Positions 1 to 64,000 of a stretch of DNA of 64,000 nucleotides are shown one piece after another. A program made the translations under genes and the position numbers. Source of the stretch: an uncultured SAR116 cluster alpha proteobacterium. Lineage in GTDB: Bacteria > Pseudomonadota > Alphaproteobacteria > Puniceispirillales > Marisalimonadaceae. The stretch covers positions 1-64,000 of the forward strand of contig CABZSR010000004.1 in assembly GCA_902528415.1 (NCBI GenBank), in the 5' to 3' direction. The stretch's first letter is position 1; each line of letters opens with the position of its first letter. The notes beneath the pieces were generated by a model that worked only from the letters and a program-made list of their open reading frames with translations, was not told where the DNA came from and did not search any database.

Positions 1-1060
1 AAATTTCAAGTCCTTCTAAAAGAAATTTAGCGGCACTAAAAGATGAAGAAGCAATAATAAAGGAGTTGGGTAATGCATACCATTCAACATGCCATTGACC
101 AGTTGCTCTTTCATGGTCAAGAACCATAGCATCAAGCATTGACGAATGATGTTCCCGTAGCAGTTTTGAACAAGCTAACATTACCTCTGAAGAAATAGGA
201 TTTCTTTTCTGGGGCATTGTAGAAGAAGAACCTCTTCCATGAAGGAAAGGTTCAGCAACTTCCTGTGTTTCAGTTTGCATCATTAACATTACATCATAGG
301 CTATTTTACCTAGCGAAGCTCCTACCAAAGCAAGCCAACCAGTTACTTCACAAAAGTTATCTCTAATTGAGTGCCAACTTACATCAGGCACATTCAAATT
401 TAATTCGTCTGCTAATACTGATTGAGTTTTTAATCCATCAATTTCACCCAGCGAAGCAAGAGTTCCCGCAGCACCGAAGAATGAAAGATTAAACACACGA
501 GCTTTAATTTCTTCTAGTCTTTTTATATGTCTATCAATACTAGACAACCAAGTTGATGCCTTATAGCCAAAAGATACTGGTAAGGCGTGTTGTAAGTGTG
601 TTCTTCCTGCCATTGGGGTTTTTATGTGCTCATTGATAATTTTAACTAATGCATTTGAAATAGAATCTAAATCTGAAGATAGTAGTTTAAATCCTTCCCT
701 TATTTGTATTACATCAGTAGTATCCATAATATCTTGGGTAGTAGCGCCCCAGTGACAGTATTGTCCATAACCATCACTTACATTATCGCTTAATTGCTCT
801 ACTACAGGTAAAATAGGGTAGCCAACAATTGATGTCCTCTTTTGTAGTTTTTCCCAATCAATTATATCTATTTTGGCTGCGTCACTTATTTTTTGTCCAG
901 CTTCACTCGGTATAATACCTAGTTTAGACTGTGATCTTGCTAAAGCGGCTTCGACATCTAAATATAATTGAGTGGTTTTTTCATCTGAAAACAAATAATG
1001 CATTTCACTTGTTCCAAACATTTCACCCCATATTTTTGAATTAGTAACTAAGGCTGGCAT
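1..1060 (-). CDS. PcaB/adenylosuccinate lyase-family protein, 3' end cut by window
   Basis: Open frame of about 353 codons running off the left edge, so the C-terminus is missing. It starts at ATG 1060. The fumarate-lyase superfamily signature GSSSTMPQKRNP lies near residues 273-284, where the mobile loop with the catalytic Ser sits in this superfamily. Further conserved blocks are GATTQDIMDT and AGRTHLQHALP, which carry the usual His/Thr residues. The spacing and the PQKRNP form fit 3-carboxy-cis,cis-muconate cycloisomerase (PcaB)-like members better than PurB, but the substrate cannot be fixed from this. A crotonase lies 14 bp upstream on the same strand, then a tautomerase-like gene, which suggests a small catabolic operon rather than purine synthesis. 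Family call is strong; function is inferred. Confidence 0.8.
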   Translation of the reverse strand, partial: MPALVTNSKIWGEMFGTSEMHYLFSDEKTTQLYLDVEAALARSQSKLGIIPSEAGQKISDAAKIDIIDWEKLQKRTSIVGYPILPVVEQLSDNVSDGYGQYCHWGATTQDIMDTTDVIQIREGFKLLSSDLDSISNALVKIINEHIKTPMAGRTHLQHALPVSFGYKASTWLSSIDRHIKRLEEIKARVFNLSFFGAAGTLASLGEIDGLKTQSVLADELNLNVPDVSWHSIRDNFCEVTGWLALVGASLGKIAYDVMLMMQTETQEVAEPFLHGRGSSSTMPQKRNPISSEVMLACSKLLREHHSSMLDAMVLDHERATGQWHVEWYALPNSFIIASSSFSAAKFLLEGLEI

Positions 1061-1074
1061 TATTTATTTCCCTA

Positions 1075-1869
1075 TCATTTTTTTTGATACCAAGAGGCAA
1101 CTCTTTTCTCAAGAAAACTATTCAATCCCTCAGTTGCTTCGCTAGTCATTCTCTTTTGAGAATGCTCTAGTATTAAATCTTCAAATTTATTGTCTGATAA
1201 TATTAAACCACTTTCAATTAGTACTCTCTTTTTTGTCATTTCCAGCGCACTAGGAGCACACATTAACAAACTTTCAATAATAGACTTCACAACATCATTC
1301 AGCTCACCTGTTTCACAAATCTGGTGGACTAGTCCAATATTCTTGGCTTCATGAGCATCAAAACGTTCGCAAGTTAACGCGTATCTTCTAACGTTCCTGA
1401 CACCTATACTAGCATTTAGATGAGGAATAATGATTCCTGCCATTACACCCCATCTTGCTTCGGCAATAGAAAAAATAGCATCTTCGCTAGCAACTACAAT
1501 ATCAGCTGCAGCTGCAATACCAGTACCCCCTCCAAAGCAGCCTCCATGGATCATAGCTATAGTAGGTTTTGGGAATTCTGTAAGTCCCTTTATTGCAGAA
1601 GCTGTTTTTCTAGATACCTCTATATTTTCTTCTTTATTTAATTTACCAATCTCTTTTAGCCACTCTAAATCTGCACCACCTTGAAAGTGCTTTCCATTAC
1701 CTCTTATAAGAACTACTCTAACATCATCATTATTATATAAAGATGTAAAACTTTTAATTAACTCGTCAATCATAGTTCCATTATAAGCATTGTTTCTTTC
1801 AGGACGATTTAAGATAACTTCGGCTATACCTCTGCTATCTATACTTGTTAAAACAACACCCTCACTCAT
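1075..1869 (-). CDS. Enoyl-CoA hydratase/isomerase (crotonase) family protein
   Basis: 264 aa, the usual crotonase length. The oxyanion-hole region FQGGADLEWL (about 63-72) and the HGGCFGGGTGIAAAADI block (about 109-125) are clear. The position that holds the first catalytic Glu of classical enoyl-CoA hydratases (after GGGC in rat ECH) appears to be Thr/Gly here, while the second Glu is kept in AEARWG. Simple hydratase chemistry is therefore uncertain; isomerase, hydrolase or lyase members of the fold are possible. The stop TGA is directly followed by TAG, a tandem stop. The gene lies between the PcaB-like gene and a tautomerase-like gene on the same strand, so a shared catabolic role on a CoA-activated or unsaturated acid is likely. 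Substrate unknown. Confidence 0.85.
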   Translation of the reverse strand: MSEGVVLTSIDSRGIAEVILNRPERNNAYNGTMIDELIKSFTSLYNNDDVRVVLIRGNGKHFQGGADLEWLKEIGKLNKEENIEVSRKTASAIKGLTEFPKPTIAMIHGGCFGGGTGIAAAADIVVASEDAIFSIAEARWGVMAGIIIPHLNASIGVRNVRRYALTCERFDAHEAKNIGLVHQICETGELNDVVKSIIESLLMCAPSALEMTKKRVLIESGLILSDNKFEDLILEHSQKRMTSEATEGLNSFLEKRVASWYQKK

Positions 1870-1902
1870 TTTTCATCCTTCTAAATAAATTCAACAATTA
1901 AC

Positions 1903-2247
1903 CTATTGTTTTAAGTCTAGAGCGGTTATGCAAGATTCTTTTATAGAAAACGCCCTAAGTCTTACAAAAACATTAAATTCATTTTTTAAAATATCACCCA
2001 TTTTTTTTAGACATTTTTCCCTACTATTTATAGTTCTACTTTTTTTCTCTCTAAATTTCATTTCGCCATATAGTTTATAATTTGAAGTAAAGGTTTTGCT
2101 TTTAACCCAAATAATTTGACAATTATCTTCTTCAGCATCGAGTTCACTTATAATTATGTCTGTTATTTGTTTTTCAATAAATTTAATTTCTGACTTTTTA
2201 AAATTATAATCTAAGCTTTTATCGATATGTAAAATTAAAGAAGGCAT
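1903..2247 (-). CDS. Tautomerase-like small protein (CHMI/4-OT type)
   Basis: 114 aa. The mature protein would begin with Pro after Met removal (MPSLILHID), and an N-terminal Pro is the catalytic base of the tautomerase superfamily. Length and the two-half beta-alpha-beta layout fit the 5-carboxymethyl-2-hydroxymuconate isomerase-like subgroup (about 115-130 aa) better than the 62-aa 4-oxalocrotonate tautomerases. It is the first gene of the minus-strand set ahead of the crotonase and PcaB-like genes and is divergent from the hydratase gene at 2353. The rest of the sequence is poorly conserved and Lys-rich, so the assignment rests mainly on Pro-1, length and context. Confidence 0.55.
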   Translation of the reverse strand: MPSLILHIDKSLDYNFKKSEIKFIEKQITDIIISELDAEEDNCQIIWVKSKTFTSNYKLYGEMKFREKKSRTINSREKCLKKMGDILKNEFNVFVRLRAFSIKESCITALDLKQ

Positions 2248-2352
2248 ATTGAAATTCCACTTATTTTGATATTTTATTAATTGATAATAATATATCTTTT
2301 ATATTAAATAGTTTTTAATAATATTACTTTAAAAAAATTTGAGGTTCAGCAA

Positions 2353-3210
2353 ATGAATAATGAAGAATTAGATATCAATCATTTAAATAAATGGCTTGGC
2401 AATATAGAAATGGTTACAGATTATCTTACACCAATTGTTGAACAAAGGTATAGGGCCACTCTAAACATTGATCCAGGTGACCCTGCAATTGGTGACACTG
2501 CGACTACTGGGTTACATTGGATGTTAGGTTGGAATTTAAAAAAGAATGATGAACTTGGTGTTGATTCTCATCCCGCACGTGGTGACTTTCTGCCACCAGT
2601 CCCACTGCCAAGAAGAATGTGGGCAGGAAGCCAAATTAAAGTTAAATCCCCTCTAAGAGTAGGTGATAAGGTAATAAAAAAATCTAAAGTAGCTGATATC
2701 AAATTAAAAGAAGGTCGAACAGGTAAGTTATGTTTTGTAACTGCAGAATATGAATATTTAGTTGATGACGACGTTCGTTTACATGAATCACATAATATTG
2801 TTTATCGTGATGTAACTAAGGCTGGGGGAGGGTCTGGAGTATCGGATGTTATACCAAAAGATGCAGATTTCACTGAAACAATTTTTATGCATCCAACTAT
2901 TTTATTTCGTTATTCGGCAATTGGTTTTGTTGGGCACAGAATTCATTATGATTATCCATATACTAAAAATGAAGAAAATTATCCTGATTTAATAGTGCAT
3001 GGTCCTCTACAAGCAACATTCTTACTTAGGGCTGCAGAAAAACTTAAGGGTAAACCTGTAACTTCTTTTAATCACAAAGTCATGGCTCCTGTTTTTGCGA
3101 ATAGCGATTATATAATCGGCGCTAAAGACAATACAGACGGAAGTGTTACTTGTTGGGGAGCAGTCGAAGGCTCGGGCATGACCATGCAAGCTGAAGCTCA
3201 TTTTGAATAA
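2353..3210 (+). CDS. HTD2-type acyl-CoA hydratase (mesaconyl-C4/itaconyl-CoA hydratase-like)
   Basis: 285 aa. The N-terminal part has the GDTATTGLHWMLGW and LPPVPLPRRMWAGS blocks typical of double-hotdog hydratases annotated as HTD2 or mesaconyl-C4-CoA hydratase, and the C-terminal part has IHYDYPYT and LIVHGPLQATFLL, the second hotdog with its conserved His. Length matches that family. The RBS GAGG (2341-2344) precedes the ATG. It is the first gene of a plus-strand cluster with MmgE/PrpD, CaiB, CitE/HpcH, MaoC and TRAP genes. By analogy with P. aeruginosa PA0878 it would hydrate itaconyl-CoA to citramalyl-CoA; by analogy with Chloroflexus Meh it would hydrate mesaconyl-C4-CoA. Both end at citramalyl-CoA. 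The exact substrate is inference. Confidence 0.75.
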   Translation: MNNEELDINHLNKWLGNIEMVTDYLTPIVEQRYRATLNIDPGDPAIGDTATTGLHWMLGWNLKKNDELGVDSHPARGDFLPPVPLPRRMWAGSQIKVKSPLRVGDKVIKKSKVADIKLKEGRTGKLCFVTAEYEYLVDDDVRLHESHNIVYRDVTKAGGGSGVSDVIPKDADFTETIFMHPTILFRYSAIGFVGHRIHYDYPYTKNEENYPDLIVHGPLQATFLLRAAEKLKGKPVTSFNHKVMAPVFANSDYIIGAKDNTDGSVTCWGAVEGSGMTMQAEAHFE

Positions 3211-3227
3211 AATTATAGGAGGAAAAC

Positions 3228-4550
3228 ATGGTGTCGATAACAAAATTATTTGGTAGTTATGGTTGTAATTGTAAATTAGACAGCTTTAATGATGAAATGA
3301 GATTTTTTGCAAGAATGTCTATATTAGACTGGTGTGGTGTTGCCTATGCTGCAAAAAAAGAACCGGTTTCTAAAATCGTTTCTGATATGGTTAAAGAAGA
3401 AAATGGTGTTAACCAAGCAAGGGTAATTTCTACTGGTCATAAAGTTTCCTCCAGAGGAGCAGCCCTTGCTAATGGAGCAACAGGGCATGCATTAGATTAT
3501 GATGACACGCATTTTCTTTTTGTAGGCCATCCGACTTCCTGTGCATTACCAGTTGCTTTGGCATTAGGTGAAGAATTAGGCTCTTCTATTGAAGATATAT
3601 TACTTGCCTATATGGCAGGAGTGGAGGTTTCAACGAGAATAGGACATATTTTAGGATACTCTCATTATAATGCGGGCTTTCACCAAACCGCCACCAGTGG
3701 TTCGTTTGGTGCAACAATTGTTGCGTCAAAACTATTAGATTTGAATGAAGATCAAACAATAAATGCTCTTGGATTAGTATCCACAAGAGCTTCAGGAATA
3801 AAATCTCAATTTGGAACTATGGGTAAACCATTTCATGCCGGAATGGCTGCTTCAAATGGTATTGAAGCTGCTAAATTGTCAAAGCTTGGATTTGTATCAA
3901 AAGAAGATGGTATTGAATGTGAGCAGGGTTTTTTCTTAACACACGGTTGGGATAAAAAATTTCCTCCTAGAGCTATAGAAAATTTAGGAACAGATTTTTT
4001 ATTTCCTGAAATCAAATACAAGTTCCATGCATGTTGTCACGGTCTACACTCTTTCTTAGAGGCGCTGGATGAGATGAAGTTAGAAAATAATTTTAACCCT
4101 GAGACAATAGAGGAAATCGCAATTGAGACTAACCCTTCATGGTTGAAAGTTTGTAATATTGAAGAGCCAAAAACAGGCTTGGAATCAAAATTTTCTTATA
4201 AATTAACTGCAGCCATGTCTATTTATGGCAAAGATACTTCTAATTTAGATACATATAGCGATGAAATTTGTTTTGATGATAATTTAAATAATATTAGAGA
4301 TAAAGTAAGAGTGATACCCAATGATAATTTAAGCAACACTCAATCTTTAATTTCAATTAAGGATGGTTCTAGAAATGTCAAAAACAAACACGACTTGTCA
4401 GATAAAATTGAGAATAATATTCTAAAAACTAAAATAGTAAATAAGTCAGTTTCTTTACTTTCAGAGACCAAATCAAATCAAATTTCTAAAATATTAAACG
4501 CTCCTAATGAAAATAAAGTAGATGCTCTAGTTGATTGTTTGGTTAGCTAA
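3228..4550 (+). CDS. MmgE/PrpD family protein
   Basis: 440 aa, the normal length. It carries the family motif GHALDYDDTH and later FHAGMAASNGIEAA and KFHACCHGLHSFLEAL. The superfamily includes 2-methylcitrate dehydratase and cis-aconitate decarboxylase (the itaconate-forming enzyme). RBS AGGAGG lies before ATG 3228, 17 bp after the hydratase gene; its stop shares one base with the next ATG (TAATG), indicating translational coupling. P. aeruginosa has a PrpD-family gene (PA0881) at the same place in its itaconate operon, with no settled role. A function on citramalate, 2-methylmalate or a related C5 acid is possible but cannot be read from sequence. Confidence 0.85.
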   Translation: MVSITKLFGSYGCNCKLDSFNDEMRFFARMSILDWCGVAYAAKKEPVSKIVSDMVKEENGVNQARVISTGHKVSSRGAALANGATGHALDYDDTHFLFVGHPTSCALPVALALGEELGSSIEDILLAYMAGVEVSTRIGHILGYSHYNAGFHQTATSGSFGATIVASKLLDLNEDQTINALGLVSTRASGIKSQFGTMGKPFHAGMAASNGIEAAKLSKLGFVSKEDGIECEQGFFLTHGWDKKFPPRAIENLGTDFLFPEIKYKFHACCHGLHSFLEALDEMKLENNFNPETIEEIAIETNPSWLKVCNIEEPKTGLESKFSYKLTAAMSIYGKDTSNLDTYSDEICFDDNLNNIRDKVRVIPNDNLSNTQSLISIKDGSRNVKNKHDLSDKIENNILKTKIVNKSVSLLSETKSNQISKILNAPNENKVDALVDCLVS

Positions 4551-5707
4551 TGATTGCACAAAATTCATCTAAAGATTTAGAGGGTTTGTTGGTAGTAACA
4601 GTTGAACAAGCCGTTGCTGCTCCGTACACATCATGTAGACTAGCTGACGCAGGTGCTAGAGTAATTAAAGTTGAAAGACCAGAGGGAGATTTTGCCAGGA
4701 ATTATGATAGTAACGCACTTGGCAATAGTGCCTATTTTGTTTGGTTAAATAGGGGCAAAGAATCAATTGCCTTAGATCTTAAAAATAAAGAAGATATGGC
4801 GGTTTTTGAAAATATTATTTCTAAATCAGATATTTTAATTCAAAACTTAGCCCCAGGTGCATTTGAACGCCTTGGTTTAGATTTAATAGAATTAAGATTA
4901 AAATATCCATCTTTAATTACATGTTCTATTTCTGGTTTTGGAGATGAAGGCCCTTATAAAAATCAAAAAGCCTATGACATGTTAATACAAGCTGAAACTG
5001 GAGTTATTGATATTACTGGTCTACCAGATAAAGAGGGATTTGATGGAAGAGCAAAAGTTGGTCCATCAGTTTGTGATATTTCTGCAGGTATGACCGCATA
5101 TCAAGCAATTTTGCAAGCAATAATTAAAAGAAGTATAACTGGAAAAGGAAGACACATTTCAGTATCAATGTTTAATTCACTCGCTGATTGGATGAACCCT
5201 TTTTATTTAGGTTATGTTTATAATCAAAAAGTTCCCAAAAGAAATGGTATGACACACCCAATAATTGTCCCATATGGAGCGTATGCTTGTAAGGACAAGC
5301 TAACTTTATTGATAGCAATCCAAAATGACCGAGAATGGGCCAATTTGTGTAAAATAGTTTTGGATGATGAATTTATGGCAAATGATAATCGTTTTAAAAC
5401 TAATTCCGATCGAGTGGCTAATAGAGAGCTAACAGAGAAAATTATTCAAGATAAATTTATGAAATTTGAACGAGAAGAATTAATTGGAAAACTTGAAGAA
5501 GCTAGTGTTGCTTATGGAAGAATTTCTGATATGGAACAATTAAAAAACCATCCACAAAATAACTTTCTAGAAATTGATACAAAAAATGGAAAGGTAAAAG
5601 TTTTAGGCCCTGGTGCTATACATGATAATTTTATACCAGATGTAAACAAAATGCCTGAATTAGATGAGCATGGCAAAATGATTAGAAGTGAATTTAGTTC
5701 TATATAA
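4550..5707 (+). CDS. CaiB/BaiF family (class III) CoA-transferase, first copy
   Basis: 385 aa. The class III CoA-transferase features are present: LADAGARVIKVERPEGD near residues 31-47, the FVWLNRGKESIALDL block (63-77), SISGFGDEGP (126-135) and the catalytic Asp at 176 in CDISAG. It overlaps the PrpD gene by one base. Next to a CitE/HpcH-type lyase and hydratases, the parsimonious role is moving CoA from succinyl-CoA or another donor to a branched C5 dicarboxylate, as Ict (PA0882) does with itaconate. A mesaconyl-CoA C1-C4 transferase role, as Mct in Chloroflexus, is an alternative because Mct belongs to the same family. Confidence 0.88.
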   Translation: MIAQNSSKDLEGLLVVTVEQAVAAPYTSCRLADAGARVIKVERPEGDFARNYDSNALGNSAYFVWLNRGKESIALDLKNKEDMAVFENIISKSDILIQNLAPGAFERLGLDLIELRLKYPSLITCSISGFGDEGPYKNQKAYDMLIQAETGVIDITGLPDKEGFDGRAKVGPSVCDISAGMTAYQAILQAIIKRSITGKGRHISVSMFNSLADWMNPFYLGYVYNQKVPKRNGMTHPIIVPYGAYACKDKLTLLIAIQNDREWANLCKIVLDDEFMANDNRFKTNSDRVANRELTEKIIQDKFMKFEREELIGKLEEASVAYGRISDMEQLKNHPQNNFLEIDTKNGKVKVLGPGAIHDNFIPDVNKMPELDEHGKMIRSEFSSI

Positions 5708-5731
5708 AATTATAAAAAATAGGAGTTTACT

Positions 5732-6544
5732 TTGAGAAGCATTTTATTTTTACCAACAGACAAAATTGAGAGATTACCTAAAGCTCTAGGATCTGGAGCG
5801 GACAAAGTTATTTTTGACTTAGAAGATGGTCTGGCTCACGATAAAAAAGCCCTTGGTAGATCTAATTTTGCTGATTTAGCAAATAGAAACTTTGATGGTC
5901 AACCGGACAAGTTTTTATTACGAATTAACGCCTTGGACACTGACGAATATCAAGATGATATAAAGATGTTAAAATCTCTATCAACTCTTCCTTATTCTAT
6001 AGCCATCCCCAAAATAGAGTCTGCCGATGAGTGTAGAACTTTTTTAAAAGACCTTGGAACTAATATTTTAATATTACCACAAATAGAAACTCCACGGGGT
6101 ATCGCAACAGTTGAGAGTTGGAATTGTTCAAATATAGAATTTTCTGGAATAGGATTTGGTTCAGCAGATTATTGCGCATCTACAGGTGGAGACATGGGTA
6201 AAGCTAGTTTAGCTTACGGTAGAGGTAAAATTATTAACGCTGCTGCTTTATACAATGCCGATGCCCTTGATGGTGTATGGTTAGATTTTAGAGATCCTGA
6301 TGGTTGTAGAGAAGAAACCCAATATGTCAAAACTATGGGATTTAAAGGGCGGTTTGCAATTCATCCAGATCAAATTAAACCGATTCATGATGCTTACAGA
6401 CCGACAAGTCAAGAATTAGAATGGGCAAAGGGTGTTTTAGAAGAAGCTAAAACTGCAGGTACTGGAGCCTTCAAATATCAGGGCAAAATGGTTGACGCAC
6501 CAGTATTAGCAGTAGCTAGACAGATTATGTCAAGGGAGGATTAG
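5732..6544 (+). CDS. HpcH/HpaI-CitE family lyase, probable citramalyl-CoA lyase
   Basis: 270 aa, starting at TTG 5732 with RBS AGGAG at 5721-5725; no better ATG fits the N-terminus RSILFLPTDKIERLPKAL. The TIM-barrel motifs are IFDLEDGL (metal-binding Glu/Asp region), LRINALDT, LPQIETPRGI and GFGSADYCAS. Single-domain CitE-like proteins of this size cleave citramalyl-CoA, malyl-CoA or beta-methylmalyl-CoA. In this context citramalyl-CoA to acetyl-CoA plus pyruvate is the likely final step, as for Ccl (PA0883). The stop is immediately followed by the ATG of the MaoC gene, so the two are co-translated. Family sure, substrate inferred. Confidence 0.85.
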   Translation: MRSILFLPTDKIERLPKALGSGADKVIFDLEDGLAHDKKALGRSNFADLANRNFDGQPDKFLLRINALDTDEYQDDIKMLKSLSTLPYSIAIPKIESADECRTFLKDLGTNILILPQIETPRGIATVESWNCSNIEFSGIGFGSADYCASTGGDMGKASLAYGRGKIINAAALYNADALDGVWLDFRDPDGCREETQYVKTMGFKGRFAIHPDQIKPIHDAYRPTSQELEWAKGVLEEAKTAGTGAFKYQGKMVDAPVLAVARQIMSRED

Positions 6545-7084
6545 ATGGATGACAACACATACGGAATTAGAAAAATAGGGCCACAAAGGTATAGAGAAGA
6601 TCCAGGCAGATATTTTGAAGATTTTCAAGTTGGTGATGTTTACGAACATTGGCCAGGTAGAACAGTAAGTGAAGCTGACAATATATGGTTTACCAACCTA
6701 ACAATGAATACACACCCAATACATTTTGATGCAAATTATGCATCTAAGTCAGAATTTGGAAAATATTTAGTAAACTCTGCGTTCACATTGGCTCTAGTAA
6801 CTGGAATGTGTGTTAGCGGTACAAGTCAAAAAGCTATTGCTAATTTGGGATGGGAAGAAATTAAAATCCCAGCACCTGTATTTGTTGGAGATACTTTATA
6901 TTCTGAAACAGAAGTCTTAGACAAAAGAGAATCAAAATCCAGACCAACTCAAGGTATTGTTAAGGTTAGACATATTGGGAAAAATCAGGATAAAGTTGTC
7001 GTGATGGATATGGTTAGGTCTTTCCTTGTGGCTAAACGAGGGCATAGTGTTGTTGACAAAATTATAGAAGAAACCGCTAATTAA
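6545..7084 (+). CDS. MaoC-like acyl-CoA hydratase/dehydratase
   Basis: 179 aa single-hotdog MaoC protein. The N-terminal block YFEDFQVGDVYEHWPGRTVS (about 22-41) and the active-site helix NTHPIHFDANYA are typical of members annotated as mesaconyl-CoA hydratase or beta-methylmalyl-CoA dehydratase; the His of the usual D/N-x-x-x-x-H pair is present. Its ATG starts at the base after the lyase stop, and the second CaiB gene follows after 12 bp. Having both this and the HTD2-type hydratase in one operon suggests two hydration steps or two isomeric enoyl-CoA substrates, for example mesaconyl-C1-CoA and mesaconyl-C4-CoA or itaconyl-CoA. Confidence 0.85.
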   Translation: MDDNTYGIRKIGPQRYREDPGRYFEDFQVGDVYEHWPGRTVSEADNIWFTNLTMNTHPIHFDANYASKSEFGKYLVNSAFTLALVTGMCVSGTSQKAIANLGWEEIKIPAPVFVGDTLYSETEVLDKRESKSRPTQGIVKVRHIGKNQDKVVVMDMVRSFLVAKRGHSVVDKIIEETAN

Positions 7085-7096
7085 AGAGCAATATTA

Positions 7097-8302
7097 ATGA
7101 GTTTACCTTTATCTGGCGTTAAAGTAATTGCCTTTGAACAGTACGGTGCAGGTCCATTTGGAACACAATATTTAGCGGATATGGGTGCAGACGTTATTAA
7201 AGTAGAGCCAGCAGGAACTAGCGGAGATTATTTGAGAGATATTGGCCCTTATTTTATAGATGGAGACAATAAGAATTCTGCATCTAGTATCTTTTTTCAG
7301 GCACTTAACAGAAACAAAAGAAGCATAACCTTGGATATATTAACCAAGGAAGGTAAAATTATACTCCAGAAATTAGTGGAAAATGCTGATGCTGTTTGTA
7401 ACAATTTAAGAGGTGATGTTCCAGAAAAACTTGGAATAACTTATGAACAACTTAAACCATTTAATAAAGCTATTGTTGCTGCTCATTGTTCAGCATATGG
7501 AAGAGAAGGTCCTAGAAAAAATTGGCCTGGATATGATTATTTGATGCAGGCTGAGGCAGGCTATTTTTCATTAACAGGTGAGCCAAGTGGACCACCAACA
7601 AGATTTGGACTTTCAATTGTAGATTATATGTCAGGACTTACAATGTCCTTTGGTCTAGTGAGCGCTGTTTTGTCAGCAAGATCTCATGGTTTGGGAAGAG
7701 ACGTAGATGTAAACTTGTTTGACACAGCTATGTTTAATCAAAGCTATATGGCTGCATGGACATTGAATACAGAGTTTAAAAGTGAAAGATTAGATAGATC
7801 GGCTCATCCCATTTTAGTTCCATGTCAATTATATAAAACAAAAGATGGCTGGATTTTTTTGATGTGTAATAAGGAGAGCTTTTGGCCAATATTGTGTAAA
7901 AAAATTGGTAGAGAAGATTTAAGTAAAGACCAAAGATTTGAAAACTTTGCTTGTAGACAAGAAAACCGAGACGAAATTACTAAAATTCTAGATAATGAAT
8001 TAATGAAAAAAAACACATCAGATTGGTTGAAAGAATTTGGTGGAATAGTGCCAGCAGCGCCAATCTTAGATTTAAAAGAATCTCTTGAAAATCCATTTTT
8101 ACAAGATAGAAAAAATATACAACATCTAAAAACTAAACGTGGCGAAGATATAAGTTTATTGAAAACCCCAGTTCATTTATCAGACACCAATTTTCGTGAT
8201 AAAACTGCTCCAGAACTTGGCGACGATACGCATGACGTACTTGAGGAAATTGGTTATAATAAAGAACAAATAAGTAATTTTAAAAATAAAGGCATAATAT
8301 AG
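7097..8302 (+). CDS. CaiB/BaiF family CoA-transferase, second copy
   Basis: 401 aa. Core motifs are YLADMGADVIKVEPAG (25-40), ALNRNKRSITLD (69-80), CSAYGREGPR (131-140) and catalytic Asp 176 in IVDYMSG. It differs clearly from the first copy, so this is not a recent tandem duplication. It closes the enzymatic part of the cluster; the TRAP genes begin 111 bp later. With two CaiB enzymes one may activate the imported acid while the other shifts CoA between carboxylates or uses another donor. No sequence feature decides which. Confidence 0.87.
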   Translation: MSLPLSGVKVIAFEQYGAGPFGTQYLADMGADVIKVEPAGTSGDYLRDIGPYFIDGDNKNSASSIFFQALNRNKRSITLDILTKEGKIILQKLVENADAVCNNLRGDVPEKLGITYEQLKPFNKAIVAAHCSAYGREGPRKNWPGYDYLMQAEAGYFSLTGEPSGPPTRFGLSIVDYMSGLTMSFGLVSAVLSARSHGLGRDVDVNLFDTAMFNQSYMAAWTLNTEFKSERLDRSAHPILVPCQLYKTKDGWIFLMCNKESFWPILCKKIGREDLSKDQRFENFACRQENRDEITKILDNELMKKNTSDWLKEFGGIVPAAPILDLKESLENPFLQDRKNIQHLKTKRGEDISLLKTPVHLSDTNFRDKTAPELGDDTHDVLEEIGYNKEQISNFKNKGII

Positions 8303-8354
8303 TTTAAATTACATAACATATTAATCAATTTCTTCTATTTCATTGCAATTAAGG

Positions 8355-8382
8355 GTTTACCTCATTCATTTAAAGTTATAGT
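8355..8382 (+). promoter_or_regulatory. Possible sigma70 promoter ahead of the TRAP genes
   Basis: GTTTAC (8355-8360) and TATAGT (8377-8382) are separated by 16 bp in the 111-bp gap before dctP. The -35 is weak and the region is AT-rich, so chance is a real possibility. It would allow the TRAP genes to be expressed separately from the upstream enzymes. Confidence 0.3.
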
Positions 8383-8413
8383 TTGTGATTCTAAATATTT
8401 GGAGGAAATTTTA

Positions 8414-9584
8414 ATGAAATTTACTAAACTATCACTTTTGGGCGCAGTTAGTGCTGTGGCTCTTACGTTTGCAGCTGGAACTAACCTAGCTATTGCAGAC
8501 GGACATTCAGTTAAACCTATTAAAATGCGTTGGGCTTCAGACCACTCTGGCCCCCCCCCATCCTGCTGCGATTGCGGAGATGTTCTTTGCTGAGCAGGTT
8601 GAGAAAAAAATTCCTGGAAGTAAAGTTCAAATTTATTGGGCTAAGTCTTTATATAATGTTCCTAAGGGAACACAGGCCTTAACCAAAGGTAACCTAGAGA
8701 TGATGACAGGCCAGTTTGGAAAGACATCTAGTGTTGAGCCATATGCTAACACAATTGTTGGCGCTGGAAAGTTAACTACTCCTGGTGCAATTAATGGTCT
8801 AGACGGTACAAAAACTTTTGCACAACTTAAAAAGGTTTTTAATGACAAGCATGGAATAACAATTTTTGGTTCAGGACACCTAAGTATGTATATGGGTGCT
8901 GGTGCTGTAAAAAGTAGAATGTTAGTTCCTGGTGACTTTGCTGGAAAAAAAGTAAGAAGTATGGGTCCGGCTGAAAATGCTTTGTTAGGCGCATTAGGTG
9001 CTAATCCAACCACAATGGCTTTCGGTGATGTTCCACCTGCTCTGCAGACCGGAGTTATTGATGGATTGCTAACTAGTTTAGGTGGGTTTAATGCCACCAA
9101 GGAGCAAGCCCCTTACTTTACAGTTGCAGGTATCAACGGAATTGTAGGTGACTACTACTGGATGGGAGCATCTAACAAATGGTGGTCCACACTTGATAAA
9201 AAGCAACAAGCAGCCCTAGCTGATATCATAATGAATGATTTCATACCATATCAAAAAGCGATTAATTTTTGTAATGATAAGAGATTAGTTGATAAGTTTA
9301 AGGTTACTGACAAAAGTGCACCTGGTATTTATGTTATGAGTCCTGCTGAAGCTGGCGTATTACAGAAAAAAGAAGGTGGTGCTACAAACGACTGGATCAA
9401 AACTAAAGTTGACGATACCGGTGATAAAATGGTTGACCAATTTACTGCTGAAGCTAAGGCCTTAGTTGCAGCCAATCCTATGGGTTCAAGTGACTTAGAA
9501 AAGACTGACTGTTCAGCGTTTGCTTCTGATTTTGCTAAGTTTGCAAAGGGAACTCCTCTGTTTAAGAAAAAGTCTAGAAAATAA
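8414..9584 (+). CDS. dctP: TRAP transporter periplasmic binding protein (DctP family), frame broken at a C9 tract
   Basis: Start ATG 8414 with RBS GGAGG at 8401-8405. A signal peptide (hydrophobic MKFTKLSLLGAVSAVALTFA, then AIA|DG) is followed by ASDHSGPP, where a run of nine C at 8551-8559 throws the frame to a stop at 8591-8593. Reading eight C restores SGPPHPAAIAEMFFAEQ and an otherwise intact protein of about 389 aa ending at 9584. The downstream body has the DctP pattern: VQIYWAKSLYNVPKGTQALT, DFAGKKVRSMGPAENALLGALGANP and GVIDGLLT. The protein would capture an organic acid, most likely the substrate of the upstream enzymes, and pass it to DctQM. The extra C may be a sequencing error, a true mutation, or a slippage switch. 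Confidence 0.85.
8551..8559 (+). repeat. Homopolymer C9 tract inside dctP
   Basis: Nine consecutive C in a strongly AT-rich genome, just after the signal-peptide region of dctP. The run length is one base away from the in-frame length (eight). Nothing similar was noticed in the rest of the window. Confidence 0.95.
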
Positions 9585-9591
9585 TGTATCA

Positions 9592-9620
9592 AAGAAGGTC
9601 TGACAAAGTCAGACCTTCTT
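9592..9620 (+). terminator. Strong hairpin between dctP and dctQM (partial terminator or 3' stabiliser)
   Basis: A perfect 13-bp inverted repeat (9592-9604 and 9608-9620) with a 3-base AAA loop starts 7 bp after the dctP stop and ends 16 bp before dctQ. No long U-run follows, so it is more likely an attenuator or mRNA 3' protector that raises binding-protein output relative to the membrane subunits, as is common after genes for binding proteins, than a full terminator. Confidence 0.75.
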
Positions 9621-9636
9621 GATTTGAAAATTCATT

Positions 9637-10188
9637 ATGGACAGCTTCTATAACATTTCTCATAAAATACAGGATTTGATAACTTCTATTTTGGGAAGAT
9701 GTTCAGCAATTTTAATGATAGCTGTTACACTATTTGCATTAGCTGAAATTATTAGAAGATACATTTTTGGAGTTGTTTTTGAATGGGGCCAAGATGCTGT
9801 AATTTATATGATGGTTTCTTCGGTTGCATTTTATATATGCGTTACCCAAATTAACAGGAGCCATTTAGTTATGACTGCTGTTTTACAATTATTAAATGCT
9901 AAAGGGTTCCATCGAACAGTGGGTTTCTGTAAGATTTTTATCTCCATGTTTGTATCAGTTTTTACCGGATCTTTAACTTATACAGCTTATTCAACAATTG
10001 AGTACTCTATTCAAATTGGAGAAAGAACTGAGAGTTTGTTTTTTTATATGTGGCCATTCTACTTTGTACTAGCTATTGGCATGGGCTTGATGTCTCTGGT
10101 TGCTTTTTTGCAATTTATTGAAGATGTGCATAGTTACATCAAAGGTGATCATTTTACGGCTACAGTTGAAGCGGCAACCGATGTATAA
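9637..10188 (+). CDS. dctQ: TRAP transporter small membrane subunit (DctQ family)
   Basis: 183 aa with four hydrophobic segments, the DctQ topology. The second segment region contains FEWGQDAVIYMMVSSVAFYI, the conserved block of the family, followed by RSHLVMTAV (the usual R-x-H-I/L motif). It sits between dctP and dctM in the standard gene order, with dctM starting 24 bp downstream. It couples to DctM in the inner membrane; substrate specificity comes from DctP. Confidence 0.9.
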   Translation: MDSFYNISHKIQDLITSILGRCSAILMIAVTLFALAEIIRRYIFGVVFEWGQDAVIYMMVSSVAFYICVTQINRSHLVMTAVLQLLNAKGFHRTVGFCKIFISMFVSVFTGSLTYTAYSTIEYSIQIGERTESLFFYMWPFYFVLAIGMGLMSLVAFLQFIEDVHSYIKGDHFTATVEAATDV

Positions 10189-10212
10189 CATAATTAATTT
10201 AGGAAATTTATA

Positions 10213-11496
10213 ATGTGGGCTCTTGGTGGATCTTTATTTACCCTTTTATTTGCAGGTGCTCCAATTGGAATTGCCCTTGCTGGCGCTACAGCACTTTTAG
10301 TTTTATTCGATGATTTCTTAACATACAGCACACTATTTGAAGCTTTTTTTAGTTTTCTTACAAAATATACATTAGTAGCAATACCATTTTTTATTTTTGC
10401 TGGGTTTTTAATGGAAAAAACAGGACTAGTAGCTGGTCTGTTTAGATTTGCTGATTCCGTTGTAGGATGGGTTCCTGGTGGATTTGCCTATGCCACTTTA
10501 CTTGCAGCCGTTTTATTTGGAGCTATCTCAGGTTCTTCAACTGCTATGGCTGCTGCAATGAGTGTTATTGCATACCCTGAATTGATCAAAAGAGGCTATC
10601 CTAAATGGATGGCAGCAGGTGTAATAGCTTCGGCTGGTGGCATTGCTCTTTTAATACCTCCAAGTATTACTCTTATTTTATTTGGAGTAATTACAGAAAT
10701 GTCTATAGTTGACTTGTTTTTTGCTGGGATTATTCCTGGTATAATGCTCGCTATTAGTGACGCTGTAATTATAGTAAGTGTTTCCCTGTTTATAAAATTA
10801 CCAAGAGGTAAATTTGATTTATGTGAGGTATGGCGTTCATTTAGGGATGCTGTTCCTGCTTTACTAATGCCAGTGATTATTCTTGGAGGCTTATATGGCG
10901 GTTTGTTTACTCCTACAGAAGCGGGAGCAGCGGCAGCTAGTTATGCTCTCTTTTATGGATTAATTTTTAAACGCAAAACATTCGTTAAAGAGTTAATGCC
11001 CACAACTCTTAGAACAATGAACTTAACAGCAGTAGTTTTCTTTTTATTAGGTTGTGTGGGTATTTTCCAATTTTATCTTGCCAATATGGGTTGGCCGCAA
11101 ATGATTGCAGAATGGGCCGGCGAACTAGGATTAACTCGTTTAGGCTTTTTATTTGCTTTGATGGGATCTTTGTTGTTTTTATCAATGTTTTTAACGGGCG
11201 TAGCTATTTTGGTATTAACTGTTCCTATTTACTTTCCTGTAGCATTAGCACTTGGTGTAGACCCGATCCATCTCGGAATACTAACTGCTCTTTGTATAGA
11301 GATTGGTAGTGTAATCCCTCCAGTTGGTTTAAATTTGTTTGCTGTAAGTGGTGTCACTGGTTTACCAGTAACTACAGTTATAAAAGGTTCATTCCCCTTT
11401 TGTATCTCTGATACGTGCGTTTTAATTATTGTACTTTTATTTCCTGCATTAGCTTTAACCCTGCCAGAGCTTTTAGTGGTATCTCACTTTAAGTAG
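10213..11496 (+). CDS. dctM: TRAP transporter large permease subunit (DctM family)
   Basis: 427 aa, highly hydrophobic. Characteristic DctM stretches are AIPFFIFAGFLMEKTG, GAISGSSTAMAAAM and GIALLIPPSITLILFGVITE (the Na+-coupled permease core), LYGGLFTPTEAGAAAA and IGSVIPPVGLNLFAVSG. It is the Na+-driven permease of the tripartite transporter. The 3' end overlaps the 3' end of the convergent amidase gene by 13 bp, so no room remains for a separate terminator. Confidence 0.93.
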   Translation: MWALGGSLFTLLFAGAPIGIALAGATALLVLFDDFLTYSTLFEAFFSFLTKYTLVAIPFFIFAGFLMEKTGLVAGLFRFADSVVGWVPGGFAYATLLAAVLFGAISGSSTAMAAAMSVIAYPELIKRGYPKWMAAGVIASAGGIALLIPPSITLILFGVITEMSIVDLFFAGIIPGIMLAISDAVIIVSVSLFIKLPRGKFDLCEVWRSFRDAVPALLMPVIILGGLYGGLFTPTEAGAAAASYALFYGLIFKRKTFVKELMPTTLRTMNLTAVVFFLLGCVGIFQFYLANMGWPQMIAEWAGELGLTRLGFLFALMGSLLFLSMFLTGVAILVLTVPIYFPVALALGVDPIHLGILTALCIEIGSVIPPVGLNLFAVSGVTGLPVTTVIKGSFPFCISDTCVLIIVLLFPALALTLPELLVVSHFK

Positions 11497-12767
11497 GTAT
11501 TCATAATAGTATTAGCATAATCTAAAAGTTGGTTATCATTTCCAAATTTTGTGACTAGCTGGCAGCCAATTGGCAGTTCTTTATCTCCCTTAAATAAAGG
11601 TAAGGTAACACAAGGGTTACCATTCAAGGACCATGTAGTATTAAACATAGGTGAGCCTGTATACCCGAGACCTGCAAGAGCTTCACCAGGAGCGCTTGGG
11701 GTGATAATCATGTCAATATCGTTAAAAATTAAATCTGTCTCATGTTTTAAAATACTTAGTTTTTTAAGGGCAATTTTATAGTGTTCATTGGTTACTTGAT
11801 ATCCATCATTTAATCTTCCGTTTCTCAACTGATCACTTAATTCGTCATAATGATTAAATCTTTCAAAAGATATAGATCTTTTAAACTCATAACCACTTAT
11901 ATCTAAATGTAATTCGTCTGCCTTAGATATTAATGCATCAATATTAAGGTCAATAATATTTAATTTATCTGTTCTAAGAATATCTACAAATGTCTCTAGG
12001 TTAGTCTGGGTAGATAAATCTGTATTATTCCAGTGAGGAGTTTTAACAAAACCAATTTTCAATTTCCTCAAGTCTAGATTTTGTGGTTTTACAATTTTTT
12101 CTTCTAATAAAATTGATCGAAAAAGAGATAAATCTTCTACTGACCTTGTCATTAGGCCCAATGTGTCAATTGAAGGAGAGTTTGGAAGAATTCCAGATTT
12201 ATCAAAGTCCCCATATGTTGGTTTATAACCAATGACACCACAATAGGCTGCTGGTCTAATAACCGAACCAGTCGTCTGAGTTCCAAAACAAACTGGTGCC
12301 ATCATGGAAGCAACAGCCGCTGCTGATCCAGAACTAGAGCCACCTGGAGTAAAGTCTTTATTATGTGGATTTGTTGTGAGGCCTGGCGCCCTATGTCCTA
12401 ATTCTGTAGATACGGTTTTGCCCATAAACACACAACCGGCTTGCTTTGAGACAGCAACCGATGCAGCATCTCTTGCTGGAATATTATTTTTGTAAAAAGG
12501 TGTGCCAAAACCTGTAGGCACATTACTAGCATCTATAATATCTTTTATTCCAAATGGTATACCAAGTGCAATGTTGTTATTTTGTTCATCTAATTGTTTT
12601 GATTTTTTTAGTGCATTTTCTTCATCTAAATATATCCACGCTTTCACAATATCTTCTTTTTCTTTGATTCTTTCAAAGCAACTTAATACCCATTCATGTA
12701 TGGAAAGATTTTTATTTCTTATAAGGTTAATTGCTTCACTTGCCGTTAATTCGAAAGGTTTTGTCAT
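11484..12767 (-). CDS. Amidase-signature family protein, first copy
   Basis: 427 aa. The Ser-cisSer-Lys triad is visible: Lys in GIPFGIKDIIDA, cis-Ser in GGSSSGSAAAVA and nucleophile Ser in TQTTGSVIRPA. The family hydrolyses amides or carbamates; sequence does not tell which. There is no GatB/GatC partner nearby, so it is not the tRNA amidotransferase subunit. It is transcribed against dctM and away from the PrpD gene at 12872. It ends in TGA with an open frame beyond, useful evidence that TGA is a stop in this genome. Confidence 0.85.
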   Translation of the reverse strand: MTKPFELTASEAINLIRNKNLSIHEWVLSCFERIKEKEDIVKAWIYLDEENALKKSKQLDEQNNNIALGIPFGIKDIIDASNVPTGFGTPFYKNNIPARDAASVAVSKQAGCVFMGKTVSTELGHRAPGLTTNPHNKDFTPGGSSSGSAAAVASMMAPVCFGTQTTGSVIRPAAYCGVIGYKPTYGDFDKSGILPNSPSIDTLGLMTRSVEDLSLFRSILLEEKIVKPQNLDLRKLKIGFVKTPHWNNTDLSTQTNLETFVDILRTDKLNIIDLNIDALISKADELHLDISGYEFKRSISFERFNHYDELSDQLRNGRLNDGYQVTNEHYKIALKKLSILKHETDLIFNDIDMIITPSAPGEALAGLGYTGSPMFNTTWSLNGNPCVTLPLFKGDKELPIGCQLVTKFGNDNQLLDYANTIMNTYLK

Positions 12768-12871
12768 TTGTTTTCACTAAATAATTTTAAGATTGTATAT
12801 ACTACTGATTATTTTTTGGTTTTGTAAAATTAAATTATAGTTTAATATTTAATATGAATAAGGAGGAATAG

Positions 12872-14254
12872 ATGGAAAATATGACTGAAAAATTTGCTGA
12901 ATTTTGTGAGCAGTTGAAATATGAAGATCTTTCTCCAGAAGTTATTAAAAGAACAAAATTACTTATCTTGGATACTGTAGGTATTATTATCAGGGCCAGA
13001 CATGACGCAGAATCAACATCTAGCTTAGTTTCTGCAATTGATAAATTAGAAATGAGCAATGGTAGCTGCCAAGTGTTTTCGGATAAAAAAACATATTCAC
13101 CAAGCGCTGCAGCACTCTTAAATGGAACTTTAGCGCACTCTCTTGATTTTGACGACACACATGCTGAAGCCTCACTTCATTCAAGTGCGCCTATTTTATC
13201 AGCCGCGCTGGCAGCTGCGCAGATGAATAAATCATCTGGCCAAGAATTAATTACAGCATGTGTTGTTGGTTACGAAGTTCAGATAAGACTAGGTTTGGCT
13301 GGAGGATCTTCAGCGCATTATAAAAAAGGATTTCACCCTTCTGCAACATGCGGTATTTTTGGTGCGGCAGCTGCAGCAGGATACTTGATGGGATTAACTA
13401 AGGAGCAGTATATATCTGCCTTTGGTATTGCTTTAAGTCAATCTGCAGGGTCTATGCAATTTTTAACGGACGGTGCGTGGACTAAAAGATCTCATGTTGG
13501 GCAGGCTGCTCAAAATGGTTTAAGTTGTGCAATTATGGCTGGTGAAGGTTTCAAAGGTCCTTCACAAGCCTTCGAAGGACAATGGGGTTATTTACACTCT
13601 TATGCTTCAGGTGGTGATGTCAAAAAAGCAACAAACGGTCTTGGAGAAGAGTTTGAAACTCTCAATCTTGGTGTTAAACCCTATCCGTCATGTAGATATA
13701 GTCATGCTGCAATAGATGGATTAATAGAGTTGAAAAAAGAATTAAAATTTTCATCTGATGATTTAGATGATATTGATATCGGCTTGTCAGAAACTGCTTT
13801 GAACATAATTGGTTATCCATTAACTGACAAGCAACACCCTAAAAGTGTTGTTGATGGTCAGTTTTCGATGCCATTCTGTGCTGCAGTTACAGTTAAAAGT
13901 GGTGGATTGCAATGGGATGATTATAAAAATCATCTAAATAACAAAGATACACTCTCATTATGTAATAAAATAAAGGTAAGCCCTGACGAGGATGCAGAAA
14001 AATGTTGTCCTGAATATATGAGTGCCAAAGTAAAAGTTGTGGTAAAAGGAGAAAAATACGAAAAATTCGTAAAAATTCCTAAAGGAGAACCAGAAAACTT
14101 TATGGAGGACGTAGAATTTATATCAAAATTTAAGGGATTAACTGAGCCATATCTATCAAAACAAAGAGTCGATCAATTGACAGATTTAATGCTTAAAATT
14201 GATCAAGCTAACAATGTAAATTCAATTTTTGAATATAGTCAGATTGATATTTAG
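12872..14254 (+). CDS. MmgE/PrpD family protein, second copy
   Basis: 460 aa with LAHSLDFDDTHAEASLHSSA (the HSLDFDDTH family motif), KGFHPSATCGIFGAAAAAGY and KPYPSCRYSHAAIDGL, the active-site blocks of the fold. RBS AAGGAGG precedes the ATG. It is quite diverged from the copy at 3228 and lies 20 bp upstream of an acyl-CoA dehydrogenase gene, so the two probably form one operon. Likely a dehydratase, isomerase or decarboxylase acting on a branched hydroxy-di- or tricarboxylate; substrate unknown. Confidence 0.85.
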   Translation: MENMTEKFAEFCEQLKYEDLSPEVIKRTKLLILDTVGIIIRARHDAESTSSLVSAIDKLEMSNGSCQVFSDKKTYSPSAAALLNGTLAHSLDFDDTHAEASLHSSAPILSAALAAAQMNKSSGQELITACVVGYEVQIRLGLAGGSSAHYKKGFHPSATCGIFGAAAAAGYLMGLTKEQYISAFGIALSQSAGSMQFLTDGAWTKRSHVGQAAQNGLSCAIMAGEGFKGPSQAFEGQWGYLHSYASGGDVKKATNGLGEEFETLNLGVKPYPSCRYSHAAIDGLIELKKELKFSSDDLDDIDIGLSETALNIIGYPLTDKQHPKSVVDGQFSMPFCAAVTVKSGGLQWDDYKNHLNNKDTLSLCNKIKVSPDEDAEKCCPEYMSAKVKVVVKGEKYEKFVKIPKGEPENFMEDVEFISKFKGLTEPYLSKQRVDQLTDLMLKIDQANNVNSIFEYSQIDI

Positions 14255-14274
14255 ATTTATTAAGGAGTAAGTTT

Positions 14275-15450
14275 ATGAATGATCAAAGAGTTCTAGAAGT
14301 CGAGCAAAAAAGTCCTGTTTCAGAAGAAGATAATCTTATTATAGACACAGTAAATAAGTTTCTTGAAAGAGATGTAAAGCCATTTGTTAAGGAGTTTGAA
14401 TCAGAAGATAAATACCCTCAATTAATTGCTGATAAAATGGCAGATTTAGGTCTTTTTGGAGCAACGATATCCCCAGAATATGGAGGCTTGGGTTTATCGG
14501 CAGTTACTTATTCCAAAATTGTGGAAAATGTCTCTGCAGTGTGGATGTCTGTATCAGGTATTTTTAATTCTCATTTAATAATGTGTGCGGCTGTTGAGAG
14601 GTTTGGTTCCGAAGAGATGAAACAGTATTATCTTCCAAAGTTTGCATCCGGCGAAATAAGAGGTGGTATTGCATTAACTGAACCAGACTGTGGAACTGAC
14701 CTCCAATCAATTAAAACAAAAGCAGAAAAAGTAGGCGATGACTACATCATAAATGGGACTAAAACTTGGATAACAAATTCAGTTCAGGGTTCAATTTTAG
14801 CAGTTTTAGTCAAGACTGACACAAATATTAAACCTGCCCATAAGGGAATGAGTTTAATACTTGTAGAAAAAAAGCACGGATTTGTAGCTAGAAAATTGAA
14901 AAAACTTGGATATAGAGGCATAGATACAGGAGAAGTGCAACTTGAAAATGTAAAGGTGCCTAAGTCTAACCTTATTGGTGAAATAGAAGGTAAGGGTTTA
15001 CAGCAAATTTTAGCTGGCCTTGAGTTAGGTAGAATAAATGTAGCTGCAAGGGGTGTTGGAGTTGCTAGAGCATCTCTAGACGATTCTATAGAGTATGCTA
15101 AAACTAGGAAAACTTTTGGCAAGCCTATAAGTGAACATCAATCAATTCAAATTAAATTAGCAGAAATGGCGACTAAGCTTGAGGCGGCAAGGTTATTAAC
15201 AGAGCAAGCCGCAAAAGCTTATGACTCAGGAAACAGGTCTGATTTGCAGGCAGGAATGGCTAAACTTTTTGCTACTGAAACGGCATTGTTTAATTCAACG
15301 GAAGCAATGAGAATTCATGGTGGATTTGGATATTCCCCAGAATATAATATTGAGAGATATTATAGGGACGCACCTCTATTAGCCATAGGTGAGGGTACTA
15401 ACGAATTACAAAAACTTATTATTGCCAAGCAATTAGTTTCAGATAATTAA
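14275..15450 (+). CDS. Acyl-CoA dehydrogenase
   Basis: 391 aa. FAD and substrate motifs: ALTEPDCGTDLQSIKTKA, INGTKTWITNS, QSIQIKLAEMATKLEAARLL, and the C-terminal IHGGFGYSPEYNIERYYRDA followed by GEGTNELQ, where the Glu is the catalytic base of short-chain and glutaryl-type dehydrogenases. The RBS AAGGAG lies before ATG. It would pass electrons to ETF; ETF genes are not in the window. The P. aeruginosa itaconate operon also includes an acyl-CoA dehydrogenase (PA0879), so a link to the C5 pathway is plausible. The 3' end overlaps azlD by 4 bp, convergent. Confidence 0.92.
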   Translation: MNDQRVLEVEQKSPVSEEDNLIIDTVNKFLERDVKPFVKEFESEDKYPQLIADKMADLGLFGATISPEYGGLGLSAVTYSKIVENVSAVWMSVSGIFNSHLIMCAAVERFGSEEMKQYYLPKFASGEIRGGIALTEPDCGTDLQSIKTKAEKVGDDYIINGTKTWITNSVQGSILAVLVKTDTNIKPAHKGMSLILVEKKHGFVARKLKKLGYRGIDTGEVQLENVKVPKSNLIGEIEGKGLQQILAGLELGRINVAARGVGVARASLDDSIEYAKTRKTFGKPISEHQSIQIKLAEMATKLEAARLLTEQAAKAYDSGNRSDLQAGMAKLFATETALFNSTEAMRIHGGFGYSPEYNIERYYRDAPLLAIGEGTNELQKLIIAKQLVSDN

Positions 15451-15803
15451 AAGTACTGATTATAAAAAATTGTTGTACTAAAAGCGCTTACCCCAACTAG
15501 TAATCCCATAATTGGTTTTTTGGGCATGCATAAAAATACGATTACCCCAATCACGAATGGTATTAATCTTTCAAGCATATTAGTTTGAGCTAAGGCGCCA
15601 GTAGGGAAGAAAATAATTCTAACCATCAATCCTGTAGTCATCGCAAAGGCAACAGCATTTATCCATTTTGCAAAAAGACTATCTTTATCGATTTTGCTAG
15701 ATAATGTAACACCAAGAATTCTCCAAATGAAAATACCTAACCCTGCTATTAACAACATAAACCAAGGCATCAACTCCGGGCTAATGAATGAAAGATCATG
15801 CAT
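15447..15803 (-). CDS. azlD: AzlD-family branched-chain amino acid export subunit
   Basis: 118 aa with about four hydrophobic segments (around 12-30, 50-66, 80-95 and 98-112), the AzlD layout. It follows azlC with an 8-bp overlap, the usual pairing of this two-component exporter. AzlCD exports branched-chain amino acids or analogues. It converges on the acyl-CoA dehydrogenase gene. Confidence 0.8.
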   Translation of the reverse strand: MHDLSFISPELMPWFMLLIAGLGIFIWRILGVTLSSKIDKDSLFAKWINAVAFAMTTGLMVRIIFFPTGALAQTNMLERLIPFVIGVIVFLCMPKKPIMGLLVGVSAFSTTIFYNQYF

Positions 15804-16515
15804 AAGATTTACCTTTTTTCAGAAGATAATTAATTAAAAGTCCTAACGTTCCGCCGACCAATCCGCCAATAATTATACTCCAATCACCTATATATGGATA
15901 GAGAATGGGTCCTATTATGCCTCCGCTTACAACAGCAACCCTATAATAAAATTCTACAGCTCTTAACATTAAAATTGTTATATATAAGGGCATTATGAAA
16001 ACAGGAATAGAGACAATATCAGTCGGCAGAATATCGTATAATTTAAAACCAATAATTGTTGTGAATGTATTAATAGTTATTAGAGCCAAACTTAGACCCC
16101 TAAAAAAACTTAAAAGATCTTTCTCTTGAAACTCATTTTTAATTTTTATTAATTCAGCCCAGCCAGTTGGACTTATGAGGTGTGCCCACAATAATTTTGA
16201 AATGAATGGTATTTTGTGACTATGAATATTCATTAAAGTCATACCAGACAAAACTAAAAAAAACTGTCTCATATTCGCCAGCAAGACTGTTGTGAAGAGC
16301 AAAAAAATTGGTGTTCCAGCAGTATATAGTGATACAAATATAACCATTCCTGGCATACTCCAAAGTACAATCAATGAACCAACGGTCAGATAAAGATCAA
16401 GACCAGCTTCACCAGCAAAAACACCAAAGCCAAACATAGCTGCACTCATCCCTATTCCAGGAAAACCAAAACCGGTTAAAATACCTTTTTTAAAGGGACT
16501 ATAATTTTTCTTCAT
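15796..16515 (-). CDS. azlC: AzlC-family branched-chain amino acid export permease
   Basis: 239 aa. The N-terminus KKGILTGFGFPGIGMSAAMF and following FAGEAGLDLYLTVGSLIVLW and MPGMVIFVSLYTAGTPIF match AzlC, including the A-x-Q/N-type region in TTVLLANMRQFFLVLSGMTL. Multiple membrane segments. It is 19 bp downstream of ridA on the same strand; RidA removes reactive enamines/imines made by amino-acid dehydratases, so the three genes may form an amino-acid homeostasis operon. Confidence 0.85.
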   Translation of the reverse strand: MKKNYSPFKKGILTGFGFPGIGMSAAMFGFGVFAGEAGLDLYLTVGSLIVLWSMPGMVIFVSLYTAGTPIFLLFTTVLLANMRQFFLVLSGMTLMNIHSHKIPFISKLLWAHLISPTGWAELIKIKNEFQEKDLLSFFRGLSLALITINTFTTIIGFKLYDILPTDIVSIPVFIMPLYITILMLRAVEFYYRVAVVSGGIIGPILYPYIGDWSIIIGGLVGGTLGLLINYLLKKGKSYA

Positions 16516-16534
16516 AAACTTATTTTTTTCTAAA

Positions 16535-16921
16535 TTATTGTTTTGCTATTAGATCTATTTCAACCGACGCACCAACAGCAAGACCTGTCACACCAACACA
16601 TGTTCTTGCAGGAAGTTTATTTTCGTCAAAATAAGATTTATAGATTTTATTTACTTTATCAAAATCTTGAAAATTTACTAAATAAACCCTTACAAATGTT
16701 ACCCTTTCCAAAGATGAACCTGACTGTTTCAAGACGTCCATAAGGTTCTTCATAACTTGATGAGTTTGTTCTTCTACGTCATTACTAACTAGTACGTCTG
16801 GATTATTCGGTAATGTTGGCATCTGTCCAGTAACAAAAACAAAGTCACCTGCCTTTACAACATGGCTAAACGGACCTACTCTTTTAGGACCATTTTCAAA
16901 TACTAAATGTTCTATATCCAA
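16535..16921 (-). CDS. ridA: RidA/YjgF family enamine/imine deaminase
   Basis: 128 aa. TTG start (16921) with RBS AGGAG about 6 bp upstream. Family motifs are GPFSHVVKAGDFVFVTGQMP and the C-terminal LPARTCVGVTGLAVGASVEI, where the Arg that binds the carboxylate of the imine in RidA is kept. It deaminates 2-aminoacrylate-type intermediates. It heads the minus-strand set with azlCD. Confidence 0.9.
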   Translation of the reverse strand: MDIEHLVFENGPKRVGPFSHVVKAGDFVFVTGQMPTLPNNPDVLVSNDVEEQTHQVMKNLMDVLKQSGSSLERVTFVRVYLVNFQDFDKVNKIYKSYFDENKLPARTCVGVTGLAVGASVEIDLIAKQ

Positions 16922-16997
16922 TCGACTACTCCTAGTTAGATTTTGTTTGTCAAAAGAGTTATTTCAAATAAACTTATATTAACAGGGGGACTTTTCA

Positions 16998-17759
16998 ATG
17001 AAATTTACAAATAAAACTGTGTTTATTACAGGTGCTGCTGGCGGTATAGGTCGTCAAACTGGATTAAGTTTTGCCAAGGAAGGTGCCAATGTAGCTGTTT
17101 CAGATTTAGATTTTGATATGGCTGAAAGAGTTGCAAATGAAATAAAATCTGCTGGTGGTATTGCAGAACCTTTCAAATTAGACGTAACAAATCAGAATGA
17201 AACAATTGAAACAATGAATAATGCCTACAACCATTTTGGAGGCTTAGACGTAGCATTTTGTAATGCTGGTATAAGAGAAATTATTTCTCCTTTAGAGTTA
17301 TCTATCGAGGAATGGAGAAAGGTTATCGATATAAATGTTACTGGTGTTTTTATCACTGCTCAAACATTTGCAAAACACTGCATAAAAGAAAAAATAAAGG
17401 GTAACATAGTTATAACATCATCAACTTTAAGTGTAACCGCAGCACCTAATAGATGTGCTTATACTTCATCTAAACATGCTACAGCTGGAATGACCAAACA
17501 ACTAGCAATCGACTTTGCTAAGTATGATATTAGAGTCAATGCAGTGGGGCCAGGTGTTATTCGGACACCTTTAACAGAAAGATATTTCCAAGATGAAGAA
17601 GCTTCTCAAAAAGTAAGAAACTTACACGCTATGAAACGTTGGGGAGAACCTAATGAGATTTCGAGTGCCGTTTTGTATTTAGCTAGTGAAGAAGCAAGCT
17701 TCTGTACAGGCACAAACTTAATTGTAGATGGTGGTTGGACAGCTGGTAAGGATTGGTAG
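16998..17759 (+). CDS. Short-chain dehydrogenase/reductase (SDR)
   Basis: 253 aa classical SDR: cofactor motif TGAAGGIG (about 12-19), NAG at about 89-91, catalytic Ser in SSTLSV and YTSSK (Tyr/Lys), and the C-terminal VDGGWTAGKDW. The acidic residue after the second strand (DLDFD) suggests NAD(H) preference. Oxidises or reduces an alcohol or ketone; substrate unknown. It ends one base before the convergent alpha/beta hydrolase gene. Confidence 0.9.
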   Translation: MKFTNKTVFITGAAGGIGRQTGLSFAKEGANVAVSDLDFDMAERVANEIKSAGGIAEPFKLDVTNQNETIETMNNAYNHFGGLDVAFCNAGIREIISPLELSIEEWRKVIDINVTGVFITAQTFAKHCIKEKIKGNIVITSSTLSVTAAPNRCAYTSSKHATAGMTKQLAIDFAKYDIRVNAVGPGVIRTPLTERYFQDEEASQKVRNLHAMKRWGEPNEISSAVLYLASEEASFCTGTNLIVDGGWTAGKDW

Positions 17760-18599
17760 TTAATTTATTTTTTCAAGAACTGGATGCAAGTATTTTAAAA
17801 ACTCTTCTGGGTTTTCACTCATTGGAAAGTGACCAACATTCTTCATTTTTATCATTTCGATTCCTATAGTATCAGCAAGATATTTTGTTTCTTCTGGAGT
17901 TGCGGAATAATCATATTCACCTGTAAGTAAAAATATTGGACATTTTGAATTATCTATTTTTTTAATTTCTGTTCCAATATTTCCATCAAATTTATAAAAA
18001 AATAAATCCCCTTTAAAAATACCTGGTCCACCTTGCATATAATGCCACATAGTCTCAAACTTATCATTTTCAGGGCTAGTTGGAGCCATTAAACCATAAG
18101 CAATTCCACCACAGACTTCACCGCCATGTACATCTTGCCTATGAAGCCAACTAATATCGTAATAAGGATCTAAATGTCCGGCACTTTGAAGTCCTATTAG
18201 GGCTTTAAATTTTTCAGGGAAATTTATAGCTAGATGTAGAATGATTCTACCGCCTATTGAACAGCCCATAACAACCGGCTTAACTAATTCTAAACCGTCT
18301 ATAAAGCTCATTATTTGAGAAATATATGACTCAGTTGAAAGTTTATAATGCCCAACTTGTGAATTTTCGGGAGGTGACGATTTACCATGCCATGGCATAT
18401 CAAAAACTATAACACGAAATTTTTTCAATATTTTTTTATCGTTTAGAAGAGCTCTATATTGTCTTCCATCAGAGCCTGCAGTATGAAGACAAACTAAAGG
18501 AATACCCTCACCAGCCTCTTCCCAGTAAATTCTGTGTTTAACTCCGTCAATTTCAAACTTACCGTAATAACCAGTAATTGGTTCTTTTTCAATTTTCAT
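17760..18599 (-). CDS. Alpha/beta hydrolase
   Basis: 279 aa. The nucleophile elbow is GCSIGG, with Asp in LTGEYDYSATPEE and His in NVGHFPMSENP; the oxyanion segment is LHTAGSDGRQY. The sequence resembles acyl or carbon-carbon bond hydrolases rather than lipases. It overlaps the upstream SCP2-like gene by 11 bp, so the pair is translationally coupled. Substrate unknown. Confidence 0.88.
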   Translation of the reverse strand: MKIEKEPITGYYGKFEIDGVKHRIYWEEAGEGIPLVCLHTAGSDGRQYRALLNDKKILKKFRVIVFDMPWHGKSSPPENSQVGHYKLSTESYISQIMSFIDGLELVKPVVMGCSIGGRIILHLAINFPEKFKALIGLQSAGHLDPYYDISWLHRQDVHGGEVCGGIAYGLMAPTSPENDKFETMWHYMQGGPGIFKGDLFFYKFDGNIGTEIKKIDNSKCPIFLLTGEYDYSATPEETKYLADTIGIEMIKMKNVGHFPMSENPEEFLKYLHPVLEKIN

Positions 18600-18963
18600 T
18601 ATTACTCTCCGTTGGTCTTAGAGAGGCAAGTAGCAATTTAAAGTATAGTAGGTGTGACATTAAGGGATGCAGATCTCCTTCAAATTTTAAAACCTTTCTT
18701 CTAAGCATTGCGATAATGTCATGCGATCCTGGTTGAGGAGTTGATTGCAAAAATTTCAACCACTCATTTTTTGAGGCTGTTAATTTAAAAATATAGCTTG
18801 GCATTACAAACGGTCCTTCTTCGACATTTGTTACATTGCCTTTTTCAATACTAATTAAATATTCATCATCAACAGTGCTTATCATAAAACATGTATTAAG
18901 GTACTGCGCCATAATTGAAAGTTGGCTTCGTCTTTCATTTTTTTCAATTAATGATTTAAACAT
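18589..18963 (-). CDS. Small SCP2-like protein of unknown function
   Basis: 124 aa. The pattern GPFVMPSYIFKLTASKNEWL, then LQSTPQPGSHDIIAMLRRK and FEGDLHPLMSHLLYFKLLL is like the SCP-2 sterol-carrier fold (a lipid or acyl-ligand pocket), but similarity judged by eye is weak. It is coupled to the alpha/beta hydrolase and divergent from the ThDP-enzyme gene at 19070. It could present or bind a hydrophobic substrate for the hydrolase. No signal peptide or membrane segment seen. Confidence 0.5.
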   Translation of the reverse strand: MFKSLIEKNERRSQLSIMAQYLNTCFMISTVDDEYLISIEKGNVTNVEEGPFVMPSYIFKLTASKNEWLKFLQSTPQPGSHDIIAMLRRKVLKFEGDLHPLMSHLLYFKLLLASLRPTESNNEN

Positions 18964-19069
18964 ACAAATCTCGAAATATATTTTGTAAAGATTGGCATAT
19001 TATTAATTTATTACCAATTAGATTTTTTATTTGATATGTTAATAAATAATTATAGGTCTGGAGGATTAG

Positions 19070-20617
19070 ATGAACGGAGCAGAAAGTTTAGTTGGCACTC
19101 TATTAGAAGGAAATGTAGACGTCTGTTTTACTAATCCAGGAACATCTGAAATGCATTTTGTAGCAGCTTTAGATAAATACGATAAAATGAGAAGTATTTT
19201 ATGTCTATTTGAGGGTTGTGCTACAGGAGCAGCTGACGGTTACTTCAGGATGAAAAGAACTCCGGCCTCTACTTTACTACATTTGGGTCCTGGTTTGGCT
19301 AATGGTCTTGCAAATCTTCATAATGCAAAGAAGGCTAGTTCAGGAATAGTAAATATTGTTGGAGAGCACGCCCTTGATCATATAAAACTCAATGCTCCAT
19401 TGACTTCGGATATTGAAGGAATAGCAAGACCTGTTTCTCATTGGGTTAAAACCAGTAAATCATCAAAAGATATTGCAGTTGATGGAGCTGAGGCGATTGA
19501 AATGGCAAATATTAATCCAGGCCAAATTGCTACTTTGATATTACCTGGTGACACTGCATGGAATGAAGGAAACGCAATTCAATCTATTAAGTTAAAAAAT
19601 AAATATAGTACCGTTTCCTCAAATTTAATTGATGAAACTGTAATAGCTCTTCGTGAAGCTAAAAATCCCCTAATACTTGTAGGTGGTTCAGCGTTAGAAG
19701 AAAAAAATCTAATAAAGCTAGCAAAAGTAGCTGATAAAATAGGTTGTCCAATGAAAACAGATTGGTTTAATGCTCGATTAGATAAAGGTGCAGGAAGAAT
19801 AAACTCAGTTAGAATACCTTATGTGGTTGATAAAGCTGTTGAAGTTCTAAAAGACTTTGACAGCATTATAATTATAGGAGCAAGGCGACCTGTTGCTTTT
19901 TTTGCATATCCAAATAAGCCAGGTGTGCTAACACAAGAAAGTACAAAGTTTATTGAAGTAGCTTCACTTTCAGATGACATAACTAGTGTCATTAATGAGT
20001 TATCAGATAAAGTGGGAATTAGTGATAATAAACCAAGCACAGTCTCAGAACTCAAAATTCCTGATATTCCAAGTGGCCCCATCAATCCAACTTCTCTTGG
20101 CATGGTTTTGGGTGCGCTTATTCCAGAAAATGCAATAGTTGTAGATGAATCTGTAACTACTGGAAGAGAATTTTTTTATCAAACAGCTGGTTCTCATCCA
20201 CATACATGGCTTAACAATTGTGGAGGATCAATTGGTTTTGGAATGCCAGTTGCCATAGGTGCGGCAGTTGCATGCCCTGATCAAAAAGTTATTTCCTTAG
20301 AAGGAGATGGTAGTGCGATGTATACTGTCCAGTCTTTGTGGACTATGGCCAGAGAAAATTTAGACATAGTCGTATTAATATTCGCAAATCAGAGTTACAA
20401 AATTCTACAAGGTGAGTTAACGAACGTTGGGGTTGATAATCCAGGCAAATCAGCTTTGGAAATGTTATCTTTAAAAGATCCATCTTTAGACTGGGTATCA
20501 GTATCCAAGGGTATGGGAGTTGATGCAGTTCGAGTAGATAATATAGAAGACTTAGTAAAAAATTTTAAGCATGGATTAAAAGACAAAGGCCCATTCTTAA
20601 TTGAAGTAATGATCTAA
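19070..20617 (+). CDS. Thiamine-diphosphate enzyme, acetolactate synthase large subunit/benzoylformate decarboxylase-like
   Basis: 515 aa. The PYR domain has LFEGCATGAADGYFRM with the conserved catalytic Glu. The PP domain carries the ThDP/Mg motif GDGSAMYTVQSLWTM ending in FANQ in place of the usual NN. The middle domain (about 170-320) has the DHS-type Rossmann layout. RBS GGAGG precedes ATG 19070. There is no small regulatory subunit (ilvH) nearby, and it is shorter than typical IlvB (about 560-590 aa), so a catabolic 2-oxoacid decarboxylase or carboligase is more likely than valine/isoleucine synthesis. Confidence 0.8.
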   Translation: MNGAESLVGTLLEGNVDVCFTNPGTSEMHFVAALDKYDKMRSILCLFEGCATGAADGYFRMKRTPASTLLHLGPGLANGLANLHNAKKASSGIVNIVGEHALDHIKLNAPLTSDIEGIARPVSHWVKTSKSSKDIAVDGAEAIEMANINPGQIATLILPGDTAWNEGNAIQSIKLKNKYSTVSSNLIDETVIALREAKNPLILVGGSALEEKNLIKLAKVADKIGCPMKTDWFNARLDKGAGRINSVRIPYVVDKAVEVLKDFDSIIIIGARRPVAFFAYPNKPGVLTQESTKFIEVASLSDDITSVINELSDKVGISDNKPSTVSELKIPDIPSGPINPTSLGMVLGALIPENAIVVDESVTTGREFFYQTAGSHPHTWLNNCGGSIGFGMPVAIGAAVACPDQKVISLEGDGSAMYTVQSLWTMARENLDIVVLIFANQSYKILQGELTNVGVDNPGKSALEMLSLKDPSLDWVSVSKGMGVDAVRVDNIEDLVKNFKHGLKDKGPFLIEVMI

Positions 20618-20720
20618 AGAATTTCAGCGTAACAAAATTGTAATAATTTAAGTCTATAAATACTAAGTTTTGAGAATTCATAAAGTTAGAATTGATGAAT
20701 TTAAGGTAGATTCTTACTAA

Positions 20721-22859
20721 ATGAAACTCAAAACCCCAATTTTTGAGGCTAAATTGTCTTTAAACCTAACAACAAAAAAAATTATTAGTCATAAAAAAGA
20801 TAGATATTTTGATCGTGAAATTAGTTGGTTGTCTTTTAATGAAAGGGTTTTGCTTAAAGCGTATGATAAAGCAATCCCATTTGGTGAAAGATTAAGGTTT
20901 GTAAACATTTCATCAGAAAATTTAGATTAATTCTATATGGTTAGAATAGCTGGATTACTTCAGCTAATAAGTCAAGGCTCTAAAATAGTTCCAGAAACTG
21001 GAATGAGGGCAGATGAATTATTAAAATCTGTACTAAGTGCTTCCAAAGATTTAAAAAATAAACAACAAAAATGTTTGAAGTATTTATTAAATCAAAAAGA
21101 AGATTGTAATGTTTCAATTTTATTTGAAAATCAATGGAATAAAAATGAATTAAAGTGGCTTGAGGAATATTATGAACAAAATATTTTGCCACTTCTCACT
21201 CCAACTACATTAGACCCCGCACATCCTTTTCCATTTATTCAAAATAAAGGTAAGTGTGTGTTAATGGAAATGAAGGATACCAAAGGTAACAATATTAACT
21301 GCGTGGTTTTACTTCCTGATAATATTGATAGATTTATAAGGTTACCAGGTGAGCTCCAAAAATATGCAATGTTGGAAACACTAGTCACAAAGTTTGTTCA
21401 TTTAATCTATCCAGAATATAAATTGTTAAAATCAGGCATGTTCAGAGTAGTAAGAGATGCTGAAATAGAAATAGATGACGAGGCAGACGATCTGATAGGA
21501 CAATTTGAGTCTGCAATAAGAGCAAGAAAAAGGGGTGGAATCGTTTCTCTGATTTTTTCCCATGACTTATCCAAAACTGCACAGAAATTATTGACAAGAG
21601 AATTAAATATTCCTGAGAAACATATATTTGTAGCAGAAGGATTTGTTGGCATAAGTGACTTTACAGAAATAATAAATAATTTGCCCAAACAAGATTTATT
21701 CAAACCTTATAAACCTAGAATGCCACAAAGAATTTTGGATTTTAAAGGTGATTGTTTTTTAGCCATAAAGAATAAAGAAATAATAGTTCATCATCCTTAT
21801 GAAAGTTTTGATGTTGTCTTAAGTTTACTTCAACAGGCAGCTGCTGATAAAAATGTTCTGACGATACGACAAACGTTATACAGGACTTCTCCTGAATCTC
21901 CTATTGTGGAAGCATTGGTGGCAGCTGCTGAGGCAGGTAAATCTGTTGTCGCAGTAATTGAATTAAAAGCTAGATTTGATGAAGAAAATAATGTGCAACT
22001 AGCTAGAATCCTAGAAAGAGCAGGTGCTCAAGTTGCTTATGGGTTAGTTGATTTAAAGGTACACGCAAAATTATCTTTAATAACAAGAAAAGAAGGAAAA
22101 AAATTAGTTTCTTATGCTCATTGTGGAACTGGTAATTACCATCCATATACTGCTAAAATTTACACAGATTTTTCATTATTTACTATGGATAAAAAAATAT
22201 GTGAGGACGCAAGATCAGTTTTCAATTTTCTTACAAGTCATGTTCAACCAAAACAATTAAATAAGATGATAATCTCACCTAACTCCTCATTTGATTGGTT
22301 AGTGGAAAAAATTGATAATGAGATAGATAATACTAAAAAGGGTTTTGAAAGTGGAATTTGGATTAAATGCAATGCTATTGTCGATCAAAAAATTATTGAG
22401 AAACTATACGAAGCATCTAATGCAGATGTAAAAATTCATTTAATGGTTAGAGGCATTTGTTGTCTTCGCCCTAATGTTAAAGGGATGTCAGAAAATATTA
22501 CAGTTTCAGCTATTATTGGAAGGTTCCTTGAACATGGAAGAATTTATGTTTTTGCAAATAAAGGAAAACTCCAATTTGAAAGTAATCTAGTTTATATATC
22601 TTCAGCTGACATAATGCCCAGGAATTTATACCATAGAGTTGAGGCTTTTATACCATTAGAAAACAAGACAGTCAGAAACCAAGTTCTTACACAAGTATTG
22701 CCTGCATTAATAAACGATATAAAAAATACTTGGCAATTAAATGAATATGGAGAATACTCCAAGAATGAGGACGAGGATAAGTCATTTTGTGCGCACACGT
22801 ATTTTATGAATAACCCAAGTTTATCAGGACAGGGAAGCTTAGCTAAAATACACGAATGA
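20721..22859 (+). pseudogene. ppk1: Polyphosphate kinase with in-frame TAA stop
   Basis: Full-length PPK1 frame of 712 positions with one in-frame TAA at 20928-20930. The upstream piece (69 codons) ends RLRFVNISSENLD; the next piece resumes in the same frame with FYMVRIAGL. In PPK1 the block reads NLDEFFMVR, so the stop replaces a conserved Glu (GAA to TAA, one base). The rest is intact, including LVDLKVHAKLSLITR and YAHCGTGNYHPYTAKIYTD with the catalytic His residues. PPK1 makes polyphosphate from ATP. Re-initiation at ATG 20937, six bases past the stop, could give a 640-aa protein lacking the N-terminal domain. Its end overlaps ppx by ATGA. Confidence 0.85.
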
Positions 22860-24311
22860 ATGAATTAGCATTAAGTTTTGATAAGAAATTAAGTAAATGT
22901 AAATTAGCAATAATTGATATTGGATCTAATTCCATTAGATTAGTAGTTTATCCTCAAAACGGTAAGTATCCTTTTCCCGTATTTGATGAAAGTCTAAACT
23001 GTAAACTTGGTGAGGGTTTATCGCAAACCAAAAAAATTTCAAACCAATCAATTTCGAGAGCTTTGTCTGCAATAAAACGCTTTGCATACATTGTGAAAAC
23101 AATGTCAGTTAAACACCAGATACTTGTTGCAACTGCAGCAGTCAGAAATGCTAAAAATGCAGGTGAATTTCTTCGTCCTGCAGAAAAAATTTTAAATCAT
23201 AAAATTAAAATTTTATCTTCCAAACAAGAAGCACACTATGCTTCTTTAGGTATCCTTAGTAATATGAAAGTAGACAATGGGCTTATAGCAGATCTAGGTG
23301 GTGGAAGTTTAGAACTTATTCTTATTCAAAATGGAAAAAATATTCACTCTACAAGTTTAGATATAGGCCACCTATCACAAATTTCTAATGAAGAAATTTG
23401 AAGTGAGATTCATAAAGTTGACTGGTTAAAAAATGCAAAAGATCTAACTTTATATGGAACAGGTGGAAGTTTTAGAGCTTTAGGTTCAGCATATATTAAA
23501 AATTACAACTATCCTCTTACATTATTGCATGGGTTAAATTTTAATAAAGAAAAAGCAACGATCCTTTTAGATCGAATAACAGACGAAAATCAGGACGTGC
23601 TAGGTGTCCCGTCTGTCAGAAAAGATACTATTTCTACTGCAGCTAATATAATCCTTAACTTAATTATCAAATCTGAAGTTCAGAATATAATAATAAGTGG
23701 AACTAGTATAAGAGACGGATTGATTGCAAAACTTAATAAAGAAAATAGAATAAATCCTGATAAAGTAGCTTATTATAAAGTGCTTGCTAAAAATCAAAGA
23801 TTTAATGGCATGCAAACTAAAATTAAAAAAATATTTAACCCTATTTTCAAAAAAATAGCAGACAAAGATCTTGAGAGAGTATTTAAAATTAGTACTAATT
23901 TGTCTGATATTTCATGGAATGAACAACCTGACTTGAGGGGATATATTGCAGCAAATAAAATCTTATCACTACCTATTAGAGATTTGACGCATGTTGAAAG
24001 AGTATGGATGGCTAAAGTTGTTTATCATAGATAGAGGCATGAAAGAGAAAAAACAAATTGAAAAATCAATTATAAACTTACTAACAGAAGAACAAAAAGT
24101 GTCTTCTTATGCAGTTGGCTTGGGTCTACGATTTATTTATATTTTTTGTGGTGGACACCCAAAAAACTTAGAAAAAATAAAATTAAAAATTAAAAAAAAT
24201 AAACTCATATGTAAGATAAAGCCAGAGGCAAAGTCTCTTATGGATAAAGAAGTCGAGAGAAGATTAAAGAATTTTGCTAACGTTTCCAATTTAAATTATG
24301 AGATAGTTTAA
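22856..24311 (+). pseudogene. ppx: Exopolyphosphatase (Ppx/GppA) with nonsense codon and frameshift
   Basis: The reading frame starts with IDIGSNSIRLVVY (phosphate-binding loop of the ASKHA fold) and has LIADLGGGSLELILI. A TGA at 23399-23401 interrupts it after HLSQISNEEI; the same frame continues with TLYGTGGSFRALG and reaches VERVWMAKVVYHR, where a second lesion near 24028-24034 (consistent with loss of two bases) shifts the frame. The Ppx C-terminal HD-like region continues in another frame to 24311 (VGLGLRFIYIFCGG). Two independent lesions make this a probable pseudogene. It starts in an ATGA overlap with ppk1, the usual ppk-ppx pairing. Confidence 0.85.
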
Positions 24312-24367
24312 ATTAAGTATTATTAATAAATAATTTTTTAAACTAATAATCATAATTTAGGAAAAAC

Positions 24368-25213
24368 ATTATAGACACCTTCATTATAATTGCAGTTCTA
24401 TTTGCTGCATTCTTGCACGCGCTTTGGAACTTTATTTTAAGGGGTTCTGAAGATAAATTATTAAGTATGACTTCAGTCGTTCTAGGTCATATACCATTTG
24501 CCCTAATTGGAATTTTAGTTTTTGGTCTTCCTAATTCAAATGGTTTAAGTTACATATTAATAAGTGCATTACTCCATTTTTTTTATCAAATATTTCTTCT
24601 AAATGCATATAAATTTGGTGAATTGTCAGAAATTTATCCAATTGCAAGGGGGTTGTCTCCTCTATTAATTATTACTATCAGTTTGTTGTTCTTTGAAGAA
24701 AATATATCTTCTCACGAAGTGGTAGGAATATTTCTTATTTCACTTTCTTTGATAATTTATGGATTAAAACAATTCCTAAGCCGTGATTCTAGTGTAAAGG
24801 GTTTCAGCTTAGCTATTATAACAGGTTGCTTTATTGCTAGTTATTCAATTGTAGATGGTTATGGAGCAAGAGTAACACAAAATCCAATTGGTTTTTATAG
24901 TACGATGACTTTGATTAATGGTTTAATTTTTTACTTTTATGCTAAATGGAAAGATAGAGACATAATAAAAAGAATCTTCATTAGTGGAAAACGCTCATTT
25001 TTTATTGGTGGAACTGCATCATATGCAGCTTATGGTATTGTAGTTTGGGCATGCTTGTTTCTACCCATTGCTGTTGTATCTTCCATTAGGGAAACTTCAA
25101 TTTTATTTGCAATTTTATTAGGTTTGTTTTTTTTAAAAGAGAAGATCAATTTAATAAAATCATTTTTGATTGTAGGTTTGTTTTTGGGTCTTTTATTTCT
25201 GAGAGTTGGATAA
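24368..25213 (+). CDS. EamA/DMT-superfamily transporter, apparent ATT start
   Basis: About 282 aa with some nine or ten membrane segments and the EamA signature EIYPIARGLSPLLIITISLLFF. The first usable start codon by the ordinary rule is TTG 24413, but that lies inside the first membrane helix. The in-frame stretch upstream encodes IDTFIIIAVLFAAF directly before LHALWNF, which completes the helix. The frame is closed upstream at 24353-24355, and AGGA (24359-24362) sits about 5 bp before ATT 24368, with no ATG, GTG or TTG between. An ATT start, as in infC, is therefore likely unless one base has mutated. Probably a metabolite exporter; substrate unknown. Confidence 0.75.
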   Translation: MIDTFIIIAVLFAAFLHALWNFILRGSEDKLLSMTSVVLGHIPFALIGILVFGLPNSNGLSYILISALLHFFYQIFLLNAYKFGELSEIYPIARGLSPLLIITISLLFFEENISSHEVVGIFLISLSLIIYGLKQFLSRDSSVKGFSLAIITGCFIASYSIVDGYGARVTQNPIGFYSTMTLINGLIFYFYAKWKDRDIIKRIFISGKRSFFIGGTASYAAYGIVVWACLFLPIAVVSSIRETSILFAILLGLFFLKEKINLIKSFLIVGLFLGLLFLRVG

Positions 25214-25307
25214 ACAGTACTCAAATCAAAAAAGTTAAATATAGTTAAATATAATCAAATATACATGTTAGATTATAAATTCTTTAAGTTTCATGGAAGT
25301 TTAAGTT

Positions 25308-26081
25308 TTGGATATTTTAAATAACGGTAATGAAATTTCCATCATAGTTGCTATTGCATTTTTTTTAGCTGGGGTTGTAAAAGGCGTAATTGGAATTGGT
25401 CTTCCTACTACTGCTATAACAATAATGACGTTTTTCATTTCACCATTAATGGCTTTAGGACTTAATCTTATACCTATGACCGTTACCAATATTTGGCAAT
25501 TCAGTAAGGCGGATAATCCAAAAAAAATAGTAGCTAACTATAAATACTTTGCAATTACACTGGTAATTTGCATTTTGATAACTTCATTTCATGCAAACCA
25601 AATCGGCGATAATGTTGTAAGAATAATTTTTGCATGTGCGGTTTTGTTGTTCGTAAGTGTAAATTTCTTTGGTTTTAACTTTAAAATGAACCCAAAACAT
25701 GATGTGTTTTGGCAAAGTAGCTTAGGAACCTTAGGTGGAATATTTGGAGGGGCAGCGTCAATTTGGGCTGTTCCAGTCACAATGTATCTTTTGATGAAAA
25801 ATGTTAAACCTAAACATTTTGTAGATGTTAGTGGTTTTTTAATTACAATTGGATGTATTCCTGTTTCTGTTGGGTATATTGCCACAGGTGTATTTCAACC
25901 AAATATGTTTATTTATGGAGCACTTGGTTCTGTAACAGCTGTGATAGGCTTCCAGATTGGTGAAAAGTTAAGAAATAAAATAAATGCAAAAACATTTAAA
26001 AACTTATTACTTATATTTTTTAGTATTGCAGCTTTAAAAATGATAATTCAATCTCTCGCGGAATTTGAAGTATTTATTTAG
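25308..26081 (+). CDS. TauE/SafE family sulfite/anion exporter-like membrane protein
   Basis: 257 aa, mostly membrane segments. The two repeat motifs are FFLAGVVKGVIGIGLPTTAI (about 17-36) and LGTLGGIFGGAASIWAVPVT (about 134-153), the usual duplicated TauE/SafE motif. It starts at TTG 25308 with a weak GGA 10-13 bp upstream; an ATG at 25293 is out because it meets TAA two codons later. The family exports sulfite, sulfoacetate or other anions; the substrate here is unknown. Its end faces the MhpD-like gene. Confidence 0.85.
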   Translation: MDILNNGNEISIIVAIAFFLAGVVKGVIGIGLPTTAITIMTFFISPLMALGLNLIPMTVTNIWQFSKADNPKKIVANYKYFAITLVICILITSFHANQIGDNVVRIIFACAVLLFVSVNFFGFNFKMNPKHDVFWQSSLGTLGGIFGGAASIWAVPVTMYLLMKNVKPKHFVDVSGFLITIGCIPVSVGYIATGVFQPNMFIYGALGSVTAVIGFQIGEKLRNKINAKTFKNLLLIFFSIAALKMIIQSLAEFEVFI

Positions 26082-26091
26082 AATAGCTTTA

Positions 26092-26865
26092 TTAGATAAT
26101 TTTAATTTCAACCTCAGATAAATTGCCCACTTTATAAATAATATGGTCTCCTCTTTGTGGTGCTCGTGTTTTAATTACACTACCAGTAATTATAACACTA
26201 CCTTTAGGAATTGTCCGTCCATGAGAGAGTAGTAAATTAGCAACCCAAGATAATGACTCTAAGGGATTTGCGTCTTTAATCATTGCATTTTGTGGAGGCT
26301 CATCATTCCAAAGTAGTTGAGATTTAATAATATCAAGATCTAAATTTTCCCAGTTTGGAAGTTCTTTACCCAAAACTATTCCTGAGCACCAGGCATTGTC
26401 TGTAATCATAGTCAAAGCGTTTACATTGGAGTAATCGGCATTCCTGTCTATTATAAGTTCAAATGCAGGCGAAAGTGACTTGATATATTGCCTTATATTA
26501 TTTTTATCAAATGAACCCATTTCAGGCTTTAAATCTTCGGATAAAGTAACAGCTATTTCAAACTCTAATCCTAACCCGTGAAATTTACTAAGTTCAAATG
26601 TGGAAGGACTACTCTTTATTTCATTTGCAAAAATTCCGCCAGCTATAGGATGATCTATGCCGCATAATTCTTGTTGGATCCTAGAAGCCAAAGCTATTTT
26701 AAACCCTCCTAATTCTCCTCGATCAGAGTTTTTTTGAAAAACTTGTTGTACCTTATAGGCTTCATCAAAACCTTTCGGCATCAACGTTTCAGGTAAGTTT
26801 TGAAAGGTTTGTTTTGAGTTATGTTGATCCAACATAAATTGTGCTATTTGTTCTAATCTATCCAT
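26092..26865 (-). CDS. 2-keto-4-pentenoate hydratase-like (MhpD/DmpE/DmpH family) protein
   Basis: 257 aa, typical length. The metal-site region has GLGLEFEIAVTLSEDL (Glu pair) and later IDRNADYSNVNALTMITDNA, with a C-terminal GSVIITGSVIKTRAPQRGD. The family includes 2-oxopent-4-enoate hydratase and 2-oxo-3-hexenedioate decarboxylase from meta-cleavage pathways, but no ring-cleavage dioxygenase is present in this window. The gene is divergent from the FMO-like gene. Confidence 0.82.
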   Translation of the reverse strand: MDRLEQIAQFMLDQHNSKQTFQNLPETLMPKGFDEAYKVQQVFQKNSDRGELGGFKIALASRIQQELCGIDHPIAGGIFANEIKSSPSTFELSKFHGLGLEFEIAVTLSEDLKPEMGSFDKNNIRQYIKSLSPAFELIIDRNADYSNVNALTMITDNAWCSGIVLGKELPNWENLDLDIIKSQLLWNDEPPQNAMIKDANPLESLSWVANLLLSHGRTIPKGSVIITGSVIKTRAPQRGDHIIYKVGNLSEVEIKII

Positions 26866-26987
26866 AAAGCACCCCTTAAGATTTAAAAATGTTTATTTTA
26901 TAATAATATCCTATAAAAAATTTCTGTTCTTAGAAAGTTTTGTTTGATAAAATAAATATATCTTTTCTATTTTTTTTGGAGTTTTTG

Positions 26988-28751
26988 TTGTTAGACAGTC
27001 ATATCTTTAACGTTCGAAATGAAGTAGATAATTGGCTTTTAAGTTTTAACGAAGCTATATCTGATAAACATAATAAAAAAGATTCTATTGAAAATCTTAA
27101 TAAATTGTTTTTTGAAGATTGCCATTGGAGAGACATATTGGCGCTGACTTGGCAGATTCAAACAATATCCGGCAAACAGAATATAATTCCTAAACTTTAT
27201 GATAAGGTTTTAGATGTTACCGCAAGAGACTTTACTATCGACCCTCAAAGAACTCAACCTAGGGAAGTTATTAGAGCTGGTAAAAATGTAATAGAAGTAA
27301 TTTTAAAATTTAAAACAAAATTTGGACATTGTGAGGGTGTCGTAAGACTATACGAAGACCTTGAGGCTCCAAGAATGTTTAAAGCATGGAGTTTTCTTAC
27401 AGCTTTAAGTAACCTCAATTCTTCATTTAACAAGAAAGAAGATGAATATGAAAACACCTTAGAGGGCCCCAATTGGTTAGATGTCAGAACAGAAGATAGG
27501 TTATATAAAGATAGAGACCCTGAAGTTTTAGTTGTTGGGAGTGGACAAGCTGGCTTATCAATTGCTGCAAGATTAAAGCAACAAAATATCGACACCCTTG
27601 TTATAGATAAAAATGAAAGGGTAGGGGATAACTGGAGAAATAGGTATCACTCTCTAAAATTGCATAATCAGACACATGTAAATCACCTTCCTTACATGCC
27701 ATTTCCGCCTACCTGGCCAACATATATTCCTAAAGATAAATTAGCAGGATGGTTTGAGTATTATGCTGAGAGTATGGAGTTAAATGTTTGGACAAAAACG
27801 ACTTTTATTAGTGCAGAATATGACGAAGCCAAAAAAAATTGGAAGGTTATACTTAGATTATCTGATGGTAATGAAAGGATATTGAAGCCTAAGCATATAG
27901 TAATGGCTGTAGGTGTAAGCTCAGTTCCTAATCTCAATAAAATTCCTGGAATGGAAGGATATAAGGGTAAGGTAATACACTCTACAGACTACAGTAGCGG
28001 TAGAGATTATAAAGGTAAAAATGTATTGGTGTATGGAACAGGTACTAGTGCCCATGATGTTGCACAAGATTTATATGTCCATGGTGCAAATGTTAAAGTA
28101 GTCCAGAGATCACCATCTATGGTTGTTAATGTTGAGCCGAGCGCACAACTACCTTATCAATTATATAAAGAAGGTCCCAACACAGACGATTGTGATTTAA
28201 TTACTATTTCAACTCCTCTTGATGTTCTGAAAAAAACACATCAACTTCTCACACAAAAAACAAAAGAGATTGATAAGCCTTTATTGGATAAATTAGAAGA
28301 AGTTGGATTTAGATTAGAATACGGTGAAGAAAATACTGGATGGCAATTTAAATATTTAACCAGAGGTGGTGGTTATTATTTTAATGTAGGAGCATCTGAT
28401 TTAATAGCTAATGGAAAGATTAAAGTAATACAATTTTCAGATATCTCTAATTTTAATCCTTCAGGAATAGAGATGAAATCAGGCGAAAATTTTGAAATTG
28501 ATTTGATGGTCACCGCAACCGGTTACAAAGGTCAAGAATATGTGGTTGAAAAGTTTTTTGGAAAATCAGTTGTTGAAAAGATTGGACCTATTTGGGGGTT
28601 TGATAACAATAGACAAGAACTAAGAAATATGTGGATGCAGACTAAACAACCTGGATTATGGTTTCATGCAGGAAGTTTAGCTCAATGCAGAATTTTTTCA
28701 AAATTTTTAGCTTTACAAATTAAAGCAATCAAAGAGGGTATACTGAATTAA
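26988..28751 (+). CDS. FMO-like FAD/NAD(P)H flavoprotein with N-terminal SnoaL-like domain
   Basis: About 587 aa. The start is placed at TTG 26988 because RBS GGAG (26978-26981) lies 6 bp upstream; a frame start at TTG 26940 would add an unlikely hydrophobic leader. Residues about 1-150 look like a SnoaL/NTF2-type domain. Then comes the FAD Rossmann motif VVGSGQAGLSIAARL, the FMO-like segment YKGKVIHSTDYSS and a second Rossmann motif VYGTGTSAHDVAQDL for NADPH, ending with MVTATGYKGQE. This architecture is seen in putative flavin-containing or Baeyer-Villiger-type monooxygenases. Soluble; substrate unknown. Confidence 0.85.
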   Translation: MLDSHIFNVRNEVDNWLLSFNEAISDKHNKKDSIENLNKLFFEDCHWRDILALTWQIQTISGKQNIIPKLYDKVLDVTARDFTIDPQRTQPREVIRAGKNVIEVILKFKTKFGHCEGVVRLYEDLEAPRMFKAWSFLTALSNLNSSFNKKEDEYENTLEGPNWLDVRTEDRLYKDRDPEVLVVGSGQAGLSIAARLKQQNIDTLVIDKNERVGDNWRNRYHSLKLHNQTHVNHLPYMPFPPTWPTYIPKDKLAGWFEYYAESMELNVWTKTTFISAEYDEAKKNWKVILRLSDGNERILKPKHIVMAVGVSSVPNLNKIPGMEGYKGKVIHSTDYSSGRDYKGKNVLVYGTGTSAHDVAQDLYVHGANVKVVQRSPSMVVNVEPSAQLPYQLYKEGPNTDDCDLITISTPLDVLKKTHQLLTQKTKEIDKPLLDKLEEVGFRLEYGEENTGWQFKYLTRGGGYYFNVGASDLIANGKIKVIQFSDISNFNPSGIEMKSGENFEIDLMVTATGYKGQEYVVEKFFGKSVVEKIGPIWGFDNNRQELRNMWMQTKQPGLWFHAGSLAQCRIFSKFLALQIKAIKEGILN

Positions 28752-28762
28752 TTTGATAAATC

Positions 28763-29650
28763 TTAAGGTCTAATTTTAACACCAGAAAGTTTTTCGTACG
28801 TAAGAGCAACGTTGCTCATATCAGCTTCTTCACCAAATTCATCTATTGTAGTTTTTAAAAGCTCTTGAGATAATTGTCCTAGTGGAATTTCAACTTGATT
28901 AGCGTCAGCAATTTTAGCTGCAACACCAGCATCCTTTTTCATCAAACCAGTACTGAAACCTTGGATCATTTTTCCAGAAAGAATATTGTCCGGAAGTGTG
29001 ATTTCTGTTGCATAGTTTCTTCCAGAACTCTTCTGGATAATATTAACTGCTTTTTTAGGCTCAACACCGTCTTTTACAAGCATGGAGATAACTTCGAATG
29101 TAGCCATTCTACATATTAAATTGAGTAAGTTGTTACCCGCTTTGATTGAATGTCCTGATCCAATCTCTCCTGCATAGAATATATTTGAACTGATATCGTC
29201 CATTATAGGTTTAATAGTAGAAAATTGATCTTCAGTTCCACCTACCATTATAGCTATATTGCCTTGGTTAGCTCCTTTGGGCCCCCCACTTACTGGAGCA
29301 TCTATAAAATTAATATCTTTTTGTTTAAGAGCCTTAGAAATTTTTCTGGTAATTTCTGGCTCTCCTGTTGTCATATCAATAATGTACGTATCCTTCTTAA
29401 CAGATTTTATTAATCCATTATATCCATTTACAACTTTTTCTACAATAGCACTGGTTGGTAAACATAAAAAAATTCGTGAAGTTTGCGAGGCTAATTCAGC
29501 AGGATTAGAACAAGCCGATGCTCCTTTGTCTGTAAAGTATTTAATATTATTTTCATCAAGATCATGAACAAAAAGCTGGTACTTTTTAAGCAATCTTTCA
29601 GCAAGGGGGGCACCCATGTTACCTAAGCCAATAAATCCTATTTTTTCCAT
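28763..29650 (-). CDS. 3-hydroxyisobutyrate dehydrogenase-family (beta-hydroxyacid dehydrogenase)
   Basis: 295 aa. NAD(P)-binding motif IGFIGLGNMGAPLAERL at the N-terminus, the substrate signature FIDAPVSGGPKGANQGN, and the catalytic Lys in GHSIKAGNNLLN. The family covers 3-hydroxyisobutyrate, tartronate-semialdehyde and related reductases; the enzyme oxidises a beta-hydroxy acid or the reverse. RBS AGGAG precedes ATG 29650. It is followed upstream on the same strand by GST and NIPSNAP genes, which may share its transcript. Confidence 0.9.
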   Translation of the reverse strand: MEKIGFIGLGNMGAPLAERLLKKYQLFVHDLDENNIKYFTDKGASACSNPAELASQTSRIFLCLPTSAIVEKVVNGYNGLIKSVKKDTYIIDMTTGEPEITRKISKALKQKDINFIDAPVSGGPKGANQGNIAIMVGGTEDQFSTIKPIMDDISSNIFYAGEIGSGHSIKAGNNLLNLICRMATFEVISMLVKDGVEPKKAVNIIQKSSGRNYATEITLPDNILSGKMIQGFSTGLMKKDAGVAAKIADANQVEIPLGQLSQELLKTTIDEFGEEADMSNVALTYEKLSGVKIRP

Positions 29651-29679
29651 GAGAATCTCCTGAGGCAGTACTCATTAAT

Positions 29680-30297
29680 TTAGGAAAAAGTACCAAAAAT
29701 ATTTTTATTAAAACAGTCTCGTTTACTTATTTTATCATACCAAAGTTTTAAATTTGTCAAATTAGGACGCTCTATCGGCAAAGAATTATACCTATAGGAA
29801 GCAACACCCATAATAATATCTGACATACCAAAACTATTATTTAAGATATACTCCCGGTCGTTCAAAAAATTATCAAAGATTTCAAATTTTTTATTCAATA
29901 AAACAACATTCTTATCAATAAGCTCTTGATCCCGATCTTCAGGAGGGTTTCTTACTAATCCCCAGAAGATTGGCGTCATATTCAATTGTAAGTCAGTTGC
30001 TTGAAATTCCATCCACTGCTCAGCAATTGCTATATCTTCTGCTTTTGATATTTCGTAAACATCAGTATATTTTCTATAAAGATATCTTACAATGCTGTTC
30101 GATTGATTAATTATAGTACCATTATGATCTAAAGTAGGAACAATCAGTTGAGGGTTTAATTTATCATAGTTTTCTACATTAACAGTTCCAAACTTTCCAT
30201 GCTCATCATGCCACTTAAATTCAATATTTAGTTCGCAAAGAGCCCACGAAACTTTCTGAACATTAATAGAGTTTCGTCTTCCGTATAATTGTATCAA
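29680..30297 (-). CDS. Glutathione S-transferase family protein
   Basis: 205 aa. The N-terminal thioredoxin-like domain starts IQLYGRRNSINVQKVSWAL and has the cis-Pro site in IVPTLDHNGTIINQSNSIVR; the helical C-terminal domain follows. TTG start (30297) with AAAGGA about 8 bp upstream. Glutathione conjugation or isomerisation is the family role; the partner substrate is not evident. Lies between the dehydrogenase and NIPSNAP genes. Confidence 0.88.
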   Translation of the reverse strand: MIQLYGRRNSINVQKVSWALCELNIEFKWHDEHGKFGTVNVENYDKLNPQLIVPTLDHNGTIINQSNSIVRYLYRKYTDVYEISKAEDIAIAEQWMEFQATDLQLNMTPIFWGLVRNPPEDRDQELIDKNVVLLNKKFEIFDNFLNDREYILNNSFGMSDIIMGVASYRYNSLPIERPNLTNLKLWYDKISKRDCFNKNIFGTFS

Positions 30298-30310
30298 GAA
30301 ATTGTCCTTT

Positions 30311-30688
30311 TTATTTCATTACAGATAGGGGAGTGGAGCTTAAGTTTTGAACAAGTATAGAATTTCTATCTACAAGTTTTGCGACTGTAGGAGCAATGTT
30401 TTCTAACCACTCTTTGCTTTCATAAACATCTTTATAAAGCTTTACTTTTTCCTCCTGATTTTCAAATCTTCTGATCCAAACATAGGTATTGCCTTTTTCT
30501 TCAGAATTCATAACGCGTTCGCCATTTTCCAAAGCAAATTGATCGGAACTATCCATCACAAAACTGCCATGAATAACCATACCTTTTTCCACTTGAAAAG
30601 GCATGATAGTTTTTTCCATATATGATACCCATTCATCCATTTTTCCTGGAGAAATTTGATAAATTCTTAATTCAAAAAACGCACTCAT
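30311..30688 (-). CDS. NIPSNAP family protein
   Basis: 125 aa. The start FFELRIYQISPGKMDEWVSY and the middle YVWIRRFENQEEKVKLYKDV are typical of the NIPSNAP ferredoxin-like fold. RBS GGAG upstream of ATG 30688. Members accompany catabolic enzymes in many proteobacteria and are often small monooxygenase-like or accessory proteins of uncertain role. Same strand as the GST and dehydrogenase genes, 13 bp ahead of GST. Confidence 0.85.
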   Translation of the reverse strand: MSAFFELRIYQISPGKMDEWVSYMEKTIMPFQVEKGMVIHGSFVMDSSDQFALENGERVMNSEEKGNTYVWIRRFENQEEKVKLYKDVYESKEWLENIAPTVAKLVDRNSILVQNLSSTPLSVMK

Positions 30689-30792
30689 TACAACACTCCA
30701 TTAAAGTAATTAAACATAAACATTATATAATTAAATTTAATTATTCAAATTTTCATTTATATTAATCCTATTAGTTTTTGAGGAGGTGAGTA

Positions 30793-31926
30793 ATGAATTA
30801 TACAGAAGGATGTTTTGTTGGAAGAATTTGGAACACTGCACAAGGTGGCCCTTGTTTAGTGACTATAAAAGACAACTATGTATATGACATAACATCTAAA
30901 GAAATTCCCACTATAAGAGATTTACTTGAGCTAAAGGATGTCAAAGAATATATAGACCGTTGTGAGAGTACTAAACTAGTTTCTACTGAAATTCTATTTC
31001 AATCCAGCATGAAAAAAAACTCAGATATATCTCTGCTCGCTCCCTGTGATTTCCAAGCTATTAAAGCGTGTGGTGTTACGTTTGCTAAATCTATGGTTGA
31101 AAGAGTTATTGAAGAAAGAGCAGCAGGTGATCCCAAGAAAGCAGAAAGTCTAAGAAGTCATATTGGGGGATTAATTGGCGATAGCTTGCAAAATATCATT
31201 CCTGGATCACAAAAAGCTAATGAAGTAAAAAAAGCGCTTATTAGCGAAGGCTTATGGTCACAATATTTAGAGGTTGGAATAGGTAAAGATGCTGAAGTTT
31301 TTACTAAGGCTCAAACTTTATCATCTGTTGGTTTTGGAGCAGAAGTTGGTTTAAATCCAATTTCTAATTGGAATAATCCTGAGCCCGAAATTGTTTTAGC
31401 AGTTAATAGTAAAGGAGTAATTAAAGGAGCTACTCTTGGTAATGATGTTAATTTAAGAGATGTAGAAGGGCGTTCTGCTCTCCTTTTAGGCAAAGCAAAA
31501 GATAATAATGCCTCTTGTTCAATAGGACCATTTATAAGAATTTTTGATGAAAGCTACACCCTTAATGACATGAAATCAGCCCATATATCTCTCAAAGTCG
31601 AGGGTAAAGATGATTATGTGCTTAATGGTTCAAGCTCTATGTCTGAAATAAGTAGAGATCCAGAAGATCTTGTAAGTCAAACTATAGGTAGACATCATCA
31701 ATATCCAGACGGATTTATGTTGTTTTTGGGTACTTTATTCGCCCCTACAGAAGATAGAGATGTTGTTGGTGAAGGCTTTACTCATAAAATAGGAGACAAA
31801 GTAACAATTTCAGAACCTAATTTGGGAGAATTAATAAATTATGTGAACTTATCCACAGTTTGTCCACAGTGGGATTTTGGAATAGCTTCAATGATAAAGA
31901 ATTTAAGTCAAAGAGACCTTTTATAA
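30793..31926 (+). CDS. Fumarylacetoacetate hydrolase (FAH) family protein
   Basis: 377 aa. The C-terminal FAH fold has VGFGAEVGLNPISNWNNPEPEIVLAV in place of the common metal-ligand Glu block (NPEPE supplies the Glu pair), VNLRDVEGRSALLL and SISPE-equivalent SEISRDPEDLV. The N-terminal extension of about 100 residues is typical of 2-dehydro-3-deoxy-D-arabinonate/fuconate dehydratase-like members. Very strong RBS GAGGAGGTGA. The CaiB gene starts 18 bp downstream, so they form one operon; this would dehydrate or hydrolyse a 2-oxo acid before or after CoA activation. Confidence 0.85.
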   Translation: MNYTEGCFVGRIWNTAQGGPCLVTIKDNYVYDITSKEIPTIRDLLELKDVKEYIDRCESTKLVSTEILFQSSMKKNSDISLLAPCDFQAIKACGVTFAKSMVERVIEERAAGDPKKAESLRSHIGGLIGDSLQNIIPGSQKANEVKKALISEGLWSQYLEVGIGKDAEVFTKAQTLSSVGFGAEVGLNPISNWNNPEPEIVLAVNSKGVIKGATLGNDVNLRDVEGRSALLLGKAKDNNASCSIGPFIRIFDESYTLNDMKSAHISLKVEGKDDYVLNGSSSMSEISRDPEDLVSQTIGRHHQYPDGFMLFLGTLFAPTEDRDVVGEGFTHKIGDKVTISEPNLGELINYVNLSTVCPQWDFGIASMIKNLSQRDLL

Positions 31927-31944
31927 ATAATTAAGGATTTTAAG

Positions 31945-33072
31945 ATGAATGACTCAATAAAAGGTTCTCTCGCAGGTGTTAAAGTTATTGACTTTTCTAC
32001 TCTCTTACCGGGACCACTTGCAAGTTTGTTTTTAGCAGAAACTGGTGCAGAAGTTATTAAAATTGAAAGACCTGAGTTTGGTGATGAGATAAGGTTGTCT
32101 CAGCCTAAATGGAATGATCAAAGTGTATCTTTTTCAATGCTTAATAGAGGAAAGAAGAGTTTATCATTAGATCTTAAAGATTCAAAAAATTTGAAAATTT
32201 TGGAGCCAATAATTAGAGAGACTGATATTATAATTGAACAATTTAGACCGGGCGTTATGAAAAGGCTTGGATTAGATTATGCAACTATAAAAGAAATTAA
32301 TAAGAAAATAATTTATGTTTCCATAACTGGCTATGGACAGAAAGGTCCTAAAAGTATGGTAGCTGGTCATGATCTAAATTACATTGGAAACACAGGTTTG
32401 TTAAGCTTAAGTATGGGAAGTAGTGACAAGACAGTAGTCCCTCCAGGATTAATCGCTGATATAGCAGGTGGATCATATCCGGCCGTTATAAATATTTTGT
32501 TGGCTCTTAGAAAGAGAGATATAAACCAGGAAGGATCGTACATTGATATTTCAATGACAGACAATCTATTCCCTTTTATGTTTTGGGGGTTAGGCTCTGG
32601 CTTTTCACAAAACACTTGGCCCGGTAACTCTGACTCAACTTTATCTGGGGGATCTCCTAGATATAATATTTATGAGACTAGAGATGGTGGTTATTTGGCG
32701 GCTGCACCTTTAGAAGACAGGTTTTGGAATAAGTTTTGTGACGCAATAGATTTACCTAAAATATATATAAATATGAATGATAATCCAAAGAAAGTTATTC
32801 AGGGAATCAGAGATATAATTAAATTAAAAAATAAAGATCATTGGTTTGATGTTTTTGAAAAAGCTGATTGTTGTTGTTCTATAGTTAAATCTTTGGAAGA
32901 AGCTATAAATGACAACCATTTTAAAGTAAGGGAGATTTTTTCAAGAAAAATTTTAAGTGAAGAAGGACACGAAATACCTGCCTTACCTGTTCCTATAGAC
33001 AACCAATTTAGAAAAGGTAAAATAGGGGAAAAAGCACCAAAACTTGGTGTTCATAATGATTTATTTTTTTAG
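31945..33072 (+). CDS. CaiB/BaiF family CoA-transferase, third copy
   Basis: 375 aa. Motifs: LFLAETGAEVIKIERPEFGD, MLNRGKKSLSLDL, SITGYGQKGP and catalytic Asp in LIADIAGGSYPA. RBS AAGGA 7 bp before ATG. It is closer in layout to alpha-methylacyl-CoA racemase/carnitine-type members than the two copies in the C5 cluster, and it is coupled to the FAH-family gene rather than to a lyase. Substrate unknown. Confidence 0.88.
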   Translation: MNDSIKGSLAGVKVIDFSTLLPGPLASLFLAETGAEVIKIERPEFGDEIRLSQPKWNDQSVSFSMLNRGKKSLSLDLKDSKNLKILEPIIRETDIIIEQFRPGVMKRLGLDYATIKEINKKIIYVSITGYGQKGPKSMVAGHDLNYIGNTGLLSLSMGSSDKTVVPPGLIADIAGGSYPAVINILLALRKRDINQEGSYIDISMTDNLFPFMFWGLGSGFSQNTWPGNSDSTLSGGSPRYNIYETRDGGYLAAAPLEDRFWNKFCDAIDLPKIYINMNDNPKKVIQGIRDIIKLKNKDHWFDVFEKADCCCSIVKSLEEAINDNHFKVREIFSRKILSEEGHEIPALPVPIDNQFRKGKIGEKAPKLGVHNDLFF

Positions 33073-33088
33073 TAAAATAATCATTAAC

Positions 33089-33101
33089 TTGACCTAGTCA
33101 A
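33089..33101. promoter_or_regulatory. Short inverted repeat ahead of the aminotransferase gene
   Basis: TTGAC-CTA-GTCAA (5-3-5) lies 62 bp before ATG 33164. The left arm could also serve as a -35 (TTGACC), but no convincing -10 follows at the right distance. It could be an operator; at this size chance occurrence in AT-rich DNA is quite possible. Confidence 0.25.
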
Positions 33102-33163
33102 TTCATGTTGTCACAGTAATGGGATAAGAAGCCAGTTTTTGGTTTAGCTTTTGGAGATATATT

Positions 33164-34477
33164 ATGAAAAGATTGAATGATTTAGAATCTTATTGGATGC
33201 CATTTACTGCCAATAGGGATTTTAAAAAAGACCCTAGGATGGTTGTTTCAGCTGATGGCATGTATTACAAAAGTGAAACTGGCAAAGATATTTTAGACAG
33301 TGCTGCTGGATTATGGTGTGTCAATGCAGGACATAATAGACCAGAGATTACATCTGCAATTTCTCAACAAGCGGCTACTTTAGATTTTGCCCCAAGTTTT
33401 CAATATGGACATCCAAAAGCTTTTGAATTAGCAAGTCGTGTTGCTGACTTATTTCCTAAGGGTTTAGATCATGTCTTTTTTACAAATTCTGGTTCAGAGG
33501 CTGTAGATAGCACTCTTAAAATTGCTTTAGCTTACCATAGGGCTAGAGGAAAAGGGACAAAGACAAGATTAATTGGTCGTGAAAGAGGATATCATGGTGT
33601 AGGTTTTGGGGGAATCTCTGTTGGAGGTATGCCAAGAAATAGACAATATTTTGGAACACTACTCTCTGGAGTTGATCATATATCTCACACTCACCTGCCA
33701 GATAAAAATAAATTTTGTAAAGGGTCTCCTGAACATGGTGATTATTTGGCTGACACTTTAGAAAACATTGTAACTCTTCACGATGCATCCACAATTGCTT
33801 CAGTAATTGTTGAGCCAATAGCAGGATCAACAGGGGTTCTTCCACCACCTAAAAATTACTTAAAAAGATTAAGAGAAATTTGTGATAAGCATGATATTTT
33901 ATTAATTTTTGATGAAGTAATAACTGGTTTTGGTCGTTTAGGAAAAGCCACCGCTTCAGAATATTTTGGAGTTACACCTGACATAATATCATGTGCTAAG
34001 GCAATTACCAATGGTATAATTCCAATGGGAGCTGCTGTAGTATCCAAAGAAATATACGATACTATGATGGATGAAGCCGATATGCCAATAGAGCTTTTTC
34101 ATGGATATACGTATTCTGGACACCCAATTGCCTCAGCAGCAGGTCTAGCTACCTTGGACATCTATAGAGACGAAGATTTATTCAATAAAGCAGGTAAAAC
34201 AGCAAAGTATTTGGAAAATGTAATTCATCAACTTAAAAATGATAAAAATGTCATTGATATCAGAAATTTAGGATTGGTCGCTGCTATAGAGATTGCTCCA
34301 AGGCCAGGAGCGGTTGGTGCTCGTGGTTATGAAGCTATGAAAAAAGCTTGGCACAAAGGTCTGATGTTAAGAGTTACAGGAGATACTCTAGCTTTTTCAC
34401 CGCCGTTAATAGCAGAAAAACATGACATTGATAAAATTTTTGAAATTGTTCAATCTGTTCTTAAAGATTTAGACTAA
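33164..34477 (+). CDS. Omega-amino acid:pyruvate aminotransferase (class III PLP)
   Basis: 437 aa. The N-terminus LESYWMPFTANRDFKKDPRM and FTNSGSEAVDSTLKIALAYH are characteristic of the beta-alanine/omega-amino acid:pyruvate group. The PLP region has LIFDEVITGFGRLGKA (Asp to pyridine N) and CAKAITNGIIPMGA with the Schiff-base Lys. It transfers an amino group from beta-alanine, taurine-like or other terminal amines to pyruvate, giving alanine and a semialdehyde. RBS GGAG before ATG. Its 3' end overlaps the convergent MBL-fold gene by 9 bp. Confidence 0.9.
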   Translation: MKRLNDLESYWMPFTANRDFKKDPRMVVSADGMYYKSETGKDILDSAAGLWCVNAGHNRPEITSAISQQAATLDFAPSFQYGHPKAFELASRVADLFPKGLDHVFFTNSGSEAVDSTLKIALAYHRARGKGTKTRLIGRERGYHGVGFGGISVGGMPRNRQYFGTLLSGVDHISHTHLPDKNKFCKGSPEHGDYLADTLENIVTLHDASTIASVIVEPIAGSTGVLPPPKNYLKRLREICDKHDILLIFDEVITGFGRLGKATASEYFGVTPDIISCAKAITNGIIPMGAAVVSKEIYDTMMDEADMPIELFHGYTYSGHPIASAAGLATLDIYRDEDLFNKAGKTAKYLENVIHQLKNDKNVIDIRNLGLVAAIEIAPRPGAVGARGYEAMKKAWHKGLMLRVTGDTLAFSPPLIAEKHDIDKIFEIVQSVLKDLD

Positions 34478-35362
34478 ATTTTTTATACTATTGATAGGAA
34501 CCTTTATATACACACTACCGTTGTCTTCTGGTGGTGGTAGGTTACCGGCTCTCATGTTCACTTGAATTGAAGGAATAATAAGTTTTGGCATGTTTAGTGT
34601 TTTATCTCTAGCTTCTCTGATCTTAACAAACTCATCTTCTAAAATTGATGTTTTAACATGAACATTATTTTCTTTCTGTTCACCAACTGTTGTTGACCAT
34701 TTAACTTCTCTTGAAGAAGGTGGGTAATCGTGACAAACAAAAATTCTTGTTTCATCAGGATAACTTAATATTTTCTGTATTGATCTATAAAGCTGGCGGG
34801 CATCTCCACCTGGAAAGTCTGCTCTTGCACTACCTAAGTCAGGCATAAATAATGTGTCACCTACAAAAATAGAGTTTCCAATAACATGAGCCGTACACGC
34901 AGGGGTATGGCCTGGTGTATTAATGACTTTACAATTTATATTTCCAATTTTGTACTCATCATTATCTTTAAACAGTTTATCAAATTGACTACCATCTATT
35001 TGAAACTCAGTACCAGCATTAAATGTTTTCCCAAAAATATTTTGAATATCTGAAATTTTTTCAGATATCCCTATCTTACCTCCAAGTTTTTTTTTTATAT
35101 AAGGAGAAGCAGATAAGTGATCTGCGTGGACGTGAGTCTCAATTAGCCATTCTACATTTAATTTATTATGATCAACATAAGATATTATCTTATCTGCATT
35201 TACATAATCTATGTCACCAGACGAATAATCAAAATCTAAGACACTATCAATAACAGCACATTTTTTTTCTATATTGTCATGAACTACGTAGCTTATCGTG
35301 GATGTTTGATCATCAAAGAAACCTTTGATATGGAGATTTTCGTCTTTTTTTATTTCGTTCAT
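34469..35362 (-). CDS. MBL-fold persulfide dioxygenase-like (ETHE1/Blh type) hydrolase
   Basis: 297 aa. The metal-binding motif ETHVHADHLSASPYIKKKL, PGHTPACTAHV, FVGDTLFMPDLGSARADFPG and CHDYPP follow the order of the bacterial Blh group, including the C-terminal INMP-type IPSIQVNMRAGNLPPPEDNG extension. This group oxidises glutathione persulfide to sulfite, detoxifying sulfide. ETHE1-type enzymes keep a mononuclear Fe site. A glyoxalase II role is less likely given the C-terminal half. A TauE/SafE anion exporter at 25308 could export the sulfite, though it is not adjacent. Confidence 0.85.
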   Translation of the reverse strand: MNEIKKDENLHIKGFFDDQTSTISYVVHDNIEKKCAVIDSVLDFDYSSGDIDYVNADKIISYVDHNKLNVEWLIETHVHADHLSASPYIKKKLGGKIGISEKISDIQNIFGKTFNAGTEFQIDGSQFDKLFKDNDEYKIGNINCKVINTPGHTPACTAHVIGNSIFVGDTLFMPDLGSARADFPGGDARQLYRSIQKILSYPDETRIFVCHDYPPSSREVKWSTTVGEQKENNVHVKTSILEDEFVKIREARDKTLNMPKLIIPSIQVNMRAGNLPPPEDNGSVYIKVPINSIKNLV

Positions 35363-35379
35363 CTTTAAACCTTATTAAA

Positions 35380-36801
35380 TTATTTTATTAATGGTATAGG
35401 TCTTTTAGTTTTTTCATTTGTCATTAAAATAGTTTCTAAGCTTTTCGCAATTTCTGATAATTGTACATCCCTACCGGCAGGAGCAATTAATTGGATGCCG
35501 AAAGGCATTTCTTTATGATCTAACCCACACGGTAATGCCCAAACGCATGGAATTGCCATTGTTGATGCATAACTTAGTGATAACCAGCGCATATAAGTTG
35601 TCAATTTTTCGCCATTAATATTATCTACAAATAATTGCTTGTGTGGATAAGGCGATACTGACGCAGCAGGGCAGATTAAGACATCATAATCATTAAAAAA
35701 ATTTCGAAAGTTTTTATATATTTTTGTTTGCATGACATGAGCTGATGAAACGTCAGCAAGACTATACTTTAATCCTCTTTCAACATTATCAATTACATTT
35801 GGTCCCAATAAATCTTTATATTTATCAAGTTTGTCTTTATGAGAAGCAACATAGTTAAAACCTCTAATAACCTCAAAGCAACTGTGAATATCTAAAAAAT
35901 CTGGTTCACCTTGATCGGCGGTATAGAAATTATTTTTAAAAGTATCAATCTTTTTTAAAAATGTTGATTTTATATCGTTATCAACTGGAGCGCATCCAAG
36001 ATCAGACGAAAAAGACATTTTAATCTCCGATAAATCTGCACCTAATAATTCATCTGGCATCGACAAACTATCTAGGCTGGAAAATGGATCTGTTCTGTTT
36101 AAATTAACTTGAGCTTGAAGTAGTAGGTAAGTATCCGAAACATTTCTTCCCATAGGACCTTGAACTGAAAAAGGGTTTAAGCCAACAGAGGCTTCGGTTG
36201 CTGGGACAAGTCCAGGCGAAGGTCTAAAACCAGTAACACCACAAAAACCTGCTGGAGTTCTAAGGCTCCCTCCGTAATCACTTCCATTTGCTAATGGCAT
36301 CATGTTTGTTGCTAATGCAGCTGCACTTCCACCCGAGGAGCCTGCTGGAGTTTTAGTAATATCAAATGGATTAGAAGTGGCGCCATAAACTCTATTTGTA
36401 GTGTTTCCTCCAGCCCCAAATTCTGGAGTGTTGGTTTTACAAAATATAATTGCACCTTCGTTTCTAATATCTTCAACTATAGTATCATCGCTTTTAGGTA
36501 TTCTATCTTCATAAATTTTGGATCCAGCAGTTGAGCGTAAATTCTTTACTATATTTAAATCTTTAATTCCAACTGGGAGACCATGTAGCAACCCAAGTTC
36601 TGATCCTGACATAACGTCATCTTCAGCCTTTTTGGCCTGTTTTAATACGTCATTTTTGTCAATTGCTACAACCGCCTTTATTGAAGGATTGTGTTTTTCT
36701 ATCTGTTCAATACAACTTGTAGTTAATTCAACGGGTGAAAGTTGCTTATTACCGATTAACTTTCTTGCTTCAGCAGCGTTTAGATCACATGGTCTTGTCA
36801 T
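35380..36801 (-). CDS. Amidase-signature family protein, second copy
   Basis: 473 aa, with Lys in GLPVGIKDLNIVK, cis-Ser in AGSSGGSAAALA and nucleophile Ser in SDYGGSLRTPAGF. Longer than the two other amidases in the window and not closely similar to them. The RBS AGGAAAATAA sits before ATG 36801. Divergent from irr across a 133-bp gap that carries the irr operator. No Gat partner near. Substrate unknown. Confidence 0.87.
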   Translation of the reverse strand: MTRPCDLNAAEARKLIGNKQLSPVELTTSCIEQIEKHNPSIKAVVAIDKNDVLKQAKKAEDDVMSGSELGLLHGLPVGIKDLNIVKNLRSTAGSKIYEDRIPKSDDTIVEDIRNEGAIIFCKTNTPEFGAGGNTTNRVYGATSNPFDITKTPAGSSGGSAAALATNMMPLANGSDYGGSLRTPAGFCGVTGFRPSPGLVPATEASVGLNPFSVQGPMGRNVSDTYLLLQAQVNLNRTDPFSSLDSLSMPDELLGADLSEIKMSFSSDLGCAPVDNDIKSTFLKKIDTFKNNFYTADQGEPDFLDIHSCFEVIRGFNYVASHKDKLDKYKDLLGPNVIDNVERGLKYSLADVSSAHVMQTKIYKNFRNFFNDYDVLICPAASVSPYPHKQLFVDNINGEKLTTYMRWLSLSYASTMAIPCVWALPCGLDHKEMPFGIQLIAPAGRDVQLSEIAKSLETILMTNEKTKRPIPLIK

Positions 36802-36865
36802 TTATTTTCCTATCAAAAAGAAGATTACATTTTATTATAGTTTCGTAAAGTGAGAAACAACAAAC

Positions 36866-36927
36866 TTGACATTATTTAAATATAATAATATTTGATTATT
36901 GAGAATGATTATCAAATAGTATATAAT
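36866..36927 (+). promoter_or_regulatory. irr promoter region, two overlapping candidates
   Basis: Candidate A: TTGAGA (36899-36904), 17-bp spacer, TATAAT (36922-36927); the start point would fall at or next to ATG 36935, giving a leaderless or nearly leaderless mRNA, and no Shine-Dalgarno is seen there. Candidate B: TTGACA (36866-36871), 17-bp spacer, TATTTG (36889-36894). The palindrome at 36891-36916 overlaps both, so either would be blocked by a bound repressor. Confidence 0.6.
36891..36916. promoter_or_regulatory. Fur-like palindromic operator at the irr promoter
   Basis: Outer arms TTTGATTAT (36891-36899) and ATTATCAAA (36908-36916) are near-perfect inverted repeats. Inside lies TGAGAATGATTATCA (36900-36914), a 7-1-7 Fur-type box with one mismatch between half sites. 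Position over the promoter predicts repression, either autoregulation or control by another Fur-family protein. Confidence 0.65.
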
Positions 36928-36934
36928 TTAAGTT

Positions 36935-37333
36935 ATGAATAATAAAGAAAAATTAAGAAATGCAGGACTTAGACCTACTAAACAAAGGATGATAGTCGCT
37001 GATATACTATTAAATGGTTTTAATCGACATTTTACCGCTGAAAATCTCCAAGATGAAATTAATTCATCTGGTAATTCTATGTCTATAGCTACCGTATATA
37101 ACTGCTTAAAAAAATTTAAAAATTGTGGACTTATAAAACAAGTTGAAACCTCTAAAGATACAGCAATATTTGATACAAACACGGATTATCATCACCATTT
37201 TTTAAACGAAGAGACTGGTGAGTTAATAGATATTGAAAACGAAGAGATCAGTTTACATAAGCTACCTGAAATCCCTCAAGGATATTTAAACAACGGTATT
37301 GAAGTTATAATAAAATTAAAGAGACATAATTAA
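36935..37333 (+). CDS. irr: Irr-type Fur-family transcriptional regulator
   Basis: 132 aa. Order of motifs: LRNAGLRPTKQRMIVADILL, RHFTAENLQDEI, SIATVYNCLKKFKNCGLIKQ (winged helix), FDTNTDYHHHFLNEETGELI and the C-terminal LPEIPQGYLNNGIEVIIKLK. The FDTN...HHHF stretch with three His and the LPEIPQG block distinguish Irr from Fur, Zur and PerR. In Bradyrhizobium Irr this His triplet binds heme; the N-terminal Cys heme motif of that protein is missing here. Irr signals heme/iron status in alphaproteobacteria. katG begins 100 bp downstream, with a predicted Irr box between them. Confidence 0.85.
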   Translation: MNNKEKLRNAGLRPTKQRMIVADILLNGFNRHFTAENLQDEINSSGNSMSIATVYNCLKKFKNCGLIKQVETSKDTAIFDTNTDYHHHFLNEETGELIDIENEEISLHKLPEIPQGYLNNGIEVIIKLKRHN

Positions 37334-37342
37334 ATTTTTTAC

Positions 37343-37359
37343 TTTAAAACCGTTCTAAA
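37343..37359 (+). promoter_or_regulatory. Predicted Irr box (ICE) upstream of katG
   Basis: TTTAAAACCGTTCTAAA matches the published iron control element pattern TTTRGAAYNRTTCYAAA at 16 of 17 positions (only G5 is A). It ends 4 bp before the katG -35 element, so Irr bound there could repress or activate katG. Confidence 0.65.
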
Positions 37360-37363
37360 CTAC

Positions 37364-39569
<2,206 letters not shown>

Positions 39570-39593
39570 TAATAATTAACTAAAAATGAAATT

Positions 39594-39617
39594 AGGCGGT
39601 TTTAACCGCCTTTTTTT
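39594..39617. terminator. Intrinsic terminator between katG and xerC
   Basis: Stem AGGCGGTT/AACCGCCT (39594-39611) with a minimal loop, followed by seven T for the plus strand. GC-rich stem in AT-rich surroundings. It lies between convergent katG and xerC and could serve both directions. Confidence 0.92.
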
Positions 39618-40533
39618 ATGAGCGAGGGTGTATTGCTTTGTGTAACTTAAGTAATTCAGTTTCATTGACGTCAGTATATCTCTGGGTTGTCGAAAGACTT
39701 GAATGACCCAAAAGTTGTTGAATAGCTCTTAGATCTGCTCCACCAGACAGTAAATGAGTTGCAAATGCATGTCGAAGTGCATGGGGGGTAGTATGAGATG
39801 GTAAGCCTAATTCATATCTTAAATTTTCAACTCTCCTTTGAATAATTCTTGGAGAAAGTTCTCCACCTCTTTTTCCAAGGAACAGTGGTTCATCTTCTTT
39901 TACATCATATGGGCACAGGTCAAGATATTGCTTAACACCCTCACAGATTATAGGTAACAAGGGTATATCTCTATACTTGTTACCTTTTCCTTTTACTCTC
40001 AACCAGTCACTTTTTGGAGCTTCTTTCTTTTTAAGAGATAATGCTTCACTTATTCTAAGACCTGAACCATATAATAATAACATTACAGCTCTATCTCGAA
40101 GGTTAATCCATTGGTCATTTTCATTATCCATTAGAGACACAAAAGCTTTAGCGACAAGATCCGAATCAATGGATTTAGGATAACTTCTTTTAAGTTTAGG
40201 ACTTTTGAAAATAGATATATCAAGAGATAAAATAACTTTATCTTTCAATAAGAATTTAAAAAAATTTTTTAAACTAGATATTTTTCTCGCAACTGTCGGT
40301 CTTGATAATTCTCGTTCAAACAATACTGATAAGAATTCTCTTAAAATATACTTATCTGGAGATAAAAAGTCATGATTTCTTTCAGTACAAAATTTTAAAA
40401 ATTCTACTACATCCCTCTTATAGGCACCAAGAGTATGCACCCCATACCCTCTAATATTTTCTAAATATTTAATCCAAGGTAAAACAACATTATTTTTTGT
40501 GTTTAAGATATTATTTTGTTTTATCGTATCCAT
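39616..40533 (-). CDS. xerC: Tyrosine recombinase XerC
   Basis: 305 aa. N-terminal SAM-like domain (LENIRGYGVHTLGAYKRDVV) and catalytic domain with all residues: Arg in LLYGSGLRISEALSL, Lys in VKGKGNKYRDIPL, His-x-x-Arg in TPHALRHAFATHL, His in LLGHSSLSTTQRYTDV and the Tyr nucleophile in RYT. Resolves chromosome dimers at dif with XerD. The context xerC/fsa/priA/atp is the alphaproteobacterial chromosomal one, so this is not a mobile-element integrase. XerC versus XerD is inferred from that linkage. Confidence 0.88.
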   Translation of the reverse strand: MDTIKQNNILNTKNNVVLPWIKYLENIRGYGVHTLGAYKRDVVEFLKFCTERNHDFLSPDKYILREFLSVLFERELSRPTVARKISSLKNFFKFLLKDKVILSLDISIFKSPKLKRSYPKSIDSDLVAKAFVSLMDNENDQWINLRDRAVMLLLYGSGLRISEALSLKKKEAPKSDWLRVKGKGNKYRDIPLLPIICEGVKQYLDLCPYDVKEDEPLFLGKRGGELSPRIIQRRVENLRYELGLPSHTTPHALRHAFATHLLSGGADLRAIQQLLGHSSLSTTQRYTDVNETELLKLHKAIHPRS

Positions 40534-40541
40534 AAATCAAC

Positions 40542-41195
40542 TTATAAAATTGATTGACCTGTTTTTTTCCAGTCAGATAAGAAATCTGCTAGACCCTTAT
40601 CGGTAAGTGGATGATTGTACATGGCTTTTAAAAACTTTGGTGGAATGGTTGCAACATCTGCACCTAATTTTGCTGAGTCTATAATATCTTGGACACTTCT
40701 TATTGAGGCAGCAAGAACCTTTGTTTCAAATCCATGAATATCATAAATTTCAGTTATCTCTGAAATTAAGTTCATGCCATCTGCACCTATATCATCTAGT
40801 CTTCCAATAAAAGGCGATATGAAAGAAGCACCTGCTTTTGCTGCTAAAAGTGCTTGAGCGGAACTGAAACATAAGGTTACATTTACCATAATACCGTCAT
40901 CTGAAAATGCTTTACATGCTCTAAGACCATCAAAAGTCAGAGGTACTTTGATGGCAACATTTTGAGCAATTTCAGATAGTTTTTTACCTTCCAATAGCAT
41001 GTTATCAAAATCGGTTGCTGTAACTTCTGCACTTACGGGTCCTGACACCTCATTACAAATTTCTTTAATGGTTTCAATGATATTTCGTCCAGATTTAGCT
41101 ATTAAAGAGGGATTTGTTGTAACTCCGTCAATTAATCCAGTAACATTTAATGATTTTATTTCGTCAATTTCAGCAGTATCTATGAATAATTCCAT
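40542..41195 (-). CDS. fsa: Transaldolase/fructose-6-phosphate aldolase-type (TalC/Fsa subfamily)
   Basis: 217 aa, the short single-domain subfamily. Motifs: [14 protein letters not shown] at the N-terminus, [14 protein letters not shown], and [19 protein letters not shown] with the Schiff-base Lys, then [16 protein letters not shown]. Acts in the non-oxidative pentose phosphate pathway or in aldol cleavage. Eight bp before xerC on the same strand, divergent from priA. Confidence 0.92.
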
Positions 41196-41319
41196 CTTTC
41201 ATCCTTTATGGGTTTTTATAATTAAAAAAAACTAATATTTCATTAAACATATTTTATAATACATTATGTAAATAATGATAACTATATTTAGCTTTAAAAT
41301 AATTTCATAAAGATGATTA

Positions 41320-43554
41320 ATGAAAAATATAAAATCAAATGAAGTTGCTGTTCTTGTAAGTGGTCCATTTAATGAGCCATTTGATTATTTAGTTGAAAGT
41401 AAAAAAGATGGTGTCTGCGTAGGGCAAGTTGTATTAGTTCCTTTTGGAAAAAGAAAAAATGTTGGAATTATTGTTGGTGAGGGTACAAGAACTATACCTA
41501 AGGAAAAGTTAAAAAAAATTGAAGAAATATATGAAATAAATCCTATACCCCAAACTTCTATAGAGTTAATTAATTTTTTAGCAAATTGGTATTGTGCATA
41601 TAAAGGATTAGTCCTTAAGATGGTTTTATCTCCTGTCGAGGCAATAACATCTACAGAATATAAAAAAGTATATAAAAGCAAGTTTCAAGATAGTGACGAA
41701 ATAGAAGAAATTAACAAATATAAAATCACATCTAAAAGGAAACTTATTTTAGATTTTTTATTTAAATCAAAACAAGCTGTATTCCAAGAGGATCTAATAG
41801 ACAATACCGGTGTCTCTAAATCAATTTTAAAAGATATGACTAAAAAAAATCTTATCGTTGAAGAGTTGGTAAAAAAGCAAGCCTATTCAAACTTAAAAGT
41901 TGCTAATTATAACAAAATAAAATTTGAAATTAACAAATTATTGAACTCAGAACAAAAAAATGCAGTTGAAAAAATTAATGTCTCAATAAAGAAAAAGAAA
42001 CCAGATTGTTTTTTGCTGGATGGTGTTCCAGGTTCTGGTAAGACTGAGACTTATTTTCAAACAGTTAAAACTTGTTTAGATGAAGGTAAGCAAATTTTAA
42101 TTTTGCTTCCAGAAATATCTTTAACACCAGATTGGGAAAAAAAATTTCACCAAAGTTTTTCTTTTGCGCCTTTAGTCTGGCATTCTGGAATAACAAAAAC
42201 AAAAAAGAAACAAATTTGGTTATCCGCGTTAAATAGTTCAGCTGGGGTTATTGTAGGCGCAAGATCTGCATTAATGCTTCCTATTCTAAATCTAGGTTTA
42301 ATTATTGTTGATGAAGAGCATGACCCAGCGTTTAAACAGGAAGAAGGCGTAAGATATAACGCCAGAGATATGGCAATCTATAAAGCTATCAGATCTTCTG
42401 TACCGATAGTTTTAGCATCTGCCACACCTTCGTTAGAAACTTACCATAATATGAAAATAGGTAAATATATTCACTTAACCTTACCAAAGAGAGCAACTGG
42501 AGCCGCTTTACCTAATATAAAACTTATTGATTTAAAGGCTAACACTCCTGAGCGAGGTAAATGGATATCTTCAGAATTAACAAATGAAATAAAATCTAAA
42601 TTAGATAATAGAGAACAAAGTTTACTATTTTTAAATAGAAGAGGTTATGCACCATTAACTATTTGCAACTCTTGTGGCAATAAAATTAAATGTGTTAATT
42701 GTGAAACATGGTTAGTTGAACATAGATCACAAAATAAATTGGTTTGTCACCATTGTGGTTATACAAAAAGAATTTCTAACACTTGCGATATATGTGGAGC
42801 TGAAGGGCAAATAAAAGCATGTGGACCAGGAGTTGAGCGCATTGAGGAAGAAATAAATCAATTATTTCCTGAAGCTAAATTAACAGTACTTTCAAGTGAT
42901 ACTATGAAAAGTCAAAAAACATTAGTAAAAACATTTGAAAAGATAAAAAATAACAAAGTAGATATTATTATAGGTACTCAGATGATTGCCAAAGGGCATG
43001 ATTTTCCAGATTTAAAATTAGTTGGAATTATAGACAGTGATGTAGGTTTATCTGGTGGTGATTTACGGGCGTCAGAACGAAGTTTTCAGCTTTTACAACA
43101 AGTATCAGGTAGATCTGGTAGACACTCAAGAGATGAACAGGACAAAGGTGTAGTTTTTCTTCAAACATACGATAATGAAAATCCAATAATTAGGGCAATC
43201 GCCAAAAATAATCGAGATGATTTTTTTGAAAAAGAACTTTCATCAAGGAAAAACGCTAATATGCCTCCTTATGGGAGATTGGCAGCCATAATTTTATCTT
43301 CTAAATATGAAAGAAAATTAGACAGTTTTGCATCAGAATTATTAAGGGTAGCGCCATTCTTTAAAAATGTTAAGATTTTTGGTCCAGCTCCAGCTCCTTT
43401 ATATTTTTTAAGGGGAAAATACAGACGAAGATTTTTAATTAGATCAGATAAAACAGTTAATATTCAAGATGTCCTTTTGAATTGGACAAATAAAATTAAA
43501 ACTCCGCATAATGTTAAGTTGACTATAGATATTGACCCTTTTTCCTTTATGTAA
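41320..43554 (+). CDS. priA: Primosomal protein N' (replication restart helicase PriA)
   Basis: 744 aa. N-terminal DNA-binding domain, Walker A GVPGSGKTETYF (about 234-245), Walker B IIVDEEHD, ATP-motif LASATPSLETY and the zinc-binding Cys pairs CNSCGNKIKCVNC and CHHCG...CDICG inserted in the helicase domain, then motifs IIGTQMIAKGHDFP and QQVSGRSGR. PriA reloads the replisome at stalled forks. Usual length. Ends 95 bp before atpH. Confidence 0.97.
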   Translation: MKNIKSNEVAVLVSGPFNEPFDYLVESKKDGVCVGQVVLVPFGKRKNVGIIVGEGTRTIPKEKLKKIEEIYEINPIPQTSIELINFLANWYCAYKGLVLKMVLSPVEAITSTEYKKVYKSKFQDSDEIEEINKYKITSKRKLILDFLFKSKQAVFQEDLIDNTGVSKSILKDMTKKNLIVEELVKKQAYSNLKVANYNKIKFEINKLLNSEQKNAVEKINVSIKKKKPDCFLLDGVPGSGKTETYFQTVKTCLDEGKQILILLPEISLTPDWEKKFHQSFSFAPLVWHSGITKTKKKQIWLSALNSSAGVIVGARSALMLPILNLGLIIVDEEHDPAFKQEEGVRYNARDMAIYKAIRSSVPIVLASATPSLETYHNMKIGKYIHLTLPKRATGAALPNIKLIDLKANTPERGKWISSELTNEIKSKLDNREQSLLFLNRRGYAPLTICNSCGNKIKCVNCETWLVEHRSQNKLVCHHCGYTKRISNTCDICGAEGQIKACGPGVERIEEEINQLFPEAKLTVLSSDTMKSQKTLVKTFEKIKNNKVDIIIGTQMIAKGHDFPDLKLVGIIDSDVGLSGGDLRASERSFQLLQQVSGRSGRHSRDEQDKGVVFLQTYDNENPIIRAIAKNNRDDFFEKELSSRKNANMPPYGRLAAIILSSKYERKLDSFASELLRVAPFFKNVKIFGPAPAPLYFLRGKYRRRFLIRSDKTVNIQDVLLNWTNKIKTPHNVKLTIDIDPFSFM

Positions 43555-43584
43555 AATTAATTTAATATGACTACCTTGTTGCTT

Positions 43585-43600
43585 GCATTGAGATCAATGC
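43585..43600. promoter_or_regulatory. Perfect 7-2-7 palindrome upstream of the atp operon
   Basis: GCATTGA-GA-TCAATGC lies 49 bp before the atpH start, in the priA-atpH gap. No T-run follows, so it is not a classical priA terminator. A weak -35-like TTGCTT (43579-43584) touches it. It may be an operator or half of a larger leader structure. Confidence 0.45.
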
Positions 43601-43611
43601 TGTGTTAGCTA

Positions 43612-43640
43612 TCCTTATATTTTTATTTTAAATATAAGGA
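43612..43640 (+). promoter_or_regulatory. Leader hairpin enclosing the atpH ribosome-binding site
   Basis: TCCTTATATTT (43612-43622) pairs with AAATATAAGGA (43630-43640) in an uninterrupted 11-bp stem around a 7-base loop. The AAGGA at 43636-43640, about 9 bp before ATG 43650, is the Shine-Dalgarno and is wholly inside the stem. Folding would hide it. The stem has only two G-C pairs, so stability is modest and could be temperature-dependent. Confidence 0.55.
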
Positions 43641-43649
43641 AATATTAAG

Positions 43650-44201
43650 ATGAGCGGATCATCTGGATTATCAGGTAGATATGCTAAAGCTTTATATGAG
43701 TTAGCTACAGAAAAAAAAATTATATCTAAAATAGTTAAAGATTTTGAATCATTAAAAGGAATACTAAAAAGTAATGATTTATTTCAGAATATGATTAAAT
43801 CACCTGCTGTAACTAAAGGTAATAAACTATCTTCTATTGTTAAAATTTTAAAAAAAGCAAAGGCTGACAGTTTAACCATTAAATTTTGCGGTACTTTAGC
43901 TAATAATGGTCGTTTGATTTTAATACATGAAATAATAGATGATTTCTTATCTGAGGTATCTAGAATCAATGGTGAAGTTCAGGCTGAAGTTACTTCATCT
44001 TTTGAATTAGATAAAGCACAACAAAGTAAAGTAGAATCGGCGATATCTGACGCTACTGGGGTCAAAAAAATAGTTTTGTCAACAAAAGTTGATGAAACTC
44101 TAATTGGAGGACTTATAGTCAAAATTGGCTCAAAAATGATCGATAACTCGATTAAAACTAAACTTAATAGACTTGAAATAGCCATGAGAGGTACAAATTA
44201 A
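43650..44201 (+). CDS. atpH: F1F0 ATP synthase delta subunit
   Basis: 183 aa. Begins [19 protein letters not shown], the OSCP/delta N-terminal pattern, and ends with [26 protein letters not shown], the conserved C-terminal signature. It forms the stator stalk cap on F1. First gene of atpHAGDC; F0 genes (atpIBEF) are elsewhere, as usual in alphaproteobacteria. The stop overlaps the atpA ATG by one base. Confidence 0.96.
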
Positions 44202-45736
44202 TGGATATTCGTGCAGCAGAAATATCAACAATATTAAAAGACCAAATTGAAAACTTTGGGGCAGAAGCTGAAGTGATAGAGGTAGGTAAAGTTTTATCTG
44301 TTGGTGACGGAATTGCGAGAGTTCATGGTCTAGATCAAGTTCAAGCAGGTGAAATGGTGGAGTTTCCTGGCGGCATTGCTGGAATGGCTTTGAACTTAGA
44401 AAGAGATAACGTGGGTGTTGTTATCTTTGGAAGTGATAAGACTATTAAAGAAGGTGATGTTGTAAAGCGAACAGGTTCTATCGTTGATGTTCCTATCGGC
44501 AAAGGACTTCTTGGGAGAGTGGTTGATGCATTAGGTAATCCTATTGATGGAAAAGGTACATTAAAAAATGTTAAAAGGACAAGAGTTGAGTCAAAAGCCC
44601 CTGGTATTATGCCAAGAGAATCAGTCAGTGAACCAATGCAGACTGGACTTAAGGCCATAGATTCATTAATTCCTGTTGGTAGAGGACAAAGAGAACTTAT
44701 TATTGGTGACAGACAAACTGGCAAAACAGCTATAGCTATAGATACCTTTTTAAATCAGAAAAGCACTAATGATAAGGCAGGTAAAGACGATACTAAAAAA
44801 TTATTTTGTATATACGTAGCTGTTGGCCAAAAGAGATCAACTGTAGCTCAAATTGTAAAAACTTTAGAAGAAAGAGGGGCGCTAGAATATTCAATTGTGG
44901 TAGCAGCTACTGCCTCAGATCCTGCACCAATGCAATTTCTAGCACCTTATTCAGCAGCTGCTATGGGTGAGTTTTTCAGAGATAATGGAATGCATGCAGT
45001 CGTTGTATACGATGATTTATCTAAACAAGCGGTTGCATATAGACAAATGTCACTTCTTTTAAGGAGACCTCCAGGAAGAGAAGCTTATCCTGGTGACGTA
45101 TTTTATTTACATTCTCGTTTATTAGAGAGGGCAGCTAAATTAAATGGAGATAATGGGTCTGGTAGTTTAACTGCACTCCCAATTATAGAAACGCAGGGAG
45201 GAGATGTTTCTGCCTTTATACCAACTAATGTTATATCAATTACAGATGGCCAAATATTTTTAGAAACTGAATTGTTTTATAAAGGTATTAGACCGGCTGT
45301 GAATGTAGGTTTATCAGTTTCAAGAGTTGGATCTGCTGCACAAATAAAAGCTATGAAACAAGTGGCAGGAACGATTAAGTTAGATCTTGCTCAATACAGA
45401 GAAATGGCTGCATTTGCTCAATTTGCTTCTGATATGGACGCTTCTACCAGACAACTTTTATCTAGAGGTGAAAGATTAACCGAATTATTAAAGCAATCAC
45501 AATATTCACCAATGGAGGTTGAAGAGCAAGTAGCTGTGATTTTTGCGGGTGTTAAGGGTTATTTAGATCAAATTCCCACTCAAAAGATTGGTGAGTTCGA
45601 ACAAGCACTTCTGCAAAAATTAAATACCAAAGATTCTAAGGTTTTAGATTCAATTAGAAAAGATAAAGCTATTTCAGATGATACAGAAAAATTTCTTAAA
45701 GATACTCTAGATCAGTTAGTAAAGAATTTTTCTTAA
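44201..45736 (+). CDS. atpA: F1F0 ATP synthase alpha subunit
   Basis: 511 aa. Walker [14 protein letters not shown] near residues 170-182, the signature [17 protein letters not shown] and the Arg finger (SVSRVG). Non-catalytic nucleotide-binding subunit of the F1 hexamer at the inner membrane. Overlap TAATG with atpH suggests coupled translation. Normal length. Confidence 0.98.
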
Positions 45737-45768
45737 TTGTCGTGTTAATGCAAAAGGAATAGGTTAAA

Positions 45769-48101
<2,333 letters not shown>

Positions 48102-48131
48102 TCCATTTTAATTATTTGAGATGAGGTTATA

Positions 48132-48530
48132 ATGTCAGACACAACTAATTTAGAAATAGTAACTCCATCAATGGTACTTGTTTCTGAACCAGTTGATATG
48201 GTTGTCATACCAGGATCTGATGGTGAGATAGGTGCACTTCCAAGACATTCTAAAATAATGTCCACTCTTGAAAGGGGCGTTATTGATATTTATAATGATA
48301 GTAAAGTTACATCACGAATTATGATTGATGGAGGTATTGCTGAAATCAATGAAACATCAGTTGTTATACTTGCTGAAAGAGCTGAAAAAATTGATAAAGC
48401 AAATAAACAAATGCTCGAAGAACGTCTTCTTGCTTTTAAATCTCAAGAAAATCATGAAGATAAGAGTGTCTCAGATCTAGCTAATAAAAATTCTTCGTTC
48501 ATTAAGGCTGTATTAGAAAATATTGGCTAG
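48132..48530 (+). CDS. atpC: F1F0 ATP synthase epsilon subunit
   Basis: 132 aa. Begins LEIVTPSMVLVSEPVDMVVIPGSDGEIGALP, the beta-sandwich of epsilon, with a short alpha-helical C-terminus, a little less Ala/Arg-rich than in E. coli. Last gene of the operon; it ends one base before the convergent amidase gene. Confidence 0.95.
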   Translation: MSDTTNLEIVTPSMVLVSEPVDMVVIPGSDGEIGALPRHSKIMSTLERGVIDIYNDSKVTSRIMIDGGIAEINETSVVILAERAEKIDKANKQMLEERLLAFKSQENHEDKSVSDLANKNSSFIKAVLENIG

Positions 48531-48531
48531 T

Positions 48532-49818
48532 TTATTTTGATAACACAGTCTCTACCTTAGCACTAATACCCAAAAGTTTTTCGTCATTTTTTGTAGTACC
48601 ATTCAACATAATGCCGATAGGTTTATCATCTTTTGAATATGGTATTGAAATACTACAACCATTCATGTAGTTGGCTAAGGTTGTATTTCTTAATGAAATT
48701 AAATTAACTTCATCATAAAATGGTTCATTTTTGCAATCTTCAAGTAAAGGTGGATATATGGTTACTGTTGGTAAAAGTAAAAAATTATTTTTCAAAAAAT
48801 TATTAAATTCTTTAATTAATTTTTTTCTTATATTAAGTAATAAATTATACTCAACTGCCAACACATCATTTGCTCTATCCATACGTCTAAGAATATTAGG
48901 ATCCATCAAATGTTTTTTGTCGTTGTATGCCTCAAAATATTCAGTTTGAGATTCTACGGCTGCAAATTGCCATAAAGGTACCTTTTTGTATAAGTCTAGG
49001 GTTGGCACATTTATTTCAACTACATTAAAACCATTTTCAGCTAATTTCTGTTTTGCAGTATCAAAAGAAGACTTTATTTGAGTTTCTATATCTTCAAATC
49101 CAAAATTTTTAGGAATAATAAGATCTGCTTCTTTGTCATATAAATTTGTCTTTTTGATATTGGTCTTGTTTTTCATTACTTCATAACCAAGCCTACAAAG
49201 CTCAACATTTTTTGCCATTAATCCAACACTATCTAAGCTAGATGAAAGAACGAGAACACCCTTCCTTGAAATTACGTCTTGAGTTGGTTTGAACCCAGTT
49301 ATTCCTGTAAAAGCGGCAGGTATTCTTGTCGATCCACCTGTATCCGTACCAATTGTAATATCTGATATATCAAGGGATATTGATACAGCTCCTCCAGATG
49401 TTGATCCTCCGGGTATAGCTCCCTTATATATTGGGTTTAGAGGAGTTCCATAATGTGGATTTATACCTAAACCAGAGTAAGCTAATTCTGTCATGTTGGT
49501 ATGACCAATAAGCAAGCCACCGGCCGTCCTAATTAGTGAGATACATTCAGCATCCTTAAGACATATTTCAGGATTAAGAAATTTTGATCCTCCCCTCGTT
49601 TTGTATCCTTTGACATTAATTAGGTCTTTAACAGATATAATTAAACCTTTTAACAAACCATTTTTAAGCTGATTTATATCATTTAATTGTAACTGAAAAT
49701 CTTCTTCGAAAAGTTCAGTAAAAATATTTTCAAATTTTTCTGGATTACTTTGTATTTTAGTTAAAATTGAAAAAACATTATCAAGAAGTATTTCAGGATT
49801 AAATTGTTTTTTTTTCAT
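48532..49818 (-). CDS. Amidase-signature family protein, third copy
   Basis: 428 aa. Lys in GLIISVKDLINVKGYKTRGG, cis-Ser in IPGGSTSGGAVSIS, nucleophile Ser in TDTGGSTRIPAAF: the full triad. The ATG overlaps the rppH stop by one base (TAATG on the minus strand), so it is translated with rppH. It separates rppH from atpC, which are usually neighbours in alphaproteobacteria, suggesting insertion into a conserved locus. No GatB/GatC partner. Substrate unknown. Confidence 0.85.
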   Translation of the reverse strand: MKKKQFNPEILLDNVFSILTKIQSNPEKFENIFTELFEEDFQLQLNDINQLKNGLLKGLIISVKDLINVKGYKTRGGSKFLNPEICLKDAECISLIRTAGGLLIGHTNMTELAYSGLGINPHYGTPLNPIYKGAIPGGSTSGGAVSISLDISDITIGTDTGGSTRIPAAFTGITGFKPTQDVISRKGVLVLSSSLDSVGLMAKNVELCRLGYEVMKNKTNIKKTNLYDKEADLIIPKNFGFEDIETQIKSSFDTAKQKLAENGFNVVEINVPTLDLYKKVPLWQFAAVESQTEYFEAYNDKKHLMDPNILRRMDRANDVLAVEYNLLLNIRKKLIKEFNNFLKNNFLLLPTVTIYPPLLEDCKNEPFYDEVNLISLRNTTLANYMNGCSISIPYSKDDKPIGIMLNGTTKNDEKLLGISAKVETVLSK

Positions 49819-50330
49819 TATAATCCTGTAGAAATAAAATTACTTAACATTGGAATAAATATTTTATTAATTTTTTGATATACATCTTTCTTAAAAAAAA
49901 TAGCCTTCTCAGGTAAAAGTTTTGGATTAAGCCAAAGCCAATTTTTAAATTCTGGATGGTTAGTATTAATATCTATTTCATCATCTTTTCCAGAAAAATA
50001 AAACAAAAGCCATCTTTGTGTTTGTCCTCTATATTTACCTTCCCATAAATTATCTGCTAACGGTAAGGGAATGTCGTAATTTAACCATTCTGGATATTCA
50101 CTAACAAATTCTACATTGCTTATACTAGTTTCTTCTCTTAATTCTCTATAGCCGGCTTCTATTGGCAGTTCGCCCTCATCTATTCCCCCCTGAGGCAACT
50201 GCCATGCCTCGGCTTTATTATCAAGACGCTGACCACAAAAAACATTTCCGTCTTTATTGAAAACCATAAGCCCAACACATGATCGATAAGGTCGTTCTAA
50301 TAGCGGGATATTATTTTTATTTATGTTCAA
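49818..50330 (-). CDS. rppH: RNA pyrophosphohydrolase RppH (Nudix)
   Basis: 170 aa. Start PYRSCVGLMVFNKDGNVFCGQR and WQLPQGGIDEGE, then the Nudix box with GELPIEAGYRELREETSI in the G-x5-E-x7-REUxEExGU pattern. Converts 5'-triphosphate RNA ends to monophosphate and triggers decay. TTG start (50330) overlapping the ctpA stop by 4 bp. Typical length. Confidence 0.93.
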   Translation of the reverse strand: MNINKNNIPLLERPYRSCVGLMVFNKDGNVFCGQRLDNKAEAWQLPQGGIDEGELPIEAGYRELREETSISNVEFVSEYPEWLNYDIPLPLADNLWEGKYRGQTQRWLLFYFSGKDDEIDINTNHPEFKNWLWLNPKLLPEKAIFFKKDVYQKINKIFIPMLSNFISTGL

Positions 50331-51694
50331 TTTTTAGCATTACTCACTTTATTTAAAATTGATTTTTTGTTTATTGTAGCTGTTGAAGTGTTTTTAACAT
50401 TGTTACTAAAAAGATTAATACCTCTTATAAGATCAACTGCTCTAGAAATCTGGTTGTCTTGAAGAAGTTTTTCTATAGGACTTAGTTCTGTTACATTTTT
50501 CTTTTTCTTTTCATCGGACTTATCTTTTTTATCTAATGCGCCTCTTAAATTTTCTTCTCGTCTGTTTTCTAAACTTTTGTTTGTTGATTCGGTTATTCCT
50601 GCTTCAACAATAATATCGGGCTCAATACCTTTAGCTTGAATGGAAATACCGCTAGGCGTATAATATCTTGCAGTTGTAAGTCTCATAGCGCCATTTCCTG
50701 CGAGTGGTATTATAGATTGAACGGACCCTTTACCAAAACTTCTTGTTCCTACTATAATAGCCCTTGAATGGTCTTTAAGAGCTCCTGCTACAATTTCACT
50801 TGCAGAAGCAGAACCACTATTTATTAAGACTATCAGCGGTTTACCATCTATAACATCTCCTTTTTTTGCAAATATCCTTGAAGTATCATCGTCCTTTCTA
50901 CCTTGTGTGGAGACTATTTCTCCTTGATTAAGAAAAGAGTCAGTGACTGATATAGATTGATTTAGCAGCCCTCCGGGATTATTTCTTAAGTCCAGTATAA
51001 GACCTTGAAATTTGTCTCCAGTTTCTTTTTTTATCTCACTTATAGACTTTTCCATACCAGAAGTAGTTGTATCTGAAAAAGTAGTTAAACGGACATATGC
51101 TATGTTTTTAATAATGTTATGTCTGACAGATCTAATCTTAATAACGTCTCTTACTATTTCAATTTCAAAAGGATCTTTTTTATCACGAACGACCGTTATT
51201 ATAACTTTGCTCCCAATTGGTCCACGAAGTTGAGACACAGCTTCATTTATGGATAGTCCTCTAATTGATTCACCATTAATACCAATTATTAAATCACCAG
51301 ATTTCATGCCCGCGTTTGCTGCAGGAGTATCGTCTATGGGTGACACAACTTTAACAACACCATCTTCCATAGTAATTTCTATTCCCAAACCACCAAAAGT
51401 ACCCTTGGTTTTTACTTGCATATCTTTATAAGATTCAGGACTTAAATATGATGAATGTGGGTCAAGTGATTGCAACATTCCTGAGATAGCAGACTCGATT
51501 AGCTTTTTATCAGTAACTTCTTCAACATATTGCTCTTGAACTCTTTGAAAAACATCCCCAAAAAGATTAAGTTGCTTATAAGTTTCTTGTCGATTTTCTG
51601 CTTTAGCCACATGCAATGGAAGAGAGCACAAGTTTAGAAATAAAAACAATAGAAAAAATAAATTCATATTACTAGAAGAGATTTTTGCAATCAT
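50327..51694 (-). CDS. ctpA: Carboxy-terminal processing peptidase CtpA (S41 family)
   Basis: 455 aa. N-terminal signal sequence or anchor (about 10-30), PDZ domain with GGLGIEITMEDG and GMKSGDLIIGINGESIRG, and protease core with the Ser in NSGSASASEIVAGAL and Lys in GTRSFGKGSVQ. Periplasmic processing of proteins. A charged Lys/Glu/Asp-rich stretch (about 380-410) precedes the C-terminus. Same transcript order as other alphaproteobacteria, though no EnvC-like gene lies between it and gpmI here. Confidence 0.95.
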   Translation of the reverse strand: MIAKISSSNMNLFFLLFLFLNLCSLPLHVAKAENRQETYKQLNLFGDVFQRVQEQYVEEVTDKKLIESAISGMLQSLDPHSSYLSPESYKDMQVKTKGTFGGLGIEITMEDGVVKVVSPIDDTPAANAGMKSGDLIIGINGESIRGLSINEAVSQLRGPIGSKVIITVVRDKKDPFEIEIVRDVIKIRSVRHNIIKNIAYVRLTTFSDTTTSGMEKSISEIKKETGDKFQGLILDLRNNPGGLLNQSISVTDSFLNQGEIVSTQGRKDDDTSRIFAKKGDVIDGKPLIVLINSGSASASEIVAGALKDHSRAIIVGTRSFGKGSVQSIIPLAGNGAMRLTTARYYTPSGISIQAKGIEPDIIVEAGITESTNKSLENRREENLRGALDKKDKSDEKKKKNVTELSPIEKLLQDNQISRAVDLIRGINLFSNNVKNTSTATINKKSILNKVSNAKN

Positions 51695-51787
51695 TTTTAC
51701 TTTACCTTTGTGTTGAATGAATTTTCTTAAAATTCAATATAGAATATATTTAAAGTAGCTACTATAGAAATTTTATTTAAGAAGTGT

Positions 51788-53320
51788 TTATTTAACTAAT
51801 AAAGATGAGCCATTCATAGTTTTTGGAGTAGGAAGGGACATTATATCTAAAATTGTAGGAGCAATGTCAGCAAGCTTCCCATTTTTTAATTTAAAATTGT
51901 TATCATTACAGATAAGTATTAAGGGGACTTTATTACAAGTATGGGAGGTGTGTGGTAATTTTGTTTCAAAATTTTTCATTATTTCACAATTACCATGATC
52001 AGCTGTTAACAGCATAACCCCATTAGTTTTATCTAAAGCATTTTTTATTTTACCTACTGCATAATCTACTGTTTCAACAGCTTTGATTGCTGCATTCAAA
52101 TCACCGGTATGGCCAACCATATCAGGATTAGCAAAATTAATAATTATTAGATCATAGATTTTTTTTTGAATTGCGTTTGTTAATTCATTTTCAACTTTTT
52201 TTGCAGACATCTCTGGCTTTAAATCATAAGTAGATACTTTGGGTGATGGTATCATGATTCTTGTTTCACCTTTATTTATAGTCTCATTTCCACCATTAAA
52301 AAAAAACGTTACATGAGGATATTTTTCTGTTTCCGCTAACCTAAGTTGTTTTAAATTCGCTTTTGCAATAACTTCACCAAGTGTGTCTACAATCTTTTCT
52401 TTTATAAAAATACTGTTCATGTAGTTTGAAATTTCTTTTGAATACTCTGACATTCCAAGACAGTTTAATAATTTAGGAGTTTTGGCATCCTTTTTAAATT
52501 TGTTAAAATTAGGGTCTAAGAATGCTATTAATAATTCTCTTACCCGGTCAGCTCTAAAATTAATCATAAGGAGACTATCACCCTCTTGTATCCCTTTATA
52601 ATCAGCAATTAGTGTAGGTGAAATAAATTCATCAGTTTCGTTATTTTTATAAGCCTTTTTAATTGCCATTAAAATATTAGCTGCTTTTCTTTTATGTTTG
52701 GCATAAGCAATAAGATCAAAAGATTTTTTTACTCTATCCCATCTATTATCTCTATCCATTGCGTAATATCTTCCAATAAGGGTAACGATCTGAATATTAT
52801 CGGGTAGAGATGACTCAATTTTTTTAATTAGCTGGCCTAATTGTTTAGGAGAAGAATCTCTTCCGTCTGAAAATATATGAATTACAGTTCTAATATTATT
52901 TTCATGCAATAATTTGGACATAGCAATAATATGATTTGAGTGAGAGTGAACTCCACCATCACTGCACAAACCTAAAAGATGAACTGTTTTGTTTTTTTTA
53001 TGTTTTGATAAAAAATTTTGAAAATTTTTATTGTCGCTTATTTCATTATTAGCAAAAGCTTTGTTAATCCTTGGGAGAGTCTGTAAAACAACTCTTCCAG
53101 AACCTAAATTCATATGGCCAACCTCAGAATTTCCAACTTGCCCAGGAGGTAGTCCAACATGTTCTCCAGATGCCTCAAGAGTAGAATATGGATATTTTTT
53201 TGATAAATAATTCACGTTAGGTGTTTTAGCTAGTGTTACAGCATTAAAATCAGAATCTTCATCAATTCCCCATCCATCCATTATACATAATACAACAGGT
53301 CTATTTTTATTATCATTCAT
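51788..53320 (-). CDS. gpmI: 2,3-bisphosphoglycerate-independent phosphoglycerate mutase
   Basis: 510 aa. Mn-binding start LCIMDGWGI, catalytic Ser in GQVGNSEVGHMNLGSGR, FSDGRDSSPKQ, RYYAMDRDNRWDR and the C-terminal LLTADHGNCE and HTSHTCNKVPLI metal ligands. Interconverts 3- and 2-phosphoglycerate. Twenty-two bp downstream of rlmH in the same direction. Confidence 0.97.
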   Translation of the reverse strand: MNDNKNRPVVLCIMDGWGIDEDSDFNAVTLAKTPNVNYLSKKYPYSTLEASGEHVGLPPGQVGNSEVGHMNLGSGRVVLQTLPRINKAFANNEISDNKNFQNFLSKHKKNKTVHLLGLCSDGGVHSHSNHIIAMSKLLHENNIRTVIHIFSDGRDSSPKQLGQLIKKIESSLPDNIQIVTLIGRYYAMDRDNRWDRVKKSFDLIAYAKHKRKAANILMAIKKAYKNNETDEFISPTLIADYKGIQEGDSLLMINFRADRVRELLIAFLDPNFNKFKKDAKTPKLLNCLGMSEYSKEISNYMNSIFIKEKIVDTLGEVIAKANLKQLRLAETEKYPHVTFFFNGGNETINKGETRIMIPSPKVSTYDLKPEMSAKKVENELTNAIQKKIYDLIIINFANPDMVGHTGDLNAAIKAVETVDYAVGKIKNALDKTNGVMLLTADHGNCEIMKNFETKLPHTSHTCNKVPLILICNDNNFKLKNGKLADIAPTILDIMSLPTPKTMNGSSLLVK

Positions 53321-53342
53321 TAATTAAATTCACTTTTAAAAA

Positions 53343-53792
53343 TTATTTATGATAAGGGTGTCCTTGAATTATAGTTTCTATTCTATAGATTTGTTCCGCA
53401 ATCATCATTTTTACCATTTGATGTGGCCAAGTAAGTTGGCCAAAAGCAATTATTATATCAGCAGTTTTTTTAATTTTTTCACCATTTCCAAAGGCTCCAC
53501 CAATAGCAAAATTTATATTGGTTATATTATTATCTCTCCATTTTAATATTATTTTAGCGAGATCATTACTAGATAAATTTTCACCTTTTTCGTCTAATAA
53601 TATTAATTTACCATTCTTAGGTGTTGCATTAATTAACTTTAAAGCTTCCTCATTTCTTTTTTTTTCTGGGCTATTATTTTTGACTTCAAATTGTTTCAAT
53701 TCAACGTTTTTAATTCTTTTAAGATATTTGTGAGTAATTATATCTTCATCACTATTTTTAGCTTTACCAATAGTTGAAATAATGTACTGCAT
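53343..53792 (-). CDS. rlmH: 23S rRNA (pseudouridine1915-N3)-methyltransferase RlmH
   Basis: 149 aa when begun at ATG 53792 (MQYIISTIGKAK), which fits the family length; the longer frame beginning at 53843 adds a basic run that overlaps rsfS and is unlikely. SPOUT-fold motifs: INFAIGGAFGNGE and FGQLTWPHQMVKMMIAEQIYR, with the C-terminal GHPYHK. Methylates pseudouridine 1915 in helix 69. Starts 2 bp after rsfS. Confidence 0.95.
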   Translation of the reverse strand: MQYIISTIGKAKNSDEDIITHKYLKRIKNVELKQFEVKNNSPEKKRNEEALKLINATPKNGKLILLDEKGENLSSNDLAKIILKWRDNNITNINFAIGGAFGNGEKIKKTADIIIAFGQLTWPHQMVKMMIAEQIYRIETIIQGHPYHK

Positions 53793-53794
53793 TA

Positions 53795-54169
53795 TTATTT
53801 TTCTAATGCATCTGGTGAGACTTCTTCTTGTTTTTTTATCCACATTTTTTCTAAACTATAAAAATCTCTAACTTCAGGACGAAAAATATGAATAAGTATA
53901 TCTTTAGCATCAATTAATACCCAATCACCATTTGACATCCCTTCAGGAGATGGAAGACGAAGTCCCATTTCTTTATATTTTTTTATTAAATTATTTGCCA
54001 TCGCTGTTACTTGCCTAACAGTATTACCACTAACCACAACCATGTAATCAGCAATACTACTTCTTCCAATTAAATCAATACTGACAATTTCAATTCCCTT
54101 ATCTTTATCTAATGATTCTAATGTAACCTTCAGTAATTGTTTAGAAGATATGGGTATCATTTTTTTCAT
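53795..54169 (-). CDS. rsfS: Ribosomal silencing factor RsfS
   Basis: 124 aa. LLKVTLESLDKDKGIEIVSI, SSIADYMVVVSGNTVRQVTA and NGDWVLIDAKDILIHIF are the DUF143/RsfS pattern. Binds L14 and blocks subunit joining under starvation. The start overlaps nadD by 4 bp; standard nadD-rsfS-rlmH order. Confidence 0.95.
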   Translation of the reverse strand: MKKMIPISSKQLLKVTLESLDKDKGIEIVSIDLIGRSSIADYMVVVSGNTVRQVTAMANNLIKKYKEMGLRLPSPEGMSNGDWVLIDAKDILIHIFRPEVRDFYSLEKMWIKKQEEVSPDALEK

Positions 54170-54819
54170 GTATGTAATTCCGTTTTATTAAAATTTAGTG
54201 ATCTTCTGATTTCAGAAGATGATATTGATAATAGTCTGTTCTTTAAAAAGACCCAGACTGGTTTATTTTTAAGAAAGATAGTTTTACTTTTTGAAGTTTT
54301 TAGTCTCTTACCGAGCTTGGTTGTTTGTCTAGTATTGAGAAAAGAGCTGGAAAAATTTGGTCGAGAGATTACCGCAACATACATATTTTTTGCAATTGAA
54401 GTAGGATAAAGCCATTTATTAAAATTATCTAGAATATCACTACCCATTAACCAGATAAATTTAACTCTTTGGGATTTAATATTTAAAAAATTAATAGTCA
54501 TATAAGAAGCATAGAGCTTATTTTTTTCCTCTATATCTAAAACTTTAATATAGGATATTTTATTTGTAAATAACCTAGCATAACTTAGTCTTTTGTCAAA
54601 ACTCTCCATCTCTATGCTAGATTTCAATCTATTTTGAGGTGCAACTATCCACCAAATTTCATCAATGCCAAGAGCTATTCTTGCAATGTTACTAATATGG
54701 ATATGACCCTTGTGAGCTGGATTGAATGATCCGCCTAAAATTCCAATTTTTCTTTTTCTTTTATAAGAAAAGCACTTAGGTGTATTATTCTTGAAACTAA
54801 CTTTTACATTTTCAATCAC
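54166..54819 (-). CDS. nadD: Nicotinate-nucleotide adenylyltransferase NadD
   Basis: 217 aa. Nucleotidyltransferase motif ILGGSFNPAHKGHIHIS (H-x-G-H), WWIVAPQNRLKSS, WLMGSDILDNFNKW and the C-terminal SISSSEIRRSL (I-S-S-T-x-I-R type). Makes nicotinate adenine dinucleotide in NAD synthesis. The N-terminal 24 residues (Lys-rich) precede the core and a later start cannot be excluded. Overlaps proA by 8 bp. Confidence 0.94.
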   Translation of the reverse strand: MIENVKVSFKNNTPKCFSYKRKRKIGILGGSFNPAHKGHIHISNIARIALGIDEIWWIVAPQNRLKSSIEMESFDKRLSYARLFTNKISYIKVLDIEEKNKLYASYMTINFLNIKSQRVKFIWLMGSDILDNFNKWLYPTSIAKNMYVAVISRPNFSSSFLNTRQTTKLGKRLKTSKSKTIFLKNKPVWVFLKNRLLSISSSEIRRSLNFNKTELHT

Positions 54820-56074
54820 GAATTTGATCTTTTCCTCTTACAATATATTTAAAGCTAGTTAATTGAGAAGCCCCTACAGGCCCTCTAGCATGTATTCTAC
54901 CAGTTGAAATTCCTATTTCAGCTCCCATGCCAAATTCGCCACCATCAGCAAATTGAGTTGAAGCATTATGCATTACAATCGCACTATCTACTGAAGATAA
55001 AAAACTTTCGGCAGTAATTTTATTTTCTGTAACTATTGATTCTGTGTGATTTGAAGAATAATTATTAATGTGATTAATAGCTCCTGATACTCCATTAACA
55101 ATTTTAATAGATAAAATTGCTTCAAGATATTCTGTTTCCCAATCAATTTCTGATGCTAATTCAATCTCATCGGCTATAGCTTTGGTTTCATAGTCACCCT
55201 TAATATGACATCCAGTTTCCATTAATTTTTTAACTAAAATAGGAACAACTTTATTGCTAATTTCTTTGTCAATAAGTAATGTTTCTAAAGCTCCGCAAAT
55301 ACCAGTTCTTCTCATTTTTGAATTAATTACAATCTTAATTGCTTTTTCTACGTCTGCATCCTTATCAATATACAAATGACAAATACCTTCTAAATGAGCA
55401 AAGACTGGTACTTTAGCCTCTTGTTGAACCTTATTAACAAGAGACTTGCCACCTCGAGGAATAATAACATCAATTTGACCTGTAGATCTGAGCATTGCTG
55501 TAACAGCTTCTCTATCTGTATTATCTATCATTTGAACTGCGTCAGGAGGTAAATTAGCACTCACTAATCCCTCTTGGAGACATGAAGTTAAGATTTTTGA
55601 AGAGTTGATTGAATCTGAGCCTCCTCTAAGTATTACTGTGTTACCAGATTTTATACATAGGCTTCCTGCATCAATAGTTACATTTGGTCTCGACTCATAT
55701 ATAATGCCAATTATACCAAGTGGAACTGAAATCCTGGAAATATCAAGACCATTTTGTTGTTTCCACCTTGACAATTCAATTCCAATAGGATCATCCATTT
55801 CAGCAATTTTTTTTAAGCCGGTAATAATATCGTTTATTCTTTTATCGTTTAAAAATAATCTATCTACAAATGCATCAGTAAGATTTTTTTGCTTTGCGTT
55901 TCCTATATCAATTTTATTTGCTTTTAGAATTTCTTCTTGTTTTTGTTTTATAATTAAAGAGGTATTTAAAATAGCTAAATTTCGATCTTTAGAACTACTT
56001 CTTGAAATTTTATCAAAAGCGTTTTTAGACTTTTGGTTTATAACTTTTACATATTCAAAAATGTTATTACTCAT
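54812..56074 (-). CDS. proA: Gamma-glutamyl phosphate reductase ProA
   Basis: 420 aa. Aldehyde-dehydrogenase fold with the active Cys in MRRTGICGALETLLIDK, cofactor region LRGGSDSINSSK and the C-terminal MGAEIGISTGRIHARGPVG. Second step of proline synthesis, reducing glutamyl phosphate to the semialdehyde with NADPH. Follows proB by 9 bp. Confidence 0.97.
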   Translation of the reverse strand: MSNNIFEYVKVINQKSKNAFDKISRSSSKDRNLAILNTSLIIKQKQEEILKANKIDIGNAKQKNLTDAFVDRLFLNDKRINDIITGLKKIAEMDDPIGIELSRWKQQNGLDISRISVPLGIIGIIYESRPNVTIDAGSLCIKSGNTVILRGGSDSINSSKILTSCLQEGLVSANLPPDAVQMIDNTDREAVTAMLRSTGQIDVIIPRGGKSLVNKVQQEAKVPVFAHLEGICHLYIDKDADVEKAIKIVINSKMRRTGICGALETLLIDKEISNKVVPILVKKLMETGCHIKGDYETKAIADEIELASEIDWETEYLEAILSIKIVNGVSGAINHINNYSSNHTESIVTENKITAESFLSSVDSAIVMHNASTQFADGGEFGMGAEIGISTGRIHARGPVGASQLTSFKYIVRGKDQIRD

Positions 56075-56083
56075 ACTTAACTC

Positions 56084-57211
56084 TTATTTTTTTTCAAATA
56101 CTAGATCATCTCTATGAACGACTTCATCTTTACCTCTATAACCTAATATAGTTTCAATATTATTACTCTTCGAACCTTTAATTAATTCAACCTCAGAATT
56201 ATTAAAGTGAGTTAGACCTTTTCCAATAAAGGTTTCATTTTCATCAATAATTTGAATTAAGTCGCCTTTTTCATAATTACCTTCAGTTTTAATAATGCCT
56301 GCTGATAAAATAGAAAAACCTTTTTTAATAGCTTCTGATGCGCCTTGATCTATAGTAATTTTTCCTTTTACATGAAGAGCTCCAGATATCCATTGTTTTC
56401 TTGAATTTAGAGGTTTTTCGTTAGCTTTAAACCAACTAAATTTAGCTTCTTGCTGATTTAACTCTAATAATGGACTTGTAGGGCGCCCATCACAAATAAT
56501 CATATTACATCCAGCTTTAGTTGCAATTTTAGCAGCTTCTATTTTTGTAACCATACCCCCTGAAGAAAAGCTAGTGTGAGTAGGCCCAGCCATAAATTCA
56601 ATTTCTTTAGTAATTTCTATAATTTCATCAATAAAAACTGAATTTTTATTAATATTTGGGTCAGAAGAATAAAGACCATTAATATCAGAAAGTAAAATAA
56701 GAAGATCTGCGCTACACATTTGTGCTACTCTTGCTGCTAGTCTATCATTATCTCCAAATCTTATCTCTTCGGTAGAAACTGTATCATTTTCATTAATTAC
56801 AGGTATTACATTAAGCTCGAGAAGTTTTAGCAAAGTAGCTCTTGCATTTAAGTGTTTTCGTCTAGTTTCAGTATCGTCAGGAGCCAATAAAATTTGAGCA
56901 ATATTTAATCCATACTTTCCCATAATATCTTTCCAAGCATAAGCAAGGCTTATTTGACCTGTGGCAGCTGCAGCTTGTTTTTCATCAAGAGATAAATTAT
57001 CTCTTAATTTCAATTGTTTTTTACCAAGTGCAATAGAGCCAGAAGATACAATTATAACTTCTTTTTCTAGTTTAAGAAGGTTGTTAATATCAAGGGCAAG
57101 GGAGTTTAACCACTTCTTATTTAGATTGCCATTTTCCTTGTCAATTAAAAGTGCAGAACCTATCTTTATTACAACTCTTTTGGAATTTTGAATTAAATCA
57201 TTTTTATTCAT
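56084..57211 (-). CDS. proB: Glutamate 5-kinase ProB
   Basis: 375 aa when begun at ATG 57211, which has AGAAG about 10 bp upstream; a TTG 27 bp further up would overlap obgE and adds a basic leader. Kinase domain: RVVIKIGSALL, IIVSSGSIALGKK, PVINENDTVSTEEIRFGDND and TSFSSGGMVTKIEAAK. C-terminal PUA domain (about 280-365). First step of proline synthesis, usually feedback-inhibited by proline. Confidence 0.96.
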   Translation of the reverse strand: MNKNDLIQNSKRVVIKIGSALLIDKENGNLNKKWLNSLALDINNLLKLEKEVIIVSSGSIALGKKQLKLRDNLSLDEKQAAAATGQISLAYAWKDIMGKYGLNIAQILLAPDDTETRRKHLNARATLLKLLELNVIPVINENDTVSTEEIRFGDNDRLAARVAQMCSADLLILLSDINGLYSSDPNINKNSVFIDEIIEITKEIEFMAGPTHTSFSSGGMVTKIEAAKIATKAGCNMIICDGRPTSPLLELNQQEAKFSWFKANEKPLNSRKQWISGALHVKGKITIDQGASEAIKKGFSILSAGIIKTEGNYEKGDLIQIIDENETFIGKGLTHFNNSEVELIKGSKSNNIETILGYRGKDEVVHRDDLVFEKK

Positions 57212-57225
57212 TTTTTTATTCTTCT

Positions 57226-58269
57226 TTAAGGGGACCAAGATGAGACTTTTTCTAACCCATCTTCATTATCCTCTATTTTGTTCATTGAAGTTATAAGATC
57301 CTGAAGTTGCCTTACCAGTTTTGTTATATTTTCTCCTGAAACAGACGATATGCCAAAAACCTTTTGAACATTTAATTTTTTTAGTTGTTCTTTGGCGAAG
57401 TTTAATTTCTGTTCTTTTACAGCATCACATTTTGTTAGAACTATAATCTGTTTTTTATCAGATAGACTAGTGTCGTAAGCTTCAAGTTCTCTAATTATTG
57501 TTAAGTAATCACGCTTAATATTATTACTTGTTACATCTATAAGATGAAGTAACCCTTTACAACGTTCTACATGTCCTAAAAATCTATGTCCTAAACCTGA
57601 ACCTTCATGTGCTCCTTCAATAAGCCCAGGTATATCGGCAATTACAAACTCCTTGTTATCTTGGTGGACAACACCAAGGTTTGGGTACAAGGTAGTAAAA
57701 GGATAATCAGCTATTTTAGGTTTTGCTGCAGTAACTCTAGAGAGAAATGTACTTTTACCAGCATTTGGTAGACCTATCAAACCTATATCTGCAATTAACT
57801 TTAATCTAAGCCAAATCCATTTTTCTTCTAATTCTCCACCTGGTTGTGATTTCCTTGGGGATTGATTAGTAGAAGTTTTAAAAAAAGCATTACCTTTGCC
57901 ACCTTCTCCACCCTTAGCAAGAATTACTTTTTGTCCAATTTTGGTCATGTCAGCTAGGATGAAATTATTTGTCTCGTCCAAAATCTGTGTTCCCAATGGT
58001 AATTTAAGAATTACGTCTTTACCGCTAAAACCGCTTCGATCTCTTCCCTTACCCCCTTCTCCGGGCCTTGCTTTAAAGTGTTGTTGATAACGAAAGTCAA
58101 TTAGGGTATTTAATCCATCTGAACATAAGGCTATTACATCTCCACCTCGTCCACCATTACCACCGTCTGGACCACCAAAAGGAACATGTGCTTCTCTTCT
58201 AAAAGAGATTGCCCCAGATCCACCATGTCCACTAGCTATATATATCTTAGCTTGGTCTAAAAATTTCAT
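57226..58269 (-). CDS. obgE: GTPase ObgE/CgtA
   Basis: 347 aa. Gly-rich N-terminal Obg fold (GGPDGGNGGRGGDVI and RPGEGGKGRDRSGFSGKD), then GTPase motifs G1 GLPNAGKSTF, G3 DIPGLIEGAHEG, G4 LTKCDAV and G5 ISSVSG. A late ribosome-assembly and stress-linked GTPase. No long C-terminal extension. Stops 15 bp before the proB start. Confidence 0.97.
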   Translation of the reverse strand: MKFLDQAKIYIASGHGGSGAISFRREAHVPFGGPDGGNGGRGGDVIALCSDGLNTLIDFRYQQHFKARPGEGGKGRDRSGFSGKDVILKLPLGTQILDETNNFILADMTKIGQKVILAKGGEGGKGNAFFKTSTNQSPRKSQPGGELEEKWIWLRLKLIADIGLIGLPNAGKSTFLSRVTAAKPKIADYPFTTLYPNLGVVHQDNKEFVIADIPGLIEGAHEGSGLGHRFLGHVERCKGLLHLIDVTSNNIKRDYLTIIRELEAYDTSLSDKKQIIVLTKCDAVKEQKLNFAKEQLKKLNVQKVFGISSVSGENITKLVRQLQDLITSMNKIEDNEDGLEKVSSWSP

Positions 58270-58310
58270 GACAAGATCTTAATATATACTATTATAGATG
58301 GGAAGGTTTT

Positions 58311-58348
58311 AAAAAACAAAAAGAGGAATAGTTTTTCAAGCTATTCCT
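58311..58348 (-). terminator. Terminator of the rplU-rpmA operon
   Basis: On the minus strand an 8-bp stem AGGAATAG/CTATTCCT with a 9-base loop is followed by a U-rich tract (CTTTTTGTTTTTT). It lies 22 bp after the rpmA stop and upstream of obgE, separating the two units, though readthrough is possible. Confidence 0.8.
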
Positions 58349-58369
58349 GAAAGAAAAATAAAATATAAA

Positions 58370-58639
58370 TTATTCAGCAGCTTGTTTGACAGGCTCAACT
58401 GATACGAACATCTTTTTACCCTTATGTTCTTTAAATTTTACATGTCCATCTATCAAAGAAAAAATCGTATGATCTTTGCCCATACCTACATTTAATCCTG
58501 GATGAAATTTTGTACCTCTTTGCCTTATTATAATATTACCAGGAACAACAGCTTCACTGCCAAATTTTTTAACTCCTAATCTTCTACCGGCAGAATCTCT
58601 ACCATTTCTAGAACTTCCACCTGCTTTTTTATGTGCCAT
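58370..58639 (-). CDS. rpmA: 50S ribosomal protein L27
   Basis: 89 aa. Starts [20 protein letters not shown], the conserved L27 N-terminus without a cleavable leader, followed by [20 protein letters not shown]. Part of the peptidyl-transferase centre. Eleven bp after rplU. Confidence 0.98.
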
Positions 58640-58650
58640 CTATAAATCCT

Positions 58651-59196
58651 TTAATTATCTTTAGTAGTTGATTTTTTGATTTTCGGTTCAGCTTTAGTTT
58701 TAGCTTGACCTGCGACTTTTTTTTCCTTTGACTTGGCTGTTACTGTTTTAGCTTTAATTTCAGTTTTAACTTTAGGCTCTGTTACCTTCGGCTTATTAAC
58801 TGCTGGTTTAGCTTTAGTTTGAGTTTTAACTTTTGAATCTGTTGACTTAGTGACAGCTTTTTTTGGAGTAAGCTTAGATCCGCCTTTTTCAGCAATGTCA
58901 ATAATCTTAAGAAGAGTTAGATCTTGTTTGTGTCCTTGTTTTCTACGACTATTTTTTCTTCTTCTTTTATAAATCATAGTTATTTTTGGTCCACGAGTTT
59001 GTCTAACAACTTGGGCCATAACTGCAGCGTCATTTATGATAGGGTGACCTAATGTAACTTTTTTACCTTCGCCAATCATTAGCACGTTAACAAGAACTAC
59101 TTGATCTCCGTCATTTGCGTTTAATTTTTCAACTAAAACCATATCTTCTTTTTCAACGCGATATTGTTTTCCACCGGTTTTAACTACTGCATACAT
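58651..59196 (-). CDS. rplU: 50S ribosomal protein L21 with long basic C-terminal tail
   Basis: 181 aa; residues 1-100 are normal L21 (YAVVKTGGKQYRVEKEDMVL, IYKRRRKNSRRKQGHKQDLT). Residues about 108-181 are a low-complexity Lys/Thr/Ala/Pro/Val tail with repeated K-x-K-T/A-K units. E. coli L21 has 103 residues; long basic tails occur in some alphaproteobacterial L21. The tail is likely disordered and may contact rRNA. Transcribed from the promoter at 59277-59304. Confidence 0.97.
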   Translation of the reverse strand: MYAVVKTGGKQYRVEKEDMVLVEKLNANDGDQVVLVNVLMIGEGKKVTLGHPIINDAAVMAQVVRQTRGPKITMIYKRRRKNSRRKQGHKQDLTLLKIIDIAEKGGSKLTPKKAVTKSTDSKVKTQTKAKPAVNKPKVTEPKVKTEIKAKTVTAKSKEKKVAGQAKTKAEPKIKKSTTKDN

Positions 59197-59276
59197 TTAA
59201 TTATTCCGATTATTAAAATTTTTTTATATATATAATAAGTTAATAATTATTAAATTTAATTATGAATTGTTAACGG

Positions 59277-59304
59277 AATATAGCTCGAAACAACAATCTG
59301 TCAA
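59277..59304 (-). promoter_or_regulatory. Strong sigma70-type promoter of rplU-rpmA
   Basis: On the minus strand the -35 is TTGACA (59299-59304) and the -10 TATATT (59277-59282), with a 16-bp spacer. It predicts an mRNA leader of about 75 nt before the rplU ATG at 59196. This is one of the best promoter matches in the window and fits a highly expressed ribosomal operon. Confidence 0.85.
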
Positions 59305-59353
59305 GCTTTTAGATTAATAGTAAATAGTTAAGATGCTATAAGTAAAGGTAATT

Positions 59354-60217
59354 TTACGGTACTAACAAAGCGGGGTCTAAACGTTCTAAAAACCAGTTAA
59401 TACGCCAATCTAAATGTGGACCAGTAGATCTCCCGGTAGATCCAATTTCACCAATTTTTTGACCTTTTTTAACTTTGTCTCCAACATTTACATTTATCAA
59501 TGATAGATGTGAGTATACAGATGTAACTCCATGACCATGGTCTAACATTATAGTTCCACCGGTGTAATACAAATCTTTTTCTGCCATTCTTACTATTGAT
59601 TCTATTGGTGCCAATACAGAAGTACCTTTTTTTGCTGCTATATCAATACCATAGTGAGGACGTTTAGGTTTTCCATTTAGTATTCGTTGGCTTCCAAACA
59701 CACCTGAAATTATTCCTTTTGCAGGCCAATTGAACTCTTCAAAAATAAAATCTATATTACTATCCAAATTTCGAATGTTTTTAATAGCTTTATTTTCTCT
59801 GATGATCCTATCATAAAAAGATTTTGGAGGAGTAACCATTTTTTTTTCAAGGCCATTTATCATTTGAGTTTTATAAATTCTTTTTTTTATATTAAGAGTT
59901 TTAGAAATCCAATTTTGGTTAATTTTTATTGATAGATCGGCGATTTTAGGATGATCTCTTCCAAAGCCAATTACAAAAAAACCTTTTGATGTTTTTCTGA
60001 GTAATCGTTCTTTAAATCTAACACTTAAATTACTGTCAATTTTACCTTTAACTAATCCGCCTTGAATAAAATTACCTTCAAGAAACACCTTTATATCATT
60101 ATAATCTAAAGTTAGTGTTTCTTTTGCAATACAAGGATTTATTTTTAAAAAAAATAAAAAAAATAAAGTTTTAATCAAAGTATTCTTTAGATTTTCTATT
60201 TCTATTTTATTATTCAT
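59354..60217 (-). CDS. M23 family metallopeptidase
   Basis: 287 aa. An N-terminal hydrophobic segment (about 12-30, TLIKTLFFLFFLKINPCIA) suggests export. The M23 core follows at about 185-275: HYGIDIAAKKGTSVLAPI with H-x-x-x-D, LDHGHGVTSVYSHLS and STGRSTGPHLDWRINW. The last motif reads HLD where LytM-type enzymes have HLH, so the third zinc ligand may be Asp or the site altered. Likely a peptidoglycan endopeptidase of the envelope. It overlaps livM by ATGA and is thus part of the transporter operon. Confidence 0.88.
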   Translation of the reverse strand: MNNKIEIENLKNTLIKTLFFLFFLKINPCIAKETLTLDYNDIKVFLEGNFIQGGLVKGKIDSNLSVRFKERLLRKTSKGFFVIGFGRDHPKIADLSIKINQNWISKTLNIKKRIYKTQMINGLEKKMVTPPKSFYDRIIRENKAIKNIRNLDSNIDFIFEEFNWPAKGIISGVFGSQRILNGKPKRPHYGIDIAAKKGTSVLAPIESIVRMAEKDLYYTGGTIMLDHGHGVTSVYSHLSLINVNVGDKVKKGQKIGEIGSTGRSTGPHLDWRINWFLERLDPALLVP

Positions 60218-61527
60218 CTTTTTACTTCAGGGATAAGTCCTTTAGGTGCAAATCTTAGAGTTACTAGTAATATTATGCCCATAAACATTAGTCGTATGTG
60301 AGCTGCATTTTCTAGAAGATGGCTCTTAATAAGATTTGTATCAGATATGTGGGAAGTTATAAATGATAAAAGCCATAAACCCAGTGGTTCAGACTGTATC
60401 CAAAAAAACCAAATTAAAAATGCTCCTATTATGGATCCAAAGTTATTGCCAGATCCACCAACAATTACCATGATCCAAATTAAAAAAGTATACCTTAAAG
60501 GTTGATAAGAAACAGGTGTAAACTGTCCGTCGAGTGTTGTTAACATTGCACCTGCAATTCCAACTATAGCAGATCCAATTATAAAAACTTGCAAATGCCT
60601 TTTCTTAATATCTTTTCCCATAGCATTAGCTGAAACCTCATTATCCCTTATGGCTCTCATCATTCTACCCCATGGGGACTTAACAGCTATTTGAAGCAAG
60701 TATAAAATTACTAATAACACTAAAAGGAATAACACAGAGTATGATAATTTAACTATTATTGAAGAAACTTCTGGAAGTGGAATCTTTAATATATTTGCAG
60801 TTTCTAACAGCCATTCTCTTGATTGTAATTCAATCTCGTATGGAACAGGTCTTGGCAATCCGTTAACATTTTTAACACCTCTTGATAACCAATCTTCATT
60901 TTTTAAAATATAAATAATAATCTCTGAGATACCAAGAGTTGCTATTGCTAGATAATCTGATCTCAACCCAAGAGATATTTTACCAATTATAAAAGCTGCA
61001 AACGCTGCTAACAAGCCTCCTACAGGCCAAGATATGATTACAGGAAGATTAAATCCACCTAAGTAACCCGTCTTTGCAGGTTCTATGGCTTCTATTTGTT
61101 CTATTGGAGAGTCAACCATGAGCCTCATTATAAAGTAACCTACAAATATTATTAAAAAAGAAATTAGGTATTTTATTCTTTTGTTAAAATTAACCCTTTT
61201 GAACATAAATACTGAAAAAATAATTGATAAAACCAATATCATCAAACCAATTACTATAGAGTTTCCTCCTGTTTCCCATGCATTGCTGGTTGGAGGCATT
61301 GAAATTATTATGTTAGCAAGGCCACCTAATGCAGCAAAGCCCATCACACCAAAGTTGACAATTCCTGCGTTGCCCCACTGAACATTAATGCCAAGAGTCA
61401 TTATTGAAGATATAAGGCATAAATTAAATATCGTTAATGCTACATTCCAACTTTGAAATATCCCAACTGCAAATAAAATGATTGCCATTAAAAAATATAA
61501 AATTTGTATCCGTGATCTATTTTTCAT
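60214..61527 (-). CDS. livM: Branched-chain amino acid ABC transporter permease LivM
   Basis: 437 aa, longer than many LivM. Membrane segments throughout, with the LivM block NVQWGNAGIVNFGVMGFAAL near residues 48-67, GISEIIIYILKNEDWL and the coupling loop SPWGRMMRAIRDNEVSANAM. Inner-membrane permease for high-affinity uptake of branched-chain amino acids or similar. Follows livH by 10 bp. Confidence 0.93.
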   Translation of the reverse strand: MKNRSRIQILYFLMAIILFAVGIFQSWNVALTIFNLCLISSIMTLGINVQWGNAGIVNFGVMGFAALGGLANIIISMPPTSNAWETGGNSIVIGLMILVLSIIFSVFMFKRVNFNKRIKYLISFLIIFVGYFIMRLMVDSPIEQIEAIEPAKTGYLGGFNLPVIISWPVGGLLAAFAAFIIGKISLGLRSDYLAIATLGISEIIIYILKNEDWLSRGVKNVNGLPRPVPYEIELQSREWLLETANILKIPLPEVSSIIVKLSYSVLFLLVLLVILYLLQIAVKSPWGRMMRAIRDNEVSANAMGKDIKKRHLQVFIIGSAIVGIAGAMLTTLDGQFTPVSYQPLRYTFLIWIMVIVGGSGNNFGSIIGAFLIWFFWIQSEPLGLWLLSFITSHISDTNLIKSHLLENAAHIRLMFMGIILLVTLRFAPKGLIPEVKR

Positions 61528-61537
61528 ATCTAAAATT

Positions 61538-62548
61538 TTAAATTATTTTACCTTTATAAATTCCTGTTGGTCTTATTAATAAAACTAATACTAATATTAT
61601 AAAAGAAATAGCTATTTTGTAATCGGTTGAGAGTATTTGTAACAATCCATCTGGAACTAAATAATTAGGAAGAAAATAAAAAAATATTTTTTTGTATGCA
61701 AATGTTACTATTAATTCAGAAAATGCTATCACGAATCCACCTATAATTGCACCTACAGGATTACCAACTCCACCCACGATGGCTGCAGAAAAAATTGGCA
61801 GAACTAAATGTAGATATGTAAAAGGTTTATAGCTTTTATCAAGACCATAAAGAGTGCCTGCCACACAAGCTAAGGTACCAGTTATTATCCAAGTGATTAA
61901 AACAACCTTTTCTGGATTAATTCCAGATAATAAAGCTAATTCCTTATTATCTGAATAAGCTCTCATAGATTTCCCAGTTTTTGTTTTATTTAAAAACCAA
62001 AAAAGTAAAATAACTAAAATTATGCTTAAAACTATAGTTATACCTTGTGTTGTTTTTAATGCTAATCCTTCTCTTAATCCCGTATAGTTTTTAAAGGTTT
62101 TTGCCTTTAAAATAAATCTTTCGCCATCAAAGAAATTTTTATCACCGGGTCCTATTATGAACCTAATTAATCCACCTGTAAAAAACATTACACCAATAGA
62201 AACAATTAAATTAATTACACTCTTTGAGTTTTGTAGCCTGTAAAATTTAAAAATTATTTTATCCACCAATATGCAATAAAAAATTGTAATTATAATTGCA
62301 AATGGCAAAACTATAATCGCTGTTGGCAAGGGATTTAAATTTATTTCAAGACTTAGAAATAGCCAGCATAAAAGAATTGAACTCATAGCACCAAATGACA
62401 TGAATTCACCATGTGCAAAATTAGAAAATCTGAGAACACTATAAACTATTGTTATGCCTAAGGCACCGAGCGCTAGTTGACTACCATAAGTTAGACCTGG
62501 TATTAGTATATAGTTCGATATTAATGTAATTCCATTTAGAAAATCCAT
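61538..62548 (-). CDS. livH: Branched-chain amino acid ABC transporter permease LivH
   Basis: 336 aa. LivH features: LALGALGITIVYSVLRFSNF, AHGEFMSFGAM, TKTGKSMRAYSDNKELALLS (the coupling motif) and ILPIF-type LVLPIFSAAIVGGVGNPVGA. Inner-membrane partner of LivM. Six bp after livF. Confidence 0.94.
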   Translation of the reverse strand: MDFLNGITLISNYILIPGLTYGSQLALGALGITIVYSVLRFSNFAHGEFMSFGAMSSILLCWLFLSLEINLNPLPTAIIVLPFAIIITIFYCILVDKIIFKFYRLQNSKSVINLIVSIGVMFFTGGLIRFIIGPGDKNFFDGERFILKAKTFKNYTGLREGLALKTTQGITIVLSIILVILLFWFLNKTKTGKSMRAYSDNKELALLSGINPEKVVLITWIITGTLACVAGTLYGLDKSYKPFTYLHLVLPIFSAAIVGGVGNPVGAIIGGFVIAFSELIVTFAYKKIFFYFLPNYLVPDGLLQILSTDYKIAISFIILVLVLLIRPTGIYKGKII

Positions 62549-62554
62549 CGAAAT

Positions 62555-63259
62555 CTAACCTCCTAAAAAAGCTTGTCGAACTTTTTTGTTTTCTAAAAGT
62601 GAATTTCCAGTATCTGTAAAAAGGTTTTTTCCTTGGTTTAGAACAAAACCCAAATTAGAAATTTTTAGGGCTTGTTTTGCATTTTGTTCAACCATTAAAA
62701 CTGCAGTTCCTTGATTAGCTATTTCGGTAATTTTGTTAAATAAACCTTCCATAATAATTGGAGAAATCCCAGCAGAGGGTTCATCTAACATTAACACTTT
62801 AGGTTTGGTCATTAAAGCTCTTCCTACTGCAACTTGTTGTCTCTGACCACCAGATAATTCACCGGCCAACTGATATTGTTTATCTTTTAAAACAGGAAAG
62901 AGTTCATAAATATATTCTAGCATTTTTGTACAATCATGCTGTTCAACAAATGCACCCATTTCCAAGTTTTCTTCAACTGTTAATGAAGGAAATATATTGT
63001 TAGTTTGTGGAACAAAACCCATTCCTTTTAGAACTCGTTGCTGAGGCGGTATATTAGTTATGTCTTCACCGTCTAAAATAATTTTTCCTTGTTTTACAGG
63101 TAATAGTCCAAATAGTGCTTTCATAGCTGTTGATTTTCCTGCACCATTAGGACCGACTATTGACGATATCTCTCCTTCATTAACGCCGACATCGCAATTA
63201 AAAAGAATATCAATCGATCCATACCCACAAGTTATATTTTCCCCAAATAGTAAGTACAT
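62555..63259 (-). CDS. livF: Branched-chain amino acid ABC transporter ATPase LivF
   Basis: 234 aa. Walker A VGPNGAGKSTAMKAL, Q-loop VPQTNNIFPSLTVEENLEM, signature LSGGQRQQVAVGRALM and Walker B VLMLDEPSAGISP, then H-switch region replaced by the LivF-type VEQNAKQAL. Cytoplasmic ATPase. Eighteen bp downstream of livG. Confidence 0.96.
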   Translation of the reverse strand: MYLLFGENITCGYGSIDILFNCDVGVNEGEISSIVGPNGAGKSTAMKALFGLLPVKQGKIILDGEDITNIPPQQRVLKGMGFVPQTNNIFPSLTVEENLEMGAFVEQHDCTKMLEYIYELFPVLKDKQYQLAGELSGGQRQQVAVGRALMTKPKVLMLDEPSAGISPIIMEGLFNKITEIANQGTAVLMVEQNAKQALKISNLGFVLNQGKNLFTDTGNSLLENKKVRQAFLGG

Positions 63260-63277
63260 AGCTTAATTATTACTCAT

Positions 63278-64000
63278 TTAATTTTTACCTAGATAAACTT
63301 CTATAACCTTTTCATTTTTTCTTATTTTTGATATTTCATCTGTCATTAAGATGGATCCTTCAGCCATTACAATAACTGGGTCACATAATCTACTTATAAA
63401 ATCTATATCATGTTCAATCATGCAAAAAGTATAATTTAACTCCTTGTTAAGTCTTAATATGGCATCGCCAATTGTGTTTAACAAAGTCCGATTTACGCCG
63501 GCACCTACTTCATCAAGGAGAACTATTTTTGGTCTTACCATCATTGTTCTTCCTAACTCTAATAATTTTTTTTGTCCCCCAGAAAGATTACCAGCATATT
63601 CATTTGCAATATGTTTTAATTGTAAAAAATCTAAAACATCATTTGTTTTTTCCAAAATCTTTTGTTCTTCTTGTTTTATTTTATTTTTTCTGAACCATGT
63701 ATTTATTATTGATTCACCTATTTGATTAGGTGGTACCATCATCAAATTATCTCTAACTGTTAGAGAGGCAAATTCATGAGCTATCTGAAAGGTTCTAAGT
63801 ATACCAAGGTTAAAAAGTTGATGAGGTTCATAACTGGTAATATCTGTATTTCCAAGTTTTATACTTCCTGAATCAGGTTTAATAGAACCATTAATAATAT
63901 TAAATAAAGTTGTTTTTCCTGCTCCATTCGGTCCAATAAGTGCTGTAACTGAGGATTTTTCAATGTTTAATGAAACATTGTTTATAGCCTGTATACCACC
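63278..64000 (-). CDS. livG: Branched-chain amino acid ABC transporter ATPase LivG, 5' end beyond the window
   Basis: 240 codons visible; the frame is open to the last base of the window, so the start lies beyond it. Walker A LIGPNGAGKTTLFNII, Q-loop LRTFQIAHEFASLTVRDNLM, signature LSGGQKKLLELGRTMM and Walker B IVLLDEVGAGVN followed by IEHDIDF. A start at the internal Met near 63745 would remove the Walker A motif and is wrong. Cytoplasmic ATPase of the Liv system; the binding protein must lie to the right or elsewhere. Confidence 0.95.
   Translation of the reverse strand, partial: GGIQAINNVSLNIEKSSVTALIGPNGAGKTTLFNIINGSIKPDSGSIKLGNTDITSYEPHQLFNLGILRTFQIAHEFASLTVRDNLMMVPPNQIGESIINTWFRKNKIKQEEQKILEKTNDVLDFLQLKHIANEYAGNLSGGQKKLLELGRTMMVRPKIVLLDEVGAGVNRTLLNTIGDAILRLNKELNYTFCMIEHDIDFISRLCDPVIVMAEGSILMTDEISKIRKNEKVIEVYLGKN

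Follow-up and report, generated by a model that had tools for sequence, protein, structure and literature searches.

A conserved gene block in a SAR116 family as a possible hybrid of two itaconate/methylsuccinate routes

SAR116 bacteria abound in surface seawater, and most have not been cultured. The window analyzed here, a stretch of 64,000 nucleotides from an uncultured SAR116 alphaproteobacterium of the family Marisalimonadaceae, had been described in an earlier note as carrying six enzyme genes and a DctPQM transporter in succession on one strand at 2353-11496. Open reading frames and a Pfam search confirmed this layout, with all nine noted genes on the + strand and each domain call above the Pfam gathering score. 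In order, the genes encode an HTD2/FAS1_DH-type hydratase (2353-3210), a first MmgE/PrpD protein (MmgE/PrpD-1, 3228-4550), a family III CoA-transferase (CaiB-A, 4550-5707), a CitE/HpcH-type (HpcH/HpaI) lyase (5732-6544), a MaoC hydratase with a single hot-dog (6545-7084), a second family III CoA-transferase (CaiB-B, 7097-8302), and the TRAP components DctP (solute-binding protein, 8414-9584), DctQ (9637-10188), and DctM (10213-11496; 352 bits with TIGR00786, cut-off 268). The DctP open reading frame initially listed (TTG at 8493) covers just the 3′ portion of the gene and omits its signal peptide, which starts at ATG 8414 in a different frame; the break falls within a run of C at 8551-8559. 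Because relatives hold intact copies of DctP, the break is likely an assembly error. The genes are thus as described apart from the start of DctP, but the block conserved across the family is longer, continuing through an amidase on the - strand (11484-12767), MmgE/PrpD-2 (12872-14254, +), and an acyl-CoA dehydrogenase (ACAD; 14275-15450, +) up to position 15450. These three genes are syntenic with those at 2353-11496 in the family loci.

All 18 loci fetched from the family show this gene order apart from CaiB-A, which is missing in 8 of them, and the arrangement is therefore not due to chance. CaiB-A is absent from two genera of the family, in which the rest of the block is kept. The amidase is present in 18/18 family loci and in 44/45 of a wider set. 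Since the block lyase was detected in 46 of the 58 family genomes searched (the 12 genomes without it are 51-84% complete), the block probably marks a carbon source of importance to this SAR116 family. Two neighbors on the - strand are possible pathway members, namely a divergent crotonase-type enoyl-CoA hydratase (ECH; 1075-1869; ECH_1, 156 bits) and an adenylosuccinate-lyase/PcaB-like lyase, of which the contig edge leaves the first 353 residues (2-1060). The ECH gene, whose best NCBIfam match is gamma-carboxygeranoyl-CoA hydratase (212 of 426 bits), was found in 40 of 45 family loci (the five without it are short). The PcaB-like gene adjoins it in 17 of the 18 loci, the eighteenth being cut. 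The PcaB-like fragment is 98.6% identical to a protein of locus L061 with Lyase_1 and ADSL_C domains; its best NCBIfam match, PRK09053 (cut-off 595), scores 366 bits with the fragment and 454 with the whole L061 protein.

Protein assignments were refined by trees and conserved residues. Of the 18 family loci fetched, 5 entered the trees together with the window, the other 13 being near-duplicates, and rows with a best hit below 90 bits or under the length limit were removed beforehand. With the exception of the lyase tree, these were quick trees supported by SH-aLRT only. Resolution is weak in the MaoC tree, where 4 of 25 inner branches are starred, and several trees carried long-branch warnings. 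CaiB-A groups with the P. aeruginosa Ict (SH-aLRT 100), within a sub-clade (support 99) that also includes seven loci not of this family (five from the order, plus Shinella and Paracoccaceae La6). Each of the seven encodes a homologue of Ich together with a Ccl-like lyase; a PA0879-type dehydrogenase is present in four. Simpler P. aeruginosa-like clusters were found in five of eight loci examined in further members of the order. The closest solved relative of the HTD2 protein (E 2e-50) was deposited as itaconyl-CoA hydratase and is identical in sequence to a P. aeruginosa protein; judged by sequence, the HTD2 protein is a homologue of P. aeruginosa Ich. Its Ich motif N-x4-H-x-D is not intact, position 193 being Val in the window and Asn in 35/35 compared homologues from outside the family. 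The gene with Val193 is under purifying selection, and its stem in the tree is long. Given the loss of Asn at a catalytic position, the protein most likely catalyzes a reaction other than plain hydration, for example, a double-bond shift between itaconyl-CoA and mesaconyl-CoA.

The lyase comprises 270 residues, with best matches to CitE/RipC-like proteins, and keeps the acidic and Arg residues of the family motif (R64, E119, D146, D255), whose roles we take to be those of their counterparts in Rv2498c. It is predicted to be a beta-hydroxyacyl-CoA lyase, for which (S)-citramalyl-CoA is a candidate substrate. Grouping of the lyase away from Ccl, which the earlier note had set against its own proposal, was borne out by half: the protein falls outside the 17-row Ccl clade (support 97/94), but a clade with Ccl is not rejected by the AU test (p 0.29 and 0.26 in two trees). 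On its long stem, it lies on the RipC side of the split, not joined to RipC itself; a clade with the RipC/Azospirillum lyases had an AU p of 0.11 in the first of the two trees. In sequence, it thus leans to the RipC or lyase-MaoC-CaiB side without firm placement, and members of that side may still be citramalyl-CoA lyases. A second lyase of the same genome scores higher with RipC_Ccl than the block lyase does. The Rv2498c paper considers bioinformatics alone an unreliable basis for function assignment in PF03328.

The MaoC protein keeps N55-x4-H60 and is 58% identical to RipB of Paraburkholderia caribensis, which is above the NCBIfam cut-off. It scores 234 bits on the RipB_Ich profile (cut-off 340) and 71 on the 358-position mesaconyl-CoA hydratase profile. 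Both MaoC and the lyase are under their NCBIfam equivalog cut-offs, as is the P. caribensis lyase; using these cut-offs as disproof was rejected because P. aeruginosa Ccl also falls below its own (158 of 375). Both CoA-transferases belong to CoA_transf_3 (Pfam), and neither is of the RipA type (acetyl-CoA hydrolase/transferase family). The block shares superfamilies with the second half of the 3-hydroxypropionate bicycle (Mcl, Mch, Mct, and Meh), in which glyoxylate and propionyl-CoA would be assimilated, with at least one protein for each (HpcH lyase, MaoC, CaiB, HTD2). However, the subfamilies are wrong for Mct and Mch: the CaiB proteins are unlike the intramolecular Mct (62 and 25 bits, cut-off 725), a profile search of the 73%-complete genome found no Mct over the cut-off, and MaoC is single and RipB-like, not a double-hot-dog Mch. 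Nor is the lyase Mcl-like in length or best matches. The bicycle was rejected on the Mct and Mch profile tests and is extremely improbable.

MmgE/PrpD-1 forms its own clade (SH-aLRT 100), outside that of the P. aeruginosa methylsuccinate isomerase (PA0881 type), and MmgE/PrpD-2 belongs to another clade (SH-aLRT 99), likewise apart from that isomerase. MmgE/PrpD-1 keeps H87, D90, H101, Y147, H152, K200, and K265, and the catalytic residues retained in the PrpD proteins include the second-base Tyr of epimerases, so that they may catalyze methylsuccinate isomerization despite their separate clades. Characterized MmgE/PrpD substrates have a four-carbon dicarboxylate backbone in common, and both proteins are predicted epimerases or isomerases, in the case of MmgE/PrpD-1 of a substituted succinate. 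Both also match solved cis-aconitate decarboxylases, and a Halalkalicoccus locus with MaoC and CaiB contains tcuA and a PrpF-domain gene, in line with entry through a tricarboxylate from which one of them would make itaconate inside the cell. Such entry is nonetheless very unlikely, considering that IDS epimerase and a B. subtilis protein are stronger matches, that the epimerase Tyr is kept, and that the B. subtilis ‘IRG1’ lies outside the decarboxylase clusters (C. necator paper).

The acyl-CoA dehydrogenase that the earlier note placed at 14275 is present there but belongs to a clade (SH-aLRT 100) other than that of PA0879, the methylsuccinyl-C4-CoA dehydrogenase. Of the 12 ligand contacts of IctP, which binds itaconate, 7 are changed in DctP, including K41, N209, and N213, in a low-identity alignment; 11 are conserved in two IctP-type proteins from Alphaproteobacteria. 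DctP is accordingly predicted to be without the IctP pocket. DctP orthologues in other genomes adjoin different genes, and naming the ligand from these neighbors was dropped: the seven loci surveyed (20 neighboring proteins typed) were mixed and gave no consistent signal, L211 having 2-hydroxyacid dehydrogenases, L212 amidase-like genes plus an M20 peptidase, and the rest other genes. The proposed resemblance to PA0878-PA0886 therefore holds for CaiB-A and the HTD2 protein and fails for the dehydrogenase, MmgE/PrpD-1, and the DctP pocket. A simple counterpart of PA0878-PA0886 for itaconate, IctPQM transporter included, matches in broad families but is for these reasons very improbable, the lyase, too, being probably of another type.

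CoA-dependent catabolism of a dicarboxylic acid, as originally suggested, is supported by the CaiB-A clade, Ich homology, lyase residues, and the clusters of order-mates. From gene order, families, clades, residues, conservation, and purifying selection, all observed directly, we infer every reaction, substrate, and product that follows. We see an even chance that the block is a hybrid of two convergent itaconate/methylsuccinate routes and breaks down a branched acid of the succinate type via a beta-hydroxyacyl-CoA lyase. It would have originated by merger of two cluster types: (i) HTD2/Ich, MmgE/PrpD-1, and CaiB-A (Ict), a set found in P. aeruginosa and in further genomes of the order; and (ii) lyase, MaoC, and CaiB-B plus PrpD-2 and acyl-CoA dehydrogenase, a combination that occurs in other Alphaproteobacteria and resembles RipC-RipB. 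The acid would be imported by the TRAP system, released from its amide, if any, by the amidase, and interconverted between stereoisomers by the MmgE/PrpD enzymes; CaiB would then transfer CoA from succinyl-CoA, the dehydrogenase would form the enoyl-CoA, MaoC would hydrate it to the beta-hydroxyacyl-CoA, and the Mg-dependent lyase would yield acetyl-CoA and a 2-oxo acid. With moderate confidence, we consider C5 acids (methylsuccinate, itaconate, mesaconate) the likeliest substrates, in which case the lyase would cleave (S)-citramalyl-CoA and release pyruvate. The C5 substrates of the earlier note are plausible at most, because five P. aeruginosa-type features fail or waver (the dehydrogenase and MmgE/PrpD-1 clades, lyase placement, DctP pocket, and HTD2 Asn), and its ‘complete’ cluster is an interpretation.

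The same chemistry might instead serve a non-C5 succinate with a larger alkyl or heteroatom group, perhaps taken up as an amide, the lyase then releasing a larger 2-oxo acid along with acetyl-CoA or a different acyl-CoA. We give this a lesser though substantial chance: Val193, the distinct DctP pocket, the amidase (27% identical in an Azospirillum relative, L046), the PcaB/ADSL-like lyase next door, and the long HTD2 and lyase stems favor it, but CaiB-A lies in the Ict clade, MaoC is close to RipB, and the five same-order clusters resemble ordinary C5 clusters. Equally tentative is the view that the block represents an undescribed pathway of one SAR116 family, in which MaoC would hydrate, the Val193 Ich homologue would be a dedicated isomerase or hydratase/dehydratase for a new substituted succinate, and the TRAP specificity would be new. 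Our search of an open-access library found no paper combining SAR116 with itaconate or with C5-dicarboxylates, and two that mention SAR116 together with a CoA transferase and a TRAP transporter.

The hybrid reading places the block between known systems. We compared the block with 57 other loci: 20 ACAD loci (among the top 33 matches), 20 HTD2 loci (among the top 27), and 17 plasmid loci. Plasmid loci, 23 in all, were a selection of 2 to 7 from the 15-25 rows listed per search, with none taken from two of the searches. With the itaconate-methylsuccinate cluster of P. aeruginosa and Cupriavidus (PA0878-PA0886; PMC12290011) and its itaconate TRAP system IctPQM (PMC12599236), the block shares an Ich-type HTD2, an Ict-clade CaiB, an MmgE/PrpD, an HpcH lyase, an acyl-CoA dehydrogenase, and a TRAP transporter; besides the differences in clade and pocket, it adds MaoC, a second CaiB, a second MmgE/PrpD, and the amidase, and has lost the HTD2 Asn. 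The Y. pestis-type RipABC, compared through P. caribensis ripB and its neighbors (L043), likewise has a RipB-like MaoC adjoining an HpcH lyase, the SAR116 lyase leaning to the RipC side without firm placement, but the SAR116 CoA-transferases are of family III, not RipA, and the SAR116 MaoC and lyase are below the NCBIfam cut-offs. Lyase-MaoC-CaiB-B trios also occur in L225 and L229. Type (ii) is further represented by alphaproteobacterial PrpD-MaoC-ACAD-CaiB operons (L176, L179-L184, L186, and the Azospirillum L046, where lyase, amidase, and TRAP genes lie close by), for which we know of no assigned function. PrpD, MaoC, ACAD, and CaiB-B occur together in 8 of the 20 ACAD loci, and identity to the window in seven of these loci reaches 66-69% for ACAD, 63-67% for MaoC, and 49-52% for PrpD-2; unlike the SAR116 block, none of the 20 contains an HTD2 gene. 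In the SAR116 block, a single locus combines the hydratase types of two itaconate routes that evolved convergently; within the stretches fetched, none of the 57 other loci holds both HTD2 and MaoC.

Nine consecutive plus-strand genes at 2353-11496 fit all the families named in the earlier note: HTD2 (a homologue of the hydratase Ich), the MmgE/PrpD protein PrpD-1, the family III CoA-transferase CaiB-A, a CitE/HpcH lyase, MaoC, a second family III CoA-transferase (CaiB-B) and DctP, DctQ and DctM. The acyl-CoA dehydrogenase (ACAD) that it had also named was located at 14275-15450, and an amidase gene on the opposite strand lies between the TRAP genes and PrpD-2 (12872-14254), a second MmgE/PrpD gene, and ACAD. 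The source genome comprises 58 contigs (1.72 Mb, completeness 73%), and the window starts at base 1 of its contig, which truncates a PcaB/adenylosuccinate-lyase-like gene (2-1060) whose position beside the block is conserved in 17 of 18 loci of the family; this gene and an enoyl-CoA hydratase gene, divergent to HTD2, recur in the family. Immediately after ACAD, on the other strand, is an AzlC/AzlD-like pair (15447-16515). A ThDP enzyme (19070-20617; PRK07586, 720 bits against a cut-off of 363) is encoded 3.6 kb downstream of the block; it may be a member of the pathway, because in genus g4 (L053-L058) its orthologue is divergent to and immediately adjoins HTD2. Further on, consecutive genes for an FAA-hydrolase-like protein, a third CaiB-type CoA-transferase and a class III aminotransferase (30793-34477) form another possible small catabolic cluster.

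The lyase is found at 69-100% identity in 46 of the 136 genomes of the order Puniceispirillales, all of them among the 58 of the family Marisalimonadaceae, and the remaining matches in the order reach at most 36%. Gene order from HTD2 to PrpD-2 is kept in all 18 fetched family loci, apart from CaiB-A, absent from eight; ACAD is absent only from one locus, which ends at a contig edge (L050). A contig profile scan with the lyase alignment gave 45 loci, in genomes overlapping with those of the fetched set, for which presence but not order was counted: lyase, MaoC and CaiB-B were present in 45, HTD2, PrpD-1, amidase and each TRAP gene in 44, PrpD-2 in 40, ACAD in 39 and CaiB-A in 36. Losses other than those of CaiB-A all fall in loci under the full 20.8 kb. 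Of the nine loci missing CaiB-A, one begins within the lyase and eight retain HTD2 and PrpD-1. Thus, ACAD is part of the block and CaiB-A is dispensable.

MaoC keeps N55-x4-H60, and its alignment with 1q6w pairs N55 with an Asp that we take to be the catalytic Asp of (R)-hydratases. HTD2, which has a long family stem (1.64; 41 rows), carries V193-x4-H198 in the window; GFVG is present in all 62 family loci showing the motif (63 examined, in two sets sharing genomes), whereas outside the family Asn occupies the V193 position in every motif match, 35 in one set and 29 in a second that partly overlaps it. Its dN/dS of 0.05-0.09 versus three relatives argues that HTD2 is not decaying. The Asp in the Y/F-D motif is conserved in both CoA-transferases; CaiB-A and P. 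aeruginosa Ict fall together in a clade of 29 rows (SH-aLRT 100; 66 rows in the tree), and CaiB-B lies within a 24-row clade (100). The lyase retains R64, E119, D146 and D255, of which E119 and D146 would be Mg ligands, matched by motif alone to Glu112 and Asp138, the Mg ligands of Rv2498c in an excerpt of PMC6689899. In a careful 35-row tree, the family lyases, on a stem of 2.0, stand outside the Ccl clade (99/99); grouping with that clade (AU test, p 0.29) or with the RipC/Azospirillum lyases (p 0.11) is not rejected. Adding L225 and L229, loci with lyase-MaoC-CaiB trios, shortens the stem to 1.23 (37 rows), with the split from a 17-row Ccl clade at 97/94, the L225 lyase joining the family at only 75/88 and a clade with Ccl again not rejected (p 0.26). 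A second CitE/HpcH lyase of the same genome (G000:C5:11516-12316) scores 261 bits with RipC_Ccl, versus 165 for the block lyase; no matches to other block enzymes were found in the 20 kb around it.

The frame of the window DctP (8414-9584) is broken within a run of C (8551-8559), probably through an assembly error, since intact copies occur in relatives. In a low-identity alignment with the itaconate-binding TRAP protein IctP, using contact positions from an excerpt of PMC12599236, intact family DctP keeps K94, R169, F192, V234 and Y236 and differs at V34, V35, K41, S91, Q171, N209 and N213; by this comparison, its pocket lacks three of the six polar residues that hold the ligand. Of the 12 contacts, 11 are conserved in two TRAP proteins of Alphaproteobacteria encoded beside PA0879-type dehydrogenase genes. 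Orthologues of the window DctP (38-74%) occur in 7 of 287 other genomes searched, with mixed neighbours.

Read most simply, the block would specify a hybrid pathway that degrades a branched succinate. A C5 substrate, for which we judge the chances to be about even, is favoured by the clade of CaiB-A, the resemblance of MaoC to RipB and the residues kept in the lyase. The DctP pocket, V193 of HTD2 and the long stems count against C5 and fit a shift of substrate; another substituted succinate is a serious minority possibility. With a C5 substrate, ACAD and the isomerases would add methylsuccinate to the compounds used; the residues that PMC12290011 gives for methylsuccinate isomerase (His, Asp/Glu, Lys and the second-base Tyr) are conserved in both PrpD-1 and PrpD-2. 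The Azospirillum-type MmgE/PrpD proteins (L046, L186, L190, L042, L189) have Gln, or Leu in L189, in place of this Tyr and hence perhaps catalyse a reaction other than that of PrpD-2.

The block looks like a merger of two cluster types. For the first, five of eight loci viewed in other genomes of the order (L146-L149, L152) carry Ich together with a Ccl-like lyase and CaiB-A at 51-54%, with PrpD-1 (41-44%) in four of the five and a PA0879-type dehydrogenase in two; the other three loci are different. The second unites PrpD, MaoC, ACAD and CaiB-B in 8 of 20 loci around ACAD matches (from the best 33; 386 alphaproteobacterial genomes searched), the PrpD being PrpD-2-like in seven and Azospirillum-like in one. 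HTD2 occurs in none of these 20 loci, and MaoC in none of 20 loci around HTD2 matches (from the best 27). L225 encodes the closest lyase found outside the family (39% identity) and a MaoC at 77%. On a Pseudosulfitobacter plasmid (L042, 7001-14495), MaoC, MmgE/PrpD, ACAD and a CoA ester lyase are followed by an annotated cobalamin-dependent protein and acyl-CoA mutase. In quick trees, the window ACAD falls in a 30-row clade (100; 57 rows) and that of P. aeruginosa in a separate 20-row clade (97); PrpD-1 and PrpD-2 belong to clades of 13 (100) and 19 rows (99; 46 rows), and the P. aeruginosa isomerase stands apart (100).
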